Virus record (IMG/VR): IMGVR_UViG_3300031952_005193
Coordinates: 1 to 46,500 of that record
Source: a virus
Strand: one strand, 5' to 3'
DNA length: 46,500 nucleotides
The notes beneath the pieces are model-generated. The model searched no databases. It was not told the origin of the DNA and saw only the letters and a list, made by a program, of their open reading frames with translations. The position numbers and the translations under genes are program-made. Shown here in pieces: positions 1 to 46,500 of this stretch (position 1 is the first letter of the stretch; each line of letters begins with the position of its first letter).

Positions 1-291
1 ATGAAAATCAAATTAAAAGGAGATTGGGGAACAAGAGAAGTCTGTCTTAATGGATATCGTTTATCACCCACGAAAAGCCAAAAAGTTATTAATCATTCTC
101 CAGATGGCTTTAATTGGGGATATGGCGGATCAGGGCCATCACAGTTGGCATTAGCAATTCTTTTGAGTTTAACCAAAAAAGATATTGCTTTGGCAAACTA
201 TCAGGATTTCAAATGGCAAGTGATAGCAAACTTACCAGAATCAGATTTTTCAGAAGAGATTGACATAGCGAGATGGATAAAAAAAGTATGA
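1..291 (+). CDS. DUF6166-like small phage protein
   Basis: A 96-residue protein starting at the first base of the window. The stretch NHSPDGFNWGYGGSGPSQLA (residues 31-50), followed by a hydrophobic LALAILL segment and a YQDFKWQVI stretch near residue 70, is the pattern I associate with the DUF6166 family. That family is common in phage and plasmid accessory regions and has no known biochemical role. There are no transmembrane or catalytic features. It ends in TGA at 289-291, overlapping the next start as ATGA, so the two genes are probably translationally coupled. If the genome is circular, its ATG directly follows the TAA of the small gene ending at 46500 and would be read from the promoter at 46316-46343. 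Confidence 0.85.
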   Translation: MKIKLKGDWGTREVCLNGYRLSPTKSQKVINHSPDGFNWGYGGSGPSQLALAILLSLTKKDIALANYQDFKWQVIANLPESDFSEEIDIARWIKKV

Positions 292-503
292 CACAAGAAG
301 AAGAAAAAGAAGTGATCCGGGTATGCGGACCAAACTATGAAGAATCAGACATACCAACATTTATTCGCAATCGGGATACAGAAAGAGAAAAAGAAAGTTT
401 TGAAAGAGAGAATGCCGAACATCAAGCACGATTAGAAGAAATAGAAACAGAAGAATTTTCAAGGCGTGCCGATTTGGACGCCGAAAGGGAAAAAGCATTA
501 TAA
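288..503 (+). CDS. hypothetical charged coiled-coil protein
   Basis: A 71-residue protein of unknown function. I chose the ATG at 288 because it overlaps the upstream stop as ATGA. An in-frame ATG at 273 would add five residues (MDKKS). The protein is dominated by Glu, Arg and Lys. Its second half, roughly residues 30-71, looks like one continuous charged helix or coiled coil with repeated E/R pairs. The N-terminal part contains VCGPNYEESDIPTFIRNRD. No catalytic motif is visible. The stop codon is immediately followed by the AAAGGTCG motif, which separates this gene from the recombination genes. Confidence 0.7.
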   Translation: MTQEEEKEVIRVCGPNYEESDIPTFIRNRDTEREKESFERENAEHQARLEEIETEEFSRRADLDAEREKAL

Positions 504-510
504 AAGGTCG
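503..510 (+). promoter_or_regulatory. AAAGGTCG intergenic motif, copy 1
   Basis: The sequence TAAAAGGTCG overlaps the stop codon at 501-503 by one base. The motif begins 37 bases before the ATG at 540, and the bases between are A/T-rich with no Shine-Dalgarno. Its role is unknown. It belongs to the recurrent set described in the findings. Confidence 0.6.
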
Positions 511-539
511 TCAAATTAAAAATAATAATCACAATAACA

Positions 540-1343
540 ATGAAAAATAAAAACAAAAAAACAAAAGCACTCGTAAAAAGAACTGATAAGAAACTCCTTT
601 GGTCTGGTGCGAGGAGATTATTTGAAAAGCCGGTAAATCCAAAAGAGATAAAAGAAAGAAATCTTATTTTGCTAACCTCGCAAGTTCTGGAAGTCAGTCC
701 GTTTGGTGTAAATATTTTGGGAAGTATTCCCTACATCAACAAACTGGGATTGGCCGAAAAGGTTAAGCAATATGACAGAAGCGTAAAGTTCGTTTATAAC
801 TGGTTCAAGGTCAGCGAGAACGACACCGACAAAGCCGTCTGCCAATGTAAATTGGTAAGCGGAAACAAAGATCTCTGCGATTGGATCTTGGGGGAATCTT
901 CACCGGCAACGATGAAGATGGGGACGCTTGCTGGCTATCAGAACCATCTGGCCCAAACAAGATCTAAAAATAGGGCCATTTTAGAGGTCTTTGGAGTGAG
1001 AATCCACGAAGAGATGATGATCAATATCCAAAAGTTAGCGCAGAAAGAAGGTATGAATAAAGAAGATGTCAAAGTATTAGAAAGTGTCGGTAAGGTTTCT
1101 GCCGAAGAGATCCAAAATGGAAAAATAGTTAAAGAAAAACAGGAAGTCAGAGTTCAAACATCTCTTATCCCACCCACTAAAAAGATAGAAGAATTGAAGG
1201 CAATGTTAAAAGGCAATACTGACAAAGAGAAGATCACTGACTTAAAGAAAAGAACCAGTTTAGTGTTATCAAATTTCAACATAACAGAAAAGCACGCCGG
1301 GATCTTGGTCGCTTCCCTACTTAATGGTGAAGTAAAAAAATGA
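540..1343 (+). CDS. putative single-strand annealing recombinase (RecT/Erf/Sak-type)
   Basis: A 267-residue protein. Annealing proteins of this kind coat single-stranded DNA and pair complementary strands during phage recombination and replication. The supporting clue is the segment around residues 125-150, TLAGYQNHLAQTRSKNRAIL, which resembles the (A/E)-T-(R/K)-x-x-x-R-A-(I/L) helix of ERF and related annealing proteins. The N-terminus is very basic and the C-terminus (about 180-267) is charged and probably flexible. The gene overlaps the next one, a PD-(D/E)XK nuclease, by ATGA. An annealing protein paired with an exonuclease is the classical two-gene phage recombination unit, so context adds weight. 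Sequence similarity alone is weak, and another DNA-binding replication accessory is possible. Confidence 0.6.
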   Translation: MKNKNKKTKALVKRTDKKLLWSGARRLFEKPVNPKEIKERNLILLTSQVLEVSPFGVNILGSIPYINKLGLAEKVKQYDRSVKFVYNWFKVSENDTDKAVCQCKLVSGNKDLCDWILGESSPATMKMGTLAGYQNHLAQTRSKNRAILEVFGVRIHEEMMINIQKLAQKEGMNKEDVKVLESVGKVSAEEIQNGKIVKEKQEVRVQTSLIPPTKKIEELKAMLKGNTDKEKITDLKKRTSLVLSNFNITEKHAGILVASLLNGEVKK

Positions 1344-2062
1344 AAGAGATAACTTTATACAAAGGAAAAGAGAAAATAAGTTTTGATGAGAATAGGCACA
1401 TATTCTACGACTCAAAAGGAAATTGCCTGCTCTCCGTTACCGGAGTTACCGGCACAATAGACAAATCTGGTGCATTGATGGGTTGGGTGGCAAAAATGAT
1501 AGGCCTTTACCTATTACAGGAAAAAGAAAAAGGGAACGATAAAATCACAGAGCAACTAATTGACACGGCCAAAAGAGAATACCGGCGCATTAAACAAGAG
1601 GCAGCAGATATCGGCCAAGCCATACACGATTGGATCTCCGAATGGATTAAGGGCAAGAAACCCGAAATGCCGGACAATGAGAAGGTAGTCAATGGGATCA
1701 CCGCCTTCCTAAAATTCCAAAAGGAACACAAAATAAAGTGGTTGGAAAGTGAGAGATTTGTATTCAGCAAGAAAAATAAATTCTGTGGAATCCTTGATGC
1801 TATCGGGAAAATGGGAAAAGAGTTGGTGCTGTTTGATTTCAAATCAAGCAACGCTATCTATCCGGAAATGTTTTTGCAGGTAGCCGGCTATAACATCGCT
1901 TATCAAGAAGAAACTGGAAAGAAAATTGATAAAAAGGTAATCATAAGATTCGGCAAGGAAGATGGAATGTTCCAACTCAAAGAATTGGAAAACGGCGGCA
2001 AAGACGAAAAAGCGTTTCTGGCCTGTCTTGAATTAACAAAAAGGTTAAAGGAGTTGAAATAA
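1340..2062 (+). CDS. PD-(D/E)XK exonuclease, RecB/Cas4-like
   Basis: A 240-residue nuclease of the RecB/Cas4-like PD-(D/E)XK superfamily, expected to resect DNA ends in a metal-dependent reaction. The motifs are in the expected order: IGQAIHDWI with H96, GILDAIG with the acidic D153, and the signature DFKSS with D166 and K168, followed by a YPEMFLQVAGYNIAYQ helix like the QxxxY motif of this superfamily. The N-terminus (FDENRHIFYDSKG) matches the opening of many phage-encoded members. It overlaps the preceding annealing-protein candidate as ATGA, suggesting coupled translation and a joint role in recombination-dependent replication. Length is normal for a stand-alone phage enzyme, and all key residues are present. 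Confidence 0.85.
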   Translation: MKEITLYKGKEKISFDENRHIFYDSKGNCLLSVTGVTGTIDKSGALMGWVAKMIGLYLLQEKEKGNDKITEQLIDTAKREYRRIKQEAADIGQAIHDWISEWIKGKKPEMPDNEKVVNGITAFLKFQKEHKIKWLESERFVFSKKNKFCGILDAIGKMGKELVLFDFKSSNAIYPEMFLQVAGYNIAYQEETGKKIDKKVIIRFGKEDGMFQLKELENGGKDEKAFLACLELTKRLKELK

Positions 2063-2063
2063 T

Positions 2064-2396
2064 ATGAGCCAAAGAGAAATAAAATTTAGAGCAAGATTAG
2101 CCGAGAATGATTGGTGGTATTTTGACTTATGGGATTTAGTTAAAAATGATATAAATTATGATCCAATAAAATATCTTAATGTTCATACAATAAGTCAATT
2201 CACTGGCCTTAAAGATAAAAACGGAAAAGAGATTTATGAGGGGGATATTTTGAAATCACAAATTGATAATAAAGTTGATATTGTGGAGTGGTATGGTGCA
2301 GGATTTATAATGAAAAATCTGAAAGAAAATATAATAAGTATAGATTTAGAAGTCATCGGCAATATCTACGAGAATAATAAAGAGTTATTAAAATAA
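2064..2396 (+). CDS. YopX family protein
   Basis: A 110-residue protein with the hallmarks of the YopX family: REIKFRARLA at the N-terminus, then a QFTGLKDKNGKEIYEGDIL core at residues 52-70, a VEWYGAGF strand and a C-terminal EVIGNIYEN. YopX proteins are small beta-rich phage proteins of unknown function, found in many Gram-positive and metagenomic phages. The ATG lies two bases after the previous stop in a TAATATG junction. An AAAGGAG stretch near 2047-2053, inside the previous gene, may serve as a weak ribosome binding site. Confidence 0.9.
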   Translation: MSQREIKFRARLAENDWWYFDLWDLVKNDINYDPIKYLNVHTISQFTGLKDKNGKEIYEGDILKSQIDNKVDIVEWYGAGFIMKNLKENIISIDLEVIGNIYENNKELLK

Positions 2397-2397
2397 T

Positions 2398-2754
2398 ATG
2401 GATCAAGAAATCTTAAAAGTTCCGGGAATAATATCAAAGGTAACCACAATGTCTGATGGCGGCTTGAGATTGCAGGTAGATACGCAGGAATTAGGACCTG
2501 AAGACGCAGGTGAAGTAATGATGTTAAGAAATAAACTGGGAGTATTTGTATTTGCAGAACAAACGATAAATCCAGAAGATATTAAGGATCTTCCTAAAGT
2601 TGAATTAGAAGAAGGTGAGAAAGCGCCGTCAGCGCGATTAAGGGCGGCGCTTTATGTTTTCTGGGATCAGCACAAAGTTCAAGAACCGTTTGATATTTAC
2701 TACCGCCGGCAGATGGAAAAGTTTATTGAAACGGTAAAAGAAAAGTTGAATTAA
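2398..2754 (+). CDS. hypothetical early protein
   Basis: A 118-residue protein I cannot assign. The first half (residues 8-45) looks beta-rich and includes GLRLQVDTQELGPEDAGEVM. The second half is mostly helical with ARLRAALYVFWDQHKV and a C-terminal helix MEKFIETVKEKLN. Such proteins turn up next to recombination genes in phages and could be accessory DNA-binding or inhibitory factors, but nothing in the sequence decides this. It starts in a TAATATG junction directly after the YopX gene. A 52-base gap separates it from the HNH gene and contains a 14-codon orphan reading frame. Confidence 0.7.
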   Translation: MDQEILKVPGIISKVTTMSDGGLRLQVDTQELGPEDAGEVMMLRNKLGVFVFAEQTINPEDIKDLPKVELEEGEKAPSARLRAALYVFWDQHKVQEPFDIYYRRQMEKFIETVKEKLN

Positions 2755-2771
2755 ATCAATAACTAAAAATT

Positions 2772-2816
2772 ATGGAGAAAAAGTTAATTCCTAATTCAAC
2801 ACAAATATGCCGATAG
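2772..2816 (+). pseudogene. possible N-terminal remnant of a replication protein gene
   Basis: A 14-codon frame, MEKKLIPNSTQICR then stop, preceded by the same AATTATGG leader seen at real starts here. The phrase LIPNSTQI resembles how many phage replication-initiation (O/DnaD-like) proteins begin, where it usually continues PN. It ends inside the start of the HNH endonuclease gene. This would fit a gene cut short by insertion of the nuclease, but so short a match may be chance. Confidence 0.3.
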
Positions 2817-3136
2817 TTAATAAAAATTTGCTCATTATTCTCTATGAGAAGCAAAAAGGAAAATGTGCTTATTGTAATTGTAGTTTGTTAGAAGAAGCCA
2901 AAAATGGAAAAAATTTACACTTTGACCATATAAATCCAAAAAGTAATAACGGAACAGATGAACTTGAAAATTTATGTTTAACTTGTAGTTGGTGTAATCG
3001 TGCCAAACATAATAAAACAGTAAAAGAATTTTTAGAATATATAAAACCTTATTTAGATGGAAAAGTAGCAAAGCAAGATTTAAGTTCATTTAAAAAATAT
3101 AAAGAATTAGATAAAAAATTCAAAGATATAAAATGA
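2807..3136 (+). CDS. HNH endonuclease
   Basis: A 109-residue HNH nuclease. After a KQKGKCAYCNCSL segment (first CxxC, residues 20-23) come LHFDHINPKSNNGTDELENL, with the catalytic FDH, and CLTCSWCNRAKHNK with the second zinc-binding pair CxxC and the closing Asn and His. The layout is that of stand-alone phage HNH enzymes, which may be homing nucleases or take part in DNA packaging. It is not next to the terminase, so mobility or recombination is more likely than packaging. Base composition is more AT-rich than its neighbours. It overlaps the next gene as ATGA. Confidence 0.9.
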   Translation: MPIVNKNLLIILYEKQKGKCAYCNCSLLEEAKNGKNLHFDHINPKSNNGTDELENLCLTCSWCNRAKHNKTVKEFLEYIKPYLDGKVAKQDLSSFKKYKELDKKFKDIK

Positions 3137-3621
3137 AAGGATATTACATAGAAATAACGAATAATCTTCTTGAGCCGAAACACCGGAAGAGAATGGGAAC
3201 TGCAATTTGGGAATTTATGTGGTGTTTAGATAAAATAACCAAGATAGATGACGATGGATTGGGATGGGTTTATGGGGGACGGCCAATCAACCTAAAAGAA
3301 ATAAAAGAAGAAATAGGAATTACTGAACCCAAAATCTCCAAAAACTTAAATAAACTTAAAAAAGAAGGATATTTAGACCTGTTAAGAACCCCTTATGGAA
3401 TTGTGATTAAAGTGTGGAAATCTAAAAAGAGATTTGCCCAAAAGGTTAAATCTGATTTAACCAAAAGGGAAAATCCCTCCACCCTAAAGGGAAAATCTAA
3501 TATAAGACAAGACACTACAATACAAAAAGACAAAACACTTGTTATTAAAGATTTTAAAAATTTAGAACGACTAAACGAAATTAAAAAACCATTTTTAGAA
3601 AAATCACAAATGCTATTATGA
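3133..3621 (+). CDS. winged-helix DNA-binding, replication-associated protein
   Basis: A 162-residue protein. The N-terminus YYIEITNNLLEPKHRKRMG followed by AIWEFMWCLDKIT is typical of a phage family with an N-terminal winged helix related to replication protein O/DnaD proteins. Residues 55-90 form the expected helix-turn-helix: INLKEIKEEIGITEPKISKN, then a wing ending IVIKVW. The last 60 residues are basic and Ser/Thr-rich and probably disordered. It could be an origin-binding initiator or a transcriptional regulator. The position amid recombination genes favours replication. The usual longer C-terminal ATPase-loader contact domain is missing. Start and end both overlap neighbours as ATGA or TATGAT. 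Confidence 0.65.
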   Translation: MKGYYIEITNNLLEPKHRKRMGTAIWEFMWCLDKITKIDDDGLGWVYGGRPINLKEIKEEIGITEPKISKNLNKLKKEGYLDLLRTPYGIVIKVWKSKKRFAQKVKSDLTKRENPSTLKGKSNIRQDTTIQKDKTLVIKDFKNLERLNEIKKPFLEKSQMLL

Positions 3622-3890
3622 TCGGTGACTTAATAAAAGTAAAAGTAAAAACTATTTGGCAAGGTCAGGTAGGGATCAGAGATAAGTATATTAAACAAGC
3701 CAATGACGAAATGAAGGGGTTGCAGATTTGGTGTAAAGGGAAAGCAATGGAGATCTCGGCGAATAAAGTTGGGAGTGAGATTATAACCAGATCTGAAAAA
3801 CCATTTAGAGATAAATACTCAAAGGAATTTCATTATCTTTTTTACTTTAATTGGAAACCAGAAATTACTAAACAAACCTCTTTATTTTAA
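3618..3890 (+). CDS. hypothetical protein, nucleic-acid-binding fold possible
   Basis: A 90-residue basic protein with alternating hydrophobic strands (LIKVKVKTIWQG, LQIWCKGKAMEIS) and an ending FYFNWKPEITKQTSLF. The short strand-rich layout and a hydrophobic, acid-free C-terminus do not match single-stranded-DNA-binding proteins closely, so I leave the function open. It overlaps the preceding winged-helix gene by four bases and shares the A of its TAA stop with the next small ORF (TAATG). Confidence 0.65.
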   Translation: MIGDLIKVKVKTIWQGQVGIRDKYIKQANDEMKGLQIWCKGKAMEISANKVGSEIITRSEKPFRDKYSKEFHYLFYFNWKPEITKQTSLF

Positions 3891-3979
3891 TGAAAAGTTA
3901 TTATGTAGAGTGTTGGAAGTTATGCTGCTGGTGTATTCAGAAAATTAAGAATAAGAAAAAGGCAAAACAAAATGAGTAA
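3890..3979 (+). CDS. 29-residue Cys-rich micro-protein
   Basis: A short frame linked by TAATG to the gene before and overlapping the start of the gene after by eight bases. This is the spacing style of real genes in this genome. The peptide begins MKSYYVECWKLCCWCIQ, with four cysteines as C-x3-CC-x-C, and ends in a Lys-rich tail. The cysteine cluster could bind a metal or hold a disulfide. It fills an otherwise empty 80-base gap. No homologue is recognised, and so short an ORF might be chance. Confidence 0.5.
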   Translation: MKSYYVECWKLCCWCIQKIKNKKKAKQNE

Positions 3980-4298
3980 GATAAGCAAAGGAAATTATTA
4001 CCGGTTAAAGACAAAAAAGTGGCTTGAAGCCGATGGCTATTTAGTTGAAACGCTGGAAAAATTACAAAGAATTTTTGTGAAAGGTCAGGTTTTTTTCGCC
4101 AAGAAAGACATCTGGGGTGGAGATCTGGTAGCCAAAAATAATAAAGAAATAATTTGGATTCAATGCAAAACGAACAAAGTAGATATTAACAAAGGTCTAA
4201 AAGAATTAAACGCTACTATCTGGCCGTCCTTCGTCAAACGCTGGGTTGTCATCTGGCCATTACGAGCCAGAGAGCCGGAAGTGGTTGAAATAAAATGA
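3972..4298 (+). CDS. small PD-(D/E)XK nuclease, Holliday-junction-resolvase-like
   Basis: A 108-residue protein with a compact resolvase-like PD-(D/E)XK core. It has a basic N-terminal helix (YYRLKTKKWLEADGYLV), then DIWGGDLVA carrying the likely acidic residue, then IIWIQCKTNK with the Q-x-K triad form of motif III, followed by a helix and a RWVVIWP strand. Small nucleases with this arrangement cleave branched DNA in phage recombination. It could also be a VRR-NUC relative. It overlaps the next gene by ATGA. Confidence 0.7.
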   Translation: MSKISKGNYYRLKTKKWLEADGYLVETLEKLQRIFVKGQVFFAKKDIWGGDLVAKNNKEIIWIQCKTNKVDINKGLKELNATIWPSFVKRWVVIWPLRAREPEVVEIK

Positions 4299-4477
4299 CA
4301 GATGAAGAAATGACAGTCGTAGATACAATGAAACAATACGGCGGAAGTTTTGTCAAAGCATTGGCAGAATGTTTTTATCACGCCGATCCGATAAATTTTA
4401 ACAAATTAAAAGACGCATTTTCTGAATACTGGTCGCAGTATGAGAAGATGGCCGACAGAAAAAAAGATGGAGAATGA
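4295..4477 (+). CDS. hypothetical small acidic protein
   Basis: A 60-residue helical protein of unknown function. The pattern TVVDTMKQYGGSFVKALAE, then ECFYHADPINFNKLKDAF and SEYWSQYEKMA, is one I associate with small conserved phage proteins found among replication genes. It has no catalytic residues or membrane segment. The start overlaps the previous stop (ATGA), and its last eleven bases overlap the methyltransferase-like gene in the sequence ATGGAGAATGA. Confidence 0.7.
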   Translation: MTDEEMTVVDTMKQYGGSFVKALAECFYHADPINFNKLKDAFSEYWSQYEKMADRKKDGE

Positions 4478-5039
4478 AAAAATAATTCTTGATTTATGTG
4501 GTGGAACTGGCGCTTGGTCAAAACCATACAGAGAAGCAGGATACGATGTCAGGAATATCACCTTGCCCGATTACGATGTCAGAATCTATAAACCGCCCGA
4601 AAATGTTTATGGGATATTGGCAGCACCGCCTTGCACAATGTTTTCTTTGGCGAGAACAACAGCAAAAAAGCCGCGCAATTTATCGGAAGGAATGGAAATA
4701 GTGAAAGCGTGTATGATGATAATTTGGGAGTGCAGACAGAAAAACAAATTGGCTTTTTGGGCATTGGAAAATCCTATGGGAATTTTGAGGCAATTTTTAG
4801 GAAAACCGGCACTCACTTTTGATCCGTGTGATTACGGTGATCCTTATACAAAGAGGACTGATATTTGGGGATACTTTGATCTACCCACAAAAAAAAGAGT
4901 TGAGCCGGAAATTTTTGTTATTGCCGGTAGAAAATACTCAAAAATTCACGCCAAGACAGGTAATAGTAAAAAGAGTAAAGAGATCAGGGCAATAACTCCC
5001 AAAGGATTTGCAGAAGCATTTTTTAGGGCTAACCAATAA
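4467..5039 (+). CDS. C5-cytosine methyltransferase-like protein
   Basis: A 190-residue protein from the ATG at 4467. An in-frame ATG at 4440 would overlap the previous gene by 38 bases. The SAM-binding motif I is ILDLCGGTGAWSKPYREAGY (residues 7-26). The catalytic motif IV-like APPC places C56 as nucleophile, and ALENPMG (E101-N102-P103) corresponds to the ENV motif VI. The protein is far shorter than bacterial Dcm enzymes and lacks a clear target recognition domain, as do many phage-encoded versions. It may protect phage DNA from host restriction or make a hypermodification precursor. No partner restriction enzyme is present. Confidence 0.8.
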   Translation: MENEKIILDLCGGTGAWSKPYREAGYDVRNITLPDYDVRIYKPPENVYGILAAPPCTMFSLARTTAKKPRNLSEGMEIVKACMMIIWECRQKNKLAFWALENPMGILRQFLGKPALTFDPCDYGDPYTKRTDIWGYFDLPTKKRVEPEIFVIAGRKYSKIHAKTGNSKKSKEIRAITPKGFAEAFFRANQ

Positions 5040-5040
5040 T

Positions 5041-6546
5041 ATGGAAATTACAGATCTAAAAAAAGAACTTGAAACTTTAGGAGAAGATGTGGCCTTGAAG
5101 AAGATTCGGGCCGCAGAGATAGAAACAGCGTTAAAAACGCAGGAAACGAATCTCAAATACATCTCTAACAAGGTTTCTGAAAAGCTGGGTGATGTTTTGG
5201 AAAAAGATAGTTTTCTGACTTTCTTCAAGAAACCCTACGCCATCATTCCTTTTGGAAAGGATAAAGTTTTGGTGGCCGTGCCGAAATTTATCAAAGGATT
5301 TCAGATCGGTTGGCTTTGGAAAGAAACAGATTCCTTTTATATCTACCAGTTTGATCAGTATTCGGCTTGGTTATCAGACGCGCCAAAAGAATTTTTAGAC
5401 GAGATTAACTTCAAAAAGAATTTTGAGTTAAGCGTAGAAGGAAACATCATTCACTTTAATCCGGAGTGGAAAGAGGCGATCAAAAAGAAATTGGGTTACC
5501 ATTTGCGAGAAGTCGGGGAAACGCAGGCAACGATTGTCAGAGGGCATATTTTTGATGTGATCGCGGAAACGATAGAGAACGGTTGCTTGCCTTTTACTCC
5601 ACGACCGGTTGCTAAAGCAGATTTAAGAGAACCAAAATCAAAAATTCAATTAAGACCTTATCAGGAAGAAGCACAAAAGAAATTTTTTGAAACCGGTGCT
5701 TTGGGAGTATTCCATCCTACCGGCGCAGGAAAATCTTTTATAGCTTTATATTTGATTGACTGGTTGAAGGGTAAAAAAATCATTGTCGTTCCTACCAGAA
5801 CTCTGATTGAGCAATGGAGTTATTACATTGATACTTATATTCCTCACGCAAAGCAGGAAGTTAAGATCGTTACTTATCAGGGTTTCCGGGATAATAAGGA
5901 AGAATACACGCTGGCTATTTATGATGAGTGCCAAAGGTTGCCGGCGGACACCTTCGCCAGATTAGCCGTCATTCCTACAAAATACAGAATAGGTTTGTCG
6001 GCCAGTCCGCACCGAGAGGACGGCAGAGAAAGCTATATTTTCGCTTTGACTGGCTTCCCGGTGGGTCTGAATTGGAAAGATTATATGGAAACAGTCGGGA
6101 GATCCTATCACCCAGTTTATGTTCACATAGTTCGTTCAAGCACCGGCAAAATAAATAAAGTTGAGGAATTGCTGGACAGAAATAAAAAGACCTTCATCTT
6201 CTGCGACACGATTGAGTTAGGAAAGAAGATCGCGCGGCAGTTTGACATTCCGTATATTTATGGCCAGACATCAAATAGATTGCAGGAAATACAGGAAAAC
6301 AAAGTTTTAGCGGTGTCAAGAGTAATGGATCTGGGAGTTTCCGTCAAAGATCTCCAAAGGATAATTGAGGTTGATTTCCTTTTCGGATCTCGGCAGCAAG
6401 AAATCCAAAGAACCGGCCGATTGATGCATTCGGAAAAAACTGGACTTCGGCACGATATTATTATGACAGAGGCAGAGTTCTCTCAATACGGCAAAAGGTT
6501 GTGGGCGCTTCAAGAGAAAGGTTTTACCATAAAAGTCAATCACTAA
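5041..6546 (+). CDS. SF2 DNA helicase, UvsW/XPB-like
   Basis: A 501-residue helicase. The start at 5041 follows a TAATATG junction; an in-frame ATG at 5008 lies inside the previous gene. An N-terminal region of about 195 residues precedes a SKIQLRPYQEEAQ Q-motif-like sequence. Walker A is HPTGAGKS with K231, motif Ia is VVPTRTLIEQW, motif II is DECQ (295-298), motif III is SAS (320-322), and motif VI is QEIQRTGR ending at R460. DECQ is unusual beside the common DEAD or DEAH. The order and spacing fit branch-migration helicases such as UvsW that reshape recombination intermediates, consistent with the annealing protein and nucleases upstream. Confidence 0.9.
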   Translation: MEITDLKKELETLGEDVALKKIRAAEIETALKTQETNLKYISNKVSEKLGDVLEKDSFLTFFKKPYAIIPFGKDKVLVAVPKFIKGFQIGWLWKETDSFYIYQFDQYSAWLSDAPKEFLDEINFKKNFELSVEGNIIHFNPEWKEAIKKKLGYHLREVGETQATIVRGHIFDVIAETIENGCLPFTPRPVAKADLREPKSKIQLRPYQEEAQKKFFETGALGVFHPTGAGKSFIALYLIDWLKGKKIIVVPTRTLIEQWSYYIDTYIPHAKQEVKIVTYQGFRDNKEEYTLAIYDECQRLPADTFARLAVIPTKYRIGLSASPHREDGRESYIFALTGFPVGLNWKDYMETVGRSYHPVYVHIVRSSTGKINKVEELLDRNKKTFIFCDTIELGKKIARQFDIPYIYGQTSNRLQEIQENKVLAVSRVMDLGVSVKDLQRIIEVDFLFGSRQQEIQRTGRLMHSEKTGLRHDIIMTEAEFSQYGKRLWALQEKGFTIKVNH

Positions 6547-6550
6547 TTTG

Positions 6551-6862
6551 ATGAAACAAGGGAAAAAAACAATTCTGAATATCGCAAAAATGCCGAAAAA
6601 GAATTTATCAGTTGATCAGTTTCTTACTTTGGCTAAAAGGGTTGAACCGACAGCAAAATTGCTTTCGCGTAAAAAGATTTATTCTTTAGAGCAAGGGGCT
6701 TTTCTCGGAGTTCATCGGGATAAAAAAGGAAAGTGGCATCGCCTACACTTAAAAAAGATTTGGATTAAGTATTTTAGTAAGAGCTATGGCACTACGCACA
6801 AGGTTGGTAAAGAAATATTAATCGCAAGTTTTCCTCTACCAAGAGGGTCGGTAATTCAATAA
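6551..6862 (+). CDS. hypothetical basic protein
   Basis: A protein of 103 residues from the ATG at 6551; a TTG three bases earlier is also possible. It is strongly basic. The central part reads LEQGAFLGVHRDKKGKWHRL and continues with a second basic helix around KKIWIKYFSK, which suggests nucleic-acid contact but matches no family I know. It sits between the helicase and a nuclease and probably belongs to the same early transcript. The two-base gap to the next gene (TAATTATGG) is the standard junction style here. Confidence 0.6.
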   Translation: MKQGKKTILNIAKMPKKNLSVDQFLTLAKRVEPTAKLLSRKKIYSLEQGAFLGVHRDKKGKWHRLHLKKIWIKYFSKSYGTTHKVGKEILIASFPLPRGSVIQ

Positions 6863-6864
6863 TT

Positions 6865-7332
6865 ATGGCAGAAAGCGAATTACATAAAAAATTAAAAGGA
6901 AAAGCAATAAATTGGCTTAATCAAACAGGTTGTAGCATAGTGGCAGAGGAAGTGAGTTTTAGGGGAGATTTATTTGATGTGGTGGGAATTAAAGATAATG
7001 GAATTAAGTATTGCGTTGAAGCGAAGGCAACTCAAAAAGATTTGAATGGGGATAGACAGGTTAAAAATACGACTGACTACGGCAAAGGAAATTTTAATTT
7101 TTATTATTTAGTTTTACCAGAAGAATTGAAGCCGGGTTATGAATGGTCAGATTGGGGAATAATCCGGATGTTAAAAGCCGAATATGATTTTGGCGCAGCA
7201 ATCTTCTTACCGCACATAGAGAGGAAAGCCAAGAGATTTGAATCGCTTAAAACCTTTCCAGAAACAATAGAAATAATAATGGCCGTAGCTAAAAAATTAA
7301 CTAATCAAATTTATTATGGTGAGAATAGATAG
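6865..7332 (+). CDS. PD-(D/E)XK endonuclease, MmcB-like
   Basis: A 155-residue nuclease. The core reads LHKKLKGKAINWL (helix with E4 nearby), then SFRGDLFDVVGI with the metal-binding aspartate, then YCVEAKATQKDL, the E-x-K form of the superfamily signature at about residues 51-54. The helix-strand-strand arrangement is like MmcB and other small DNA-repair nucleases. It is the third PD-(D/E)XK-type enzyme in the early region. Its last 17 bases overlap the next gene. Substrate is unknown. Branched or mismatched DNA would fit the surrounding recombination functions. Confidence 0.75.
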   Translation: MAESELHKKLKGKAINWLNQTGCSIVAEEVSFRGDLFDVVGIKDNGIKYCVEAKATQKDLNGDRQVKNTTDYGKGNFNFYYLVLPEELKPGYEWSDWGIIRMLKAEYDFGAAIFLPHIERKAKRFESLKTFPETIEIIMAVAKKLTNQIYYGENR

Positions 7333-7630
7333 AATCATTAAAAGAACCGCCGGCGGATTCCATTGTTGGGTAGAAACTCCGATCGGCATAATTAAAAAGC
7401 TCTGTAAAGATGTTCCGCAGGATCTGTGGGATATTTTTGAGGGACGGCGAAAAGCGCCGAATCCAATAGATATAATTCGTAATCAGCAAATTGAGAACGA
7501 AAAACTTTCTATTAAGTCGCCATTTCTTCCTTCAGAATCAAAGGTCGCAGAGATTAAAATTAACTGGTGGCAAACATTATGGTTAAAGATAAAAGAGATA
7601 TTCTGGAAGATCTTTGGAATGAAACATTAA
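7316..7630 (+). CDS. hypothetical protein with Trp-rich C-terminus
   Basis: A 104-residue protein of unknown function. The first part (RIIKRTAGGFHCWVETPIGI) looks like a small beta domain. The C-terminus, NWWQTLWLKIKEIFWKIFGM (residues 83-102), is an amphipathic Trp/Ile/Lys-rich helix that could lie on a membrane. An AAAGGTCG copy sits within the reading frame at 7540-7547. The final 52 bases overlap the following gene, more than is usual here, so the last part of this frame may be under dual constraint. Confidence 0.55.
   Translation: MVRIDRIIKRTAGGFHCWVETPIGIIKKLCKDVPQDLWDIFEGRRKAPNPIDIIRNQQIENEKLSIKSPFLPSESKVAEIKINWWQTLWLKIKEIFWKIFGMKH
7540..7547 (+). promoter_or_regulatory. AAAGGTCG motif inside a coding region
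   Basis: An exact copy within the preceding reading frame, beginning 39 bases before the ATG at 7579. The spacing matches the intergenic copies, so it may serve the next gene. A chance hit cannot be excluded. Confidence 0.35.
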
Positions 7631-7854
7631 GAGAGGTAGTCAATTCCGAAGTCAAGATCGCGTTGCTTAAAAAACACAAGCCAGACGATGTAATCTATGA
7701 CAAAATTGAGGTCAAAAGAACCTTTGACGGAAAGCCATATCCTCTAAAAAAAGATTACACGGCCAAGATACTTTTGGAAGATGAGGAAAAGAAGTGGCGC
7801 GGCAATTTGGAAGTGTTGGATACTATTAAAGAATTATTAGGAAAAGAAAAATGA
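7579..7854 (+). CDS. hypothetical early protein
   Basis: A protein of 91 residues from the ATG at 7579; an in-frame GTG at 7567 would add four. It is charged and helical at the N-terminus (VKDKRDILEDLWNETLREVV), with a middle VIYDKIEVKRTFDGKPYPL that looks like a beta hairpin. No family is recognised. It overlaps the preceding gene by 52 bases and the next one by ATGA, placing it in the same operon just before the packaging genes. Confidence 0.6.
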   Translation: MVKDKRDILEDLWNETLREVVNSEVKIALLKKHKPDDVIYDKIEVKRTFDGKPYPLKKDYTAKILLEDEEKKWRGNLEVLDTIKELLGKEK

Positions 7855-8318
7855 CAGACGCTACTGAAATAAAACCTAAATTAGAACTCACAAGAGAAGA
7901 GCATCAGGAACTCCGGATCTACTTTTTCATTGGCAGAAAAAACATTATTGAATTAAGTGTATTTCCTATGCCACCGCAAAAAGAAGAAAAGATTATCTTC
8001 GCATTGGCTTACAAATTAGAAGAAGCGTTTGAAAAAGCAAAACTCAAAGAACAGGGCTTTGCTTTGACTTTTAACGGCCAGAGTATGACGGTGAGGGAAT
8101 TGCTATCTCAATTACAGATTAACGAGGTCGTATCGCCGCCTACCAGCGAAGAACCGGCAAAAATAGAAGAGCCAATCCCACCGGCGCAATTAAACTTTGA
8201 AGAGTTCAGAGCAGGTCTTTTATTTACCGCTAATGAAGATGAGATTGTTTATAAAAATCCGGAAGACAGAGAAACTCTTAAAAGGATAATTGAAACATTA
8301 AAATACGCGCCTAAATAG
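7851..8318 (+). CDS. hypothetical protein before terminase
   Basis: A 155-residue acidic protein. Residues 12-75 contain REEHQELRIYFFIGRKNIIE and a following helix, then a Pro/Glu-rich linker (PPTSEEPAKIEEPIPPAQ, about 105-122) and a short C-terminal domain. The two-domain design with a flexible acidic linker is compatible with a packaging accessory or a regulator. I cannot assign it. It ends 44 bases before the small terminase candidate in a gap that holds no clear signal beyond A/T-rich sequence. Confidence 0.6.
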   Translation: MTDATEIKPKLELTREEHQELRIYFFIGRKNIIELSVFPMPPQKEEKIIFALAYKLEEAFEKAKLKEQGFALTFNGQSMTVRELLSQLQINEVVSPPTSEEPAKIEEPIPPAQLNFEEFRAGLLFTANEDEIVYKNPEDRETLKRIIETLKYAPK

Positions 8319-8362
8319 AATGAACTATTTTCAACTAATTTGAACTACTTTAGTAAGAATCT

Positions 8363-8848
8363 ATGGCAAAACATAAATACAAAAAAGGGCATAAAAAGAC
8401 TGGTGGAAGAAAGAAAGGAACAAAGAATCAAGAAACGATAGCAAAAGAAAAAGCATTGGAAACTTATCAGCAAGAGATGTTGAAACTTCTATTGCCTTTG
8501 GTTAGGTCGCAACAGCAATTAGCGAACGGTTTGGTTGTGGTATTACGGCCCGGATTGGTAAAGAATCAAAAAGGGAAACTTGTTAGATCCGGAGAATTAA
8601 AGCAAGTCAGAGATCCGGACGAAATAGAAGAGTTATTTAACAGCGAGGGCGTTGGAAAAGATTATCATATTGTTTTTGCGAAAGATCCGAATGTCAAAGC
8701 GCTATCTGATATTTTTGATAGAGTATTTGGAAAGCCAAAAGAACAATTAGATATAAATCTTGGTTGGAAAAGAAAGAAGTTAGAGGACATTCAAGACAAG
8801 ATGAATTTGGTTATAGATTTCGTTAGTAGAGAAGCCAAAAGAAAATGA
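8363..8848 (+). CDS. terS: terminase small subunit (putative)
   Basis: A 161-residue protein directly before, and overlapping by four bases, the large terminase. The basic start HKKTGGRKKGTKNQETIAKE is the typical DNA-binding opening of many phage small terminases. The segment KALSDIFDRVFGKPKEQLDI (residues 111-130) is a signature seen in the same group of packaging proteins. The small subunit recognises the packaging site and regulates the motor ATPase. Length fits the family. The assignment relies on the motif plus gene order. Confidence 0.75.
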   Translation: MAKHKYKKGHKKTGGRKKGTKNQETIAKEKALETYQQEMLKLLLPLVRSQQQLANGLVVVLRPGLVKNQKGKLVRSGELKQVRDPDEIEELFNSEGVGKDYHIVFAKDPNVKALSDIFDRVFGKPKEQLDINLGWKRKKLEDIQDKMNLVIDFVSREAKRK

Positions 8849-10446
8849 CAAATACTTTATACCCTTCTTTCCTATATCCGAAATTCGCTTTTGATTCCAA
8901 AGGTGATTTTATTGATTGGGATTATAGCCAACAGCAATTAAGATCTTTGATTTTTAACGAAGAGCAGGCGATCCAAACAGATCCGGCTTGGTTAATGGCC
9001 AGAGAGGTTTTTGTTCAAGATGAGAAGCCGTTTGAATTAAGTCCCGGAGAATTGGAAATCTTTAAGTTGATCATCGGCAGGACCTACAAGAGATCAGTCG
9101 TTCTTTGCTCAACTCAATACGGAAAGACATTGACCATAGCCAGAGGAATTTTAGTCAGAATAGCCAACCGAGCCGAAGAATGGTTGATAATCGTGCCTGA
9201 TGTGAAGCGCGGCAAGATTCTTTTGAATTATATTATTAAGGACACGGCCGAGAATGATTATTTCAAAGACAAACTGATCGGGGTGAAAATGGAAGATCGC
9301 ACGGCTTTGGAAAGATTGCTGGAAGAGAGAAGCAAACTTAAACTGACTTATCAAATAATTGAAAAAGAAAAAACAAGGTATTCGTCAATAGAAATCGTTT
9401 CAGCAGACGCGAGAAGAAGAACAGATACCATCAATTCCATTATGGGTTTTGGCGGAAGGAATATAATCTTTGATGAAGCGCCTTTGACAGATGACGAGGT
9501 AGATGCCGGTGTGTTCAGAATGATAGCAGGAAAAGGCGAAGATACTTTTCTGGTTAAAATCGGCAATCCTTTTTACAGAAATCATTTCTTAAAAGATTGG
9601 CGAAATCCGAACTATATGAAAATTTGGATTGATTACCGGATAGGTTTGGCAGACGGCAGATACAATGAGGAGTTTATTAACGAAGCGAAATTAAAACCGA
9701 AGTTTGATGTTTTGTTTGAATGTAAATTTCCGTCAGAGGAAGCGATAGATACTTTGGGTTGGTCGCCATTAATTACTCAAACGGAATTGGAACAAGCGAT
9801 GACAGATGATTTTAATCCTTTTGGCTTTCCAGCAATGGGCGGAGATCCGGCAGACGAAGGCGAGAATGAAAGCGTGATAGTAGTCAGATGGCGCAATGTG
9901 GCGAAGATAGATTTTGCTTCTAATAAAATCGCACTGATGGAATTTTGCGGAAAGATGGCCCAGACGATTGATCGCTATAAAATTGATGTGAGAACTTGCT
10001 CGGCAGATAAAGTGGGAGTTGGCGCTATGATCCCGGCCGAAATGAAACAGATAGGCAAACCAATTCAAGGAGTTAATGTCGGTGAGGTTTGCGAAAGTCC
10101 GGAGAATCAAGTTCAGTTTATAAATAAAAGAGCAGAGTTTTCTTGGGCCGTAAGAGAGTGGATTAAAAGCGGTGGAAGATTGTTGCGAGATCCAAGATGG
10201 TATCAGTTATTGAATATCAAATACAAAGAAGATCTCAAACGCAGATTAAGAATTATGCCGAAGGCCGATATGAGAAAGCAGGGGATCGCCAGTCCGGACG
10301 CTTTTGACGCTTTGCTTTTAACCTTTGCGCGGCCGCAGATTTATTATACAAAGACCATCGCAGAGGAATTTTTTGAAAAGAAAATGCGAGGGCAATCGCA
10401 GAAGAAAAGGCCCAAAGATAAACCTTTTAAGATGACCGGATATTAA
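8845..10446 (+). CDS. terL: terminase large subunit
   Basis: A 533-residue packaging motor. The ATPase half has a Walker-A-like CSTQYGKT with K94, and Walker B NIIFDEAP with D210 and catalytic E211. The nuclease half has MGGDPADEGENE with D334, SADKVG with D388 and SPDAFDAL with D485 and D488, which are the acidic residues of the RNase-H-like nuclease fold that cuts concatemers. Walker A is atypical (C-S-T-Q-Y-G-K-T), as in other large terminases. It follows the small terminase by ATGA overlap and precedes a zinc-ribbon gene and the portal, the usual order. Confidence 0.95.
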   Translation: MTNTLYPSFLYPKFAFDSKGDFIDWDYSQQQLRSLIFNEEQAIQTDPAWLMAREVFVQDEKPFELSPGELEIFKLIIGRTYKRSVVLCSTQYGKTLTIARGILVRIANRAEEWLIIVPDVKRGKILLNYIIKDTAENDYFKDKLIGVKMEDRTALERLLEERSKLKLTYQIIEKEKTRYSSIEIVSADARRRTDTINSIMGFGGRNIIFDEAPLTDDEVDAGVFRMIAGKGEDTFLVKIGNPFYRNHFLKDWRNPNYMKIWIDYRIGLADGRYNEEFINEAKLKPKFDVLFECKFPSEEAIDTLGWSPLITQTELEQAMTDDFNPFGFPAMGGDPADEGENESVIVVRWRNVAKIDFASNKIALMEFCGKMAQTIDRYKIDVRTCSADKVGVGAMIPAEMKQIGKPIQGVNVGEVCESPENQVQFINKRAEFSWAVREWIKSGGRLLRDPRWYQLLNIKYKEDLKRRLRIMPKADMRKQGIASPDAFDALLLTFARPQIYYTKTIAEEFFEKKMRGQSQKKRPKDKPFKMTGY

Positions 10447-10450
10447 ATCT

Positions 10451-10678
10451 ATGCCGCAACAAAAAGTAATTCCAAGTTTTGTTATCAAATGCCCGAAGTG
10501 TAAAGTGCCGTTTCTTAAAATTTATCCTAACGGTGATCAAACATTTCTAAAATGGTATGATGGCAAAATGAATTTGACTTTTTGTCGCGGAATTTATGAG
10601 ATTATTTGTTTCAAATGCAATACAAAGATAGATGTGATGCAACAGCTATTGACAAGTATCTTTGATACCTTAAAATAA
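10451..10678 (+). CDS. zinc-ribbon protein
   Basis: A 75-residue protein with two cysteine pairs: CPKC at residues 14-17 and CFKC near residue 57, separated by about 40 residues that include LKIYPNGDQTFLKWYDGKMN and a further Cys in TFCRG. This is a zinc ribbon (treble-clef or rubredoxin-like knuckles). It lies between terminase and portal, directly before a terminator-like structure. The role could be DNA or RNA contact during packaging, or Com-like regulation as in phage Mu, where a small zinc-finger protein controls expression. That parallel is inference only. Confidence 0.7.
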   Translation: MPQQKVIPSFVIKCPKCKVPFLKIYPNGDQTFLKWYDGKMNLTFCRGIYEIICFKCNTKIDVMQQLLTSIFDTLK

Positions 10679-10689
10679 AGTAATAGGCA

Positions 10690-10752
10690 GATCTCGTTTT
10701 AAGCCGAGATCAATCAATCCCTCGTGGGAACTGATTGGTTTCGGCTTTTTTT
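10690..10752 (+). terminator. bistable hairpin: intrinsic terminator with competing upstream stem
   Basis: The 5' arm at 10701-10716 (AAGCCGAGATCAATCA) pairs with 10732-10747 over 16 base pairs including two G-U pairs. The pairing encloses a second small stem TCCC-TCGT-GGGA at 10718-10729 and is followed by a T run to 10752. This is a strong intrinsic terminator form. The bases GATCTCG at 10690-10696 can instead pair with CGAGATC at 10705-10711, which uses part of the terminator's 5' arm. The two structures exclude each other, as in attenuators. The element divides terminase genes from head genes. Confidence 0.75.
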
Positions 10753-10758
10753 GTTGAG

Positions 10759-10902
10759 ATGAAAATAAATGAGGTTCAATTCAAAGAGAAAATAAAGAGA
10801 GATGTCCAAAACTATTTTAAGAAAAATAGAAAAAAAATGATAAAAGAACTTAACCAAAGAGCTAAAAATTTATTATGGCTGCTGAAACAAAACCAAAAGT
10901 AG
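10759..10902 (+). CDS. 47-residue basic micro-protein
   Basis: A short frame beginning just after the terminator and overlapping the portal start by 28 bases. It encodes a helical peptide with about 40 percent Lys/Arg (for example QFKEKIKRDVQNYFKKNRKK). It covers most of the 122 bases between terminator and portal. It might bind nucleic acid or be a leader peptide for the portal gene. In so A-rich a sequence a Lys-rich ORF is easily produced by chance, so support is limited. Confidence 0.4.
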   Translation: MKINEVQFKEKIKRDVQNYFKKNRKKMIKELNQRAKNLLWLLKQNQK

Positions 10903-12830
10903 AATCGGAAATATACATTCCAACCGTAGAACAAAAAAAAGAACTTGATTTTGTCTATGGCGAAGTTGATTTAATGATCAAGGAGAGGAATAAAACATAT
11001 CGCCAATTTAACAATCGGACATTAATACCATTCGTAGACGATTCTGAAAAAAGAGTTCAGGGATATGTGCCGGGCAGGGAAGAGCAGGATAAGGAAGAGT
11101 GGCAATCAAATGTTTTTAATCAATCAACGCGCAACAAATTGAAAGCATTAGTTGCTGCTGTTGCTAATACTCCACCGAGCCTCAAATATAGAGCCGTCAG
11201 TTTAAAAGACGGCGGTTTGGATTTAAGAAGGGCGGAAATAATGAAAAATTTAGTCCAGCACTCGCGCTACAAAGCCAATCCTGAAACAGAGATCTTCTGG
11301 GAAGCGTGGACCTGCGCAACGCAAGGAACTGTATTGAAGTACGATGGCTATTTGAAAACAAAATACAAAAGGAAATTTATTAAAAGTTATAATCTGATCA
11401 ACGGCAATTTAACATTTGAAGAAAAAGAAGTTGTGGTCAACGACGAGTGCGTTGATATTTTAGTTCCGATTTCAGAATTATTCATTAAAGATTTTTACAT
11501 CCACGATATTCAAGAGCAACCGGCGATCGCTTGGATCAGGTATTTGGATAAAGAGGCCTGCGAGCAGGAGTTCGGGCAGTTTGCAAATTGGCATTGGGTT
11601 TTAGAAAAATCAAAAGTTGGCGATTATCAATCTGAGACTGAAACATTTTTCTACAAGAAATGGAAAAACCGAGTGGAATCGGAAAACGATTACGAAGTTG
11701 TTAAATACTACAATCGTTTCAAGGATAAGTATGACATTGTGATCAATGGAGTTCTGCTTTTAGAAGCGCCAATGCTCTGGGGAAGGAAAGACAAAGTGTA
11801 TCCTTTTTCAAAAGCTATTTTTGAACCCTTTTCAGGAAGGTCGTTTTTCTACGGAAACTCTTTGCCAAACGCCAATATGGATGTTCAAGATACCATCAAC
11901 ACTCTTTACAATATGTCTTTGGATAAAACCTACCGATCAATGAATCCACCTTTGCTGGCCGGAATTAAAAACAAAGATTTATTAGAGATGGAAAACGAAA
12001 GGATCGGAATGGAGAACACGATTTATGTGGAAGATGTCAATCAGGTTGTCTATCAGAAAATACCCGGCATAACCGATTCTGAAATGGCAATGATAAAATG
12101 GGTGGCGCAAGGAATGGATCTCGGAACAGTTGATATTAACCAGCAAGGGATTGCTGGCAGAGGCGTTACGGCCAGAGAGATCGTGATCGCCAACGAGAGC
12201 GCCAAGAAACTGAAAGGAATCTTCTTTATGTCTTTGACGGATCTCTGGATTCAGAAAACAAAATTAAGATTTTTGAATATCTTACAGAATTACACTCAAC
12301 CCCAAATTGAAGAAATCATCGGCCCAGAAGGAACTAAAACTCTAAAAGAGAGCTTTAGAAAGTTCTTGGTTGAAGGCAGCGAATTTCCTGACGGCTCTAC
12401 TGGAACTTTAGAAATACAAATAGTAAAAAGTGCAAATGAACTTCCGAACCAAGCCGAGTTGGATATCCAAGAAGAGAAGATGAGATTACAGGGAAGAAAA
12501 TATGAAAAGATCGCAATGACTTCCGACTATATTGACAATTATGAATATGATGTTCAGGTAATTTCAGAAAGTTTATATCAAAAAGACAGTGCCGAAGCGC
12601 AAGCAGTTTTCCAAGAGAAATTGAAGATAATGATGATGGCTTTCCCTCAAATTTACAATTCCAATCAAGATGTTTTATTTGACGATATGTGTAATGCCTA
12701 CGGAGATGACAAAACCAAATATAATTTAACACCACCTGTTCCTATTGCGCCGGAAGTGCCACTTGAAACAAAACCAAAAGAAAAGGTTGGCGCAGGCGCT
12801 GGCGGATTATCGCCAATGAAACCTGTCTAA
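10875..12830 (+). CDS. portal protein
   Basis: A 651-residue protein, the size and position of a podovirus portal, which forms the dodecameric DNA channel at the capsid vertex. The N-terminal third contains NVFNQSTRNKLKALVAAVAN, typical of the portal wing. The middle has FEPFSGRSFFYGNSLPNANM, then a DVQDTINTLYNMSLDKTYRS helix and an AGRGVTAREIVIAN stretch, all characteristic of P22- and N4-type portals. The C-terminus is Pro/Lys-rich and probably flexible. It follows the terminase module and precedes scaffold and capsid. The stop is fused to an AAAGGTCG motif. Confidence 0.88.
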   Translation: MAAETKPKVESEIYIPTVEQKKELDFVYGEVDLMIKERNKTYRQFNNRTLIPFVDDSEKRVQGYVPGREEQDKEEWQSNVFNQSTRNKLKALVAAVANTPPSLKYRAVSLKDGGLDLRRAEIMKNLVQHSRYKANPETEIFWEAWTCATQGTVLKYDGYLKTKYKRKFIKSYNLINGNLTFEEKEVVVNDECVDILVPISELFIKDFYIHDIQEQPAIAWIRYLDKEACEQEFGQFANWHWVLEKSKVGDYQSETETFFYKKWKNRVESENDYEVVKYYNRFKDKYDIVINGVLLLEAPMLWGRKDKVYPFSKAIFEPFSGRSFFYGNSLPNANMDVQDTINTLYNMSLDKTYRSMNPPLLAGIKNKDLLEMENERIGMENTIYVEDVNQVVYQKIPGITDSEMAMIKWVAQGMDLGTVDINQQGIAGRGVTAREIVIANESAKKLKGIFFMSLTDLWIQKTKLRFLNILQNYTQPQIEEIIGPEGTKTLKESFRKFLVEGSEFPDGSTGTLEIQIVKSANELPNQAELDIQEEKMRLQGRKYEKIAMTSDYIDNYEYDVQVISESLYQKDSAEAQAVFQEKLKIMMMAFPQIYNSNQDVLFDDMCNAYGDDKTKYNLTPPVPIAPEVPLETKPKEKVGAGAGGLSPMKPV

Positions 12831-12837
12831 AAGGTCG
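12830..12837 (+). promoter_or_regulatory. AAAGGTCG intergenic motif, copy 2
   Basis: The motif overlaps the portal stop codon (TAAAAGGTCG) and begins only 16 bases before the ATG at 12846. This short spacing resembles a start-associated element more than a promoter. Confidence 0.6.
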
Positions 12838-12845
12838 GCTAACTT

Positions 12846-13172
12846 ATGAGAAATTTTTTAATCAAAATTTTATTTCGGCTTATTAAAGTTCCGATAGCAT
12901 ATGATCCGTATGATAATGAAAGAGTAAAAGATTGGCTCGGTTTGCAATATCCGTTAAAAGAATTTCAAGATTACATTGCTGCCAGAAATCTTTATATTCT
13001 GCAAATGTTAGGGGAAGGAGTGATAAGAGATGATGATTATATGATCCTTGTTGGTCAACGATTAGAGTTAAACAGATTACTCAATGAAGCTAAAACGAAT
13101 TTTAGAAAAGCCGAGAAAGAAAGAAATAGAAAGAAAAAACAAAATGAAGCTCTTAAAAAGCAAAAAAGTTAA
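12846..13172 (+). CDS. hypothetical head-module protein
   Basis: A 108-residue protein with a hydrophobic, basic N-terminus (NFLIKILFRLIKVPIAYDPY) that could contact a membrane, and a highly charged helical C-terminus (residues 82-108, Lys-rich). The middle VKDWLGLQYPLKEFQDYIAA followed by another helix suggests a small helical domain. No family is recognised. The place between portal and scaffold is often taken by small minor head proteins. It starts right after the AAAGGTCG motif. Confidence 0.6.
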   Translation: MRNFLIKILFRLIKVPIAYDPYDNERVKDWLGLQYPLKEFQDYIAARNLYILQMLGEGVIRDDDYMILVGQRLELNRLLNEAKTNFRKAEKERNRKKKQNEALKKQKS

Positions 13173-13593
13173 TATCGCAATTTGCTGGAACTCTTTAAGG
13201 AGTATGCCACCCAAAGAATTTCCATCAATCACAGAATTGGAAGCTACCACCGCGATCCTTGAAACATTACAAGAGCCAATTCCAGAATTTGTAAAATCGG
13301 TTAAAGACGGAGATCAGATGACTGATGACATTGTTACCGGCAAAATAAAAAATGAAGAGATAGATAAAAAGAGAGCCGAGTATTTCAAAGAAAGTTCAAA
13401 ACTTGAATTAGAGAAAGGGCAGGAAGAAGTAACGGTAGGGTTTGAGAACGAGGAGTTTAACACTTTTTTTCAGCAATTTGAGAGATGGGGAAGGTTATGG
13501 TTTATAAAATTAGAGGTATTCTTGGAATTTAGAAAGGATATGTGTGCTACCAATTCAGCGCCAAATATAAAAGAAGAGGCGCAAAAAAAGTAA
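13144..13593 (+). CDS. hypothetical head-module protein
   Basis: A protein of 149 residues if it starts at the ATG at 13144, which has the A-rich leader usual here but overlaps the previous gene by 29 bases. The ATG at 13204 (MPPKEFPSITELEATT) avoids overlap and also has an AAGGAG one base upstream, too close to act normally. The body is acidic and helical (FVKSVKDGDQMTDDIVTGKI, KKRAEYFKESSKLELEKGQE) and ends with an aromatic segment FFQQFERWGRLWFIK. The function is unknown. A minor capsid or scaffold accessory would fit the position. Confidence 0.55.
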   Translation: MKLLKSKKVNIAICWNSLRSMPPKEFPSITELEATTAILETLQEPIPEFVKSVKDGDQMTDDIVTGKIKNEEIDKKRAEYFKESSKLELEKGQEEVTVGFENEEFNTFFQQFERWGRLWFIKLEVFLEFRKDMCATNSAPNIKEEAQKK

Positions 13594-13611
13594 ATTAACA
13601 ATTAAATTACG

Positions 13612-13707
13612 CAGAAGTCAGGGACTTCTACCTGTCCATCAGGAGGGGGTGGACAGATAGAAGTCCCCAGTCGGGACTTCTTCCGTAAGGGTGCGAGGAC
13701 TGCGCAC
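13612..13707 (+). ncRNA. structured leader element with competing stems
   Basis: This occupies the 137-base gap before the scaffold gene. The main hairpin pairs GGGACTTCTA (13621-13630) with TAGAAGTCCC (13658-13667), then CTGTCCA (13632-13638) with TGGACAG (13650-13656), around a loop containing AGGAGGGGG. The second arm TAGAAGTCCC can also pair with GGGACTTCT at 13673-13681 around a five-base loop. AGAAGTC at 13613-13619 can pair with GACTTCT in the first arm. CAGTC (13668-13672) and GTGCG (13691-13695) have crossing partners at 13698-13702 and 13703-13707. An AAAGGTC motif follows. Confidence 0.7.
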
Positions 13708-13714
13708 TTAAAAT

Positions 13715-13721
13715 AAAGGTC
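13715..13721 (+). promoter_or_regulatory. AAAGGTC motif, copy 3 (ends in T rather than G)
   Basis: The motif begins 16 bases before the ATG at 13731, directly downstream of the structured element. The remaining leader is TTAAAAATT. Confidence 0.5.
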
Positions 13722-13730
13722 TTAAAAATT

Positions 13731-14393
13731 ATGGCAGAAGAAAAAAAAGATCTAAAAGATGGTGGAGAAAAAACCACCAAAGAGGTTGATCTCTCTAAAA
13801 AGAAACCTACCGGCTCTGGAACTGGTGATCAAAAGCCAGAAGAAAAGGTAGAAGTTTCCAAGTCCGAGTTGGAACAACTCCGGAAAGATGCTGGGTTAAA
13901 GGAGAACTACCGTCAAGGTATTATCCGCATTAACAAAGCCAGAGGTCTAATCCTTCCGGGGTCAGAAACCGAAGAGCCGCCAACAAAGAAAGAAGAGGAA
14001 GAACTTGATGAGTTCGGCGAACCCATCAAGAAAAAGAAAACGGAAGAGTTCGTTACGAAAAAAGAACTCGCGAAAATGGAAGAAAAGAAGGCCATCGCAG
14101 AGGCGTGTAAGAATGACGAGATCGCCGAGAACTGGGTTGACATTGTGGTCTTTTATGTGCCGCCAAAGGACGCTTCCTACGAAACAAAGTTGGAAGCTAT
14201 CCAAAAAGCACACAAGCTATGGCGCGCAGATAAGGGCCTAACTGACAAACCAGCAGACGATCAAGGCAAGAAAGACACGGCCGAGCTGGCAGGCGATAAG
14301 GGATTAAACAAGGGCAAGGAAAAAACCGATCAGCAACCAGAGAAAAAATCTATCCTTCCAAAGAAGGAAAAGATGACTGATTGGTATAAGTAA
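13731..14393 (+). CDS. capsid scaffolding protein (putative)
   Basis: A 220-residue protein, extremely rich in Lys and Glu and low in hydrophobic residues. It looks mostly helical or disordered, as capsid scaffolds are. A central segment (about 40-70) reads SKSELEQLRKDAGLKENYRQ, a coiled-coil candidate; residues 90-125 are an E/K block. The C-terminal 30 residues are basic (KSILPKKEKMTDWYK), like the capsid-binding tails of phage scaffolds. It stands two genes before the major capsid protein, the usual scaffold position. There is no protease motif. Confidence 0.65.
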   Translation: MAEEKKDLKDGGEKTTKEVDLSKKKPTGSGTGDQKPEEKVEVSKSELEQLRKDAGLKENYRQGIIRINKARGLILPGSETEEPPTKKEEEELDEFGEPIKKKKTEEFVTKKELAKMEEKKAIAEACKNDEIAENWVDIVVFYVPPKDASYETKLEAIQKAHKLWRADKGLTDKPADDQGKKDTAELAGDKGLNKGKEKTDQQPEKKSILPKKEKMTDWYK

Positions 14394-14406
14394 GAACTAA
14401 CAAAAA

Positions 14407-14808
14407 ATGTTCACACCATTAAGATACGAATCAGGGAAGATGATGAAGTTGCCTTTGGCTATCAGTCAAACGATAGTTAAAGGGACTGCGTTGGTTTGGG
14501 CGAGTGGATACCTTTCAATAGGGACGACTACTTCTACCGATGTTCGTTTCGTTGCGATGGAAGATGTAACTACAAGTGCTTCAGAGCATACTGAAATCTT
14601 GGTTCTTCCAGTAGAAGGTGTTGAATTTGAAGTCGGGTGCGATGGCGTTGTTTCTATCGTTGATAGAGGCACATACGCCGATCTGGCCACAGGTGCTACG
14701 ATCAACCCCGATCTTTCAAGTTACGATGCTTTTTACATCAGCGAGATTGTCGGAACAGAGGAAGTTTCAACTACGGTGCGAGGACATTTTGTTCACGCTT
14801 TAGAATAA
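14407..14808 (+). CDS. head decoration protein (DUF2190-like)
   Basis: A 133-residue beta-rich protein immediately before the major capsid gene. The pattern is a glycine/threonine-rich barrel: ISQTIVKGTALVWASGYLSI, then DVRFVAMEDVTTSASEHTEI, and a C-terminal VGTEEVSTTVRGHFVHAL. This is the layout of small decoration or head-stabilising proteins placed next to capsid genes (DUF2190 and lambda gpD-like trimers). They bind outside the shell and reinforce it. Exact family membership is inferred from overall pattern and position. Confidence 0.7.
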   Translation: MFTPLRYESGKMMKLPLAISQTIVKGTALVWASGYLSIGTTTSTDVRFVAMEDVTTSASEHTEILVLPVEGVEFEVGCDGVVSIVDRGTYADLATGATINPDLSSYDAFYISEIVGTEEVSTTVRGHFVHALE

Positions 14809-14814
14809 ACACCT

Positions 14815-15780
14815 ATGATTACTAAAGAAGATTTTCCAGCGTTAACGGATGATTTACAAACCATCTTTAACGAGGTAGCGAAAACGAAAGTGGCGGAAAT
14901 GAAGGGGAACAAAATTTTCAATGTCTTTGACACCAACCGGTTGACATTTGATCACCTCATTCTTCACGGAATGAAAGGTGTTCAAGAGGTAGTTCCCGGT
15001 CAGGATTTGCCGAGCATAACATCAGAACAAGGAGATACAATCACTTGGACACAGCGATACTTTGGCGCAATCGCGCCGGTTACAAAGCAAATGAGGAAGT
15101 TTGATCTGTATAACCAGATTGAAACTCTCATTAAATCTTTGCCGGACGACGCGTTCAACAAAGTAGATCAAAGTTTAGCTGATGTTCTATTGTATGGTTG
15201 GGCCACCTCTTATACCGATGTTTATGGCAAAGCAGTATCCGCAGTTGGGCCAGACGCGGCTTGCCTATTTACAGCGAGCCACACCAACAACATCAACGCC
15301 ACCGTTTTCTCTAATGTAATCACGAGTAATCCGGTGCTATCGCGCGCCGCGATTGTAACCGCAAGAAGGTTAGGTTTGATTCATCAAGATCCTAATGGCA
15401 TAATCCGACCAGTCAACCTTGACACCATAGTCGTTGCCCCCTCTAATGAGGATTTGGTAGAAAGAATCCTGCTCTCAACCAGTATGTCAGGAACTGCCAA
15501 CAACGATATAAATCCGTTGAAAGGCAAGATTAAAAATGTCATCGTCTGGGAAAGATTGGAAACGCGATCCGATGCTACGGACACTTCAGCTTACTGGTTT
15601 ATGTTGGATTCCTCACAAGTTGGGGAAACACTAAACTGTCTGTTTTCTGAAAGACCGTCATTGGACGCGCCGGAAGAAGTTTATGAGAATAAAAACTGGG
15701 AGTATTCTCTTGATTTCTTCTATGCTTTAGGTATTGGTTATCCTGCTTACATCTTCGGTTCAAACGCTTCCGGTAGCTAA
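14815..15780 (+). CDS. major capsid protein, HK97 fold
   Basis: A 321-residue protein at the expected place after scaffold and decoration genes. The N-terminal helix (TKEDFPALTDDLQTIFNEVA) is followed by an E-loop-like region around LPSITSEQGDTITWTQRYFG, a long spine helix (FDLYNQIETLIKSLPDDAFN) and an A-domain ending near YWFMLDSSQVGETLNCLF with WEYSLDFFYALGIGYPAYIF. This end is reminiscent of the Mu gpT group of capsid proteins. Codons are somewhat richer in C and G than the surroundings, as for many highly expressed capsid genes. There is no maturation protease gene nearby. Confidence 0.88.
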   Translation: MITKEDFPALTDDLQTIFNEVAKTKVAEMKGNKIFNVFDTNRLTFDHLILHGMKGVQEVVPGQDLPSITSEQGDTITWTQRYFGAIAPVTKQMRKFDLYNQIETLIKSLPDDAFNKVDQSLADVLLYGWATSYTDVYGKAVSAVGPDAACLFTASHTNNINATVFSNVITSNPVLSRAAIVTARRLGLIHQDPNGIIRPVNLDTIVVAPSNEDLVERILLSTSMSGTANNDINPLKGKIKNVIVWERLETRSDATDTSAYWFMLDSSQVGETLNCLFSERPSLDAPEEVYENKNWEYSLDFFYALGIGYPAYIFGSNASGS

Positions 15781-15812
15781 CGATTTCCGCGATTGATATT
15801 AGTCCAGTTTTC

Positions 15813-15877
15813 TTGTGCTGGTTTGTGGGGCGGCCATCCTTTCCGAAGTCGCCTCACAGGAAAGGAAGTCAGCACAA
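15813..15877 (+). ncRNA. structured leader element with crossing stems (pseudoknot-like)
   Basis: Three pairings fit the 141-base gap after the capsid gene. The outer stem joins TTGTGCTG (15813-15820) to CAGCACAA (15870-15877). Inside, GTGGGGCG (15825-15832) pairs with CGCCTCAC (15850-15857) with one G-U, and TCCTTTCC (15837-15844) pairs with GGAAAGGA (15859-15866). The two inner stems cross, so they form either a pseudoknot or mutually exclusive states. An AAAGGTC copy starts eight bases after the outer stem. Confidence 0.7.
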
Positions 15878-15884
15878 AATTATT

Positions 15885-15891
15885 AAAGGTC
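15885..15891 (+). promoter_or_regulatory. AAAGGTC motif, copy 4 (next base A)
   Basis: The motif lies directly after the structured element and begins 37 bases before the ATG at 15922. The intervening leader is A/T-rich. Confidence 0.5.
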
Positions 15892-15921
15892 AAATAAGAA
15901 ATTAAATAACGATTCAAATTT

Positions 15922-16290
15922 ATGGCAATAGATTGGGCAAAATTAGTATCGCAAGGCAGAGCCAAAGCTATTGGTATTCCGTGGACAAATGAAGAAGCCA
16001 AAGCGGTTTTTACTTTGAAAATCCCTGCTGAATTTGTCAGAAAGGGGATTTTGACAGTAGAAGAATACGAAAAGGCGAAGCAAGGCGCAGAACCGTCAAA
16101 AGACAAAGTGGCACTTCTAAAAGAAGCGGAAGAGTTAGGAATTGCCGTAACGCCGGACGCTACGGTAGAGAGTTTGAAAGAGGTGATCGCGGCAGTTAAA
16201 GAGAAGAATCCTAAACCGCCAGAACCGAAAACCAAAGCAAAGGCAACGCCAAAAGCGAAAATTAAAAAGACAATAAGAAAGAAGAAATAA
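15922..16290 (+). CDS. head-module protein with HeH/LEM-like motif and basic tail
   Basis: A 122-residue protein. Residues 55-95 (ALLKEAEELGIAVTPDATVE followed by SLKEVIAAVK) match the helix-extended-helix (HeH/LEM/SAP-like) DNA-binding pattern often fused to small phage head proteins. The last 30 residues are Pro/Lys/Ala repeats ending KKTIRKKK, a likely disordered DNA-binding tail. It follows the major capsid protein, where head completion proteins are usually encoded. It could be a head-tail joining or DNA-binding virion protein. Confidence 0.6.
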   Translation: MAIDWAKLVSQGRAKAIGIPWTNEEAKAVFTLKIPAEFVRKGILTVEEYEKAKQGAEPSKDKVALLKEAEELGIAVTPDATVESLKEVIAAVKEKNPKPPEPKTKAKATPKAKIKKTIRKKK

Positions 16291-16291
16291 T

Positions 16292-16299
16292 AAAGGTCG
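16292..16299 (+). promoter_or_regulatory. AAAGGTCG intergenic motif, copy 5
   Basis: TAATAAAGGTCG follows the stop at 16288-16290. The motif begins 32 bases before the ATG at 16324. Confidence 0.6.
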
Positions 16300-16323
16300 G
16301 GGTGGTTTCCTACAACCCTCAAT

Positions 16324-16680
16324 ATGGCCCACATCTTTCCTTTTCCAAGATCGGGCTTTAGAGTTATGAGAAGGCAATTACTGAAACTTAAACAAGGGAG
16401 ATCCACGAAAGCCGAAAGGCGCTTCGCGGAGATTCTCAAAAAGAATCACATTCCCTTTAGGGCCAAAGTAATTGTAAATAACAGAGAAATTGATTTTCTT
16501 ATTGGTAAATATGCGATTGACATTGACGGTCATAAGCAAGATAGTTCAAAGAACGAATCATTGTTTAAGATCGGATTAGTGCCAATCCACATTTCTAATA
16601 AGGAATTACAAAACGATGAGTTTAACACATTTACAAAATGGCTTATTCGCCACTCCTCTTATCGGGGCAGGACTGCTTGA
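16324..16680 (+). CDS. DUF559/Vsr-like endonuclease, free-standing
   Basis: A 118-residue enzyme of the DUF559 branch of the PD-(D/E)XK (Vsr-like) superfamily. Residues 25-75 read STKAERRFAEILKKNHIPFR, then NNREIDFLIGKYAIDIDGHK: a helix with Glu, the D in EIDFLIG, and the IDIDG strand, followed by KIGLVPIHISNKEL. These are the conserved elements. Stand-alone genes of this kind occur as homing endonucleases between structural genes of phages. It interrupts the head module between a joining-protein candidate and a beta-helix gene, which supports a mobile origin. Confidence 0.75.
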   Translation: MAHIFPFPRSGFRVMRRQLLKLKQGRSTKAERRFAEILKKNHIPFRAKVIVNNREIDFLIGKYAIDIDGHKQDSSKNESLFKIGLVPIHISNKELQNDEFNTFTKWLIRHSSYRGRTA

Positions 16681-16681
16681 A

Positions 16682-17635
16682 ATGTTTGAATCTGACAATA
16701 TCTTTTTCGTAGATGGCGATCACGGTAGCGATGGCAATGATGGAAAATCTCCGGAAACTCCCAAAGACACCATTCAGGGCGCGGTTAACGCTGCTTCGGC
16801 CGGTGCTGTGATTTATATCAGAGCAAAGAAACCGACTGCGTTGGCGGCAGATCCTAACAGTTACGCTGAAACGGTTATCATACCAAATAGCAAACCAAAT
16901 ATCTCGTTGATCGGCGTAGGCAGAGGCCGAACACAAGGCGGACTTCCTCAAATCAAAATAGGTGCTGGTTCAACAGCAATGATTGATGTGAGATCGCCCG
17001 GTTGTTTAATCGCTAATCTCGGCATAAATGGTGCTTCGTCAACTGGTGGTGGGATATTATTGACCGACGATGGAACTGATCCAGCTACTAACTATTCAGC
17101 TTGGGGAACAAACATTGTTAATTGCCACTTCAAGAATTGCGCAGGAACTGCCGGTGCTGATACTGGCGGCGCTATTCAATGGGGTGCTAATGGCGGTGCT
17201 TGGCAAACTCGGATTGAAGGTTGTAGCTTCTTCAGATGTATGGCCGGAGTGATGAACAAAGGAACAGGCGGATCAAGACCAGCAGATGTCGTTATTGAAG
17301 ATTGTATCTTCTACACAAACGATACTGCGATGGTAGATTGCGATATTTACCTGATGGGTGGATCTGGAGTTGATGGATTGCTTATCAGAAATTGCACCTT
17401 CGCTTCAAGAACTATTCCTGCTTACGCTGGCACATCAAGATACCTGAAGTTAACCGGTTGTTCAGACGGATTGATTACCGGTTGCACTTTCAACTGTCTT
17501 GGTAGTGTAACAGGAACTGAACTTACTTGGGGTGTAGCAGGAACTGGCGGATTTATTCCGGCCGGAATTGGAATATCAGGGTGTTTCGGAGTATCAGCAA
17601 CTGCTGGAGATCACGCAATTATCGTGAATGTCTAA
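16682..17635 (+). CDS. right-handed beta-helix virion protein
   Basis: A protein of 317 residues from the ATG at 16682, one base after the previous stop. An in-frame ATG at 16616 would overlap the nuclease gene by 65 bases. The start FFVDGDHGSDGNDGKSPETP followed by a DTIQGAVNAA helix is the common opening of phage beta-helix proteins of the pectate-lyase type. Successive rungs carry NCHF, GCSFF, DCIFY, NCTFA and GCTFN turns (about residues 140-280). No catalytic pair is clear. It may be a capsid fibre or spike that binds glycans. Confidence 0.8.
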   Translation: MFESDNIFFVDGDHGSDGNDGKSPETPKDTIQGAVNAASAGAVIYIRAKKPTALAADPNSYAETVIIPNSKPNISLIGVGRGRTQGGLPQIKIGAGSTAMIDVRSPGCLIANLGINGASSTGGGILLTDDGTDPATNYSAWGTNIVNCHFKNCAGTAGADTGGAIQWGANGGAWQTRIEGCSFFRCMAGVMNKGTGGSRPADVVIEDCIFYTNDTAMVDCDIYLMGGSGVDGLLIRNCTFASRTIPAYAGTSRYLKLTGCSDGLITGCTFNCLGSVTGTELTWGVAGTGGFIPAGIGISGCFGVSATAGDHAIIVNV

Positions 17636-17661
17636 TCTTTCCTTGTGAGATTTGCGTCTTT

Positions 17662-17691
17662 GCCGGTTTCTATCGCTTAAAGCAAACCGGC
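17662..17691 (+). other. perfect 8-bp hairpin before the small basic gene
   Basis: GCCGGTTT (17662-17669) pairs with AAACCGGC (17684-17691) around a 14-base loop that itself contains GCT-TAA-AGC. The flanks TCTTT and GAAGA could extend the stem. There is no T run, so it is not a classical terminator. It lies in the 88-base gap between two virion genes. Confidence 0.55.
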
Positions 17692-17723
17692 GTGAAGATA
17701 ATAACAATAATAATTTCAAAGCT

Positions 17724-17951
17724 ATGACTACAAAAGCGTGTAAAAAATCAGGCAAGAAACATACGCCGATCACTTCAAAAGCCCAACGAGGTAAATTTGG
17801 CGCTGAACTGGCCAGACGCAGAGCAGGCAAAGAAAGAAGAATGGCCGGTATCACGACAAAAGAACTCGTATCGCATTTAGAAGAATCGGGTGGCAAGAAA
17901 TTGCCTCAATACGCAAGCGGTAAGAAACGAAAAGTTCTTTACCGCGCTTAA
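17724..17951 (+). CDS. small basic protein, DUF3008-like
   Basis: A 75-residue, Lys/Arg-rich protein from the ATG at 17724; the in-frame ATG at 17652 would translate through the hairpin. The segment KHTPITSKAQRGKFGAELAR (residues 11-30), followed by a basic RRAGKERR stretch, resembles DUF3008 and similar small phage proteins with S-x-x-Q-R/K-x-F/M-G-A. Such proteins are often virion-associated or DNA-binding. It is placed between a beta-helix protein and a small structural protein. The stop is fused to an AAAGGTCG copy. Confidence 0.6.
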   Translation: MTTKACKKSGKKHTPITSKAQRGKFGAELARRRAGKERRMAGITTKELVSHLEESGGKKLPQYASGKKRKVLYRA

Positions 17952-17958
17952 AAGGTCG
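17951..17958 (+). promoter_or_regulatory. AAAGGTCG intergenic motif, copy 6
   Basis: The motif overlaps the last base of the TAA at 17949-17951 and begins 47 bases before the ATG at 17998. The leader between is A/T-rich with an AACAATTAAAAATTAG stretch. Confidence 0.6.
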
Positions 17959-17997
17959 CGAATAAAAATCTTAATAACAATTAAAAATTAGACGACT

Positions 17998-18423
17998 ATG
18001 CCTCAACATTTTACTTATTCAAAAGGAATAGTTTATACTCCGATATTGCTCAATGCAATCGGTGTTTCAACATCTCCATTAACTGTATCCTCTAATGCTC
18101 AATTAGTTGCCGGTGCTAAAGCGGTTGCTATTGAATTTACCAGCGCCGCAACCACTACAAGGTCAGGAGTATTGACCATAACTGTTTCAATGGATGGTGG
18201 AACTACTTATCAAGCATATAGTATGTTGATAAGTAATGCCGCTAATAACGCTACGGGAACTCTTACCAGAGTAGCTTCAATAACAAGGGCTACGAGTGGA
18301 ACTGATATTTGCTGGATGACACCAGAAACTCTTGGCGCAATTACTCACATAAAAGCAACATTAGTGATTACAGATTCAACGCCAGTCGGGACAATGACGG
18401 TTAGAGCAGTAATTTGCTACTAA
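17998..18423 (+). CDS. small beta-sandwich virion protein (putative)
   Basis: A 141-residue protein rich in Thr, Ser, Ala and Val with a regular beta pattern (VVYTPILLN-like strand, then GVLTITVSMDGGTTYQAYSM, then IKATLVITDSTPVGTMTVRA). It lacks charged active-site clusters. The immunoglobulin or jelly-roll-like look and position suggest a decoration or minor capsid protein. I do not recognise the family. The next gene begins one base after its stop. Confidence 0.6.
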   Translation: MPQHFTYSKGIVYTPILLNAIGVSTSPLTVSSNAQLVAGAKAVAIEFTSAATTTRSGVLTITVSMDGGTTYQAYSMLISNAANNATGTLTRVASITRATSGTDICWMTPETLGAITHIKATLVITDSTPVGTMTVRAVICY

Positions 18424-18424
18424 T

Positions 18425-18841
18425 ATGAAAATAGTGGCAGTTTCGGGCGGTTTTGATCCAGTTCATTTCGGGCATATCAGATATTTCCGATCGGCGAAAA
18501 AACTGGGAAAGGTTATCGTGATCTTAAATTCAGACAGGTTTTTGAAAAAGAAAAAAGGATTTGCCTTAATGCCTTATAAAGAAAGAAAAGAGATCTTGGA
18601 AGCGATCCGGTATGTAGATAAAGTGATTCCTTGCATAGATAGGGATCAGTCAGTTTCTAAAACATTGGCAAAGTTGAAACCGGACATTTTTGCCAAAGGT
18701 GGGGATAGAACAATCAAGAATATCCCTGAAAAAGATGTGTGCAAAAAGTTAAAAATTAAAATGAAATTTCTGGTGGGTGGAAAGAAAGTCCAATCATCAA
18801 CAAGATTATGCCAAAACTTAAAATCCTTTGGTCGTCAGTAA
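18425..18841 (+). CDS. cytidylyltransferase-like nucleotidyltransferase (TagD/RfaE-C type)
   Basis: A 138-residue nucleotidyltransferase of the HxGH family. The N-terminal strand and turn GGFDPVHFGHIRYFRSAKKL contain the H14-F-G-H17 signature for nucleotide binding. KGGDRTIKN near residue 94 and the SSTR motif near 126 complete the active site. Relatives make CDP-glycerol (TagD/GCT) or ADP-heptose (RfaE C-domain). It overlaps the next gene, a glycosyltransferase/methyltransferase fusion, by 34 bases, so it likely supplies an activated sugar or polyol for the same modification. Confidence 0.88.
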   Translation: MKIVAVSGGFDPVHFGHIRYFRSAKKLGKVIVILNSDRFLKKKKGFALMPYKERKEILEAIRYVDKVIPCIDRDQSVSKTLAKLKPDIFAKGGDRTIKNIPEKDVCKKLKIKMKFLVGGKKVQSSTRLCQNLKSFGRQ

Positions 18842-20667
18842 CCCCAACAATAGAATCAGGATACGGAAGAGTGAGTAGGGAAGTTGTAACGCGCTTGGTT
18901 GATCGTGGATATGATGTGATGTATCACGGTTATCAAACGATGGGAAAACTTCATACCATAAATGGCAAGATTAAAATGCTTGATTGCGGTGGTCCGGAAT
19001 ACGGAATGAATGTGCTTGGAAGATATTTTGAACAATATAAGAGAGATATTCTGATCACCCTTTATGACTTATGGGCCTTCTTTGGAAAAATAGAAAAGGT
19101 CAATGCGGCGTGGATACCTTACTTTCCGATAGATGCAGAACCGGTTTCAATCCCTCAATCAGATCCTCTGCGATATGCCTATAAAAGAATTTGTTTTTCA
19201 AAGTTTGCATTAAGGGAATTAAAAAAAGTCAACTTGGGTGCAGAGATAATTTATCACGGAGTTGACACCAAAATTTACAAACCATTCACGGAAGAAAAAA
19301 AGAAAGCGATCAGGAAGAAAACAGGGATTCCGGAAAATGCTTTCTTGGTAGGAACGAATGGCGCGAACACTTGGGATAGAAAAGATTTTCCGAGAATGAT
19401 CAGGATATTTGCAGAGTTCGTTAAAAAGAATAACGCCAAAGACGCATTGTTTTACCTTCACGCCAATCCAGACGGATTGGAAGGCAAGGCGTATTCTTTA
19501 ATTGAATTAGCCAAACTTTACGGTATTCCAAAACAGATGAGATATGCTCATCAAAAGAATCAGCTTTTTGATAGCGGTTTGGCGAAAATGTATAACACTT
19601 TAGATGTTTATCTTACGGCTTCAAGGGCCGAAGGTTGCGGATTGCCGATATTAGAGGCGCAGGCCTGCGGAGTGCCGGCAATCGTTCCAAACAATTCAGC
19701 GCAACCTGAATGGGTAGAAGGACACGGTTGGGTAGTTCCTTGTTCTGATCATATAGTTACTTTGACCACTCCTCTTCATAATAAATGGTATTTGATGGAT
19801 GTAGAGAAGGCGGTTGAGGCCCTGACAGAAGCGTATCAGAACAAAGAATTGCGCTTGAAATACGGAAAAGAAGCGAGAGAGGCAATGCTTCAATACGACT
19901 GGGATAAAATCGTTGACGAGCAATGGCTTCCGTTCCTTCAAAAAGTGGAAGAAGAAATCACTACCGGGATTGTCAAACAAGAGGCGGAAGGAAAAGTTTA
20001 TAATATGCGGATAAACAAGATTGATCGGACAGTAGTGTATATGGTCGTTATTTTTCAAGAGTATGGAAAATATCTGGATCTGACGAAAGACGATGTCTGG
20101 TTAGATGTCGGCGGCCATATTGGCACTTTCTCCATAGACACTTCGGACAAAGTTAAACAGATCTACACATTTGAACCAGAGTTGGGCAACTACGCCATTT
20201 TAGAGAAGAACATTGCCGAAAATAAAATAGAGAATGTTTTGATTTTTAATGAAGCGGTTGTCGGCAATGACGATCAGGAAAGAGAATTTCATTTGGACGA
20301 AAGCAGAAATACCGGTGGACATTCCTTCATTGCGGCCGAAGGCAAGAAAATAATAAAAGTGAAGTGCCGGAACATCAACGAGATTTTGAAAAGTTATAAC
20401 ATTAACAAGGTAAAAATGGACTGCGAAGGCGCAGAATACGAAATTATTAAATCAATGGATCTGACCAATATCAAGGAATTGATAATGGAGTTTCACTTCA
20501 ACCTTTTGGGATTGACGAAGTTTGAAGAACTGGTGGCCCTTTTAAGACAGAAATTTGAGGTAGTTCAGACAGACAAAGTGATCAATCCGTATGGTCAGGG
20601 TAAAATTTATTGTGGAAGTTCCAAGATTAAAAACAAAGGTCGTGAGGAACAAAAAATTATTAACTAA
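18808..20667 (+). CDS. glycosyltransferase (GT4-like) fused to FkbM methyltransferase
   Basis: A 619-residue two-domain enzyme. Residues 1-370 form a GT-B glycosyltransferase: TIESGYGRVSREVVTRLVDR at the N-terminus, and the donor-site region RAEGCGLPILEAQACGVPAI. Residues 405-600 form an FkbM-type SAM methyltransferase with LDVGGHIGTFS starting at L432, then FEPELGNYAILEKNI and a MDCEGAEYEII motif. Such fusions transfer a sugar and O-methylate it. Placed inside the virion gene block with a nucleotidyltransferase, it probably decorates a phage structural protein or alters host surface glycans. The start overlaps the nucleotidyltransferase gene. The last codons contain an AAAGGTCG copy. Confidence 0.9.
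   Translation: MPKLKILWSSVTPTIESGYGRVSREVVTRLVDRGYDVMYHGYQTMGKLHTINGKIKMLDCGGPEYGMNVLGRYFEQYKRDILITLYDLWAFFGKIEKVNAAWIPYFPIDAEPVSIPQSDPLRYAYKRICFSKFALRELKKVNLGAEIIYHGVDTKIYKPFTEEKKKAIRKKTGIPENAFLVGTNGANTWDRKDFPRMIRIFAEFVKKNNAKDALFYLHANPDGLEGKAYSLIELAKLYGIPKQMRYAHQKNQLFDSGLAKMYNTLDVYLTASRAEGCGLPILEAQACGVPAIVPNNSAQPEWVEGHGWVVPCSDHIVTLTTPLHNKWYLMDVEKAVEALTEAYQNKELRLKYGKEAREAMLQYDWDKIVDEQWLPFLQKVEEEITTGIVKQEAEGKVYNMRINKIDRTVVYMVVIFQEYGKYLDLTKDDVWLDVGGHIGTFSIDTSDKVKQIYTFEPELGNYAILEKNIAENKIENVLIFNEAVVGNDDQEREFHLDESRNTGGHSFIAAEGKKIIKVKCRNINEILKSYNINKVKMDCEGAEYEIIKSMDLTNIKELIMEFHFNLLGLTKFEELVALLRQKFEVVQTDKVINPYGQGKIYCGSSKIKNKGREEQKIIN
20635..20642 (+). promoter_or_regulatory. AAAGGTCG motif, copy 7, in the tail of a coding region
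   Basis: The motif lies within the last 33 bases of the glycosyltransferase-fusion gene and begins 47 bases before the ATG at 20682, the same distance as copy 6. Confidence 0.5.
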
Positions 20668-20681
20668 TTTATTGAAAAACG

Positions 20682-21182
20682 ATGGCAGCAACATTCAATT
20701 GGTATCAATACAACGGCGCGGCTACGGCAGAAACTTCTTTGGGAACAGGGGGTAACCTTGTTAACTTCAAAGCAAACGATACCGCCGGAACAGCGCAATA
20801 CGATACCAACCCGATCACCGCAGGTGCTAACTCAATGTTAATCTACCTGAAAGGTGCGTGGGGCGGAACATTCAATAAAATTGATAACCTTCAGTTCTGG
20901 CAGTCAACAGCGTTTTCGCCAGCAACAGGATTGTCAATTTATTGGCTAACCAACGGAACTAACGCTTACGCAGCGCCTTCAACAGCGACTACGGTCGCGG
21001 CTAACGCCGTTCCTACATCTGATCCGGCCGCAGAGAACATTTATATCGGCGGAACAGCAGCAGGTTCATTGGCGGCAGCAGGCAAAAGCGACTATGTTCC
21101 TTTGCAGTTACGCACCACTACTGCGGCGGCCGCCGGAGATACATCTCTCGCGGAGTTCACGCTTCAGTATGACGAATCCTAA
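20682..21182 (+). CDS. abundant virion protein (putative decoration or head protein)
   Basis: A 166-residue protein very rich in Ala, Thr, Gly and Asn (for example TAAAAGDTSLAEFTLQYDES at the end), with beta-strand periodicity. Its coding sequence is noticeably richer in G and C and uses codons like GCG and ACC more than neighbours, as the capsid gene does, so it is probably highly expressed. It has no Lys-rich or catalytic segments. The family is not recognised. A structural role is inferred from composition and position next to the glycosylation genes, which makes it a possible glycosylation target. Confidence 0.6.
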   Translation: MAATFNWYQYNGAATAETSLGTGGNLVNFKANDTAGTAQYDTNPITAGANSMLIYLKGAWGGTFNKIDNLQFWQSTAFSPATGLSIYWLTNGTNAYAAPSTATTVAANAVPTSDPAAENIYIGGTAAGSLAAAGKSDYVPLQLRTTTAAAAGDTSLAEFTLQYDES

Positions 21183-21213
21183 AAGCGAACGCTAAATTCA
21201 ATTAGCTTTTAGG
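21178..21213 (+). other. 9-bp hairpin overlapping a stop codon
   Basis: CCTAAAAGC (21178-21186) pairs perfectly with GCTTTTAGG (21205-21213), and the TAA stop at 21180-21182 is inside the 5' arm. The 18-base loop is A/T-rich. No T run follows, so RNA stabilisation or processing is more likely than termination. Confidence 0.55.
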
Positions 21214-21244
21214 TGGACGGCGAATCCCATCGCTACTTAATTTT

Positions 21245-21889
21245 ATGGAAGAAACAAAACCAACGGTTAATGAGCAAATAGATAATTTTCTAAAGATACG
21301 AAGGCAGTCGCTTTACGATTTAGAAAAAGCGATTGAGGGCCTCTACGCAATGGGAGTTAGATTCCACACTCCGGGCGAAGATGGCTTACCTGAAGTATCA
21401 GCAGCGCAGTATCTCTTGCCGAGATATGAATTTACTTTAGAGGATTTTGAATGGAAGGCGGTTTATGATGACGGCAAAGAGATGGATCAGTTTGGCGAAA
21501 AGGAAAACCATTTCGGCAACATTGATCAAAAAAAGTTAAGCAAAATAATGTATATCTCAAACTTTGAGATAGACACTAGCAATATAGAAAAGAGGGCAAT
21601 AATCACTTTCAATTTCAAAGACGGCACATTTGATTTCTTGAATTGTGGCCCGATGGAAGTAAGAGGCAAACTCACCACTCCCTGCACAGAAGATAAAAAG
21701 TTGATCCTCTTTAAGAGAAGGAGAGAAACTTTTACGGCCGGTGTGGAAGGAAAGACCAAAGAACTATTGCCAACCGGCGAGAAGATCCTTTATACAAGAT
21801 ACTATCTCGGTTACGAAACGCCGAGTGGTAAAAAAGTTGTAATTTGTATCTATCCCAATGACGACATCGGGATAGAAGAACTTAAATAA
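21245..21889 (+). CDS. hypothetical tail-module protein
   Basis: A 214-residue protein. An N-terminal helical part (EQIDNFLKIRRQSLYDLEKA) is followed by a beta-rich part (residues 105-214) with FNFKDGTFDFLNCGPMEVRG and RYYLGYETPSGKKVVICIYP. There are no recognisable motifs. It ends at 21889 directly against the next ATG (TAAATG), so it is probably co-expressed with the repeat-containing fibre protein. It could be a fibre adaptor or chaperone. That is a guess from gene order. Confidence 0.55.
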   Translation: MEETKPTVNEQIDNFLKIRRQSLYDLEKAIEGLYAMGVRFHTPGEDGLPEVSAAQYLLPRYEFTLEDFEWKAVYDDGKEMDQFGEKENHFGNIDQKKLSKIMYISNFEIDTSNIEKRAIITFNFKDGTFDFLNCGPMEVRGKLTTPCTEDKKLILFKRRRETFTAGVEGKTKELLPTGEKILYTRYYLGYETPSGKKVVICIYPNDDIGIEELK

Positions 21890-24298
21890 ATGCCAGAATC
21901 AATTACTCCAACACCAGAGATTTTAACCAAATACTCCGTAGTCAACGGAAAACTTTTGATGACTGCAAACGCAGATGTGAGAGATAAAATTGAAGTTGAA
22001 ATTGGTGATACCAAACAGGTTGATTTCTATCCGCAGGTCAAGATCCAAAGATGGGACAATGAGGTTAATTTTTCGGCAAGATTGAAAGAAACCGAAATAG
22101 GTTTGGCGACAATAAGTTTTGATAAAGACCATATCATCTGGAGAAAGGGAAAAATAGAATCCCATTTCTACAATCTAACAGAAGGCGAAGGCGGATATGA
22201 ATTTCAGGTTAATTTAAAAGAAGACCCACGACCAACTAAAACTGGAGATTACAAAATAGAATTTACCCTAAATACAAAAGGATTAGATTTCTTTTACCAG
22301 CCTCCTCTCATCCAAGAATACCAAAACGGCTATTCAGAGGAATTTAAAAAAGAGATAGTAGTTTCCGAAACCCAAGTCAAGGATTTAGATGGAAATGTTT
22401 TAGTGGAAAGACCCGAAAAATGGGTAGGAAGTTGGGTTGCTTATACTTCTGAAAATAAAATAAACTGGGTCGGTGGGAAAGTTTATGGAACTAACCAAAC
22501 AGGAGTATTTTTCAGACCGAAAATTATAGACGCAGAAGGAAAATGGGCTTGGGAAGAATTAAAAATAGAAAATGGAATTTTATCGGTAACTATTTCTCAA
22601 GATTTTTTAGATAAAGCGATCTATCCTATCAGACACGCCGCAGGGTTATTATTCGGATATGATACTGCTGGTGGAAGTAATGAGAGTCAGCATCCAAATG
22701 ATTGTATTGGTTCTTTATTTACGAGTCCCGCAGGAACTAATATCGTTTCTTCTTTATCATTTTATGGTTTTGGTAGTTCCTCTTCAGGAGTAAATCACGC
22801 AAAAGCACTTGTAGTATTACATAGCAACTTAACCATAATTGAAAACGGAACAGGGACAGAGACTGATCTAATTCTTGATTGGGCAACAAGAGATTGGATA
22901 CAGTGTGAATTTGATACTCATCCTGCTATATCTGCCTCTACCGATTATGTTTTAATGACTGTTCATACCAACGTAATGTCTCCGAATAGTATATATTATA
23001 ACACTGGTGATGCCGACCAAGGACACGGAGAGGCCGATAATAATTATGCTTCTCCTACTAATCCAACAGATATTACTCATTCAACCAAGAAATTCTCCAT
23101 TTACGCTACCTACATACCTTCAGAAATAACAACCTATACCAAAAAAACAACAGCAAGAACAAGGGTAAAAATAATAGGCACTTCTAAAACATTACAAAGT
23201 AGAGGCAAAATAAAAACGGCAGCTCTTTCAAAACTATTACAGATGAGAACAAAGATTGAGTATCTCCGGTCAGTTTTATGGCAAGCAAGATCAAGAGTAA
23301 AAACTGCTGATGTTATGAAAGAAATAACTTCAAAAGCAAGAGTTAAAAGTGTGGATCTCACAAGAAAGATTACTTCAAGGGGCAGAATTAAAACAGCAGA
23401 CCTCACAAATAAGATAACAGCACAAGCCAGAATGAAAACTGCTGGCGTGAACCAAATAATTCAAAGTAAAGCAAAAGTTAAAGCAGGGGTAATAACTAAA
23501 ATTTCAACAAGAGGAAGAGTAAAAACTCCGGATCTTATTACGAAAACAACTTCGCGAGCCAGAGTAAAAACTGCCGATTTAAGCAAGGCACTTCAATCAA
23601 AAAGCAGATTAAAGATAGCAGATATTATAGCACCAATCTTAACCAACAGAGCCAGAGTTTCAGGATTGACAGGTGATAAATATACACAGATCCGCGCTAA
23701 AGTAAAACGGTTAGGTATTTCTAAAATTCTTCCAGTAAGAGGTAGGATTAAAACCGCAGATCTTTCAGCGCAGATAACGACCAGAGGAAAGATTAAAACT
23801 ACGCAAGAAAAGAAAACGACTGCCAGAGCCAGAATAGAACAATCCAATCTTACGAAAGCCATTAGATCAAAAGCAAGAATAACTGGAACAAAATCTAAAA
23901 CATTAACAATAAGGGCCAGATTATACATACCTGATAGCCACCATCTCCTGTTAGGAAAGGCGAACATAGTTGATATAGGTAAAACTTATCTTTATCTGCC
24001 TGCAAGTGGAAGTTCAGAGAACATTCCGGTATCTTTTGAATGGTATATTCCATCAAACAGATGGGGAAATAATTTGAATTTTCAGTTGCAGATAGATAAA
24101 TCAGATGACACCTTCGCAGATTTGGAAGTAGAAAAAAGGTCGTATCAGGATTCTGGATTTGAGTATTGGAATGGATCAGCGTGGGTAACGTTTCCGACTT
24201 CCGGAGTGGCAAATTCTTACGCAGGAAATCTGGCCCGGTTCATTACCAACCTAACAAATGGGTTGAAGTATTGGCGAATTAGGGCCTTCGTAGGATAA
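21890..24298 (+). CDS. tail fibre-like protein with 16-residue basic repeats
   Basis: An 802-residue protein. Residues 1-255 are beta-rich and include GVFFRPKIIDAEGKWAWEEL and a DKAIYPIRHAAGLLFGY segment, a fibre-type domain. Residues 255-415 look like a carbohydrate-binding beta-sandwich. Residues about 418-678 are roughly sixteen tandem units near 16 residues long with the pattern R-x-R-(I/V)-K-T-A-D-L-T-K-x-I, for example SRARVKTADLSKALQ. The C-terminal 120 residues resemble an FN3-like domain (IPVSFEWYIPSNRWG, LKYWRIRAFVG). It probably forms part of the adsorption apparatus. The repeat is not one I know. Confidence 0.7.
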   Translation: MPESITPTPEILTKYSVVNGKLLMTANADVRDKIEVEIGDTKQVDFYPQVKIQRWDNEVNFSARLKETEIGLATISFDKDHIIWRKGKIESHFYNLTEGEGGYEFQVNLKEDPRPTKTGDYKIEFTLNTKGLDFFYQPPLIQEYQNGYSEEFKKEIVVSETQVKDLDGNVLVERPEKWVGSWVAYTSENKINWVGGKVYGTNQTGVFFRPKIIDAEGKWAWEELKIENGILSVTISQDFLDKAIYPIRHAAGLLFGYDTAGGSNESQHPNDCIGSLFTSPAGTNIVSSLSFYGFGSSSSGVNHAKALVVLHSNLTIIENGTGTETDLILDWATRDWIQCEFDTHPAISASTDYVLMTVHTNVMSPNSIYYNTGDADQGHGEADNNYASPTNPTDITHSTKKFSIYATYIPSEITTYTKKTTARTRVKIIGTSKTLQSRGKIKTAALSKLLQMRTKIEYLRSVLWQARSRVKTADVMKEITSKARVKSVDLTRKITSRGRIKTADLTNKITAQARMKTAGVNQIIQSKAKVKAGVITKISTRGRVKTPDLITKTTSRARVKTADLSKALQSKSRLKIADIIAPILTNRARVSGLTGDKYTQIRAKVKRLGISKILPVRGRIKTADLSAQITTRGKIKTTQEKKTTARARIEQSNLTKAIRSKARITGTKSKTLTIRARLYIPDSHHLLLGKANIVDIGKTYLYLPASGSSENIPVSFEWYIPSNRWGNNLNFQLQIDKSDDTFADLEVEKRSYQDSGFEYWNGSAWVTFPTSGVANSYAGNLARFITNLTNGLKYWRIRAFVG

Positions 24299-24299
24299 T

Positions 24300-26423
24300 A
24301 TGAAACAAGAACTACAACAATTATTAAATTGGGTAAAACCTACCACCGATTTACAATGGGCTAACGATGTAAAAGCCGAGAGTTTAGATTTGAAATTTGA
24401 TAGTCAGTTAGTTCAGATGAAAGAAAGTTTAGGCACTAATTTGCTGGATGCAGAGAAAAGATTAGATAGATTTGTAAGATTTCCTGACTATGAAAGATAC
24501 AAAATAGAGAATTTCTTTGAAAACAATATTAAATTTGATAAAAACGGGCTGTTTGAGGGTAATTCCCTAAAAGAGTTAGTTGATAATGAGTGGGAACAAC
24601 GATATGAACTCGCCCAATGGGAAGTAGGAAAGATAAAACAATCATTGGAAAGAATAGCCAAAGAACAAGAATTAAGGAAAAGCGGGTTTTTACAGGTTTT
24701 AGGAATTAAAGACAGAGCAGAAACATTCAAGCCAAACAGTAGGGTGAGAGTTCCTATTGGGACAACATATTATGTTGACCCTGTTAATGGGTTAGCAACA
24801 CACTCTGGCACAAAACTTGATGGAACGATTGATTCAACAGCAGATACTACTCATTTTGTAGATGATGCCTTGACTGGAGCAGATGATTATATTAATGGAG
24901 GTTATTTTTTTAATGTTACAAGAGGAATCGGTGCTCAAGTAACTGATTTTGTCGCTTTAACAGATACTGTCACATTAGGTTCTGCTATTGCTGGTATGAC
25001 GGCAGGAGATGTTTATTATATCTTGGATAGCTGGAAAATTTTAGATACTTTCACAGAAGCAGCCAGAAGTGCTGGTGATAGGTGTGTGGTAAAAAGGATA
25101 GCAGTTGATTGTGCTAATGCATCAACTTTATTACAAACATCAGCAGGAACAATGGTAGCTCCGATAGTCCTTGAGGCGGATTATGATGACGAGTATCATA
25201 CTAAGACAACTTTGATACCAACTGCCACTTTAGTTTTTGGGTCAAAAACAGTTATTTTTTCTTCAACTGTTGCTGCTGTCTTGGCAGCGGGAGATTGGAT
25301 TTATGTTGATGGAGATGATGTTAGAGATTTTGCCTATGAAGTATCTACTGTTTCTACAGTAACTGTCACTCTCTTTTTACCATACAAAGGAAATCAGGCT
25401 GGGGCAGGGAAGACAGTTTATAATATACAAGACAATTCTCTTTGGGGGACTGCCGCAAGTGCATATAATTGGAGTTGGAGTAAGTCCTGTTGGAAAGTCC
25501 AAGGATTTACTCACCTTTCAACAGCAACAAATAGCATTAGCCTGACTGGTTGCACGTATAATCATTTTAAGGATTGTAAGATTACGCCAGGGACAAATGA
25601 TAGGTGTATAAACTTCTTAGACAACAGGTTCTTCCTTTTTGCGGAAAAATGTTATTTTCTTGGGTCTTATGGTGTTGCTCCTTCCACCGCAGACGCATTT
25701 GGGACAATCATAATGAAAGACTGCCTCCAGAGTTCTTATATGATAGGGGGGAATAACATCAATTATGCAAAGGTTATTATCAAGGAGAGTGAATCTACCC
25801 ACGCCACACAAATAGGAACTTCAACACATTGGCAAGATTGGTATATCAGGAATATGAAAATGCCAGCGGATGATAATGGTGTTGACCCATATATTACGGA
25901 CACAGGAGAAATACATTATGAAGATTTCTTTAATACACTGGGAGATACAAGGATTTTGATGCAACAATTTGGTTCTTCCATAAATACTGACTATATTTTT
26001 CAATCAGAGGAAGGGACAGTTAGGGTTGGTGGAGCAACAAGGTCAATCAAAGTAAGCCCGACGGTCTTAATGGGAAATGCTTGGGAGTTTTCAAAGCTAT
26101 GTTTATTTGAGATTCCAATCTATGCAACCACAGATTCAAAAACATATACAATATACTTTAACCTGCCCGATGCTAACTTTACCACAGACCCAACAGCAGG
26201 AGAGTTATATTTAGAATTTGAAGCGTGGGGTCACGCCACGAATAAATGGAGGAAGATAACCAAATCAACAGGAACAATAATCGGTGATGGAACTTGGAGA
26301 GCATTAACGATAACTGTAGCACCAGCACTATCAGGAATGGCTTATTTGAGATGTTATTATGCCAAAACGAAAGAGGCAGAATCAAACATATTCTATGTTG
26401 ACCCCTTGCCCGTTATTTCTTAA
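24300..26423 (+). CDS. beta-helix tail fibre or receptor-binding protein
   Basis: A 707-residue protein. Residues 1-140 are helical and charged (a trimeric coiled-coil stalk candidate). At about residue 152 the sequence TTYYVDPVNGLATHSGTKLD opens a parallel beta-helix, as in many tailspikes. Short turns such as GCTYNHFKDCKI and KCYFLGSYG mark the rungs. The C-terminal 150 residues are beta-sandwich-like (FNLPDANFTTDPTAGELYLE). It lies between two genes that share the same repeat, so the three products probably assemble together. No hydrolase residues can be named with confidence. Confidence 0.7.
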   Translation: MKQELQQLLNWVKPTTDLQWANDVKAESLDLKFDSQLVQMKESLGTNLLDAEKRLDRFVRFPDYERYKIENFFENNIKFDKNGLFEGNSLKELVDNEWEQRYELAQWEVGKIKQSLERIAKEQELRKSGFLQVLGIKDRAETFKPNSRVRVPIGTTYYVDPVNGLATHSGTKLDGTIDSTADTTHFVDDALTGADDYINGGYFFNVTRGIGAQVTDFVALTDTVTLGSAIAGMTAGDVYYILDSWKILDTFTEAARSAGDRCVVKRIAVDCANASTLLQTSAGTMVAPIVLEADYDDEYHTKTTLIPTATLVFGSKTVIFSSTVAAVLAAGDWIYVDGDDVRDFAYEVSTVSTVTVTLFLPYKGNQAGAGKTVYNIQDNSLWGTAASAYNWSWSKSCWKVQGFTHLSTATNSISLTGCTYNHFKDCKITPGTNDRCINFLDNRFFLFAEKCYFLGSYGVAPSTADAFGTIIMKDCLQSSYMIGGNNINYAKVIIKESESTHATQIGTSTHWQDWYIRNMKMPADDNGVDPYITDTGEIHYEDFFNTLGDTRILMQQFGSSINTDYIFQSEEGTVRVGGATRSIKVSPTVLMGNAWEFSKLCLFEIPIYATTDSKTYTIYFNLPDANFTTDPTAGELYLEFEAWGHATNKWRKITKSTGTIIGDGTWRALTITVAPALSGMAYLRCYYAKTKEAESNIFYVDPLPVIS

Positions 26424-26432
26424 AGATGAACT

Positions 26433-28520
26433 ATGACACAAAATCACATTCAAGGAGTATTAGGAGAATTCAAGCCAGTTTTAGATAAGGAAGGAGGAGA
26501 ATTTACTACAAACCAAATTTATGGCATCTTGGGTGAGTTTTTACCAGTATTAGATCCGGCACAAACGGCCGGTCCGGCAACCGTAAGTATAAAAATAACA
26601 TCGGGTGCGAGAATACAACAGGTAGGCGTAAGTAGTTTAATGTCAATGAGAGCAAAAATAAGCATCGGCGTAACTACTTACGATAAATTAACCACCGCCA
26701 GAGGAAGGATCAAGCAGGAAGGAATTTCAACAAAGACAACCATCAGAGGAAGAGTAGAAACTTCTGATCTTACGACAAAATTAACAGCGAGAGGTAGAAT
26801 TGAACAATCTAACATTAGCCGACTACTTCAGGCAAGAGGAAGAGTGGCCCAATTAGATATTAGTCAGTTAATCCAAATTGGCGGAAGAATTGAGCAATCA
26901 GACATCAACCAATTACTTCAAATAATGGTAAGAATATCCGGTGGGGCAGTAGAAGGGAAACTTCAGGCAAGAGGCCGAATGAAACAAGAAGGGATAGCCG
27001 AACTTTTACAAACAAAGGGGCGGATAGAGCAACTTGGTCTTCAAAGCATATTAAGTGCACAAGCCAGAGTTTTGAATGAGAATATAGCAAATTTACAGAC
27101 ACAGGCAAGGATTTTAGGAACGAAAACGAAGAATGTTCAGGCAAAATCAAGGATCAAAACCCTAAATGAGAAACTGATGTCAATAAGAGCCAAAGTTAAG
27201 CAGTTAGGAGTTGCCGATACCGGCGCAAGAGCCAGAATTATCATAGACGGATTATGGTCTGACATTTGGAATGTAACAATTACATTGGGAACTGTTCAGA
27301 AGTTTTTAGGAGCAAAGGCCAGAATTATCGCAGGCGGTATGTGGTCAGACATCTGGGATGTAACGATAATTATTGGAACGGTAACGAAATTGTTAGGAAT
27401 TAAAGTCAGAATCAAAACAGAAGGCGTGGTCAAAGCCATTCAGTTGAAGGCCCGAATAAATTTAGGAGATATTATTCAAACGATCCAGTCCAAAGCAAGA
27501 ATTAAAACGATTGATCTAACAACATTAGTTAATTTACGATCCAGAATTGAAAAGGCAGATTTATCAAAGGTTTTAAGAAGCCGGGCGAGAATCTCTAAAA
27601 TTTCGGAAAAACTATTAAGCGTAATAGCAAAAATTTTGGCAGAGGGAAATTACAGATACATTTTAACCAGAGCCACAATAAAAAATCTTGATATTACACA
27701 GTTTATTCAAGCCAGAGGGAGAATTAAGCAGGTTGATCAGCGATCAGTTTTGCAGGCGCGCGGAAGAACGGAAGTCGTAACGGAAAGTGTTTTGCAAGCC
27801 AGAGGACAGGTGAAAGGTTTGGCAAATGAAAAATTTATTAGGGCAAAAGCAAGGGTAAAGAATACTCTATCGTCTATCTTATCTGAAAGGGCGAGAGTGA
27901 AGAAAGCAGCAGAAAGTTCAATCTTGAAATCAAGGGGCAGATTGAAAACTACTGGCGAAGAAAACTTACAAAGTAAAGCCAATATCCTTGAATTGGCAGT
28001 TTCAAAAAAATTAGAGGCAAAGGCGCGAGTGAAGAAAGCCACAATAGGTTTAATGCAAGCAAGAGGAATGGTTAAGGTTTTTGGGACATCAAAACTTTTA
28101 CAATCAAGGGGAAGAATTGCCGTAACCAACGCAAAGAGTTTTACCGCCAGAGCAAAGTTAGAGTTTGAAATGTTAAAAACACTTCAGATGAGGGCGAAGT
28201 TAATAACATTTGGCAACATTAGGACAATTTCGGCAAGGGTAAGAATCAGAGGTATAGAAAACATAAGGTTAATGACTATGAGAGGAAAGATCAAAGTGGC
28301 GCAGTTACAGGCAATGACGATGCTGGCGAAGATTATAGCGATTTCTTTAATAAAGCCGTTTATGAGAATTAGTGGAATTACGCCGTATTTCAGAATAACT
28401 CCATTAGTTTCAGTTTTAAGAACATCGGGAGTAGGATCTCCAAAGATGGTATGTAATTCTTGCGGTTCAACTCCCACACTAAAGGTCAATCAATTAAATT
28501 TTAATCCAATAATAAGATGA
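26433..28520 (+). CDS. giant 16-residue-repeat fibre protein
   Basis: A 695-residue protein, almost all of which (about residues 53-645) is a tandem array of roughly 35 units of about 16 residues with the core A-R-G-R-(I/V)-x-Q-x-x-(I/L)-S-x-L-(L/I)-Q, for example ARGRIEQSNISRLLQ. The same family of repeats occurs in the protein at 21890-24298. The N-terminus holds two short copies of a different repeat (GVLGEFKPVLDK and GILGEFLPVLDP). Around 27244-27400 a duplicated WSDIWxVTI unit interrupts the array. The C-terminus has a possible CNSCGS metal knuckle. A long extended fibre is the most plausible product. Confidence 0.65.
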   Translation: MTQNHIQGVLGEFKPVLDKEGGEFTTNQIYGILGEFLPVLDPAQTAGPATVSIKITSGARIQQVGVSSLMSMRAKISIGVTTYDKLTTARGRIKQEGISTKTTIRGRVETSDLTTKLTARGRIEQSNISRLLQARGRVAQLDISQLIQIGGRIEQSDINQLLQIMVRISGGAVEGKLQARGRMKQEGIAELLQTKGRIEQLGLQSILSAQARVLNENIANLQTQARILGTKTKNVQAKSRIKTLNEKLMSIRAKVKQLGVADTGARARIIIDGLWSDIWNVTITLGTVQKFLGAKARIIAGGMWSDIWDVTIIIGTVTKLLGIKVRIKTEGVVKAIQLKARINLGDIIQTIQSKARIKTIDLTTLVNLRSRIEKADLSKVLRSRARISKISEKLLSVIAKILAEGNYRYILTRATIKNLDITQFIQARGRIKQVDQRSVLQARGRTEVVTESVLQARGQVKGLANEKFIRAKARVKNTLSSILSERARVKKAAESSILKSRGRLKTTGEENLQSKANILELAVSKKLEAKARVKKATIGLMQARGMVKVFGTSKLLQSRGRIAVTNAKSFTARAKLEFEMLKTLQMRAKLITFGNIRTISARVRIRGIENIRLMTMRGKIKVAQLQAMTMLAKIIAISLIKPFMRISGITPYFRITPLVSVLRTSGVGSPKMVCNSCGSTPTLKVNQLNFNPIIR
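28481..28487 (+). promoter_or_regulatory. AAAGGTC motif in the tail of a coding region
   Basis: The motif begins 36 bases before the ATG at 28517, the same spacing as several intergenic copies, but lies inside the last codons of the repeat protein. Confidence 0.35.
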
Positions 28521-29917
28521 AACATTTAGCAACAGACAACAAAGAATTAGTAAGAGGGCGACCATTCACTTATCTTACAGCAGAGGGTGCGAGTGGCGCA
28601 GGCAGTATAACGGTAGAAAATATCGTTGATTTCGCCGTTAATCAGGTTCTTCAAATCGGCGAAACCGGAGATGAGATTAGCGAGATAATCAAAACTCACG
28701 CTTCAACTGCGCCGGCCACAACTACGATTACTTTAGCTTCCAATTTAACCAAAACCCACTCCCCTTACACAAAAGTTTATATTCTGCTTTACGATCAGAT
28801 TGAGTTCTCTCACGCGGATACGGAAACTGGGACAAAGACGGCTCTTACCATTTCAACCGGTGTTTATGCAAAAACAATCACACCAGATAGATCAGAAACT
28901 TCCTTTGACGACACGGTTTATTCAACTGGATATTACTTTTCAAAATTCAAGAACTCAATAAATGGCAATGAATCTGGCTATACCGATCCGATTCCGTTTG
29001 CCGGCTTGGCAAAGAATACAGTCGGTTTTGCGATCAACTGGGCTTTGAAGAGAAATAAAATGCCCGGCTTCACAGAAAACATTGACTATCAGTTCTGTAT
29101 AGACGATGTCAATTCCTGCCTTCAATTCATTACTGGCAAACTGAAAGGTTGGTCAAAACTTCTGAAAACGAATTATGTCGCCGGCCAGACGACAAGAGGT
29201 ATCCATAAGATAGCATTGCCTTCCGACATTTGGGAAAACAGGGGAATGAAATCAATCTTGGGAGTGAGGATCGGAACAGCAACAGATTTAACTCCAAAGA
29301 CAATGCCGGAAATGGAAAAGGAAATGGAAGGAGTTGTAGTTACGCAGGTCAGAACGCAAGCAGTCGCTGGACAAACTACTTTAGAGATAGACAATTCCTA
29401 CGACTTTGAAGATTCCGGATCGGTTAATATCTTTATTTTAGGAACACTTTATACGATCACCTACACCGGTGTAACGAGATCTGCTACGGCAGGAGTTCTA
29501 ACAGGAATACCGGCTTCGGGAACAGGCGCAATTACCGTAACCATTCCAGTTGATACTTATGTCTGGTATGGCGAGGAAGAAGGCGAACCAGAGTATTTTT
29601 CAGTAGATGGCGATGGAAATCTGGTATTCTGGCCATTCTGCGATGCTTCCTACGACAATTTGAATGTCTATATGGATTACTGGACCGGTCCGACTTCCGT
29701 TGATTCTGATGCAGACGGATTAGACACTTTCAGATATGACGCGGTGAAGCATTGGTTAACTTGGGCCATCAGAAGTCAGTCAAAGAACGATGGTAAAAGA
29801 GATCTGAAAGACGGAGATTACATTCAGTTCAGTCAGATCTTGGCCGATTACATCAGAGCCGAAGTGCCAGCACACAGAAAAAAGAAATATCCGAGAGTAA
29901 ATTCAATAACTTATTAA
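28517..29917 (+). CDS. head-tail connector/tail adaptor-like protein
   Basis: A 466-residue protein. The N-terminal 150 residues and residues 270-360 are beta-rich insertions (for example VVTQVRTQAVAGQTTLEIDN). The core, residues 175-240 and 400-466, is helical, with DAVKHWLTWAIRSQSKNDGK followed by a FSQILADYIRAEVP helix, reminiscent of podovirus connector or gp4/tail-tubular-A-type adaptors. In podoviruses the adaptor gene is followed by the nozzle gene, as seen here. The start overlaps the repeat protein as ATGA. The family is inferred from pattern and order. Confidence 0.55.
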   Translation: MKHLATDNKELVRGRPFTYLTAEGASGAGSITVENIVDFAVNQVLQIGETGDEISEIIKTHASTAPATTTITLASNLTKTHSPYTKVYILLYDQIEFSHADTETGTKTALTISTGVYAKTITPDRSETSFDDTVYSTGYYFSKFKNSINGNESGYTDPIPFAGLAKNTVGFAINWALKRNKMPGFTENIDYQFCIDDVNSCLQFITGKLKGWSKLLKTNYVAGQTTRGIHKIALPSDIWENRGMKSILGVRIGTATDLTPKTMPEMEKEMEGVVVTQVRTQAVAGQTTLEIDNSYDFEDSGSVNIFILGTLYTITYTGVTRSATAGVLTGIPASGTGAITVTIPVDTYVWYGEEEGEPEYFSVDGDGNLVFWPFCDASYDNLNVYMDYWTGPTSVDSDADGLDTFRYDAVKHWLTWAIRSQSKNDGKRDLKDGDYIQFSQILADYIRAEVPAHRKKKYPRVNSITY

Positions 29918-29918
29918 G

Positions 29919-31373
29919 ATGAAATTAGAAACTATTCAAATTCGTGATTTAAGTAACGGCATTGTCCAGAAAGTTGACAATCTGCTTGCGCCGAAGAACT
30001 CTTTGAGTTTCTCTTTGAATTTACTTTTTGATGAAGTTTTAGGAAGAGCAGTTGTCCGGCAAGGAACGACTTTGATCGGTGCGCAAATACTTGACGGCGC
30101 AAACATATTAGGATTACATCAATTCATTTTGTCAGGTGGCACAAAGTATTTTTTAGCAGTTAGAGATGGCGCAGTTAGTGCCTCATCTTACAGGTTAGTT
30201 GGCGGAACTTGGACTTACATAAGCACGGCTTTCACGAGAGGAATCAAGCACAGATTTTTGACTTATCTTGATACCGTTGCAATTTTTAATGGCGTAGAAG
30301 CGATGTCATCGGTAGATGTCGCTGCTTGGTTTGATACCGGTGGAAACCTTGATATAGGAAATATGCCAAAAGGAAAATTCGGAATAGAGTGGCACGATAA
30401 GGTTTTTACAGCAGGAGTTACCGGCAATTTAGATAGATTATATTATTCTTCAACTCCGATTGCCGGCGTGATCTCTTGGACTGTTGGCAATGGCTATATG
30501 GATATTGAACCATACGAAGGGCAGGGTGCGATAACTGGATTGGGAAAAGTTCCGGGTTATGTATTGATTTTTAAGGAGAGAGCATTAAAAAGATGGAATG
30601 GATCATCAACTTTTCCTGACGATTTATATTCTTTAGGAACTCCATCGCAGGAAAGTGTGGTTTTTGGTAAGACGACCTGTTTTTATTTCAGTTCTTCTTA
30701 TAAAAAATCAATAGGATTTTACGAAACAAACGGCGAAACAACGAGAAAAATATCAAGACCGATCCAAAAAGTAGTTGAGGCGATTTCATCTTCAAACTAC
30801 ACAAATGTCGCAGGGTTTTCAGATGGAGAGATAGTGATGTGGTCAATCGGCGACATTACTTACGATGGGATTGTTTATTCAAATGTCGTGGTTTTATACC
30901 ATATAGACAGCAAAACTTGGGCCGTGTTGAGTTTTCCGACAGAGTATAGAGTTTTTTCTCAATATATTGACGGCACGACTTTGAAGATAGCTGCCGGCGA
31001 TGATGATGGCCAGATAATAGAATTATTTACTGGAACGAAAGATAACATTACCGGATCTTCCAACATTCCTATCCAATATGCCGCACATTATCATCCGATG
31101 GAATTAGGAAGCAGAGGAAAATTAAAAACGATTTCAAAGATAGTGCCTTACACAGAAAGCGGATTGGGTTGTAAAGTTTTCGTCAGATTGGATAAAAAGA
31201 AAGGATTTGATGAGAAAGGTTCAATCACCGATCCATTTGAAAACGAAATTACCATTGATGAAAATGCCCATCTTTTTGAATTTAGAATGGCCGGCGCAGG
31301 ACTTGGCGGAATAACAGAAATAATCGGCTTTGACATTCTAACTCCGGAACTTACTGAATCAATAAAAAAATGA
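29919..31373 (+). CDS. tail nozzle/gp10-like beta-propeller protein
   Basis: A 484-residue protein. The opening IQIRDLSNGIVQKVDNLLAP followed by SLSFSLNLLFDEVLGRAVVRQGTT is the style of P22 gp10 and other podoviral nozzle proteins (N...N..F...G....R.G). The body is a series of beta blades with repeated aromatic-rich strands (YFLAVRDGAVSASSYRLVGG, VLIFKERALKRWNGSS, VVLYHIDSKTWAVLSFPTEY), which suggests a propeller. It follows the adaptor-like gene. Such proteins close the portal and extend the tail tube. Its end overlaps the next fibre gene by four bases. Confidence 0.7.
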   Translation: MKLETIQIRDLSNGIVQKVDNLLAPKNSLSFSLNLLFDEVLGRAVVRQGTTLIGAQILDGANILGLHQFILSGGTKYFLAVRDGAVSASSYRLVGGTWTYISTAFTRGIKHRFLTYLDTVAIFNGVEAMSSVDVAAWFDTGGNLDIGNMPKGKFGIEWHDKVFTAGVTGNLDRLYYSSTPIAGVISWTVGNGYMDIEPYEGQGAITGLGKVPGYVLIFKERALKRWNGSSTFPDDLYSLGTPSQESVVFGKTTCFYFSSSYKKSIGFYETNGETTRKISRPIQKVVEAISSSNYTNVAGFSDGEIVMWSIGDITYDGIVYSNVVVLYHIDSKTWAVLSFPTEYRVFSQYIDGTTLKIAAGDDDGQIIELFTGTKDNITGSSNIPIQYAAHYHPMELGSRGKLKTISKIVPYTESGLGCKVFVRLDKKKGFDEKGSITDPFENEITIDENAHLFEFRMAGAGLGGITEIIGFDILTPELTESIKK

Positions 31374-32833
31374 TAGATCTAATAACAAAAACTGAATACG
31401 ACATTTATTCGCTGGGATTTGATAAACTTCTTTCAAGAGCATTAACTCCTTTGGTTTTGGGTTTAGAATCAGAGTTACCAGTTCCTTCTTATTTGACAAG
31501 CGATTTCTATGGAGTATCGCCAAGTTTATTGGCTTCCGGAGAACTGACTGGAAATCTATCAATGGTTTCAGGATATTTGAAGAGTTCAAATTTTGTTTCA
31601 GGAAGTTCGGGTTGGAGGATTTTATCTACTGGCGATGTGGAATTTAATTCAGGAACTTTCAGGGGATCTTTGATAGCAGGTTCAATCCATATTCCGGATC
31701 AAAACACAACCTTTAACTCTTTTCATACTGATACCTATGGAAATTCGTGGTGGGGTTGCCCTCAAACCAGTTTCAATCTAAATCCTAATAATGCTGTGGC
31801 TTATGTTTTGAAAACAGGAGTAGCCAAATTCACCAAAATTACAATTACCGGTGGGGCTGATGTAAGTTTTATTAGTGATACATTTGACACTCAAACAAAA
31901 CAGATTTTAGGAGATTTCACTTTTGGGGCATCTGGGGCGATTAAGATGTTTACCGATGCAAATAATGGCTTATGGATTTCACCAACTGGGATTTTAGGAA
32001 AGAAGGCAGGAACGACAACTTTTGCGATTGATATTTCTGGTAACGCTACTTTTGCTGGGACTTTGATTGCGGCGGCAGGAACACTTGGAACGATTACGGC
32101 TGGAACTCTTGCCGGTGTAACTATTACTGGTGGAACAATTCAAACAGCAACAAGTGGGGAAAGAATAGAGATGAGTGGATCTACCAATAAGATTATTTTT
32201 TACGATTCTGGTGGTCAAAGCAGAATAGAAATAGGAGGAACAGATATTCTTTATTTTCGTGATGCGGCTGGCGCTTATGGCGGATTGCTTCAAGCTACGA
32301 CTGAATTTCGCATCGCTGGGGCAAAAAATTTAAGTTTAGAAGCCGGAAGTGGTTATAAAATAACATTTAATAGAAAAATAGAACCAACCACGAGTGCCAA
32401 TTTAGGTTTCGGAACATCAGATAAAAGAATTGGTATTGCTCATTTTGGAGATTATATTTATTCTTGGTATACCATACTTCCCCATACAGATTATTCTTAT
32501 TCTTCTTTAGGGGAATCATCAAGATATTGGTGTTATCTTTGGGCTAAATATGTAAGGTATAAAGATTTGGCTGCTTTTCAAGAACACGATGATATTGCTT
32601 TAATAAAAAACATAAAAGATAAAACAATTAAAAGAATACAGGTTGATGGGTATGACAAAGATAAAAAACCAATTAAGAGAGAAGAAGAGGTTAGGGTTTG
32701 GGATGAAGAAACAATGCCTCCAGAGGTTTACAAAGATGGATTTTATGATGCAGGAGCTGTTCAAGGTTTCGCTATCGGAGCATTAAAAAAAATAATAGAA
32801 AAGGTTGAACAATTAGAATCAAAAGTCAAATAA
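31370..32833 (+). CDS. tail fibre with C-terminal intramolecular chaperone-like region
   Basis: A 487-residue protein. Residues 60-300 are Gly/Thr/Ser-rich beta repeats (AGTLGTITAGTLAGVTITGG), a triple-stranded fibre shaft. Residues 335-400 read LGFGTSDKRIGIAHFGDYIY and SSLGESSRYWCYLWAKYVRY, a paired motif that normally precedes the S74-type chaperone domain. The C-terminus is helical with GAVQGFAIGALKKIIEKVEQ and a closing coiled coil. A clear Ser-Lys cleavage dyad is not obvious, so autocleavage is unproven. It is likely the distal fibre. Confidence 0.7.
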   Translation: MIDLITKTEYDIYSLGFDKLLSRALTPLVLGLESELPVPSYLTSDFYGVSPSLLASGELTGNLSMVSGYLKSSNFVSGSSGWRILSTGDVEFNSGTFRGSLIAGSIHIPDQNTTFNSFHTDTYGNSWWGCPQTSFNLNPNNAVAYVLKTGVAKFTKITITGGADVSFISDTFDTQTKQILGDFTFGASGAIKMFTDANNGLWISPTGILGKKAGTTTFAIDISGNATFAGTLIAAAGTLGTITAGTLAGVTITGGTIQTATSGERIEMSGSTNKIIFYDSGGQSRIEIGGTDILYFRDAAGAYGGLLQATTEFRIAGAKNLSLEAGSGYKITFNRKIEPTTSANLGFGTSDKRIGIAHFGDYIYSWYTILPHTDYSYSSLGESSRYWCYLWAKYVRYKDLAAFQEHDDIALIKNIKDKTIKRIQVDGYDKDKKPIKREEEVRVWDEETMPPEVYKDGFYDAGAVQGFAIGALKKIIEKVEQLESKVK

Positions 32834-32834
32834 A

Positions 32835-33116
32835 ATGTTTGAAGGTTTAGAAAAATTTATAGATTTAGGTGGAACGGTCGTTGTGGCCGGAATGGCGTTT
32901 TGGTGTATGGTCCAGATCTTGAAAGCCAAAAAGAATCAAGTCAACGGAACAAGTAAAGATATTTTAAAAGAACTTCAACTGATGAACACCAATCATCTAA
33001 ATGCAATCTGTAGAACGATAGAAGATGGAAATAAAGAATTAGTAGATACGATTCATTCGGATAACACTAAAATAATAGAATTGCTTGGTAGAATAGATGG
33101 TCGTTTAGATAAATAA
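32835..33116 (+). CDS. small membrane protein, holin-like or tail accessory
   Basis: A 93-residue protein with one hydrophobic helix at residues 10-30 (DLGGTVVVAGMAFWCMVQIL) followed by a polar coiled-coil tail (KDILKELQLMNTNHLNAICR to the end). This resembles phage proteins with one membrane span and a cytoplasmic helix, annotated as holins or as hemolysin-XhlA-like. A better holin candidate lies at 44231, so this one may act elsewhere, for example with the injected proteins that follow. It starts one base after the previous stop. Confidence 0.55.
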   Translation: MFEGLEKFIDLGGTVVVAGMAFWCMVQILKAKKNQVNGTSKDILKELQLMNTNHLNAICRTIEDGNKELVDTIHSDNTKIIELLGRIDGRLDK

Positions 33117-33119
33117 TAA

Positions 33120-33127
33120 AAAGGTCG
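33120..33127 (+). promoter_or_regulatory. AAAGGTCG intergenic motif, copy 8
   Basis: The motif sits three bases after the stop at 33114-33116 and begins 40 bases before the ATG at 33160, at the boundary between tail and internal-protein genes. Confidence 0.6.
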
Positions 33128-33159
33128 GAAAATTATTAAAAAATTTTAATGCTTAAAAG

Positions 33160-34266
33160 ATGAAAACATTACCAGACGGTAGAATCCAAGTAGAAAAAGG
33201 CGATACTCTTTATGGTATCTATGGGCCAAATTGGAAAGCGCTTTCCGGCTATACCGGTGATCCTACCAAATTACCAATAGGAACTATTTTACCTGCCAAA
33301 ACAGGTGGAACTGTGAAGGCAGGTACAGTAGTAAAAGAATCAGCGCCAGCTCCAGCACAAACTTCTACTGGCGGAGTAAATTGGACTGCTTATTATCAGG
33401 GTGTTTTAGCTAATCCAACAGCAACAGAATCGGCAAAGGCGGAAGCAAGACAAAAATTGGCAGCTATTACGCCTGTAAAGAAAGGAGAAGAAGGGAAAAA
33501 AGAAGAGGAAAAAGTTCCTGACTGGCTTGCCAGTAATGATTATTTCAAACAATTATCTCCTGACGATCAAACATACCTAATAAATTACTACAATATCCTG
33601 AAAGTCAACGATACCGAGAAACAGAATATCTTAAAGCAAGCATTTATAGACGCGCAAGCATCTGCCGATCCTTATTTTAAAGAAAAGATAAGAATGGCCC
33701 AAGACGAATTATTAAGGGCTTTGGGAGAGCAAAAAACTGATTTGGCATCAAAACAAAAAGATCTGACACAAAAGATTGAAGATATTAAAACTGATTTAGC
33801 CACCGGCACAGGAAGATTAAGTATAGATGAGCAGGCAGAATTGGCAAGGCAACAAAGGAACTACGAATACGAACTGGAAAATTTAAGAGAAACTGCCGCT
33901 ACATCCGGATTGACTTTTTCAAGCAGAAGGGCTTTGGCAGAAGGCAGGTTAGCTACTGAACAGACAGATATTGTAGAAAGCACCAAAAGATCTTTCCAAA
34001 GACAGATAGAAGATCTCCAAACAGCAGCAGCGAGAGGCGATAGGGATGCGCAGAATCTATTATCAGATTACGAAAGGATTTATGGCGAGAATGTTACGAA
34101 ATTAGGCAGGGCAACAGAAACATATTTAGGAACTACTGGTTTGCCTTCTGACTTGAAAGGATACCGACCATTGGGCGGAGTTGTTGGGACTTTGGAAGAA
34201 GAGAAATTGAAAGATATAACGCAAAGGGCCGAAGCATTAGCTAATTTAAGAAATCCATTTTTATAA
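33160..34266 (+). CDS. internal virion protein with LysM-like N-terminus
   Basis: A 368-residue protein. Residues 4-47, beginning LPDGRIQVEKGDTLYGIYGP and ending TILPAK, form a LysM-like or related small domain (K-G-D-T-L near the start). A Pro/Ala linker follows. Residues 145-330 are long helices rich in Glu, Gln, Arg and Ala (DLASKQKDLTQKIEDIKTDL), a coiled coil. The domain is repeated at the N-terminus of the next gene. Its position before the giant polyvalent gene suggests a co-ejected or core protein that may contact peptidoglycan on entry. Confidence 0.6.
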   Translation: MKTLPDGRIQVEKGDTLYGIYGPNWKALSGYTGDPTKLPIGTILPAKTGGTVKAGTVVKESAPAPAQTSTGGVNWTAYYQGVLANPTATESAKAEARQKLAAITPVKKGEEGKKEEEKVPDWLASNDYFKQLSPDDQTYLINYYNILKVNDTEKQNILKQAFIDAQASADPYFKEKIRMAQDELLRALGEQKTDLASKQKDLTQKIEDIKTDLATGTGRLSIDEQAELARQQRNYEYELENLRETAATSGLTFSSRRALAEGRLATEQTDIVESTKRSFQRQIEDLQTAAARGDRDAQNLLSDYERIYGENVTKLGRATETYLGTTGLPSDLKGYRPLGGVVGTLEEEKLKDITQRAEALANLRNPFL

Positions 34267-34270
34267 ACTT

Positions 34271-35236
34271 ATGGCAAAAATATTACCAGACGGTAGAATC
34301 CAAATAGAATTAGGCGATACTCTTTCCGCTATTTATGGATCAAATTGGAAAGAACTCTCCGGATATACCGGTGATCCAACAAAACTTCAACCCGGAACAA
34401 TTTTACCTGCTAAACCAGCCGGTTCTTTAGGTGGATCACTTACTGGGGAAACAGAGAAAACCTTACCAGTACCTACATTAGACAAATTATCAATGTTTCA
34501 AGATGTGTTGAGATTAGTTACCCAGAAAGCAGGGCAGGAAGCAAAAGTAGCAGGCGCGACAGCATTACCGGAAGGAATGTTAAAACCGGAACAGGTTTCA
34601 GGCGGAACTTTCGCAGATATTTTGAATATGGTCAGTCAACAAAAGACCAGAGGGATTTCAGAAATTTACAAAACTACAGTTGAATTGTTAGACAGGCAGC
34701 AACAGGAAGCCGATAGCCACTTAACAATGTTGATAAATACTGGCGCAATAGCAAATCTTGATGATGATACTTTAACTAAATTGGCGGAATCAACTCATAC
34801 CCCGATTGATTATTTGAAGGAAGTGAGAAAAGTCAAAAAGGAATCCGCAGTTGAAGAAGGATTATCTATTGAAGATGCTGCGACTTATGCTGATATGGTT
34901 TTAACTGGCCAGTTAGATCTAACCAGCGTTCCTTCGGGCGAAGGAATGAGAGCAGAAGTAGGAAGGATGTTATCGCAGGTTTATCAAAATCCGATCGCCA
35001 ACAGAATTGAAGTTTGGAAAGGAAAGAAAGAAAAGTTTTTAGAGGAAGGTGAAGAATCCGGCTACGCAGATCCCGGAACGAGAGAGGATCTCATTAGAGA
35101 AATCAAAAATGCTTTACAGGATTACAGCGTAGATGAAATTAAAGAAATGGTTTATGCTTTAGTGCCTGATGTTTGGGAATTTAATGTCCAAAGAAGGTGG
35201 AGAGCAAAAGCCGGAGTAACAATCATTAACGAATAA
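34271..35236 (+). CDS. internal virion protein, paralogous LysM-like N-terminus
   Basis: A 321-residue protein whose first 46 residues (ILPDGRIQIELGDTLSAIYG followed by SNWKELSGYTGDPTKL) closely match those of the preceding protein. The nucleotide sequence encoding LPDGRIQ is almost identical in both. The rest differs: helical, charged, with DTLTKLAESTHTPIDYLKEV and a C-terminal EIKEMVYALVPDVWEFNVQR. This suggests duplication of one targeting domain onto different bodies. It ends in a TAATATG junction with the giant gene. Confidence 0.6.
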   Translation: MAKILPDGRIQIELGDTLSAIYGSNWKELSGYTGDPTKLQPGTILPAKPAGSLGGSLTGETEKTLPVPTLDKLSMFQDVLRLVTQKAGQEAKVAGATALPEGMLKPEQVSGGTFADILNMVSQQKTRGISEIYKTTVELLDRQQQEADSHLTMLINTGAIANLDDDTLTKLAESTHTPIDYLKEVRKVKKESAVEEGLSIEDAATYADMVLTGQLDLTSVPSGEGMRAEVGRMLSQVYQNPIANRIEVWKGKKEKFLEEGEESGYADPGTREDLIREIKNALQDYSVDEIKEMVYALVPDVWEFNVQRRWRAKAGVTIINE

Positions 35237-35237
35237 T

Positions 35238-38200
35238 ATGTCAATTTTGGATACCTTAAATAAAATTGAGGAATCCAAGAAGAAAAGAGAAACTGCTGGA
35301 GAAATTATTGGTGTGGAGAAAGAAAAACTGCCACCGCTTTCAGAAGTTAAATTGAAAGAGCAGGCAGTAAAGAAAACAGAATTTGAGAAGCAGATGGAAG
35401 AAGTGAAAAAAGCACCTTCTTGGATACAAATCTTACCGGGAGAACTCCTGCGGACAGCAGGGGGAATCTTAGGTTATGAGCCGGGAATGCTTGCGGAATA
35501 TAAAGAATTAACCAAAGGTCAGAAATGGTATGAACAAGTTTGGGGAGTGGCAAAAGAAGTTCCCGGAGCAATAGAAAAAGTTGGCAAAGAAATTGTCAAA
35601 GCGCCTTTTAGAGTTGCCGCGACAATAGTTGAACCGTGGATAAACACGGCTTATGGGTTAGAACCTATTGAGGAAAAACCAATCAAGTTGCCAGTTTTAG
35701 GAGAAGTTCCGACAATGTTTTATTCTTACCAGCAAATGAGAAAAGCCGGTATGTCGCCTTTAGAATCTGGGTTAATGGCAGGATCTCAAACTGCTTTGGA
35801 TCTTGCGATTAGTGCAGGTTTTGCGCAATACTTTTTGAGTAAATTTCCAGTCAAAGTCAATTCAGGAGAATTTACACCAACCGTCAAACCAGATGGAAGT
35901 TTGAAAATGACATTTGGAAAATCACTCAAAGATACCAAGCCCATAATGAAAGAGGCGAAGTATTACAATATGGGAAAAGTCAGGAATCCGATTGGCGGAA
36001 CTTCTGATATGGTTTTAGAAGTTGTGCCTACGGCTTCAAAAACAATTAAGATTACCGGATATAATATAAGCCCTTCTCAATTTCAATATAATCTCAATCA
36101 AATAGGAAGAACATTAAAAGAAATCGGGATTACCTATACCCAGCAACCGCCAGAAGTCAGAAGTATTATCTTGCCAGATACCGTAACTGATTTGATGGCC
36201 GGTAGGTTAACAGCACCACCGCCTGCTGCTGGGTTAACGGTTGTGCCACCTCTGGTAGTCAAACCGCCAGTAACGCCAGCGCCTGCACCGGTAGCACCAG
36301 AAATGATTACACCGCCAACACCAAAAACTCAATTAGAAAAAGTAAGCGAGATTATAACAAAAGTAGAAGCAACTAAAGCGGTCCAACCGACAGCACCAAA
36401 GTTACAGATCACCGCCAAAGGGAAAAAGGCATTAGGTAAAGAATTAGTGCCAGAGGAAAAAGTTGAATTAGAAACCGCAGAAGAAATGGAAAAATTAAGA
36501 GCCGAAGCTGAAAAAGCCAGAAAAGAAGCACTTTCATCAACTTTTGAAGAAGCAATTTCCAAAGCAGAAAAAGAAGGCGCAAAATCAATTTATAAAACTC
36601 CTTACACCCAAGCCGATTACATAATAGCAAAGATATTTGCCGGCGAACCGATTCCTGAAGAATTAAATAGTTTAGCAGTAAATATGGTAGAACAAGGAGG
36701 ATTAGAGCAAGTCCCAAAAGGGCAGGGAACGGAAATTGATATGGCAGGAATGTTTTTTGAAACCGAAGAAACAATCAAAGAAGGCAGAAAATATAGTTAT
36801 AAATTCCTTTCGCCGGAAGATGGCGGACTTGATAAAGCAACCTATGAAGAATTTTATGAGAAGAATTTAGACGAAGTAAGCAAAATGGACTGGAGAGAAT
36901 TACAGGAAGGAAGTGGAGTTGAAACTAAATTAAAAATGGGAGATCTGATTTCTTCAAAAGAGATCCCTGATTTCAAGACAGTTACCAAAGGTAAAAACAA
37001 AGGAAAAGTATTGGAGATTCCGGGCTTTGGAATTGTCCAAGATATTTTTGATGATGGCAGTATGATCGCCATTACGAAAGACGGATACCAAAAACTTGAT
37101 TTTTATGGAGTGAAAGAAGTTTTAGAAGCTGAATTAACAGAAGGTGATAAAACTAAAATCGCTGAATTAAGAGATCTGGAAGAAAATCCACAGAAAATAA
37201 AAAAGGCCGTTCCAAAGGAAAAGCCAGTTGAAAAAGTTAAACCAGAAAGAATTTACGCACCTTCAGAGGAAGGCGCAGTTGCGATTTCAGTAGGTGGAGT
37301 AACCTCAATTCCTTCTTCCAAGATACCACCGACAGCACCTACCTTGCGGAAACTTTTGGAAGACTTATCAAACATTTCAGCAAAAAGCACACCGTTTTCT
37401 TCGGAAACTTTGAAGATCCCATCGGAGGTTTTCAAGAAATATAGAAATTTAATTGAAGAAGTTTTTTCTGCCATAAATAAAGATGATACTATTCTATCTT
37501 TATTATACAAAAAAGCAGTAGATAATGTCAATAGTTTAGCGAAATTATCAAAAGACCTCGCACCAGATGGCCAAGTTAGGATTGATATTAAAACTCCAAA
37601 TAGTATTGTTGAAAAAGTAATCATAAAAAGAATACAAGGCGATGAAAATTATACATTTGACGATATTAACGATGTTTTGAGAGCAACGGTAGTTGCTAAA
37701 GATAAGATGGAGATCTCGGAAATGATCGCGAAGATTGATGAGAAAATTATTATCGGAGATACTGATTACTTTGCCACTCCAAATAAGTATGGTTATAGAG
37801 GTCGGCATATTGATATTAAATTGGAAAGTGGTCAGATTACAGAAATTCAATTTCATACTCCGGAAACATTAAAAGTAAGGACAGAACTTTATAAGACGAT
37901 CTATAAAAATAATCGTATTTTGGATAAAATCTCTCCAGAAGTTCTGAAAAAAAGCAATGGAATTGCCAACCATATTTTAGGCGAAGAGGGAGTGGAGATT
38001 ACCGGAGAGGTCAAGAAACTGTTGGGAATAAAAGAAGTAAAGAAGCCACCTGTTATTAAACCAGAAGTTAAGTCAGAGAAAATCAAACCTGAACCGACGG
38101 AAGAAGAAAAACCGATTCCTTATGAATTAACCGGTAAAGGAGAGAAATTTGTAGGAAGAGTAAAAACAATAAGAAAGATGGCGATTAAAGAATTTCCTGC

Positions 38201-41200
38201 CACAGAAAATAGAGCAAGGATAGAAAAGAAGATTTTTGATAACTTTTCATCATTTGCCCTTACATCCTATGCCTTACCAATTTTAAATAGTATCGCCATT
38301 GATGGAAACAAAATTATCGCAACTGATTTGGAATCAGGTTTGGTCTATACCGGCAAAACCGATTTCAAGAAAAAAGTGGTATTGCCGGCGAAGTTTTTAA
38401 AAGGGAAAGGAATCCCAGACATTGAAGAGTTAATAGCCAGAGTTCCTACTGAATTTAAGTTTGAAGATTATCCAATGATTCCAGAATTGCCGAGAAAAGA
38501 TTTGATAGAAAGCACTATTATCCGACTTGATCCAAAAACTTTAACAAAAGCGATTTCCTCAATAAAAAAAGAAGAACGCTGGGGTGCTGGCAGGCCAGAG
38601 ATACAAGGAGTATATTTCCATCCGACTTCTGATGGTTCAGGAATGGTAGTTGTTTCAACTGATTCATTTAGGTTATGGAAACAAACATTGCCAGTTCCTA
38701 CCGGCAAGGATTTCAAATTTATCTTGCCAAGACAAAGTGCTGTTAGATTACAGAAAATTCTGGATAAAGTCAGGCCCGATGGCAATTTGATAAGAGTTAA
38801 ATTTACAAAAAACCAGATAAGTTTTGAATTTGATAATTTTACATTTTATAGCAAATTGATAGAGGGAGATTATCCAGCTTATGACGCAAAAGATATTGGA
38901 TTACTCGGTAAAAAGATGGAAACCACTTTTGAAGTAAATAGAGAAGAAATTTTAGATGTCTTACAAGAAGCCAAACCTTATATTGCAAAACTAAATGATG
39001 TCGGATTAAGTGTTGATCCAAAGAAAAATACTCTAAAAATTACGGCCACTACCTTCAAAAAAGAGATCCCGGTAGTCATTGAAAAAAATGTTAAGACAAA
39101 TCCGGCAGACGATCAGTATATTTTGATGCAGATAAAAAATGATGTTGGAATAGAAGGAACAAGCTATTTCAATGTTAATTTCTTAAACGATTTCTTAAAA
39201 AATGCGCAATCTGAAAAGGTTACTGGTTCTTTGATGAAAAGCCAAGATGCACTTACTGTTTGGAAGGAAGTTTCTATTGAACAAGAAGCAAAATTCGTCA
39301 GAGATTTGGGAAAGAGAGTTTATATTCCAGCCGAAAAAAGTAAAGAATTTATTATGGACCTATTGGAAAAGTCCTCCAGCAAACCTTATATCAAGAGAAA
39401 ACAATCCTTTGTAACCTTGCAATTAAAAGACAGGGGATATTTCTTCGGGAGAGAACAAACCGTTCAAGGGCCGGATGATATAGCCGATTTGATGAGGGAG
39501 TTAAAAAACCACGATAGGGAGAAATTTTATTTAGTTGATTTGGATAAAAATGGAAAGATACTTATGATTGACAATGTTTCAGTTGGAACTGTAGGCTCGG
39601 CTATGATTCATCCTCGTGAAGTATTAAAATCGGTTATCCTTTCTGGATCTAAAAAAGTTTATCTTGTTCATAATCATCCTTCTGGAAATGTTCAAGCGTC
39701 AGAAGATGATATTATAATAAATACAAGACTGAATAAAGTATTGAAAGAATTAGAAATTGAACCTCAAGGGCATCTTATTATGAATAGAGTGGGTTACGGA
39801 TTTTTGTCGCCAGAAGGAGATTTTACAGAAATGAATATGCCCTTAGAAACACGCCAAAGAGCAAAAATGAGAATGGTAGAAATAGAACAAAGATTTCAGG
39901 ATTTGCCAGAAAAGATAGATAAGCCAATAAGGCGAGCAGATGATGTGGTAGATGTGATGGGATTGGTTCTCAATCGGGAATCTCCAACTATTGTCGGTTT
40001 ATATTTAGATGCTCGGAATAAAATAAACGGGATTGAAATTATAGATTTTTCTTTAAAAGATCCTCACAAAATAGGAAGAAGAATAATGCGGAATTCTGTT
40101 TTGAACAATGCCGTTGGTATTATTTTGGGAACTAATAAAATTTTATCTGGTGATCCAACTATCGCCGCCTTTCAGGTAATTGAAGATAAGTTAAAACTTC
40201 TTGGTGTAGATTTGATAGATGTAGTAGATCTCCAGAAGTCAAGTTTAATTTCAAGAAAACTCATTGGTAAAGATAGGGCAACAATGCCCTATGAAGTTAC
40301 GAAAACATTTGATAAATATGCCGTAAGAGAGCCAGAAGCCGAATACGGAATGTTTACTCCCGAAGAACAAGAAGCCCTTACTTATATCCAAAAAGGAGAA
40401 CCAGTTCCTGATAATTTGAAAAGTGCAGTTCAAGGATTGATAGATAAAGGAATAATCAGAACGGCAAAAGTTAAAGTGTCACGAGTAAAAAAGCTGGAAG
40501 AGATGACCGAGTTGGAAAAGAGAGTTGTCCAACAGGCATTTGTGATTAAGAAACTTTCACCAACAATTTTCAATCGTATAAAGAATGTTATTAGCGGACA
40601 CAAGAGAACTAAAATTTACGATCTAACAGAAGCGCAACAAACCGAATTATTAGAATCTCTTATAGATTTAACTCCTGAAAAATTTGGAAAGATAAAACTG
40701 GTTAATGAAGAAACTTTAGAAGCAATGAGAGATTTTATCCCACCAAGCGTTTTAGAAAGAAGATTTATCACTACCGGCGACATTATGAAAAACCTTGACG
40801 AAAAGCAGGTAGATTATCTGGTTTCATTATCCAGACCTATCAGAAATGTTTTAACTAATGGAACTTTAACTCCCGATCACCGGAAAATTGGAGAGAAGAT
40901 CTATGACACCATCAGCGAAACCGAAGAAAACTACAAGATAGAATATCAGGAATGGCACAATAAATTTAGAGGACTTTATAATGAAGCCAGAAAAGTTGAT
41001 AAAAATGTGGATCTAAATGTCTTTGGCTATATAGAACAAAGTTGGCAAGTTCCAGCAAAGACACAAGAATTAGCCGAGTTTCTTAAAACCTTCTATGCAG
41101 ATTCGCTGCCGGTAATGAAACCGAGAAGAATCCGCCAGAAATACATCACTCATACTGCGCCTGCTTTCTGGGAAAAAGTCAATTCCGTAGGTTTAAGAAA

Positions 41201-42920
41201 TACTATCAAAGAAGTCGTTTCAGAAAGTATTGATCAAAGAGAAGGAATTTCTCCGGCAATTATGGCAGCTTTGGAATACATCACATCTAAAGTAAAATTC
41301 AATCCTTATGCCTTACCGAGATCTCAATACGCGGCTTACAGCAGGCAATTAAGGAAAGCCGTGCCGGGCTATGCTTCCTTGTATTTTTACAAGAAAAATT
41401 TTGATCCAATAATGCCGAAGGTTTTAATAATGAAGAGATTTTTACCCGGTAGCACGCAGGTTTATGTTACCAAATATCTTCAGACAGTTGGCGGTAGACC
41501 ATTAGATTTCAGATTATGGCAAAGTCCAGTAGGTAGAACTCTTAAAAAAGCAATAACTTTAGGAGTGAGATTTGAATACGGAACATTGTTAGGGCTTAAC
41601 TTTAGTTCGGCTCTTGGCAATATCGCAGGTGGAACAATAACTAATATCGCCGATATGAAAGCCGGACAGATAGCATTGGGACACCAGAGATTAGCAACAA
41701 AACAAGGAATAAAGATTTTGGAAAAATATAGATTAACTGAACAAACACTTTACCTTGATCCGGTAGGCGGAACTTGGGATAAGTTAAGCAAATTGGAAAA
41801 GGGATTATTCGGTTTAATGCAGGGCGGTGAATTCTATTTAAGAGGATCAACTTCTTTGGGATTGATACCCAAAAATGAATTTAAGACAGGCGTTTTAAGT
41901 TCTGAAACCAGATCCATTATCAGAAGGCAAATAGGAAGGACGCAAGGTTTGTTCGGACCAGCACAAGCAGCATTAATATCTCAAACGACATTATTAAGGC
42001 CTGTCTGGATGTTCAAGCATTGGATGGTAAATGAGATGGAATTGCTGCACAGTTTTTCAAAAGATATGGTTTCAACGATCCGGAAAAATAAAAGTTGGTA
42101 TGGAAGAACGGTTAAAAACAAAGGATTAGTCAGTATTACGAAATGGGCTTTGTTGATGTTCTTATTATATGCTTACGGCCCGGAATTTTTGAAGAAAGAA
42201 GTCCGGCAGGTATTAGGAGTGCCGGTATCTTTATTCAAGGGTTTCTTATCGTGGGCTGATAGCGTTCCTTTGGTTGAGGATACTTTTACCGCAATGAATA
42301 TCATAGTCAGGTTGGGAAATAATGAGATAGCGGAGGCAAGGGAAGATTTCCAAAGTTGGTTGCTTTCAAAACCGGCATTTTCAAAGTTTAGGAATTTCTT
42401 TAATGCTTACACAAAAGGAATGACCGTTACTCCTGATGGTTATGTTCAAGAGAAAATTGATAAGACAGAGGCATTCAAGAGATTATTTGTAGGAAGTTAT
42501 ACCGTCAGACAACAAACAGAGAAGAGATTGAATGAGGAATTAAGCAAAATATTGCCAATGGATACCTATACCAAGTGGGATTATACCTTTGGCTCAAGAA
42601 AAATTAAGACAGATTATCAGCGAGAAAAAGAAAAAATAATGAAAGCGATTGAAGATAAAGGATATTGGAATCCGGAAGAACAAAGTATAAAAATAGACAA
42701 AGAAATTGAAAGAATGTATGGAGTTTATAACGGCCAAGTTAAAAACAGGTTAGATAAATGGTTTGAGGAAAGAGATAAATTAACTGGCGAAACTTCTACC
42801 CAAGATGAAAAAGATTCAATGTTATTAAAAACAACTATACAAGATACGGATATTGCTAATTGGTTTGAAACAGCTTATGAACTGCGAACAGTCCCCAGAA
42901 TTCTGCGGAGAACAAGATAG
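35238..42920 (+). CDS. giant polyvalent protein: RelA/SpoT-like, DnaN clamp and tandem RadC domains
   Basis: A 2560-residue protein, probably packaged and injected like other phage polyvalent proteins. In order: N-terminal helical region with hydrophobic stretches (about 60-200); Pro-rich linker (318-350); charged helices (360-440); a RelA/SpoT-like domain (735-915) with DDINDVLRATV, GYRGRH (852-857) and EIQ (869-871); a DnaN-like sliding clamp (about 975-1345) with LPIL (1013-1016), TDSFRLW (from 1141) and EGDYP (1209-1213). Next come RadC/JAB domain 1 (1395-1525) with HNHPSG at 1478-1483 and S1488/D1491, and degenerate RadC domain 2 (about 1570-1670), which has GTNKILSGDP in place of the metal site. 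The remaining 850 residues are mostly helical, with a membrane-like segment WALLMFLLYAYG near 2303. The single open frame is uninterrupted. Confidence 0.85.
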   Translation: MSILDTLNKIEESKKKRETAGEIIGVEKEKLPPLSEVKLKEQAVKKTEFEKQMEEVKKAPSWIQILPGELLRTAGGILGYEPGMLAEYKELTKGQKWYEQVWGVAKEVPGAIEKVGKEIVKAPFRVAATIVEPWINTAYGLEPIEEKPIKLPVLGEVPTMFYSYQQMRKAGMSPLESGLMAGSQTALDLAISAGFAQYFLSKFPVKVNSGEFTPTVKPDGSLKMTFGKSLKDTKPIMKEAKYYNMGKVRNPIGGTSDMVLEVVPTASKTIKITGYNISPSQFQYNLNQIGRTLKEIGITYTQQPPEVRSIILPDTVTDLMAGRLTAPPPAAGLTVVPPLVVKPPVTPAPAPVAPEMITPPTPKTQLEKVSEIITKVEATKAVQPTAPKLQITAKGKKALGKELVPEEKVELETAEEMEKLRAEAEKARKEALSSTFEEAISKAEKEGAKSIYKTPYTQADYIIAKIFAGEPIPEELNSLAVNMVEQGGLEQVPKGQGTEIDMAGMFFETEETIKEGRKYSYKFLSPEDGGLDKATYEEFYEKNLDEVSKMDWRELQEGSGVETKLKMGDLISSKEIPDFKTVTKGKNKGKVLEIPGFGIVQDIFDDGSMIAITKDGYQKLDFYGVKEVLEAELTEGDKTKIAELRDLEENPQKIKKAVPKEKPVEKVKPERIYAPSEEGAVAISVGGVTSIPSSKIPPTAPTLRKLLEDLSNISAKSTPFSSETLKIPSEVFKKYRNLIEEVFSAINKDDTILSLLYKKAVDNVNSLAKLSKDLAPDGQVRIDIKTPNSIVEKVIIKRIQGDENYTFDDINDVLRATVVAKDKMEISEMIAKIDEKIIIGDTDYFATPNKYGYRGRHIDIKLESGQITEIQFHTPETLKVRTELYKTIYKNNRILDKISPEVLKKSNGIANHILGEEGVEITGEVKKLLGIKEVKKPPVIKPEVKSEKIKPEPTEEEKPIPYELTGKGEKFVGRVKTIRKMAIKEFPATENRARIEKKIFDNFSSFALTSYALPILNSIAIDGNKIIATDLESGLVYTGKTDFKKKVVLPAKFLKGKGIPDIEELIARVPTEFKFEDYPMIPELPRKDLIESTIIRLDPKTLTKAISSIKKEERWGAGRPEIQGVYFHPTSDGSGMVVVSTDSFRLWKQTLPVPTGKDFKFILPRQSAVRLQKILDKVRPDGNLIRVKFTKNQISFEFDNFTFYSKLIEGDYPAYDAKDIGLLGKKMETTFEVNREEILDVLQEAKPYIAKLNDVGLSVDPKKNTLKITATTFKKEIPVVIEKNVKTNPADDQYILMQIKNDVGIEGTSYFNVNFLNDFLKNAQSEKVTGSLMKSQDALTVWKEVSIEQEAKFVRDLGKRVYIPAEKSKEFIMDLLEKSSSKPYIKRKQSFVTLQLKDRGYFFGREQTVQGPDDIADLMRELKNHDREKFYLVDLDKNGKILMIDNVSVGTVGSAMIHPREVLKSVILSGSKKVYLVHNHPSGNVQASEDDIIINTRLNKVLKELEIEPQGHLIMNRVGYGFLSPEGDFTEMNMPLETRQRAKMRMVEIEQRFQDLPEKIDKPIRRADDVVDVMGLVLNRESPTIVGLYLDARNKINGIEIIDFSLKDPHKIGRRIMRNSVLNNAVGIILGTNKILSGDPTIAAFQVIEDKLKLLGVDLIDVVDLQKSSLISRKLIGKDRATMPYEVTKTFDKYAVREPEAEYGMFTPEEQEALTYIQKGEPVPDNLKSAVQGLIDKGIIRTAKVKVSRVKKLEEMTELEKRVVQQAFVIKKLSPTIFNRIKNVISGHKRTKIYDLTEAQQTELLESLIDLTPEKFGKIKLVNEETLEAMRDFIPPSVLERRFITTGDIMKNLDEKQVDYLVSLSRPIRNVLTNGTLTPDHRKIGEKIYDTISETEENYKIEYQEWHNKFRGLYNEARKVDKNVDLNVFGYIEQSWQVPAKTQELAEFLKTFYADSLPVMKPRRIRQKYITHTAPAFWEKVNSVGLRNTIKEVVSESIDQREGISPAIMAALEYITSKVKFNPYALPRSQYAAYSRQLRKAVPGYASLYFYKKNFDPIMPKVLIMKRFLPGSTQVYVTKYLQTVGGRPLDFRLWQSPVGRTLKKAITLGVRFEYGTLLGLNFSSALGNIAGGTITNIADMKAGQIALGHQRLATKQGIKILEKYRLTEQTLYLDPVGGTWDKLSKLEKGLFGLMQGGEFYLRGSTSLGLIPKNEFKTGVLSSETRSIIRRQIGRTQGLFGPAQAALISQTTLLRPVWMFKHWMVNEMELLHSFSKDMVSTIRKNKSWYGRTVKNKGLVSITKWALLMFLLYAYGPEFLKKEVRQVLGVPVSLFKGFLSWADSVPLVEDTFTAMNIIVRLGNNEIAEAREDFQSWLLSKPAFSKFRNFFNAYTKGMTVTPDGYVQEKIDKTEAFKRLFVGSYTVRQQTEKRLNEELSKILPMDTYTKWDYTFGSRKIKTDYQREKEKIMKAIEDKGYWNPEEQSIKIDKEIERMYGVYNGQVKNRLDKWFEERDKLTGETSTQDEKDSMLLKTTIQDTDIANWFETAYELRTVPRILRRTR

Positions 42921-42924
42921 ATGT

Positions 42925-43023
42925 TTATTTTACCATCAGCCAAACAAAGAAAAAATAAAGAATAACAGCTATACCGAAAGCTAATCTATCGTCCCATTTA
43001 TTTTGTTCCTTATTTTCTTTCAT
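42925..43023 (-). CDS. 32-residue membrane mini-protein, leaderless, opposite strand
   Basis: The only convincing minus-strand gene. It begins MKENKEQNKWDDRLA, a charged N-terminus, continues with one hydrophobic helix (FGIAVILYFFFVWLMV) and ends in Lys, a typical single-span topology. A good sigma70 promoter lies just upstream on the minus strand, and the expected transcript start falls on the ATG, so translation would be leaderless. It is transcribed towards the end of the giant gene. A short host-membrane effector, holin regulator or immunity peptide is possible. No homologue is known to me. Confidence 0.5.
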   Translation of the reverse strand: MKENKEQNKWDDRLAFGIAVILYFFFVWLMVK

Positions 43024-43029
43024 TTTTTA

Positions 43030-43059
43030 ATCATAATAACAATTACAACGAGTTGTCAA
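43030..43059 (-). promoter_or_regulatory. sigma70-type promoter on the minus strand
   Basis: Reading the minus strand, TTGACA at 43059-43054 is followed after 18 bases by TATGAT at 43035-43030. Six bases then precede the ATG at 43023. The -35 box matches perfectly and the -10 at five of six positions. An AAAGGTCG motif on the plus strand starts three bases away at 43062. Confidence 0.6.
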
Positions 43060-43061
43060 GG

Positions 43062-43069
43062 AAAGGTCG
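43062..43069 (+). promoter_or_regulatory. AAAGGTCG intergenic motif, copy 9
   Basis: The motif lies upstream of the structured leader of the endolysin gene, 121 bases before the ATG at 43183, and beside the minus-strand promoter. CATAAT at 43071-43076 could be a -10 box, but no well-spaced -35 is seen. Confidence 0.55.
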
Positions 43070-43081
43070 GCATAATAGTTC

Positions 43082-43166
43082 TTTTAAGGGGAGAGAAGGA
43101 ATCAGCATCACCCTCGTTAGCCAGAGGTGTATGAAAAACGGCTGTTATTTTCTTCTCTCCTTAAAA
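43082..43166 (+). ncRNA. long imperfect hairpin leader of the endolysin gene
   Basis: TTTTAAGGGGAGAGAAG (43082-43098) pairs with CTTCTCTCCTTAAAA (43152-43166) over 15 base pairs with a two-base bulge. Inside, CAGC (43103-43106) pairs with GCTG (43141-43144), and CACcCTC (43109-43115) with GAGGTG (43124-43129). It ends 16 bases before the endolysin ATG. It may control timing of lysis by masking the ribosome site or stabilising the mRNA. There is no terminator T run. Confidence 0.6.
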
Positions 43167-43182
43167 TAAAATTAAAAATAAT

Positions 43183-44229
43183 ATGATATTTTTCAAGAAG
43201 AAACCAAAAGTTAATATAGAAAGTTTAGGAGTAATTGACGATCCGAGATCTGAAGAGGAAAAGAAAAAAGATTATAAAGCAGAAGAAATTTTAGCTGCTT
43301 TTGCGCCTATTGAGTGGAAAGAAAAGCCGGAAGCGGAATGGCGAAAATATCCTGTTTTTTACCAAGACCAATCAAGCTCTTGTGTAATTCAAGCAGTCGC
43401 CAAAGCATTAGGAATTGAAAATTATTTGGAAGAAGGAAAATTTATTCATTTGTCTGCCAGAGATGGTTACACAAGAAGAATGAATTATCCGGATCAAGGA
43501 ATGTTTTTTTTAGACGCAATGAATATCGGCTACAAATTTGGTTTAACCATAGAACAACTAATACCATCTCAAGGTTTAGACGAAGCAGCAATGAATATCT
43601 CATCTGACAGAAGTCCTTTAACTGAAATGATAGCCAAGATTGTCAAAGGTGGTAATCACTTCTCTTTTTCGCCAGATATTGAGCAGATAGCTTCCATTGT
43701 TGAACCGACCGGGAAACCAGTTGTAATAGGAGTAAGGTTCGGACCTGATGAATGGTTCGGAAAGAAAATCCCTCAAATTTTGAATAGTCAAGGAATTTGG
43801 GGACACGGAATTTGCGTTACCAATACTACATTATATCAAGGTAAGAAAGCTCTGATTATAGAAGATAGCGCCTACTATGATCCAACTAATGAGGCAGTCA
43901 GGATAGTTACGGAAGATTGGTTTAAGGCAGGCAGGATAACTTGGTCAGGATATTATCAATTTCTGAAGAATGACGGACTACCAACAAGGCCCACTTACCA
44001 ATTTGTGAAAGATCTTAGATACGGAATGGTTAGCGATCCGGATGTTGTTAAATTACAAGAGTGTCTGGCTTATCTGAAGTTTTTTCCGAGTAGTGTAGAA
44101 TTTACCGGAAACTTCTTTGGAAGAACATTAAAAGCAGTAAAAGATTTCCAAGAAGCCAACGGTATCACGCCGGTATCGGGATTCGTCGGCCCGATCACCA
44201 GAAATAAATTAAACGAATTATTCGTCTAA
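43183..44229 (+). CDS. endolysin: papain-like cysteine peptidase with peptidoglycan-binding domain
   Basis: A 348-residue lysin. The catalytic domain (about 45-265) is papain-like: YQDQSSSC with oxyanion Q63 and C67, then WGHGICVTN with H208, then IIEDSAYYD with D228 as third residue. The C-terminal domain (282-348) is a PG_binding_1 module: DPDVVKLQECLAYLKFF, then FGRTLKAVKDFQEANGITPV and GFVGPITRNKLNEL. The wording of this module is typical of Parcubacteria cell-wall proteins. The catalytic domain would cut peptide cross-links. There is no signal peptide, so export would need the holin in the next gene. Confidence 0.85.
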   Translation: MIFFKKKPKVNIESLGVIDDPRSEEEKKKDYKAEEILAAFAPIEWKEKPEAEWRKYPVFYQDQSSSCVIQAVAKALGIENYLEEGKFIHLSARDGYTRRMNYPDQGMFFLDAMNIGYKFGLTIEQLIPSQGLDEAAMNISSDRSPLTEMIAKIVKGGNHFSFSPDIEQIASIVEPTGKPVVIGVRFGPDEWFGKKIPQILNSQGIWGHGICVTNTTLYQGKKALIIEDSAYYDPTNEAVRIVTEDWFKAGRITWSGYYQFLKNDGLPTRPTYQFVKDLRYGMVSDPDVVKLQECLAYLKFFPSSVEFTGNFFGRTLKAVKDFQEANGITPVSGFVGPITRNKLNELFV

Positions 44230-44230
44230 T

Positions 44231-44419
44231 ATGAATACAATAATTCAAAATGATGTCTTGCTTTTTATGGCCGTGATTCTCGCGCCATTCGGAGTAGAGT
44301 TAGTCCATACGAATCTCTGGGGTGGATTGGCGGTGTGTGTGTTCGCTGCTGCCCTGATATTCGTGAGAACATTCTTCAAGATAGATACGGCAAAAAAAGC
44401 AGGCACATTACCTAAATAA
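44231..44419 (+). CDS. holin-like small membrane protein
   Basis: A 62-residue protein with two hydrophobic segments, residues 9-27 (LFMAVILAPFGVELV) and 31-50 (GGLAVCVFAAALIFVRTFF), then a short basic tail (KIDTAKKAGTLPK). This is the standard small holin layout with a charged C-terminus. It stands directly between two lytic enzyme genes, one base after the endolysin, and its TAA overlaps the ATG of the lysozyme-like gene. Holins form membrane holes at the time of lysis. Confidence 0.75.
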   Translation: MNTIIQNDVLLFMAVILAPFGVELVHTNLWGGLAVCVFAAALIFVRTFFKIDTAKKAGTLPK

Positions 44420-44963
44420 TGCGAATAAAAAAATAGTCGGGATTGCGGTAATACTCCTCTTTTTGTCCTTGTGGATCTGGGGAATTAAGTCCCTTACTGT
44501 CACTCCCACACCAGATCCTGTTGAAAATGGCGTCTGTATCGCTTACCCCTTTGATAAGAAGCCCTATTCTATCGCCCTAACTGCCTCGCCAGCGAAGTTT
44601 GATACGCTAAATGATATAAGAGCCATCATTCAGGATAAATACCCTGAAATAGACGCTTTTGCCTTCTGCGAAAGCACTTACCGGATGACTGTGTGTTCTT
44701 ATGCCGGATGTCAATCTGGACTGGGATTATGCGGTTTCATTCCGTCAACTTGGAATACCACATTAGAAAGAATGAAAAAAGCAGGGGTTGAATTTCCTGC
44801 TCGGTGTGATATTCCTATTATAAGTATAAAAGGATTTGAAACCGATAAATCTCATCCGGTCTTTGATGCCGAGTGTAATTTAATTTTGTGCCAATGGCTA
44901 CACGCGCAAGATGGCGATGGTCATTGGTTATCTTCAAAACAATGTTGGAAAAATTTACATTGA
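44419..44963 (+). CDS. lysozyme-like muralytic protein, start in a different frame (A7 shift)
   Basis: The main frame (44463-44963 and upstream) encodes a hydrophobic N-terminal helix VGIAVILLFLSLWIWGI and a Cys-rich lysozyme or transglycosylase-like domain: FCESTYRMTVCSYAGCQSG, then GLCGFIPSTWN and a C-terminal CQWLHAQDGDGHW, with the Glu of CESTY as likely catalyst. No ATG exists in this frame. The ATG at 44419, coupled to the holin stop, reads MRIKK then TAG. One slip back in the A7 run at 44427-44433 restores MRIKKIVGIAVILL. A -1 frameshift, slippage or a sequence error explains this. A TTG at 44463 is an alternative start but would lose the signal anchor. Confidence 0.75.
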
Positions 44964-44970
44964 AAGGTCG
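44963..44970 (+). promoter_or_regulatory. AAAGGTCG intergenic motif, copy 10
   Basis: The motif shares the A of the TGA stop at 44961-44963 and begins 37 bases before the ATG of the poly-Glu micro-peptide at 45000. This spacing equals that of copies 1 and 4. Confidence 0.6.
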
Positions 44971-44999
44971 TTAAATAGTTTTAATTTTTGTTTCTAAAT

Positions 45000-45062
45000 A
45001 TGGTATTCTATAACCAAGATGAAGAGGAGGAAGAAGAGGAGGAAGAAGAGGAACAAGGATAG
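45000..45062 (+). CDS. 20-residue poly-glutamate micro-peptide
   Basis: A frame reading MVFYNQD, ten or eleven Glu, then QG and stop. It has the motif-leader-ATGG arrangement of real genes here and is followed at once by a strong terminator, so it would be the last cistron of its transcript. Such an acidic tract could mimic nucleic acid or bind basic proteins. A simple purine repeat could also create this by chance, and the second-codon context is the main support. Confidence 0.4.
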   Translation: MVFYNQDEEEEEEEEEEEQG

Positions 45063-45067
45063 ATTTT

Positions 45068-45097
45068 AAAAGCCCTCGCTAAAACGAGGGCTTTTTT
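45068..45097 (+). terminator. intrinsic terminator closing the lysis module
   Basis: AAAAGCCCTCG (45068-45078) pairs with CGAGGGCTTTT (45085-45095) around a six-base loop, with a T run to 45097. The stem is GC-rich in the middle. The structure is a classical rho-independent terminator and separates the late genes from the lysogeny region. Confidence 0.9.
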
Positions 45098-45105
45098 ATT
45101 GGGAC

Positions 45106-45139
45106 TTGACAAAGGTTTTGGGTTATGGCAAAGTAAAAT
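45106..45139 (+). promoter_or_regulatory. possible promoter after the terminator
   Basis: A perfect -35 TTGACA stands at 45106-45111. The best -10-like hexamer, TAAAAT at 45134-45139, is 22 bases away, which is too long for a normal sigma70 promoter. The nearer TTATGG is a poor match and too close. The context, just after a terminator and before a structured RNA and the integrase, favours a promoter here. Confidence 0.35.
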
Positions 45140-45141
45140 AA

Positions 45142-45224
45142 CAGCGGCGAGTTTTTTTGTTATATGGCCAGACTATGAGAATCTTTTAGATTCTCAACAG
45201 CTCGCCGCTGGGTCTGGCCTTTTT
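45142..45224 (+). ncRNA. structured RNA upstream of integrase with crossing stems and terminator end
   Basis: CAGCGGCGAG (45142-45151) pairs perfectly with CTCGCCGCTG (45201-45210). GGCCAGAC (45166-45173) pairs perfectly with GTCTGGCC (45212-45219), crossing the first stem. Between lies a third hairpin, GAGAATC-TTTTA-GATTCTC (45177-45195). The second stem is directly followed by TTTTTA (45220-45225), so it can act as an intrinsic terminator. The first stem could compete with it or form a pseudoknot. The AAAGGTCG motif and integrase follow. Confidence 0.75.
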
Positions 45225-45234
45225 ATTGGAGGGC

Positions 45235-45242
45235 AAAGGTCG
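45235..45242 (+). promoter_or_regulatory. AAAGGTCG intergenic motif, copy 11
   Basis: The motif follows the structured RNA and begins 48 bases before the integrase ATG at 45283. The leader of this gene also holds AGGAGGGG at 45263-45270, the clearest Shine-Dalgarno in the window, and two tiny frames (45255-45281 and 45278-45286). Confidence 0.6.
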
Positions 45243-45282
45243 TGAGAAAGAATAATGCTTTTAGGAGGGGAAGCGAAATGAT

Positions 45283-46215
45283 ATGAAATTTATAGAAGCT
45301 CTTAATAAATTCAACGAATGGAGAGAGTTTAAGGTCGGCAAAAGAACGGTAATGGGATATGATATATCCCTCCGGTATTTCTGCATCTTTGTAAAAAATG
45401 CCGAGATAGAAAGCATAAAATTGGAAGATTGCTTGGAATGGCTAAAATGGATAAGAGATTTGGGTTTTGCTGTAGCCACTTTGGAAAAGAAAGCCATTGC
45501 TCTTAAAAAATTCTTTGAATTTTGGTGGGAACAAGGAAAATTGGTTATCAATCCTTCTTTAATTCCGTTGCCGCCAAAGTGTTTTAAATTTCCAAGAGTA
45601 GCGAGTGAAGAAGATTATAAAAGGGTTTTAGCTGTTATCCCTCCTGACTCCGGATATTATTGGCACATTAGAAACCGGGCATTGATTACTTTACTATGGG
45701 ATAGCGCAGCAAGAATCGGAGAAGCACTTTCTTTAAATGTGCAGGACACAGATACAAAAAATCAGAAGGCAGAGATTCATACTGAAAAGACAAAAGGTTT
45801 TTTGCCTTTCAGACAAATTTTTTGGACTGAAGATACAAATAACAATATAATGAAATGGATTGAAAGAAGGAAAAAGGAATTAACAATGTGGAATTTAAAA
45901 GAAATCAAAGATCCGGATGCGCTTTTTGTTAGCATTCACGGCGGAAAGGGAAGCTGTATGGGTAAGTCAAACAGAATGGAAATGGCAGCCGTTACTGAAA
46001 TGATAAGGAAATACTCAAACAAAGCCGGATTGGAAAAACCCTTGAATCCTCACTCTATGAGGCATCATCGTGGCAGAGAGTTGGCGATGCAAGGCGCGAA
46101 TAATTCTGTGATCTCTTCTATTTTGGGACACGCAAACTTATCCAGTTCTTATCCCTACACTATACTTGCTGGAAAAGATTTGGAAAGCCAATTTAGGAAT
46201 TTTGTCGGGAAATAG
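45283..46215 (+). CDS. int: tyrosine recombinase / phage integrase
   Basis: A 310-residue integrase with a SAM-like N-terminal domain (residues 1-95) and a catalytic domain (110-310). The catalytic set is complete: R in SAARIGEAL, K in TEKTKG, H-x-x-R in HSMRHHRGREL, H in LGHANLSS, and the nucleophilic Tyr in YPYT about nine residues later. The enzyme would insert the phage at an att site, so the phage is probably temperate. It has its own leader with a strong SD 12 bases upstream. No paired att repeats can be identified in one window, and no excisionase is clear, although the small basic gene after it is a candidate. Confidence 0.95.
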   Translation: MKFIEALNKFNEWREFKVGKRTVMGYDISLRYFCIFVKNAEIESIKLEDCLEWLKWIRDLGFAVATLEKKAIALKKFFEFWWEQGKLVINPSLIPLPPKCFKFPRVASEEDYKRVLAVIPPDSGYYWHIRNRALITLLWDSAARIGEALSLNVQDTDTKNQKAEIHTEKTKGFLPFRQIFWTEDTNNNIMKWIERRKKELTMWNLKEIKDPDALFVSIHGGKGSCMGKSNRMEMAAVTEMIRKYSNKAGLEKPLNPHSMRHHRGRELAMQGANNSVISSILGHANLSSSYPYTILAGKDLESQFRNFVGK

Positions 46216-46296
46216 TCAGTTTTAACGATTTAGTCAAAAAACATAGGTCCTAATTGTTCAGTAGAGCCACGATCGGGCAGGGGGACGATACTTTAT

Positions 46297-46314
46297 ACCT
46301 CTTTGTTGTGAGGT
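46297..46314 (+). promoter_or_regulatory. inverted repeat, possible operator
   Basis: ACCTC (46297-46301) and GAGGT (46310-46314) form a symmetric site with an eight-base centre, ending two bases before the -35 box of the next promoter. A repressor or the product of the next gene may bind it. It is short and could be chance. The upstream part of the integrase-to-promoter gap (46216-46296) shows nothing else I can name. Confidence 0.4.
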
Positions 46315-46315
46315 C

Positions 46316-46343
46316 TTGACAATACTTCTTGATAACCTATAAT
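46316..46343 (+). promoter_or_regulatory. sigma70-type promoter for the early genes
   Basis: TTGACA at 46316-46321, a 16-base spacer and TATAAT at 46338-46343: both boxes match the consensus perfectly. Transcription should begin near 46350 and read the gene at 46366 after a short leader. If the genome is circular it would continue into the early genes at position 1. This is the best plus-strand promoter in the window and argues that the host sigma70 starts the lytic programme. Confidence 0.85.
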
Positions 46344-46365
46344 GAAAGTAGGGTGTGGAAAACTT

Positions 46366-46500
46366 ATGAAAGAACAAAAAGAAAGAAAAATCAAAATAAA
46401 AGAATCTGAATATCAGATATTGCGTCGTGATAGAAAAGCTAAAAAGGAAATTAAGGCTTTAGTTTTAATGTTGTTTGACAAAGTCAAAAACTGGAAATAA
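46366..46500 (+). CDS. small basic protein, first gene of the early transcript
   Basis: A 44-residue protein ending exactly at the last base of the window. It is highly charged with many Lys and Glu (KEQKERKIKIKESEYQIL), then RRDRKAKKEIKALVLMLFDK and a final NWK. It is probably helical. It is the first gene after the consensus promoter and lies next to the integrase, where Cro-, Cox- or excisionase-like proteins are usually encoded. No helix-turn-helix can be recognised, so that role is only positional. Its stop would abut the ATG at position 1 if the molecule is circular. Confidence 0.6.
   Translation: MKEQKERKIKIKESEYQILRRDRKAKKEIKALVLMLFDKVKNWK

Follow-up and report, generated by a model that had tools for sequence, protein, structure and literature searches.

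Attenuators of the trp type are built from four arms, in which the pairing of arms 1.2 together with 3.4 competes with the pairing of arms 2.3, and the 3.4 hairpin acts as the terminator. At the level of translation, the leader of the T4 gene 32 mRNA carries an H-type pseudoknot followed by an A+U-rich UUAA(A) stretch near the start codon; this pseudoknot is a translational operator bound by gp32, and its distance to the start codon downstream is 67 nt (PMC3014915). In a 2010 review it was considered to be possibly the sole viral pseudoknot that autoregulates translation (PMC3014915). Compact pseudoknots with an A-rich loop, the 3' strand of which lies over the ribosome-binding position, are also found in the preQ1-I and SAM-II RNAs. 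In addition, Rfam contains the GP20-a RNA (RF02991), which is labelled cis-regulatory and lies upstream of phage GP20 genes. The ratio of scaffold to capsid protein must be right, and the P22 scaffold restricts its own synthesis; RNA control of scaffold synthesis is known in few phages.

In this study we analysed a stretch of viral DNA of 46,500 nucleotides (the window), in which an earlier note, made from the letters alone, had described competing stems in front of a scaffold gene and likened them to an attenuator or an RNA thermoswitch. The stems are real: they were located at 13613-13681, and all the strings named in the note are present, AGAAGTC occupying 13613-13619 and thus starting one position later than 13612. 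They lie between an ORF of 169 aa that ends at 13593 and an ORF of 220 aa that starts at 13731. A terminase gene (PHROGs phrog_2) and a gene for an SU10-like portal (Pfam, just under the cut-off) are found upstream of the leader, and the head genes follow it:

13731-14393, + strand: putative scaffold protein, 220 aa, named from its position between the portal and capsid genes
14407-14808, + strand: decoration-like protein, 133 aa, named from its position; one distant relative
14815-15780, + strand: major capsid protein (Pfam PF25209 Phage_capsid_4, E 1.4e-11)

The placement of the stems before the scaffold, decoration and capsid genes was therefore confirmed; the capsid protein was identified by its Pfam family, and the scaffold solely from where its gene lies and from its composition. 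The 220-aa protein matched no PHROGs or Pfam family; it is charged, with an acidic N-terminus, and has a conserved NY and a C-terminal WY (alignment A4). An integrase gene at 45283 suggests that the phage is temperate. Elsewhere in the window we noticed 45-nt (15-aa) repeats at 23286-23623 within a large gene (21890-24298), a 142-nt stretch of 82% identity common to two adjacent genes at 33160-35236, which is likely a duplication, and, amid the structural genes at 18425-20667, genes that by eye resemble a cytidylyltransferase and a glycosyltransferase-methyltransferase fusion.

The leader consists of two modules. The first one comprises the following elements:

13607-13611, + strand: 5' arm of the outer stem P0 (TTACG), pairing with 13684-13688 in the minimum free-energy fold
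13613-13619, + strand: arm 1 (AGAAGTC), pairing with arm 4 in the nested fold or with arm 2 in the alternative fold
13621-13630, + strand: arm 2 (GGGACTTCTA), pairing with arm 3 in the nested fold or with arm 1
13632-13656, + strand: middle hairpin of 9 bp with the 7-nt loop AGGAGGG (13641-13647), common to both folds
13658-13667, + strand: arm 3 (TAGAAGTCCC), pairing with arm 2, or with arm 4 in a terminator-like hairpin
13673-13681, + strand: arm 4 (GGGACTTCT), pairing with arm 1 or arm 3 and followed by TCCGTAA, without a U-tract
13684-13688, + strand: 3' arm of the outer stem P0 (CGTAA) in the minimum free-energy fold

As had been noticed earlier, arm 3 has alternative partners upstream (arm 2) and downstream (arm 4). 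The arms can be arranged in two ways, with 1.4 and 2.3 nested or with 1.2 and 3.4 side by side, and pairings 2.3 and 3.4 are mutually exclusive because positions 13659-13667 are common to both. The nested fold was calculated at -50.7 kcal/mol and the side-by-side fold (1.2, middle hairpin, 3.4) at -45.7 kcal/mol. The folding of the window leader was more stable than expected by chance (z = -4.3; 0 of 200 dinucleotide shuffles equally stable), and when the dinucleotides were shuffled 100 times, no shuffle combined a terminator-like hairpin with a competing upstream helix as strong as the one observed (p = 0.01, the lowest value that this comparison can give). In the equilibrium ensemble the nested fold prevailed from 4 to 70 °C, being about 5 kcal/mol ahead at 37 °C, and pairings 3.4 and 1.2 each stayed at or below about 1% over this range. 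When the growing chain was considered, the 1.2 hairpin was the best fold before arm 3 emerged and was replaced by 2.3 afterwards, which implies that the alternative fold may matter during transcription only. Since no run of U follows arm 4, termination in the window is doubtful and, judging from the sequence, has probably been weakened or lost. Two further candidates were dropped: a helix between CAGTC in the 3-4 linker and GACTG of the pseudoknot loop, which by eye is not kept in relatives, and a three-codon ORF after AGGAGG (GTG GAC AGA TAG), which is spaced too closely and is not conserved.

Relatives were collected by capsid-protein searches, which yielded first 38 and later 80 loci on viral contigs, as well as two on contigs of bacterial genomes; one of the latter belongs to a Ca. 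Staskawiczbacteria MAG, and the two genomes are about 0.9 and 0.7 Mb in size. The gene order is kept in the relatives, and the leader occupies the same gene boundary. After the removal of duplicates, 53 distinct leaders upstream of the scaffold position were compared. The window belongs to a clade of seven members (97% SH-aLRT); a whole-leader MAFFT alignment of this close clade misaligned the arms and was left out of the pair counts. Neither the DNA nor the capsid protein matched any annotated phage record, the scaffold protein as a query found no relative, and scans with exact patterns for more close relatives returned already known contigs or none. Among 379 genomes of the phylum to which the genome of locus L119 belongs, the L119 genome alone matched.

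The long hairpin is a feature of this gene boundary: a score of at least 36 was reached in 20 of the 53 scaffold leaders, compared with 3 of 90 other intergenic regions and 2 of 186 random stretches (Fisher 1e-7). In 21 of 52 leaders, above the shuffled expectation, a terminator-like hairpin used the 3' arm of the long hairpin as its own 5' arm, and in 15 of 52 an additional 5' strand was also complementary to the apical loop. Terminators with a U-tract were present in 11 of 53 scaffold leaders and in 11 of 401 other gene starts (p 5e-6), ten of the 11 being situated 64-82 nt before the AUG; they were directional, with 11 on the + strand and 3 on the - strand. Examples that combine such a terminator at the same place with a competing upstream stem are L050, L057, L065, L066, L071, L077, L101 and L109, and when the terminator hairpin was imposed on the folding of relatives, arms 1 and 2 paired with each other, as in the window. 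At equilibrium a single fold dominates in the window, and the alternate pairings recur in relatives. The likeness to an attenuator holds for the family, given the logic of arms 1 to 4, their constant place and the U-tract in about ten members, but not in full for the window, which has no U-tract. Helix energies for the four pairings were computed in nine leaders. With symmetric scoring, G-U pairs outnumbered A-C mismatches by 95:25 (p 8e-11), which indicates that the folding molecule is the + strand RNA.

Members of the window clade differ in what they have kept. The U-tract is present in L050, the one member of the clade that carries it, and is absent from the window, L041, L046, L048 and L051. 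In the close relative L048, pairings 1.4 and 2.3 are kept with changed letters and 3.4 is weak (-5.5 kcal/mol). L044 has lost the whole long hairpin and kept the pseudoknot described below, and therefore the two modules are separable. Going by sequence comparison, module 1 of the window looks like a terminator that has lost its U-tract and retained the long hairpin. In L053, L055, L058 and L061 the place of the U-tract, right after the terminator-like hairpin and before the pseudoknot, is taken by AAAGGTCG. The leaders upstream of the scaffold position in L062 and L063 are of a different sequence type, with AAGGAG close to the start, and they contain long hairpins that score 46 and 42.

The second module, which was absent from the earlier note, is an H-type pseudoknot at 13689-13723, directly after module 1:

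13689-13695, + strand: 5' strand of stem S1 (GGGTGCG), pairing with 13703-13709
13696-13701, + strand: 5' strand of stem S2 (AGGACT), within the S1 hairpin loop
13703-13709, + strand: 3' strand of S1 (CGCACTT)
13710-13717, + strand: A-rich loop L3 (AAAATAAA), more conserved in sequence than any other part of the leader
13718-13723, + strand: 3' strand of S2 (GGTCTT), ending 7 nt before the start codon and overlapping AAAGGTC at 13715-13721

A pseudoknot finder without a position limit favoured long hairpins and was replaced by one anchored at the start codon. The anchored finder was significant in 25 of 53 scaffold leaders and in 16 of 150 control starts (Fisher 9e-8), its shuffle p-values being somewhat inflated, as shown by the 16 of 150 control starts that pass 0.05. 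A stricter descriptor, the limits of which were set by eye after inspection of the data, fitted 27 of 53 scaffold starts and 4 of 629 other ORF starts in the same DNA; this contrast depends less on that tuning and on the choice of examples than the alignment statistics given below, and is the fairer test. About half of the 53 leaders have no recognisable pseudoknot. The 26 examples contained 23 different S1 and 24 different S2 stems, and in 17 of them the end of S2 lay 7-8 nt ahead of the start codon. For a plain MAFFT alignment, 19 rows were chosen as fitting, so that its statistics are partly circular; 74.5% of its cells were paired (55.9% when shuffled), covariation was 0.464 (0.186 when shuffled; 0 of 500 shuffles as high; slid controls at most 0.18), and both sides had changed in 11 of 13 pairs (6 of 7 in S1 and 5 of 6 in S2). 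No Shine-Dalgarno sequence was found at the place taken by the 3' strand of S2.

The motif copy that had been placed next to the stems is probably the AAAGGTC at 13715. The - strand of the window has no copy of this heptamer and the + strand has 18, often right after a stop codon (positions 503, 4080, 4191, 7540, 12830, 13715, 15885, 16292, 17951, 19095, 20635, 24135, 28481, 33120, 35514, 43062, 44963 and 45235), and the count for AAAGGTCG in related loci was 45:4. The motif may be a promoter or an RNA-processing signal. At 42921-43182 an intergenic hairpin (score 33) and a copy of AAAGGTCG precede the gene at 43183, whose product has a peptidoglycan-binding domain.

In comparison with the described systems, the four arms of module 1 pair as in trp-type attenuators, with 3.4 as the terminator in the relatives that carry a U-tract. 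However, pairing 1.4 is also available here and can act as a clamp on the 2.3 fold, and a leader peptide bearing regulatory codons was not recognised. There is no U-tract in the window, and the leader is situated between late phage genes and not before a biosynthetic operon. Module 2 resembles the T4 gene 32 element in being an H-type pseudoknot of a phage leader with an A+U-rich UUAA(A) near the start codon, but it ends 7-8 nt upstream of that codon, the regulated gene encodes a putative scaffold and not a ssDNA-binding protein, and both the sequence and the phages appear unrelated. The compact shape, the A-rich loop and the 3' strand over the ribosome-binding position are shared with preQ1-I and SAM-II; in contrast to these, the strand hidden here is not a Shine-Dalgarno sequence, the stems vary freely in sequence, and an invariant unpaired core resembling a ligand pocket is missing. 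The preQ1-I and SAM-II covariance models gave no match up to E 10 in the window leader and none at the gathering cut-off in the window and 18 loci. The same window and loci contained nothing from the whole of Rfam at gathering, and at E ≤ 10 the window leader had chance-level matches only. GP20-a RNA, which likewise is cis-regulatory and precedes a head gene in phages, was at chance level too (13.9 bits against a cut-off of 47.2, E 5.6). The most fitting classification of the leader is that of a new RNA family, in which two known kinds of control are joined.

Several other explanations of the structure were considered. Phages such as T7 use RNase III-type processing sites, and the hairpin could likewise be cut or block decay, with the pseudoknot protecting the 5' end of the head-gene mRNA. 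Such a processing site and mRNA end stabiliser would account for a hairpin that is long and nearly perfect (arms of 10 and 9 bp plus a 7-bp clamp), for its retention in L048, which has lost most of the alternative, and for AAAGGTCG rather than a U-tract after the hairpin in four relatives. It leaves unexplained the conserved competition by 3.4 and the U-tracts of about ten relatives, as well as the fact that in many of these the apical loop pairs with an additional 5' strand, and we regard it as possible but rather doubtful. The same-place terminators in about ten relatives could also mean an ordinary terminator between transcription units, in which case the long hairpin would have no regulatory meaning and the head genes would have their own downstream promoter. 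However, fewer than about 80 nt remain up to the AUG, this space is occupied by the pseudoknot, and no promoter was recognised between the terminator-like hairpin and the scaffold AUG in the window. An ordinary terminator would also have no need for the overlapping long upstream hairpin that is enriched here, which makes this explanation quite unlikely.

The nested inverted repeats are potential cruciforms too, and a DNA-level element (a cruciform, protein-binding inverted repeats, or a packaging or replication site) was therefore weighed. The ratio of G-U to A-C (95:25), the strand distribution of the U-tracts (11 on + against 3 on -) and the locking of the pseudoknot position to the start codon argue against it, and we consider it very improbable. 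The thermoswitch reading, together with that of a ribosome-binding switch in the purine-rich loop, started from the run AGGAGGGGG at 13641-13649. AGGAGGG does lie in the hairpin loop, but the remainder of the run is paired in the minimum free-energy fold, the purines are not conserved in the loops of relatives, and no start codon is found at normal spacing, the scaffold AUG being about 85 nt away. With the long hairpin, to which the thermal calculation applies, dominant at all temperatures calculated, a thermoswitch is not to be expected, and either switch is exceedingly improbable.

We find it fairly probable that the head-assembly genes have, at 13607-13730, a structured 5' leader of two modules, acting as RNA of the + strand, in which an ancestral conditional terminator and a translational pseudoknot tune the synthesis of scaffold and capsid protein. 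The arms and their conservation, the RNA strand, the covariation of the pseudoknot and its specificity for the scaffold start were established by computation. In module 1, four mutually complementary arms surround the middle hairpin; 2.3 clamped by 1.4 would give a single long hairpin, 1.2 plus 3.4 would give two hairpins, and 3.4 would be a terminator wherever a U-tract comes next. In many relatives transcription would then pass when the long hairpin forms and stop ahead of the head genes when the 3.4 hairpin forms. In the window, where the U-tract is gone, module 1 probably persists as a long hairpin serving as an mRNA end or a processing structure, with attenuation that would be weak at most.

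In module 2, the 3' strand of S2 would occupy the Shine-Dalgarno place, 7 nt before the scaffold AUG, and the folded pseudoknot should limit the loading of ribosomes. Its most likely role, we infer, is to set or control the translation of the scaffold gene, possibly by way of a bound phage protein; by analogy, free scaffold or capsid protein would be a natural candidate for the signal that triggers it. A more elaborate scheme, tentative and on the whole unlikely, is a two-step feedback device for capsid assembly in phages whose hosts would be ultrasmall (Patescibacteria-like): scaffold or capsid protein left unassembled would bind the pseudoknot and stop scaffold translation, and the competing stems would determine through termination if the head operon is transcribed at all.

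The leader is absent from Rfam and recurs in a diverse phage group without capsid-protein relatives among cultured-phage records, and it supplies exact base pairs to mutate in a reporter. As modelled here, it probably controls the amount of an assembly protein in a poorly known group of environmental phages. Since two relatives reside in MAGs with small genomes, one of them of Ca. Staskawiczbacteria, the leader may open up gene control in the viruses of a little-studied radiation.

Follow-up and report, generated by a model that had tools for sequence, protein, structure and literature searches.

A DnaN-type sliding clamp embedded in a giant modular protein of a temperate podovirus

The window analysed here, a 46.5 kb virus contig record (positions 1–46,500), encodes a protein of 2,560 residues in a single uninterrupted frame, part of which reads like a DnaN sliding clamp. 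The locus raises the question of whether this part is a genuine clamp and, if so, what a clamp would do inside such a giant protein. The phage is a temperate podovirus (short-tailed), and the giant gene lies in the position of an ejection protein. It follows the tail genes and two genes for coiled-coil proteins with a LysM-like start and precedes a candidate lysin gene (Table 1), an order that supports a position typical of podovirus ejection proteins. The record also encodes a capsid protein, large terminase, tail, integrase, exonuclease and SF2 helicase. The portal and adaptor match SU10 families, which are podovirus-type, at scores below the curated cut-offs, and no tRNA was found in the 46.5 kb record. 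In agreement with the preliminary description of this DNA, no DNA polymerase or primase was recognised among the larger ORFs scanned. A glycosyltransferase fused to an FkbM-type methyltransferase (18808–20667) is encoded within the structural gene cluster.

Table 1. The giant gene, its modules and its neighbours (nucleotide positions in the window; residue numbers of the giant protein).
Feature	Positions	Strand	Basis
Coiled-coil protein with LysM-like start, candidate ejection/internal virion protein	33160..34266	+	phrog_4287 DNA ejection protein, E=0.004, weak
Second protein sharing that LysM-like start, candidate internal virion protein	34271..35236	+	LysM Pfam, E=0.3, below cut-off
Giant protein; N-terminal two thirds variable with effector-like modules, C-terminal third conserved	35238..42920	+	Comparison with the L005 giant ORF
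RelA/SpoT-type (p)ppGpp synthetase-like nucleotidyltransferase domain, residues 784–890	37587..37907	+	Pfam PF04607, E=1.2e-8, above cut-off
Clamp domain I, shortened	38121..38477	+	Alignments, AlphaFold/Foldseek; no significant profile score on its own
Clamp domain II, complete (8 strands, 2 helices), residues 1095–1216, with TDSFRL and EGDYPAY client-pocket motifs	38520..38885	+	Profiles, model
Clamp domain III, residues 1229–1343, insertion near 1275–1290, final MPMR-type strand absent	38922..39266	+	phrog_947 and TIGR00663 alignments extend through; model strands
RadC/JAB domain, residues 1411–1519	39468..39794	+	Pfam PF04002, E=4.9e-28; PDB 2qlc, E=1.3e-15
Conserved C-terminal segment, residues 1707–2560, mainly helical	40356..42917	+	55.5% identity to G001/L005
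Papain-like peptidase with peptidoglycan-binding domain, likely lysin	43183..44229	+	PG_binding_1, E=4e-10

The preliminary description had placed a complete DnaN-like clamp at 38160–39280. That a DnaN-type clamp is embedded in the giant protein is borne out by both sequence and fold, and the supported span, about 38121–39266 (residues ~962–1343 of the 2,560), is close to the one proposed; the motifs quoted there are all present in ORF 35238–42920, at about the residues given. In a search with the whole protein, Pfam DNA_pol3_beta_2 matches residues 1097–1213 (E=4.7e-15). The clamp segment also matches phrog_947, a phage processivity factor (E=7e-29), NCBIfam dnaN TIGR00663 (E=3e-22) and DnaN chains in the PDB (E down to 4e-12), the best being those of Streptococcus and Bacillus. 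These significant profile matches assign the segment to the DnaN family. With the DnaN domain II family as query, a single clamp was detected in the 46.5 kb record.

The three domains contribute unequally to this assignment. In a purpose-built profile test, the profile of the entire clamp scored 87.0 bits, compared with 1.4 bits for the best of 500 shuffles. Domain II alone reached 70.9 bits (best of 500 shuffles, 3.3), and its identity is certain at the sequence level. Domain III alone reached 4.2 bits (best of 500 shuffles, 1.9), which is weak by itself, and the domain I profile alone gave no score above those of 500 shuffles.

Domain I, which is shortened, was recovered only structurally. 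The AlphaFold model of the clamp, built from 38 aligned sequences, has a pTM of 0.70; confidence is high for domain II and for parts of domains I and III. The top Foldseek matches were DnaN structures only, over about 418 alignment columns, and comparison of the model with E. coli β (2pol) gave TM-scores of 0.63 (query) and 0.76 (target) with all three domains matched. The model and the Foldseek alignments place the three clamp domains in order. The structural comparison proposed in the preliminary description recovered E. coli β over its full set of domains. The domain I part of the model is not independent evidence, because the AlphaFold input alignment contained DnaN proteins.

The clamp is flanked by other recognisable modules; from the N-terminus, the order is RelA/SpoT-type domain, DnaN clamp, RadC domain and conserved C-terminus (residue ranges in Table 1). 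The RelA/SpoT-like domain retains the NKYGYRGRH and EIQ motifs and weakly matches B. subtilis YjbM (5f2v, E=0.003). In the RadC domain, the metal-site motif HNHPSG-x4-SEDD is intact. A second, degenerate RadC-type fold, suggested by a by-eye likeness at residues ~1560–1690 (39914–40308), was discarded, as searches gave it no statistical support.

The C-terminal segment matches no Pfam family and none of the known injection or polyvalent-associated (LPD) families, and its AlphaFold model, based on a two-row alignment, has a pLDDT of 38. A search for relatives of this segment found a single one, in another phage contig (L005/G001), whose giant protein (6491–12598; 2,035 residues) shares only the C-terminal 854 residues, at ~56% identity. 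Upstream of the junction, the L005 protein contains a DnaJ domain (E=2e-10) and a region with a zincin-like HEVVHAY motif, which matches no family, in place of the RelA/SpoT, clamp and RadC modules; no clamp was found in it. Of the window proteins compared, only the product of one small gene, the C-terminus of the giant protein, the lysin encoded downstream and the integrase match the L005 contig, and no significant similarity was seen between the two terminases. In both phages the giant gene is immediately followed by that of a lysin candidate; the two candidates are 26% identical, and the L005 counterpart matches Peptidase_C1. Since the C-terminus is common to both phages while the upstream modules differ, it behaves as a carrier for exchanged N-terminal modules.

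On balance, we favor the view that the giant protein is a phage polyvalent protein in which the clamp serves as a docking or decoy module for host clamp-binding proteins at entry. The conserved C-terminal third would place the protein in the virion or the entry machinery, and the giant protein is probably carried in the virion. The N-terminal two thirds would then be exchangeable modules that exert their effects inside the host as infection begins. Much of the groove that receives the clamp-binding peptides of the host's replication and repair proteins appears to be retained in domain II and most of domain III, and a clamp with such a groove could tether these proteins to the incoming DNA beside the RadC domain, or alternatively could draw them away from the host clamp.

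The functional parts of the clamp were assessed against E. coli β, 22 viral clamps and 15 Lactobacillales DnaN proteins. The pocket and the interface were mapped from the residue roles of the E. coli β sequence, whose length, 366 residues, agrees with that of PDB chain 1mmi. Seven predicted pocket residues are retained in domains II and III (R1119, I1122, T1141, R1145, L1146, P1213 and Y1215). R246 and the C-terminal MPMRL tail of the client pocket are not retained, and the MPMRL strand has no counterpart in the embedded clamp. Additionally, domain I is ~24 residues shorter than that of E. coli β in the alignments, so that the clamp is not complete as first described. A 25-residue insertion follows the first helix of domain I, and a further insertion is present in domain III. 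The gap in domain I coincides with the E. coli R96–R105 hairpin, known as part of the β clamp dimer interface, and the model has a pLDDT below 50 there. R96–R103 are absent and R105 is replaced, so that an intact domain I/III dimer interface was not found.

These changes bear directly on the alternative that a working sliding clamp is packaged with the genome and forms a ring on the phage DNA, alone or with host DnaN, giving the host polymerase immediate processivity. Such a role would fit the three domains in order and the DnaN-like model, the lack of a recognised phage polymerase or primase among the larger ORFs, and the example of the archaeal virus HCIV-1, whose VP1 has clamps and which also has no recognisable polymerase (PMC4958249). 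However, a normal closed sliding ring is improbable, because domain I is shortened where the dimer interface should be and the C-terminal tail is missing for client binding. A dimer would also be impeded by the fused chains, which exceed 900 residues on either side of the ring. Closure in the canonical manner is doubtful; the module may form a true sliding ring, but docking or decoy function is more likely, and the packaging of a working clamp is an unlikely explanation overall.

The truncations in domains I and III could instead indicate that a host dnaN gave rise to an insertion that is decaying, or has a structural role only, and lacks clamp activity; the low identity to other clamps (~20% in the alignment) is consistent with this. 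The clamp module may be non-functional or structural. Against this reading stand a single frame open over 7.7 kb, the retention of the invariant DnaN alignment columns (the LPIL leucine, G, V-TD--R and the YP proline) and the intact motif of the adjoining RadC domain, and we consider it improbable. Least probable is a late cytoplasmic protein that is not delivered and whose clamp acts in phage DNA replication after expression: the packaging of the giant protein is deduced indirectly and its C-terminal segment matches no known family, but the gene follows those for the tail and the candidate ejection proteins and precedes the lysin gene, and the size, module mixture and swapping fit polyvalent proteins (PMC5512222).

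The docking or decoy function of a polyvalent protein can be extended, tentatively, to a more specific scenario, in which a tailed phage would inject a virion clamp fused to an alarmone synthetase and RadC, so that replication and repair enzymes of the host would be captured on the entering genome ahead of any phage gene expression.

Stand-alone DnaN and phrog_947 proteins resemble the embedded clamp in domain order, in the TD-x-x-R-L and EG-x-YP-x-Y motifs and in overall fold; they are encoded by separate genes, whereas the clamp of the giant protein is embedded and shortened in domain I and at the C-terminus. The other viral clamps matched by the clamp alignment are ordinary separate ORFs (29 of 29), as are the ~155 Bacillota DnaN matches, with two GC-rich read-through frames discounted. 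The latter, two long open frames of 931 and 1143 residues, were candidates for embedded clamps and proved to be read-through upstream of an ordinary dnaN. Three public records labelled as phage (MT836079, OR846603 and MT835859) were likewise set aside, being bacterial chromosome fragments with dnaA-dnaN-recF-gyrB. Searches by tblastn in phages and plasmids, viral pattern scans and a genome scan revealed no further phage whose DnaN clamp is embedded, and none of 149 Bacillota genomes contained an embedded DnaN clamp.

The closest known class is that of the polyvalent proteins of phages and conjugative elements (Iyer et al. 2017, PMC5512222), and the ORF is read as a polyvalent protein because its modules are swapped on a conserved C-terminus. 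It is a giant multidomain protein of a (pro)phage, two of its modules (RelA/SpoT and RadC) are on the published list, and modular exchange is seen with one relative, the L005 giant ORF. Unlike biochemical activities are predicted in one chain from the RelA/SpoT, DnaN and RadC domains, and the gene is phage-encoded near virion genes (terminase, portal, capsid and tail, with an integrase, in the 46.5 kb record). No Pfam LPD, DarA or MPTase domain was recognised in the giant protein, the match to DarA_N (E=0.05) being below the cut-off, and of the two giant proteins it is only that of L005 that has a zincin-like motif; these domains are common among polyvalent proteins and are not required of each member. 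The giant protein differs from the polyvalent proteins described in the main text of PMC5512222 in having a clamp, a RadC domain in a phage, and a conserved C-terminus without a Pfam domain. That text assigns RelA/SpoT to phage types and RadC to conjugative-element types only, and contains no mention of a clamp or DnaN. RadC, earlier described as limited to conjugative elements (PMC5512222), is now placed in a polyvalent protein of a tailed phage, and a replication-processivity factor would join the modules fused to the giant entry proteins of phages.

A second parallel is found outside the tailed phages. The statement in the preliminary description that no ejection protein with a built-in clamp is known holds for tailed phages as far as searched, but VP1 of HCIV-1, a confirmed virion protein, was reported in 2016 to carry two PCNA clamps (PMC4958249). 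HCIV-1 VP1 (KT809302, 3472–8298; 1,608 residues), which surfaced via a viral structure library, matches PCNA in the PDB with E=5e-28. Like the phage protein, whose presence in the virion is deduced, it is very large, with embedded sliding clamps, a conserved C-terminus (~200 residues) and an exchanged N-terminal part. VP1 of SH1, PH1 and HHIV-2 match it mainly in the C-terminal 200 residues, and, judging from these sequences, clamps seem to have been swapped in and out of alphasphaerolipovirus VP1 too. No sequence relation was seen between the phage protein and HCIV-1 VP1. HCIV-1 is an archaeal tailless virus, and its VP1 has two N-terminal PCNA-type clamps and HhH motifs rather than DnaN, without RelA/SpoT or RadC. 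Together, the two cases, both from viruses without a recognised DNA polymerase, suggest that clamps entered large virion-type proteins at least twice, as bacterial DnaN and as archaeal PCNA, and they make the question of whether a virus brings its own replisome adaptor directly testable. Because HCIV-1 VP1 shows the same pattern of a carrier plus modules, the embedded DnaN clamp is an addition to the list of polyvalent modules, with an archaeal parallel, rather than a category of its own.

Follow-up and report, generated by a model that had tools for sequence, protein, structure and literature searches.

A RelA/SpoT-type synthetase domain in a multidomain phage protein

We identified a RelA/SpoT-type synthetase (SYNTH) domain within a 2,560-residue multidomain protein of the polyvalent type (35238..42920, + strand, from the ORF listing), encoded by an uncultivated tailed phage. 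All positions refer to the window, the stretch of 46,500 nucleotides that we analysed and that comprises a whole IMG/VR virus record; the domains and motifs of this protein lie on the + strand throughout. On balance, we favour the reading that the domain is a probably active 3′-pyrophosphokinase, which would most likely produce (p)ppGpp and be delivered together with the phage DNA as one of several enzymatic payloads that a temperate podovirus-like phage carries in this polyvalent-type protein. This reading draws on the observed fold, family, active-site residues and gene position of the domain as well as on the payload swapping around it.

The Pfam profile PF04607 (RelA_SpoT), a family against which the initial annotation had suggested a search, matched the ORF above its gathering score with 31.8 bits versus a cut-off of 27 (E 1.9e-7; residues 784–890, 37587-37907), and reached 37.5 bits (E 9.1e-11) in the genome-wide search. 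An independent profile, derived from 20 viral homologues with the window left out, retrieved the same ORF (35238-42920) at E 2.3e-11, with the runner-up among the 179 window ORFs at 0.008. Since PF04607 exceeded its cut-off and the independent profile matched as well, the resemblance is not due to chance, and a chance motif match could be ruled out.

The AlphaFold2 model calculated for residues 701–925, with 20 viral relatives as input alignment, yielded a pLDDT of 82.7 and a pTM of 0.78. It superimposed on RelQ with a Z of 14.9 over 165 residues (3.2 Å), followed by RelP (Z 14.2), Tas1 (12.8), CapRel (12.7) and SaEAS (12.4), and on FaRel2 with a Z of 7.9. As the five leading RSH enzymes reached Z values of 12–15 versus about 8 for the nearest non-RSH chains, an unrelated fold could likewise be ruled out; none matched better. 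Among viral models, the best matches came from uncultured Caudovirales and were RelA/SpoT or polyvalent-type proteins, of which several reach about 1,000 residues or more. Together, these data confirm a genuine RelA/SpoT-type SYNTH domain of the SYNTH (Pol-β-type) fold, although its identity to any yardstick synthetase is only about 25%. The domain spans residues 744–924 (37467..38009; PF04607, AlphaFold2 model and fold matches), these limits being the folded part alignable to known structures. The initial annotation had placed a RelA/SpoT-like nucleotidyltransferase domain at 37440-37990, close to this folded segment, and profile, fold and catalytic residues bear that assignment out.

The SYNTH domain is flanked by two P/E/K-rich linkers detected by composition scan, one preceding it (residues 623–688, 37104..37301) and one following it (residues 920–991, 37995..38210). 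Downstream lies a region resembling the DNA polymerase III β sliding clamp (residues 1012–1340, 38271..39257; PF02767, phrog_947, TIGR00663 and PDB clamps), for which the PDB clamps matched at E 5.5e-12 and the TIGR00663 match stayed below its cut-off. It is followed by a RadC/JAB domain (residues 1405–1519, 39450..39794; PF04002, E 4.9e-28) containing the sequence HNHPSG (39669-39686). A second, weak RadC-like stretch appeared at residues about 1560–1640 in a two-sequence comparison (E 0.005). The protein ends with a C-terminal core (residues 1703–2560, 40344..42917) that is 57% identical to that of a related phage (L003); its structural model had a pLDDT of 40.6, too poor for a fold search or for probing injection. 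By eye, short look-alike stretches were seen at AGEPIPEELNSLA... (36615-36707, residues about 460–490) and KGEPVPDNLKSAV... (40371-40457, residues about 1712–1740), and stretches of this type are also present by eye in L003; a self-BLAST of the protein gave no match for this similarity.

Active-site residues combine features of two synthetase types

We compared the active site with two sets of yardsticks, eight canonical synthetases and 21 enzymes of the Apk/EAS type. As the latter were chosen by the pattern E[IV]QFHTPE[ST], their unanimity at residues 869–877 is built in and the syn4 comparison is partly circular (the set having been found via QFHTPE), whereas positions 815, 817, 843, 852 and 857 were unselected. 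The motif strings quoted in the initial annotation were all in frame within the ORF, with RIDIKTPNSIVEKVIIKR at residues 781–798, DDINDVLRATVV at 808–819, GYRGRH at 852–857 and EIQFHT at 869–874.

In the syn1/ATP loop RIDIKTPNSIVEK (residues 781–793, 37578..37616), the alignments showed that K785, S789 and K793 are kept. Of the R-x-K-S loop previously proposed here, the Lys and Ser thus align, but there is no R-x-K, with D783 at the Arg position. The syn2 motif, which had been read as D-I-x-x-x-R, in fact takes the D-x-x-R-x-T form: DVLRAT (residues 812–817, 37671..37688) provides the Mg/catalytic D812, the ATP-contacting R815 and an Apk/EAS-type T817. The syn3/acceptor (G) loop DYFATPNKYGYRGRH (residues 843–857, 37764..37808) includes D843, G852, Y853 and H857 and is of the canonical (p)ppGpp type with G855, in line with the G-Y-R-x-x-H motif recognised earlier as GYRGRH. 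Finally, syn4 EIQFHTPE (residues 869–876, 37842..37865) carries the catalytic E869 and Q871 together with the F-H pair of the Apk/EAS branch.

K785, K793, D812, E869, Q871 and T874 are common to all yardsticks, and Y853 to all but one. R815 and T817 occur in 21/21 Apk/EAS enzymes versus 0/8 canonical ones, whereas D843, G852 and H857 are found in 7–8 of the eight canonical enzymes and in none of the 21 Apk/EAS enzymes. D812 aligns with D121 of SaEAS, whose D121A exchange renders that enzyme dead, and R815, E869 and Q871 align with its ATP contacts R124, E182 and Q184; H857 corresponds to N169, and SaEAS K154 is without a counterpart in the window (PMC12691689). The catalytic Asp (D812) and Glu (E869), the Tyr of the acceptor site (Y853) and the Lys residues of the ATP site (K785 and K793) are all present. 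The RxK Arg, which is common but not universal among active members, is missing, and this does not place the domain outside the fold family.

Published marks distinguish synthetases of (p)ppApp from those of (p)ppGpp by RYT versus xxR in syn2, GxN versus SxH in syn3 and YH versus IR in syn4 (PMC12226406); the window has R-A-T, G-R-H and F-H at these places, respectively. Of the Apk syn2 motif, R815 and T817 are kept but the Tyr is Ala; the Apk form of syn4 (Y/F-H) is present in EIQFHT (residues 869–874), whereas syn3 reads G855-R-H857 rather than GxN. Conversely, the canonical syn2 (D..GxR) and syn4 (Q[IL]RT) are replaced by DVLRAT and QFHT, whereas of the canonical acceptor loop DY..GYRSxH the residues D843, Y844, G852, Y853, R854 and H857 are kept but the Ser is G855. 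Judged by its motifs, EIQFHT is not random decay but, together with DVLRAT, a signature of the Apk/EAS branch (Tas1, MuF-Apk2, SaEAS). The earlier remark that EIQFHT might alter the activity can thus be sharpened: F/Y-H and the syn2 R-x-T form the Apk/EAS signature (PMC12226406), combined here with an acceptor loop of the (p)ppGpp type. At the level of sequence the domain is a mosaic: syn2 and syn4 resemble those of Apk enzymes, syn3 is mixed, and the acceptor loop otherwise follows the (p)ppGpp type. This combination would place the domain on a deep branch of its own. In the trees the window formed a long branch alone, for which joining the canonical, the RelV-like or the Apk/EAS enzymes was not rejected, and kinship as a clade was favoured neither with the canonical nor with the Apk/EAS enzymes.

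These motifs raise the question of whether the domain might be an adenosine 3′-pyrophosphokinase toxin of the Apk type, making (p)ppApp and draining ATP as do the MuF-Apk2 prophage toxins and Tas1, which we regard as rather unlikely. Such an assignment would agree with the R-x-T of syn2 and the F-H of syn4 (PMC12226406), with an A2 profile whose top PDB matches were SaEAS and Tas1, with the lack of the RxK Arg in Tas1 too, and with the same hallmark in MuF-fused phage relatives. The acceptor loop, however, has GxH with D843 and G852 instead of the GxN and Asn of the Apk enzymes, a combination found in 0/21 of them. Moreover, Apk genes are linked to immunity genes, the Aph1 hydrolase and IapK, but profiles detected no HD-type hydrolase (PF13328, HD_4) in the window, a record that may be a fragment, and in the ORF listing the ORF is not followed directly by a short gene that could encode an immunity protein.

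Equally pertinent is whether the domain catalyses any reaction at all. We consider it unlikely that, with little or no catalytic activity, it acts as a structural element, a decoy or a sensor within a virion protein, even though it lost a conserved Arg (D783) and the loop Lys and sits on a very long branch, because all other catalytic positions are kept despite about 25% identity to any yardstick, and both Tas1 and RelV-like proteins tolerate loss of the Arg. Indeed, the RxK Arg is replaced by Pro in Tas1, by Gly or Gln in RelV-like proteins, by Ser and Val in two viral relatives (L024 and L029) and by Glu in an Actinomycetota protein (L044); as it is thus also missing in the active Tas1 and in these other proteins, its absence by itself is no sign of an inactive enzyme. 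In the mutational study of V. cholerae RelV by Dasgupta in 2014, K107, D129, R132 and E188 were reportedly essential. These residues correspond to K106, D128, R131 and E187 in a RelV-like locus (L073), and all four positions are kept in the window. In the viral relative L024, a phage ORF of 1,043 residues (6615-9743) carries its Apk/EAS-type domain at the N-terminus, and there too the RxK Arg is missing.

The best single-sequence match within 398 sampled Pseudomonadota genomes was a RelV-like exported small alarmone synthetase (SAS) with the syn2 sequence DLARATIV (E 2.9e-8). A characterised RelV relative, VpEAS, produces pppGpp only (PMC12691689). RelV-like enzymes have Asn or Lys at the position of H857, so that the acceptor-loop rule is not a clean one.

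Phage context and proposed delivery

The genes surrounding the ORF point to a temperate podovirus-like phage as the source, because they encode a terminase distantly related to those of P22-like and other phages and a portal and an adaptor with weak SU10-type matches, in addition to a capsid protein, an endolysin and a tyrosine integrase. Upstream of the ORF, the product of a gene at 33160..34266 (+ strand) weakly resembles a DNA ejection protein (phrog_4287, E 0.004). The next gene downstream (43183..44229, + strand) is endolysin-like with a peptidoglycan-binding domain, and the integrase follows at 45283..46215 (+ strand), the latter providing the temperate-phage context. Between the capsid and the tail-side genes, the window also contains a cytidylyltransferase-like gene and a fusion of a glycosyltransferase with an FkbM methyltransferase (18425-20667).

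The polyvalent protein of L003 (6494-12601 of that contig), which has the C-terminal core in common with the window, is encoded at the same location, with tail-side genes on one side and endolysin and integrase on the other. Its payload preceding the core consists of a DnaJ domain and an HExxH motif (EHEVVH, by eye) and not of RelA/SpoT, clamp and RadC. Payload is thus exchanged around a conserved core between the two phages, as expected of polyvalent proteins. Furthermore, RelA/SpoT, β clamp and RadC reside in one phage polypeptide with structural genes nearby, as is typical of this class. By analogy with known polyvalent proteins, and considering the gene position and the podovirus-type genes, packaging of the protein into the virion and its injection are plausible.

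As an alternative, the protein might be made late and stay unpackaged in the producing cell, its alarmone playing a part in assembly or in the final phase of infection. We consider this quite unlikely: packaging is argued by analogy and modelling yielded no usable structure for the C-terminal core, which leaves room for late action, but a very large multidomain protein among podovirus-type structural genes, and a conserved core with swapped payload at the same gene position in L003, as in polyvalent proteins (PMC5512222), speak against it.

For the favoured reading of an injected (p)ppGpp synthetase, the late gene position after the ejection-like gene and the podovirus-type portal and adaptor counted in favour, whereas D783 in place of the RxK Arg, the missing K154 equivalent and the unsettled branch placement in the tree counted against. 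The SYNTH domain would transfer pyrophosphate from ATP to the 3′-OH of a purine nucleotide, for which GDP/GTP is the probable acceptor and ATP a less likely one. D812 and E869 would coordinate Mg2+ and activate the acceptor, whose base would stack against Y853. Given an acceptor loop of the (p)ppGpp type, (p)ppGpp is the likeliest product, perhaps along with some (p)ppApp as in the promiscuous SaEAS. Delivery with the phage DNA would then raise the alarmone at entry and thereby reduce rRNA synthesis, replication and translation of the host, and the clamp and RadC units could meanwhile serve the incoming genome. Reprogramming of the host at entry, as already envisaged in the initial annotation, we infer by analogy to the class, for which it was proposed by Iyer et al. 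2017 (PMC5512222).

A bolder version, which we hold to be very unlikely, would regard the domain as a third deep alarmone-synthetase lineage with an Apk/EAS-type donor site and a (p)ppGpp-type acceptor loop that enters the host linked to clamp and RadC, so that an alarmone pulse at entry curbs ribosome synthesis and replication in the host and the same polypeptide meanwhile seeds phage replication or repair. Least probable of all is pyrophosphorylation of the tRNA 3′-CCA end that stops translation, as by the toxSAS FaRel2 and CapRel, which belong to phage–host conflict (PMC11559606): the fold matches CapRel (Z 12.7), but FaRel2 more poorly (Z 7.9), values that by themselves do not decide the substrate, and the acceptor loop looks nucleotide-type.

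Relatives and known systems

Searching viral contigs with peptide patterns, including EIQFHTPET, returned no close homologues of the domain, for which reason purifying selection on the active site was not measurable. Relatives collected via the terminase were short contigs only, from which the polyvalent gene was absent. With tblastn, the domain retrieved a single phage record, gene 6 of the Nitrososphaera provirus Pro-Nvie1 (E 2e-4). Scanning genome contigs for EIQFHTPET gave mostly Xanthomonas loci and the one Actinomycetota protein used above (L044); the NCBIfam XopAD model, which matches the window, suggests that the Xanthomonas loci are XopAD-type effectors (PMC12691689).

RelA/SpoT domains in phage polyvalent proteins were described by Iyer et al. 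2017, who proposed an alarmone-like response and found RadC limited to polyvalent proteins of conjugative elements; a text search of that study returned neither sliding clamp nor DnaJ (PMC5512222). As in those phage proteins, SYNTH is here one unit of a giant multidomain polypeptide, but RelA/SpoT, clamp and RadC occur together in one phage protein. Structure matches also place SYNTH in large phage proteins of the BFVD, namely A0A6J5Q8J2, A0A6J5MFM5 ('ART-PolyVal-like') and A0A6J5KIV2 ('DdrB-like'). The kind is hence already known, whereas the motif mix, the fused β clamp and RadC and the payload swapping look new. The list of polyvalent domains gains a sliding clamp, and RadC is now seen in a phage polyvalent protein.

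With Apk2 (MuF) and Apk1/Tas1 the domain has in common the syn2 R-x-T, the syn4 F/Y-H and QFHTPE, and Apk2 is likewise fused to a phage head protein, but the window is without a MuF domain, has an acceptor loop with GxH and D843/G852 rather than GxN, and lacks a recognised immunity gene. Exported synthetases such as RelV and VpEAS resemble it in syn2 (DLARATIV versus DVLRATVV), the GYR loop, E[IV]Q[FIL]H and the lack of the RxK Arg, but RelV-like proteins, a label assigned by features rather than by a curated model and to which the tree does not firmly join the window, are free proteins of about 260 residues with a signal-like N-terminus and GYRDLN instead of GYRGRH. RelQ and RelP share the fold (Z 14–15), the G-loop DY..P..GYRxxH and the catalytic D, E, Y and K, yet differ in the RxK Arg, the register of the syn2 Arg and the syn4 QIRT. 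Pro-Nvie1 gene 6 (Rel_Spo-like) has GYRGxH in common with the window, but is a free 210-residue gene between portal and capsid with canonical syn1, syn2 and syn4.

If active, the domain would be a phage-borne alarmone synthetase available as soon as infection begins. As a natural mosaic of Apk-type donor motifs and an RSH-type acceptor loop, it may also serve to probe the choice between A and G, a problem left unsolved by exchanging motifs in Apk2 (PMC12226406). A further phage ORF (L037, 12099-13913) joins a Zeta-toxin domain (PF06414) to a synthetase domain of the Apk/EAS type.
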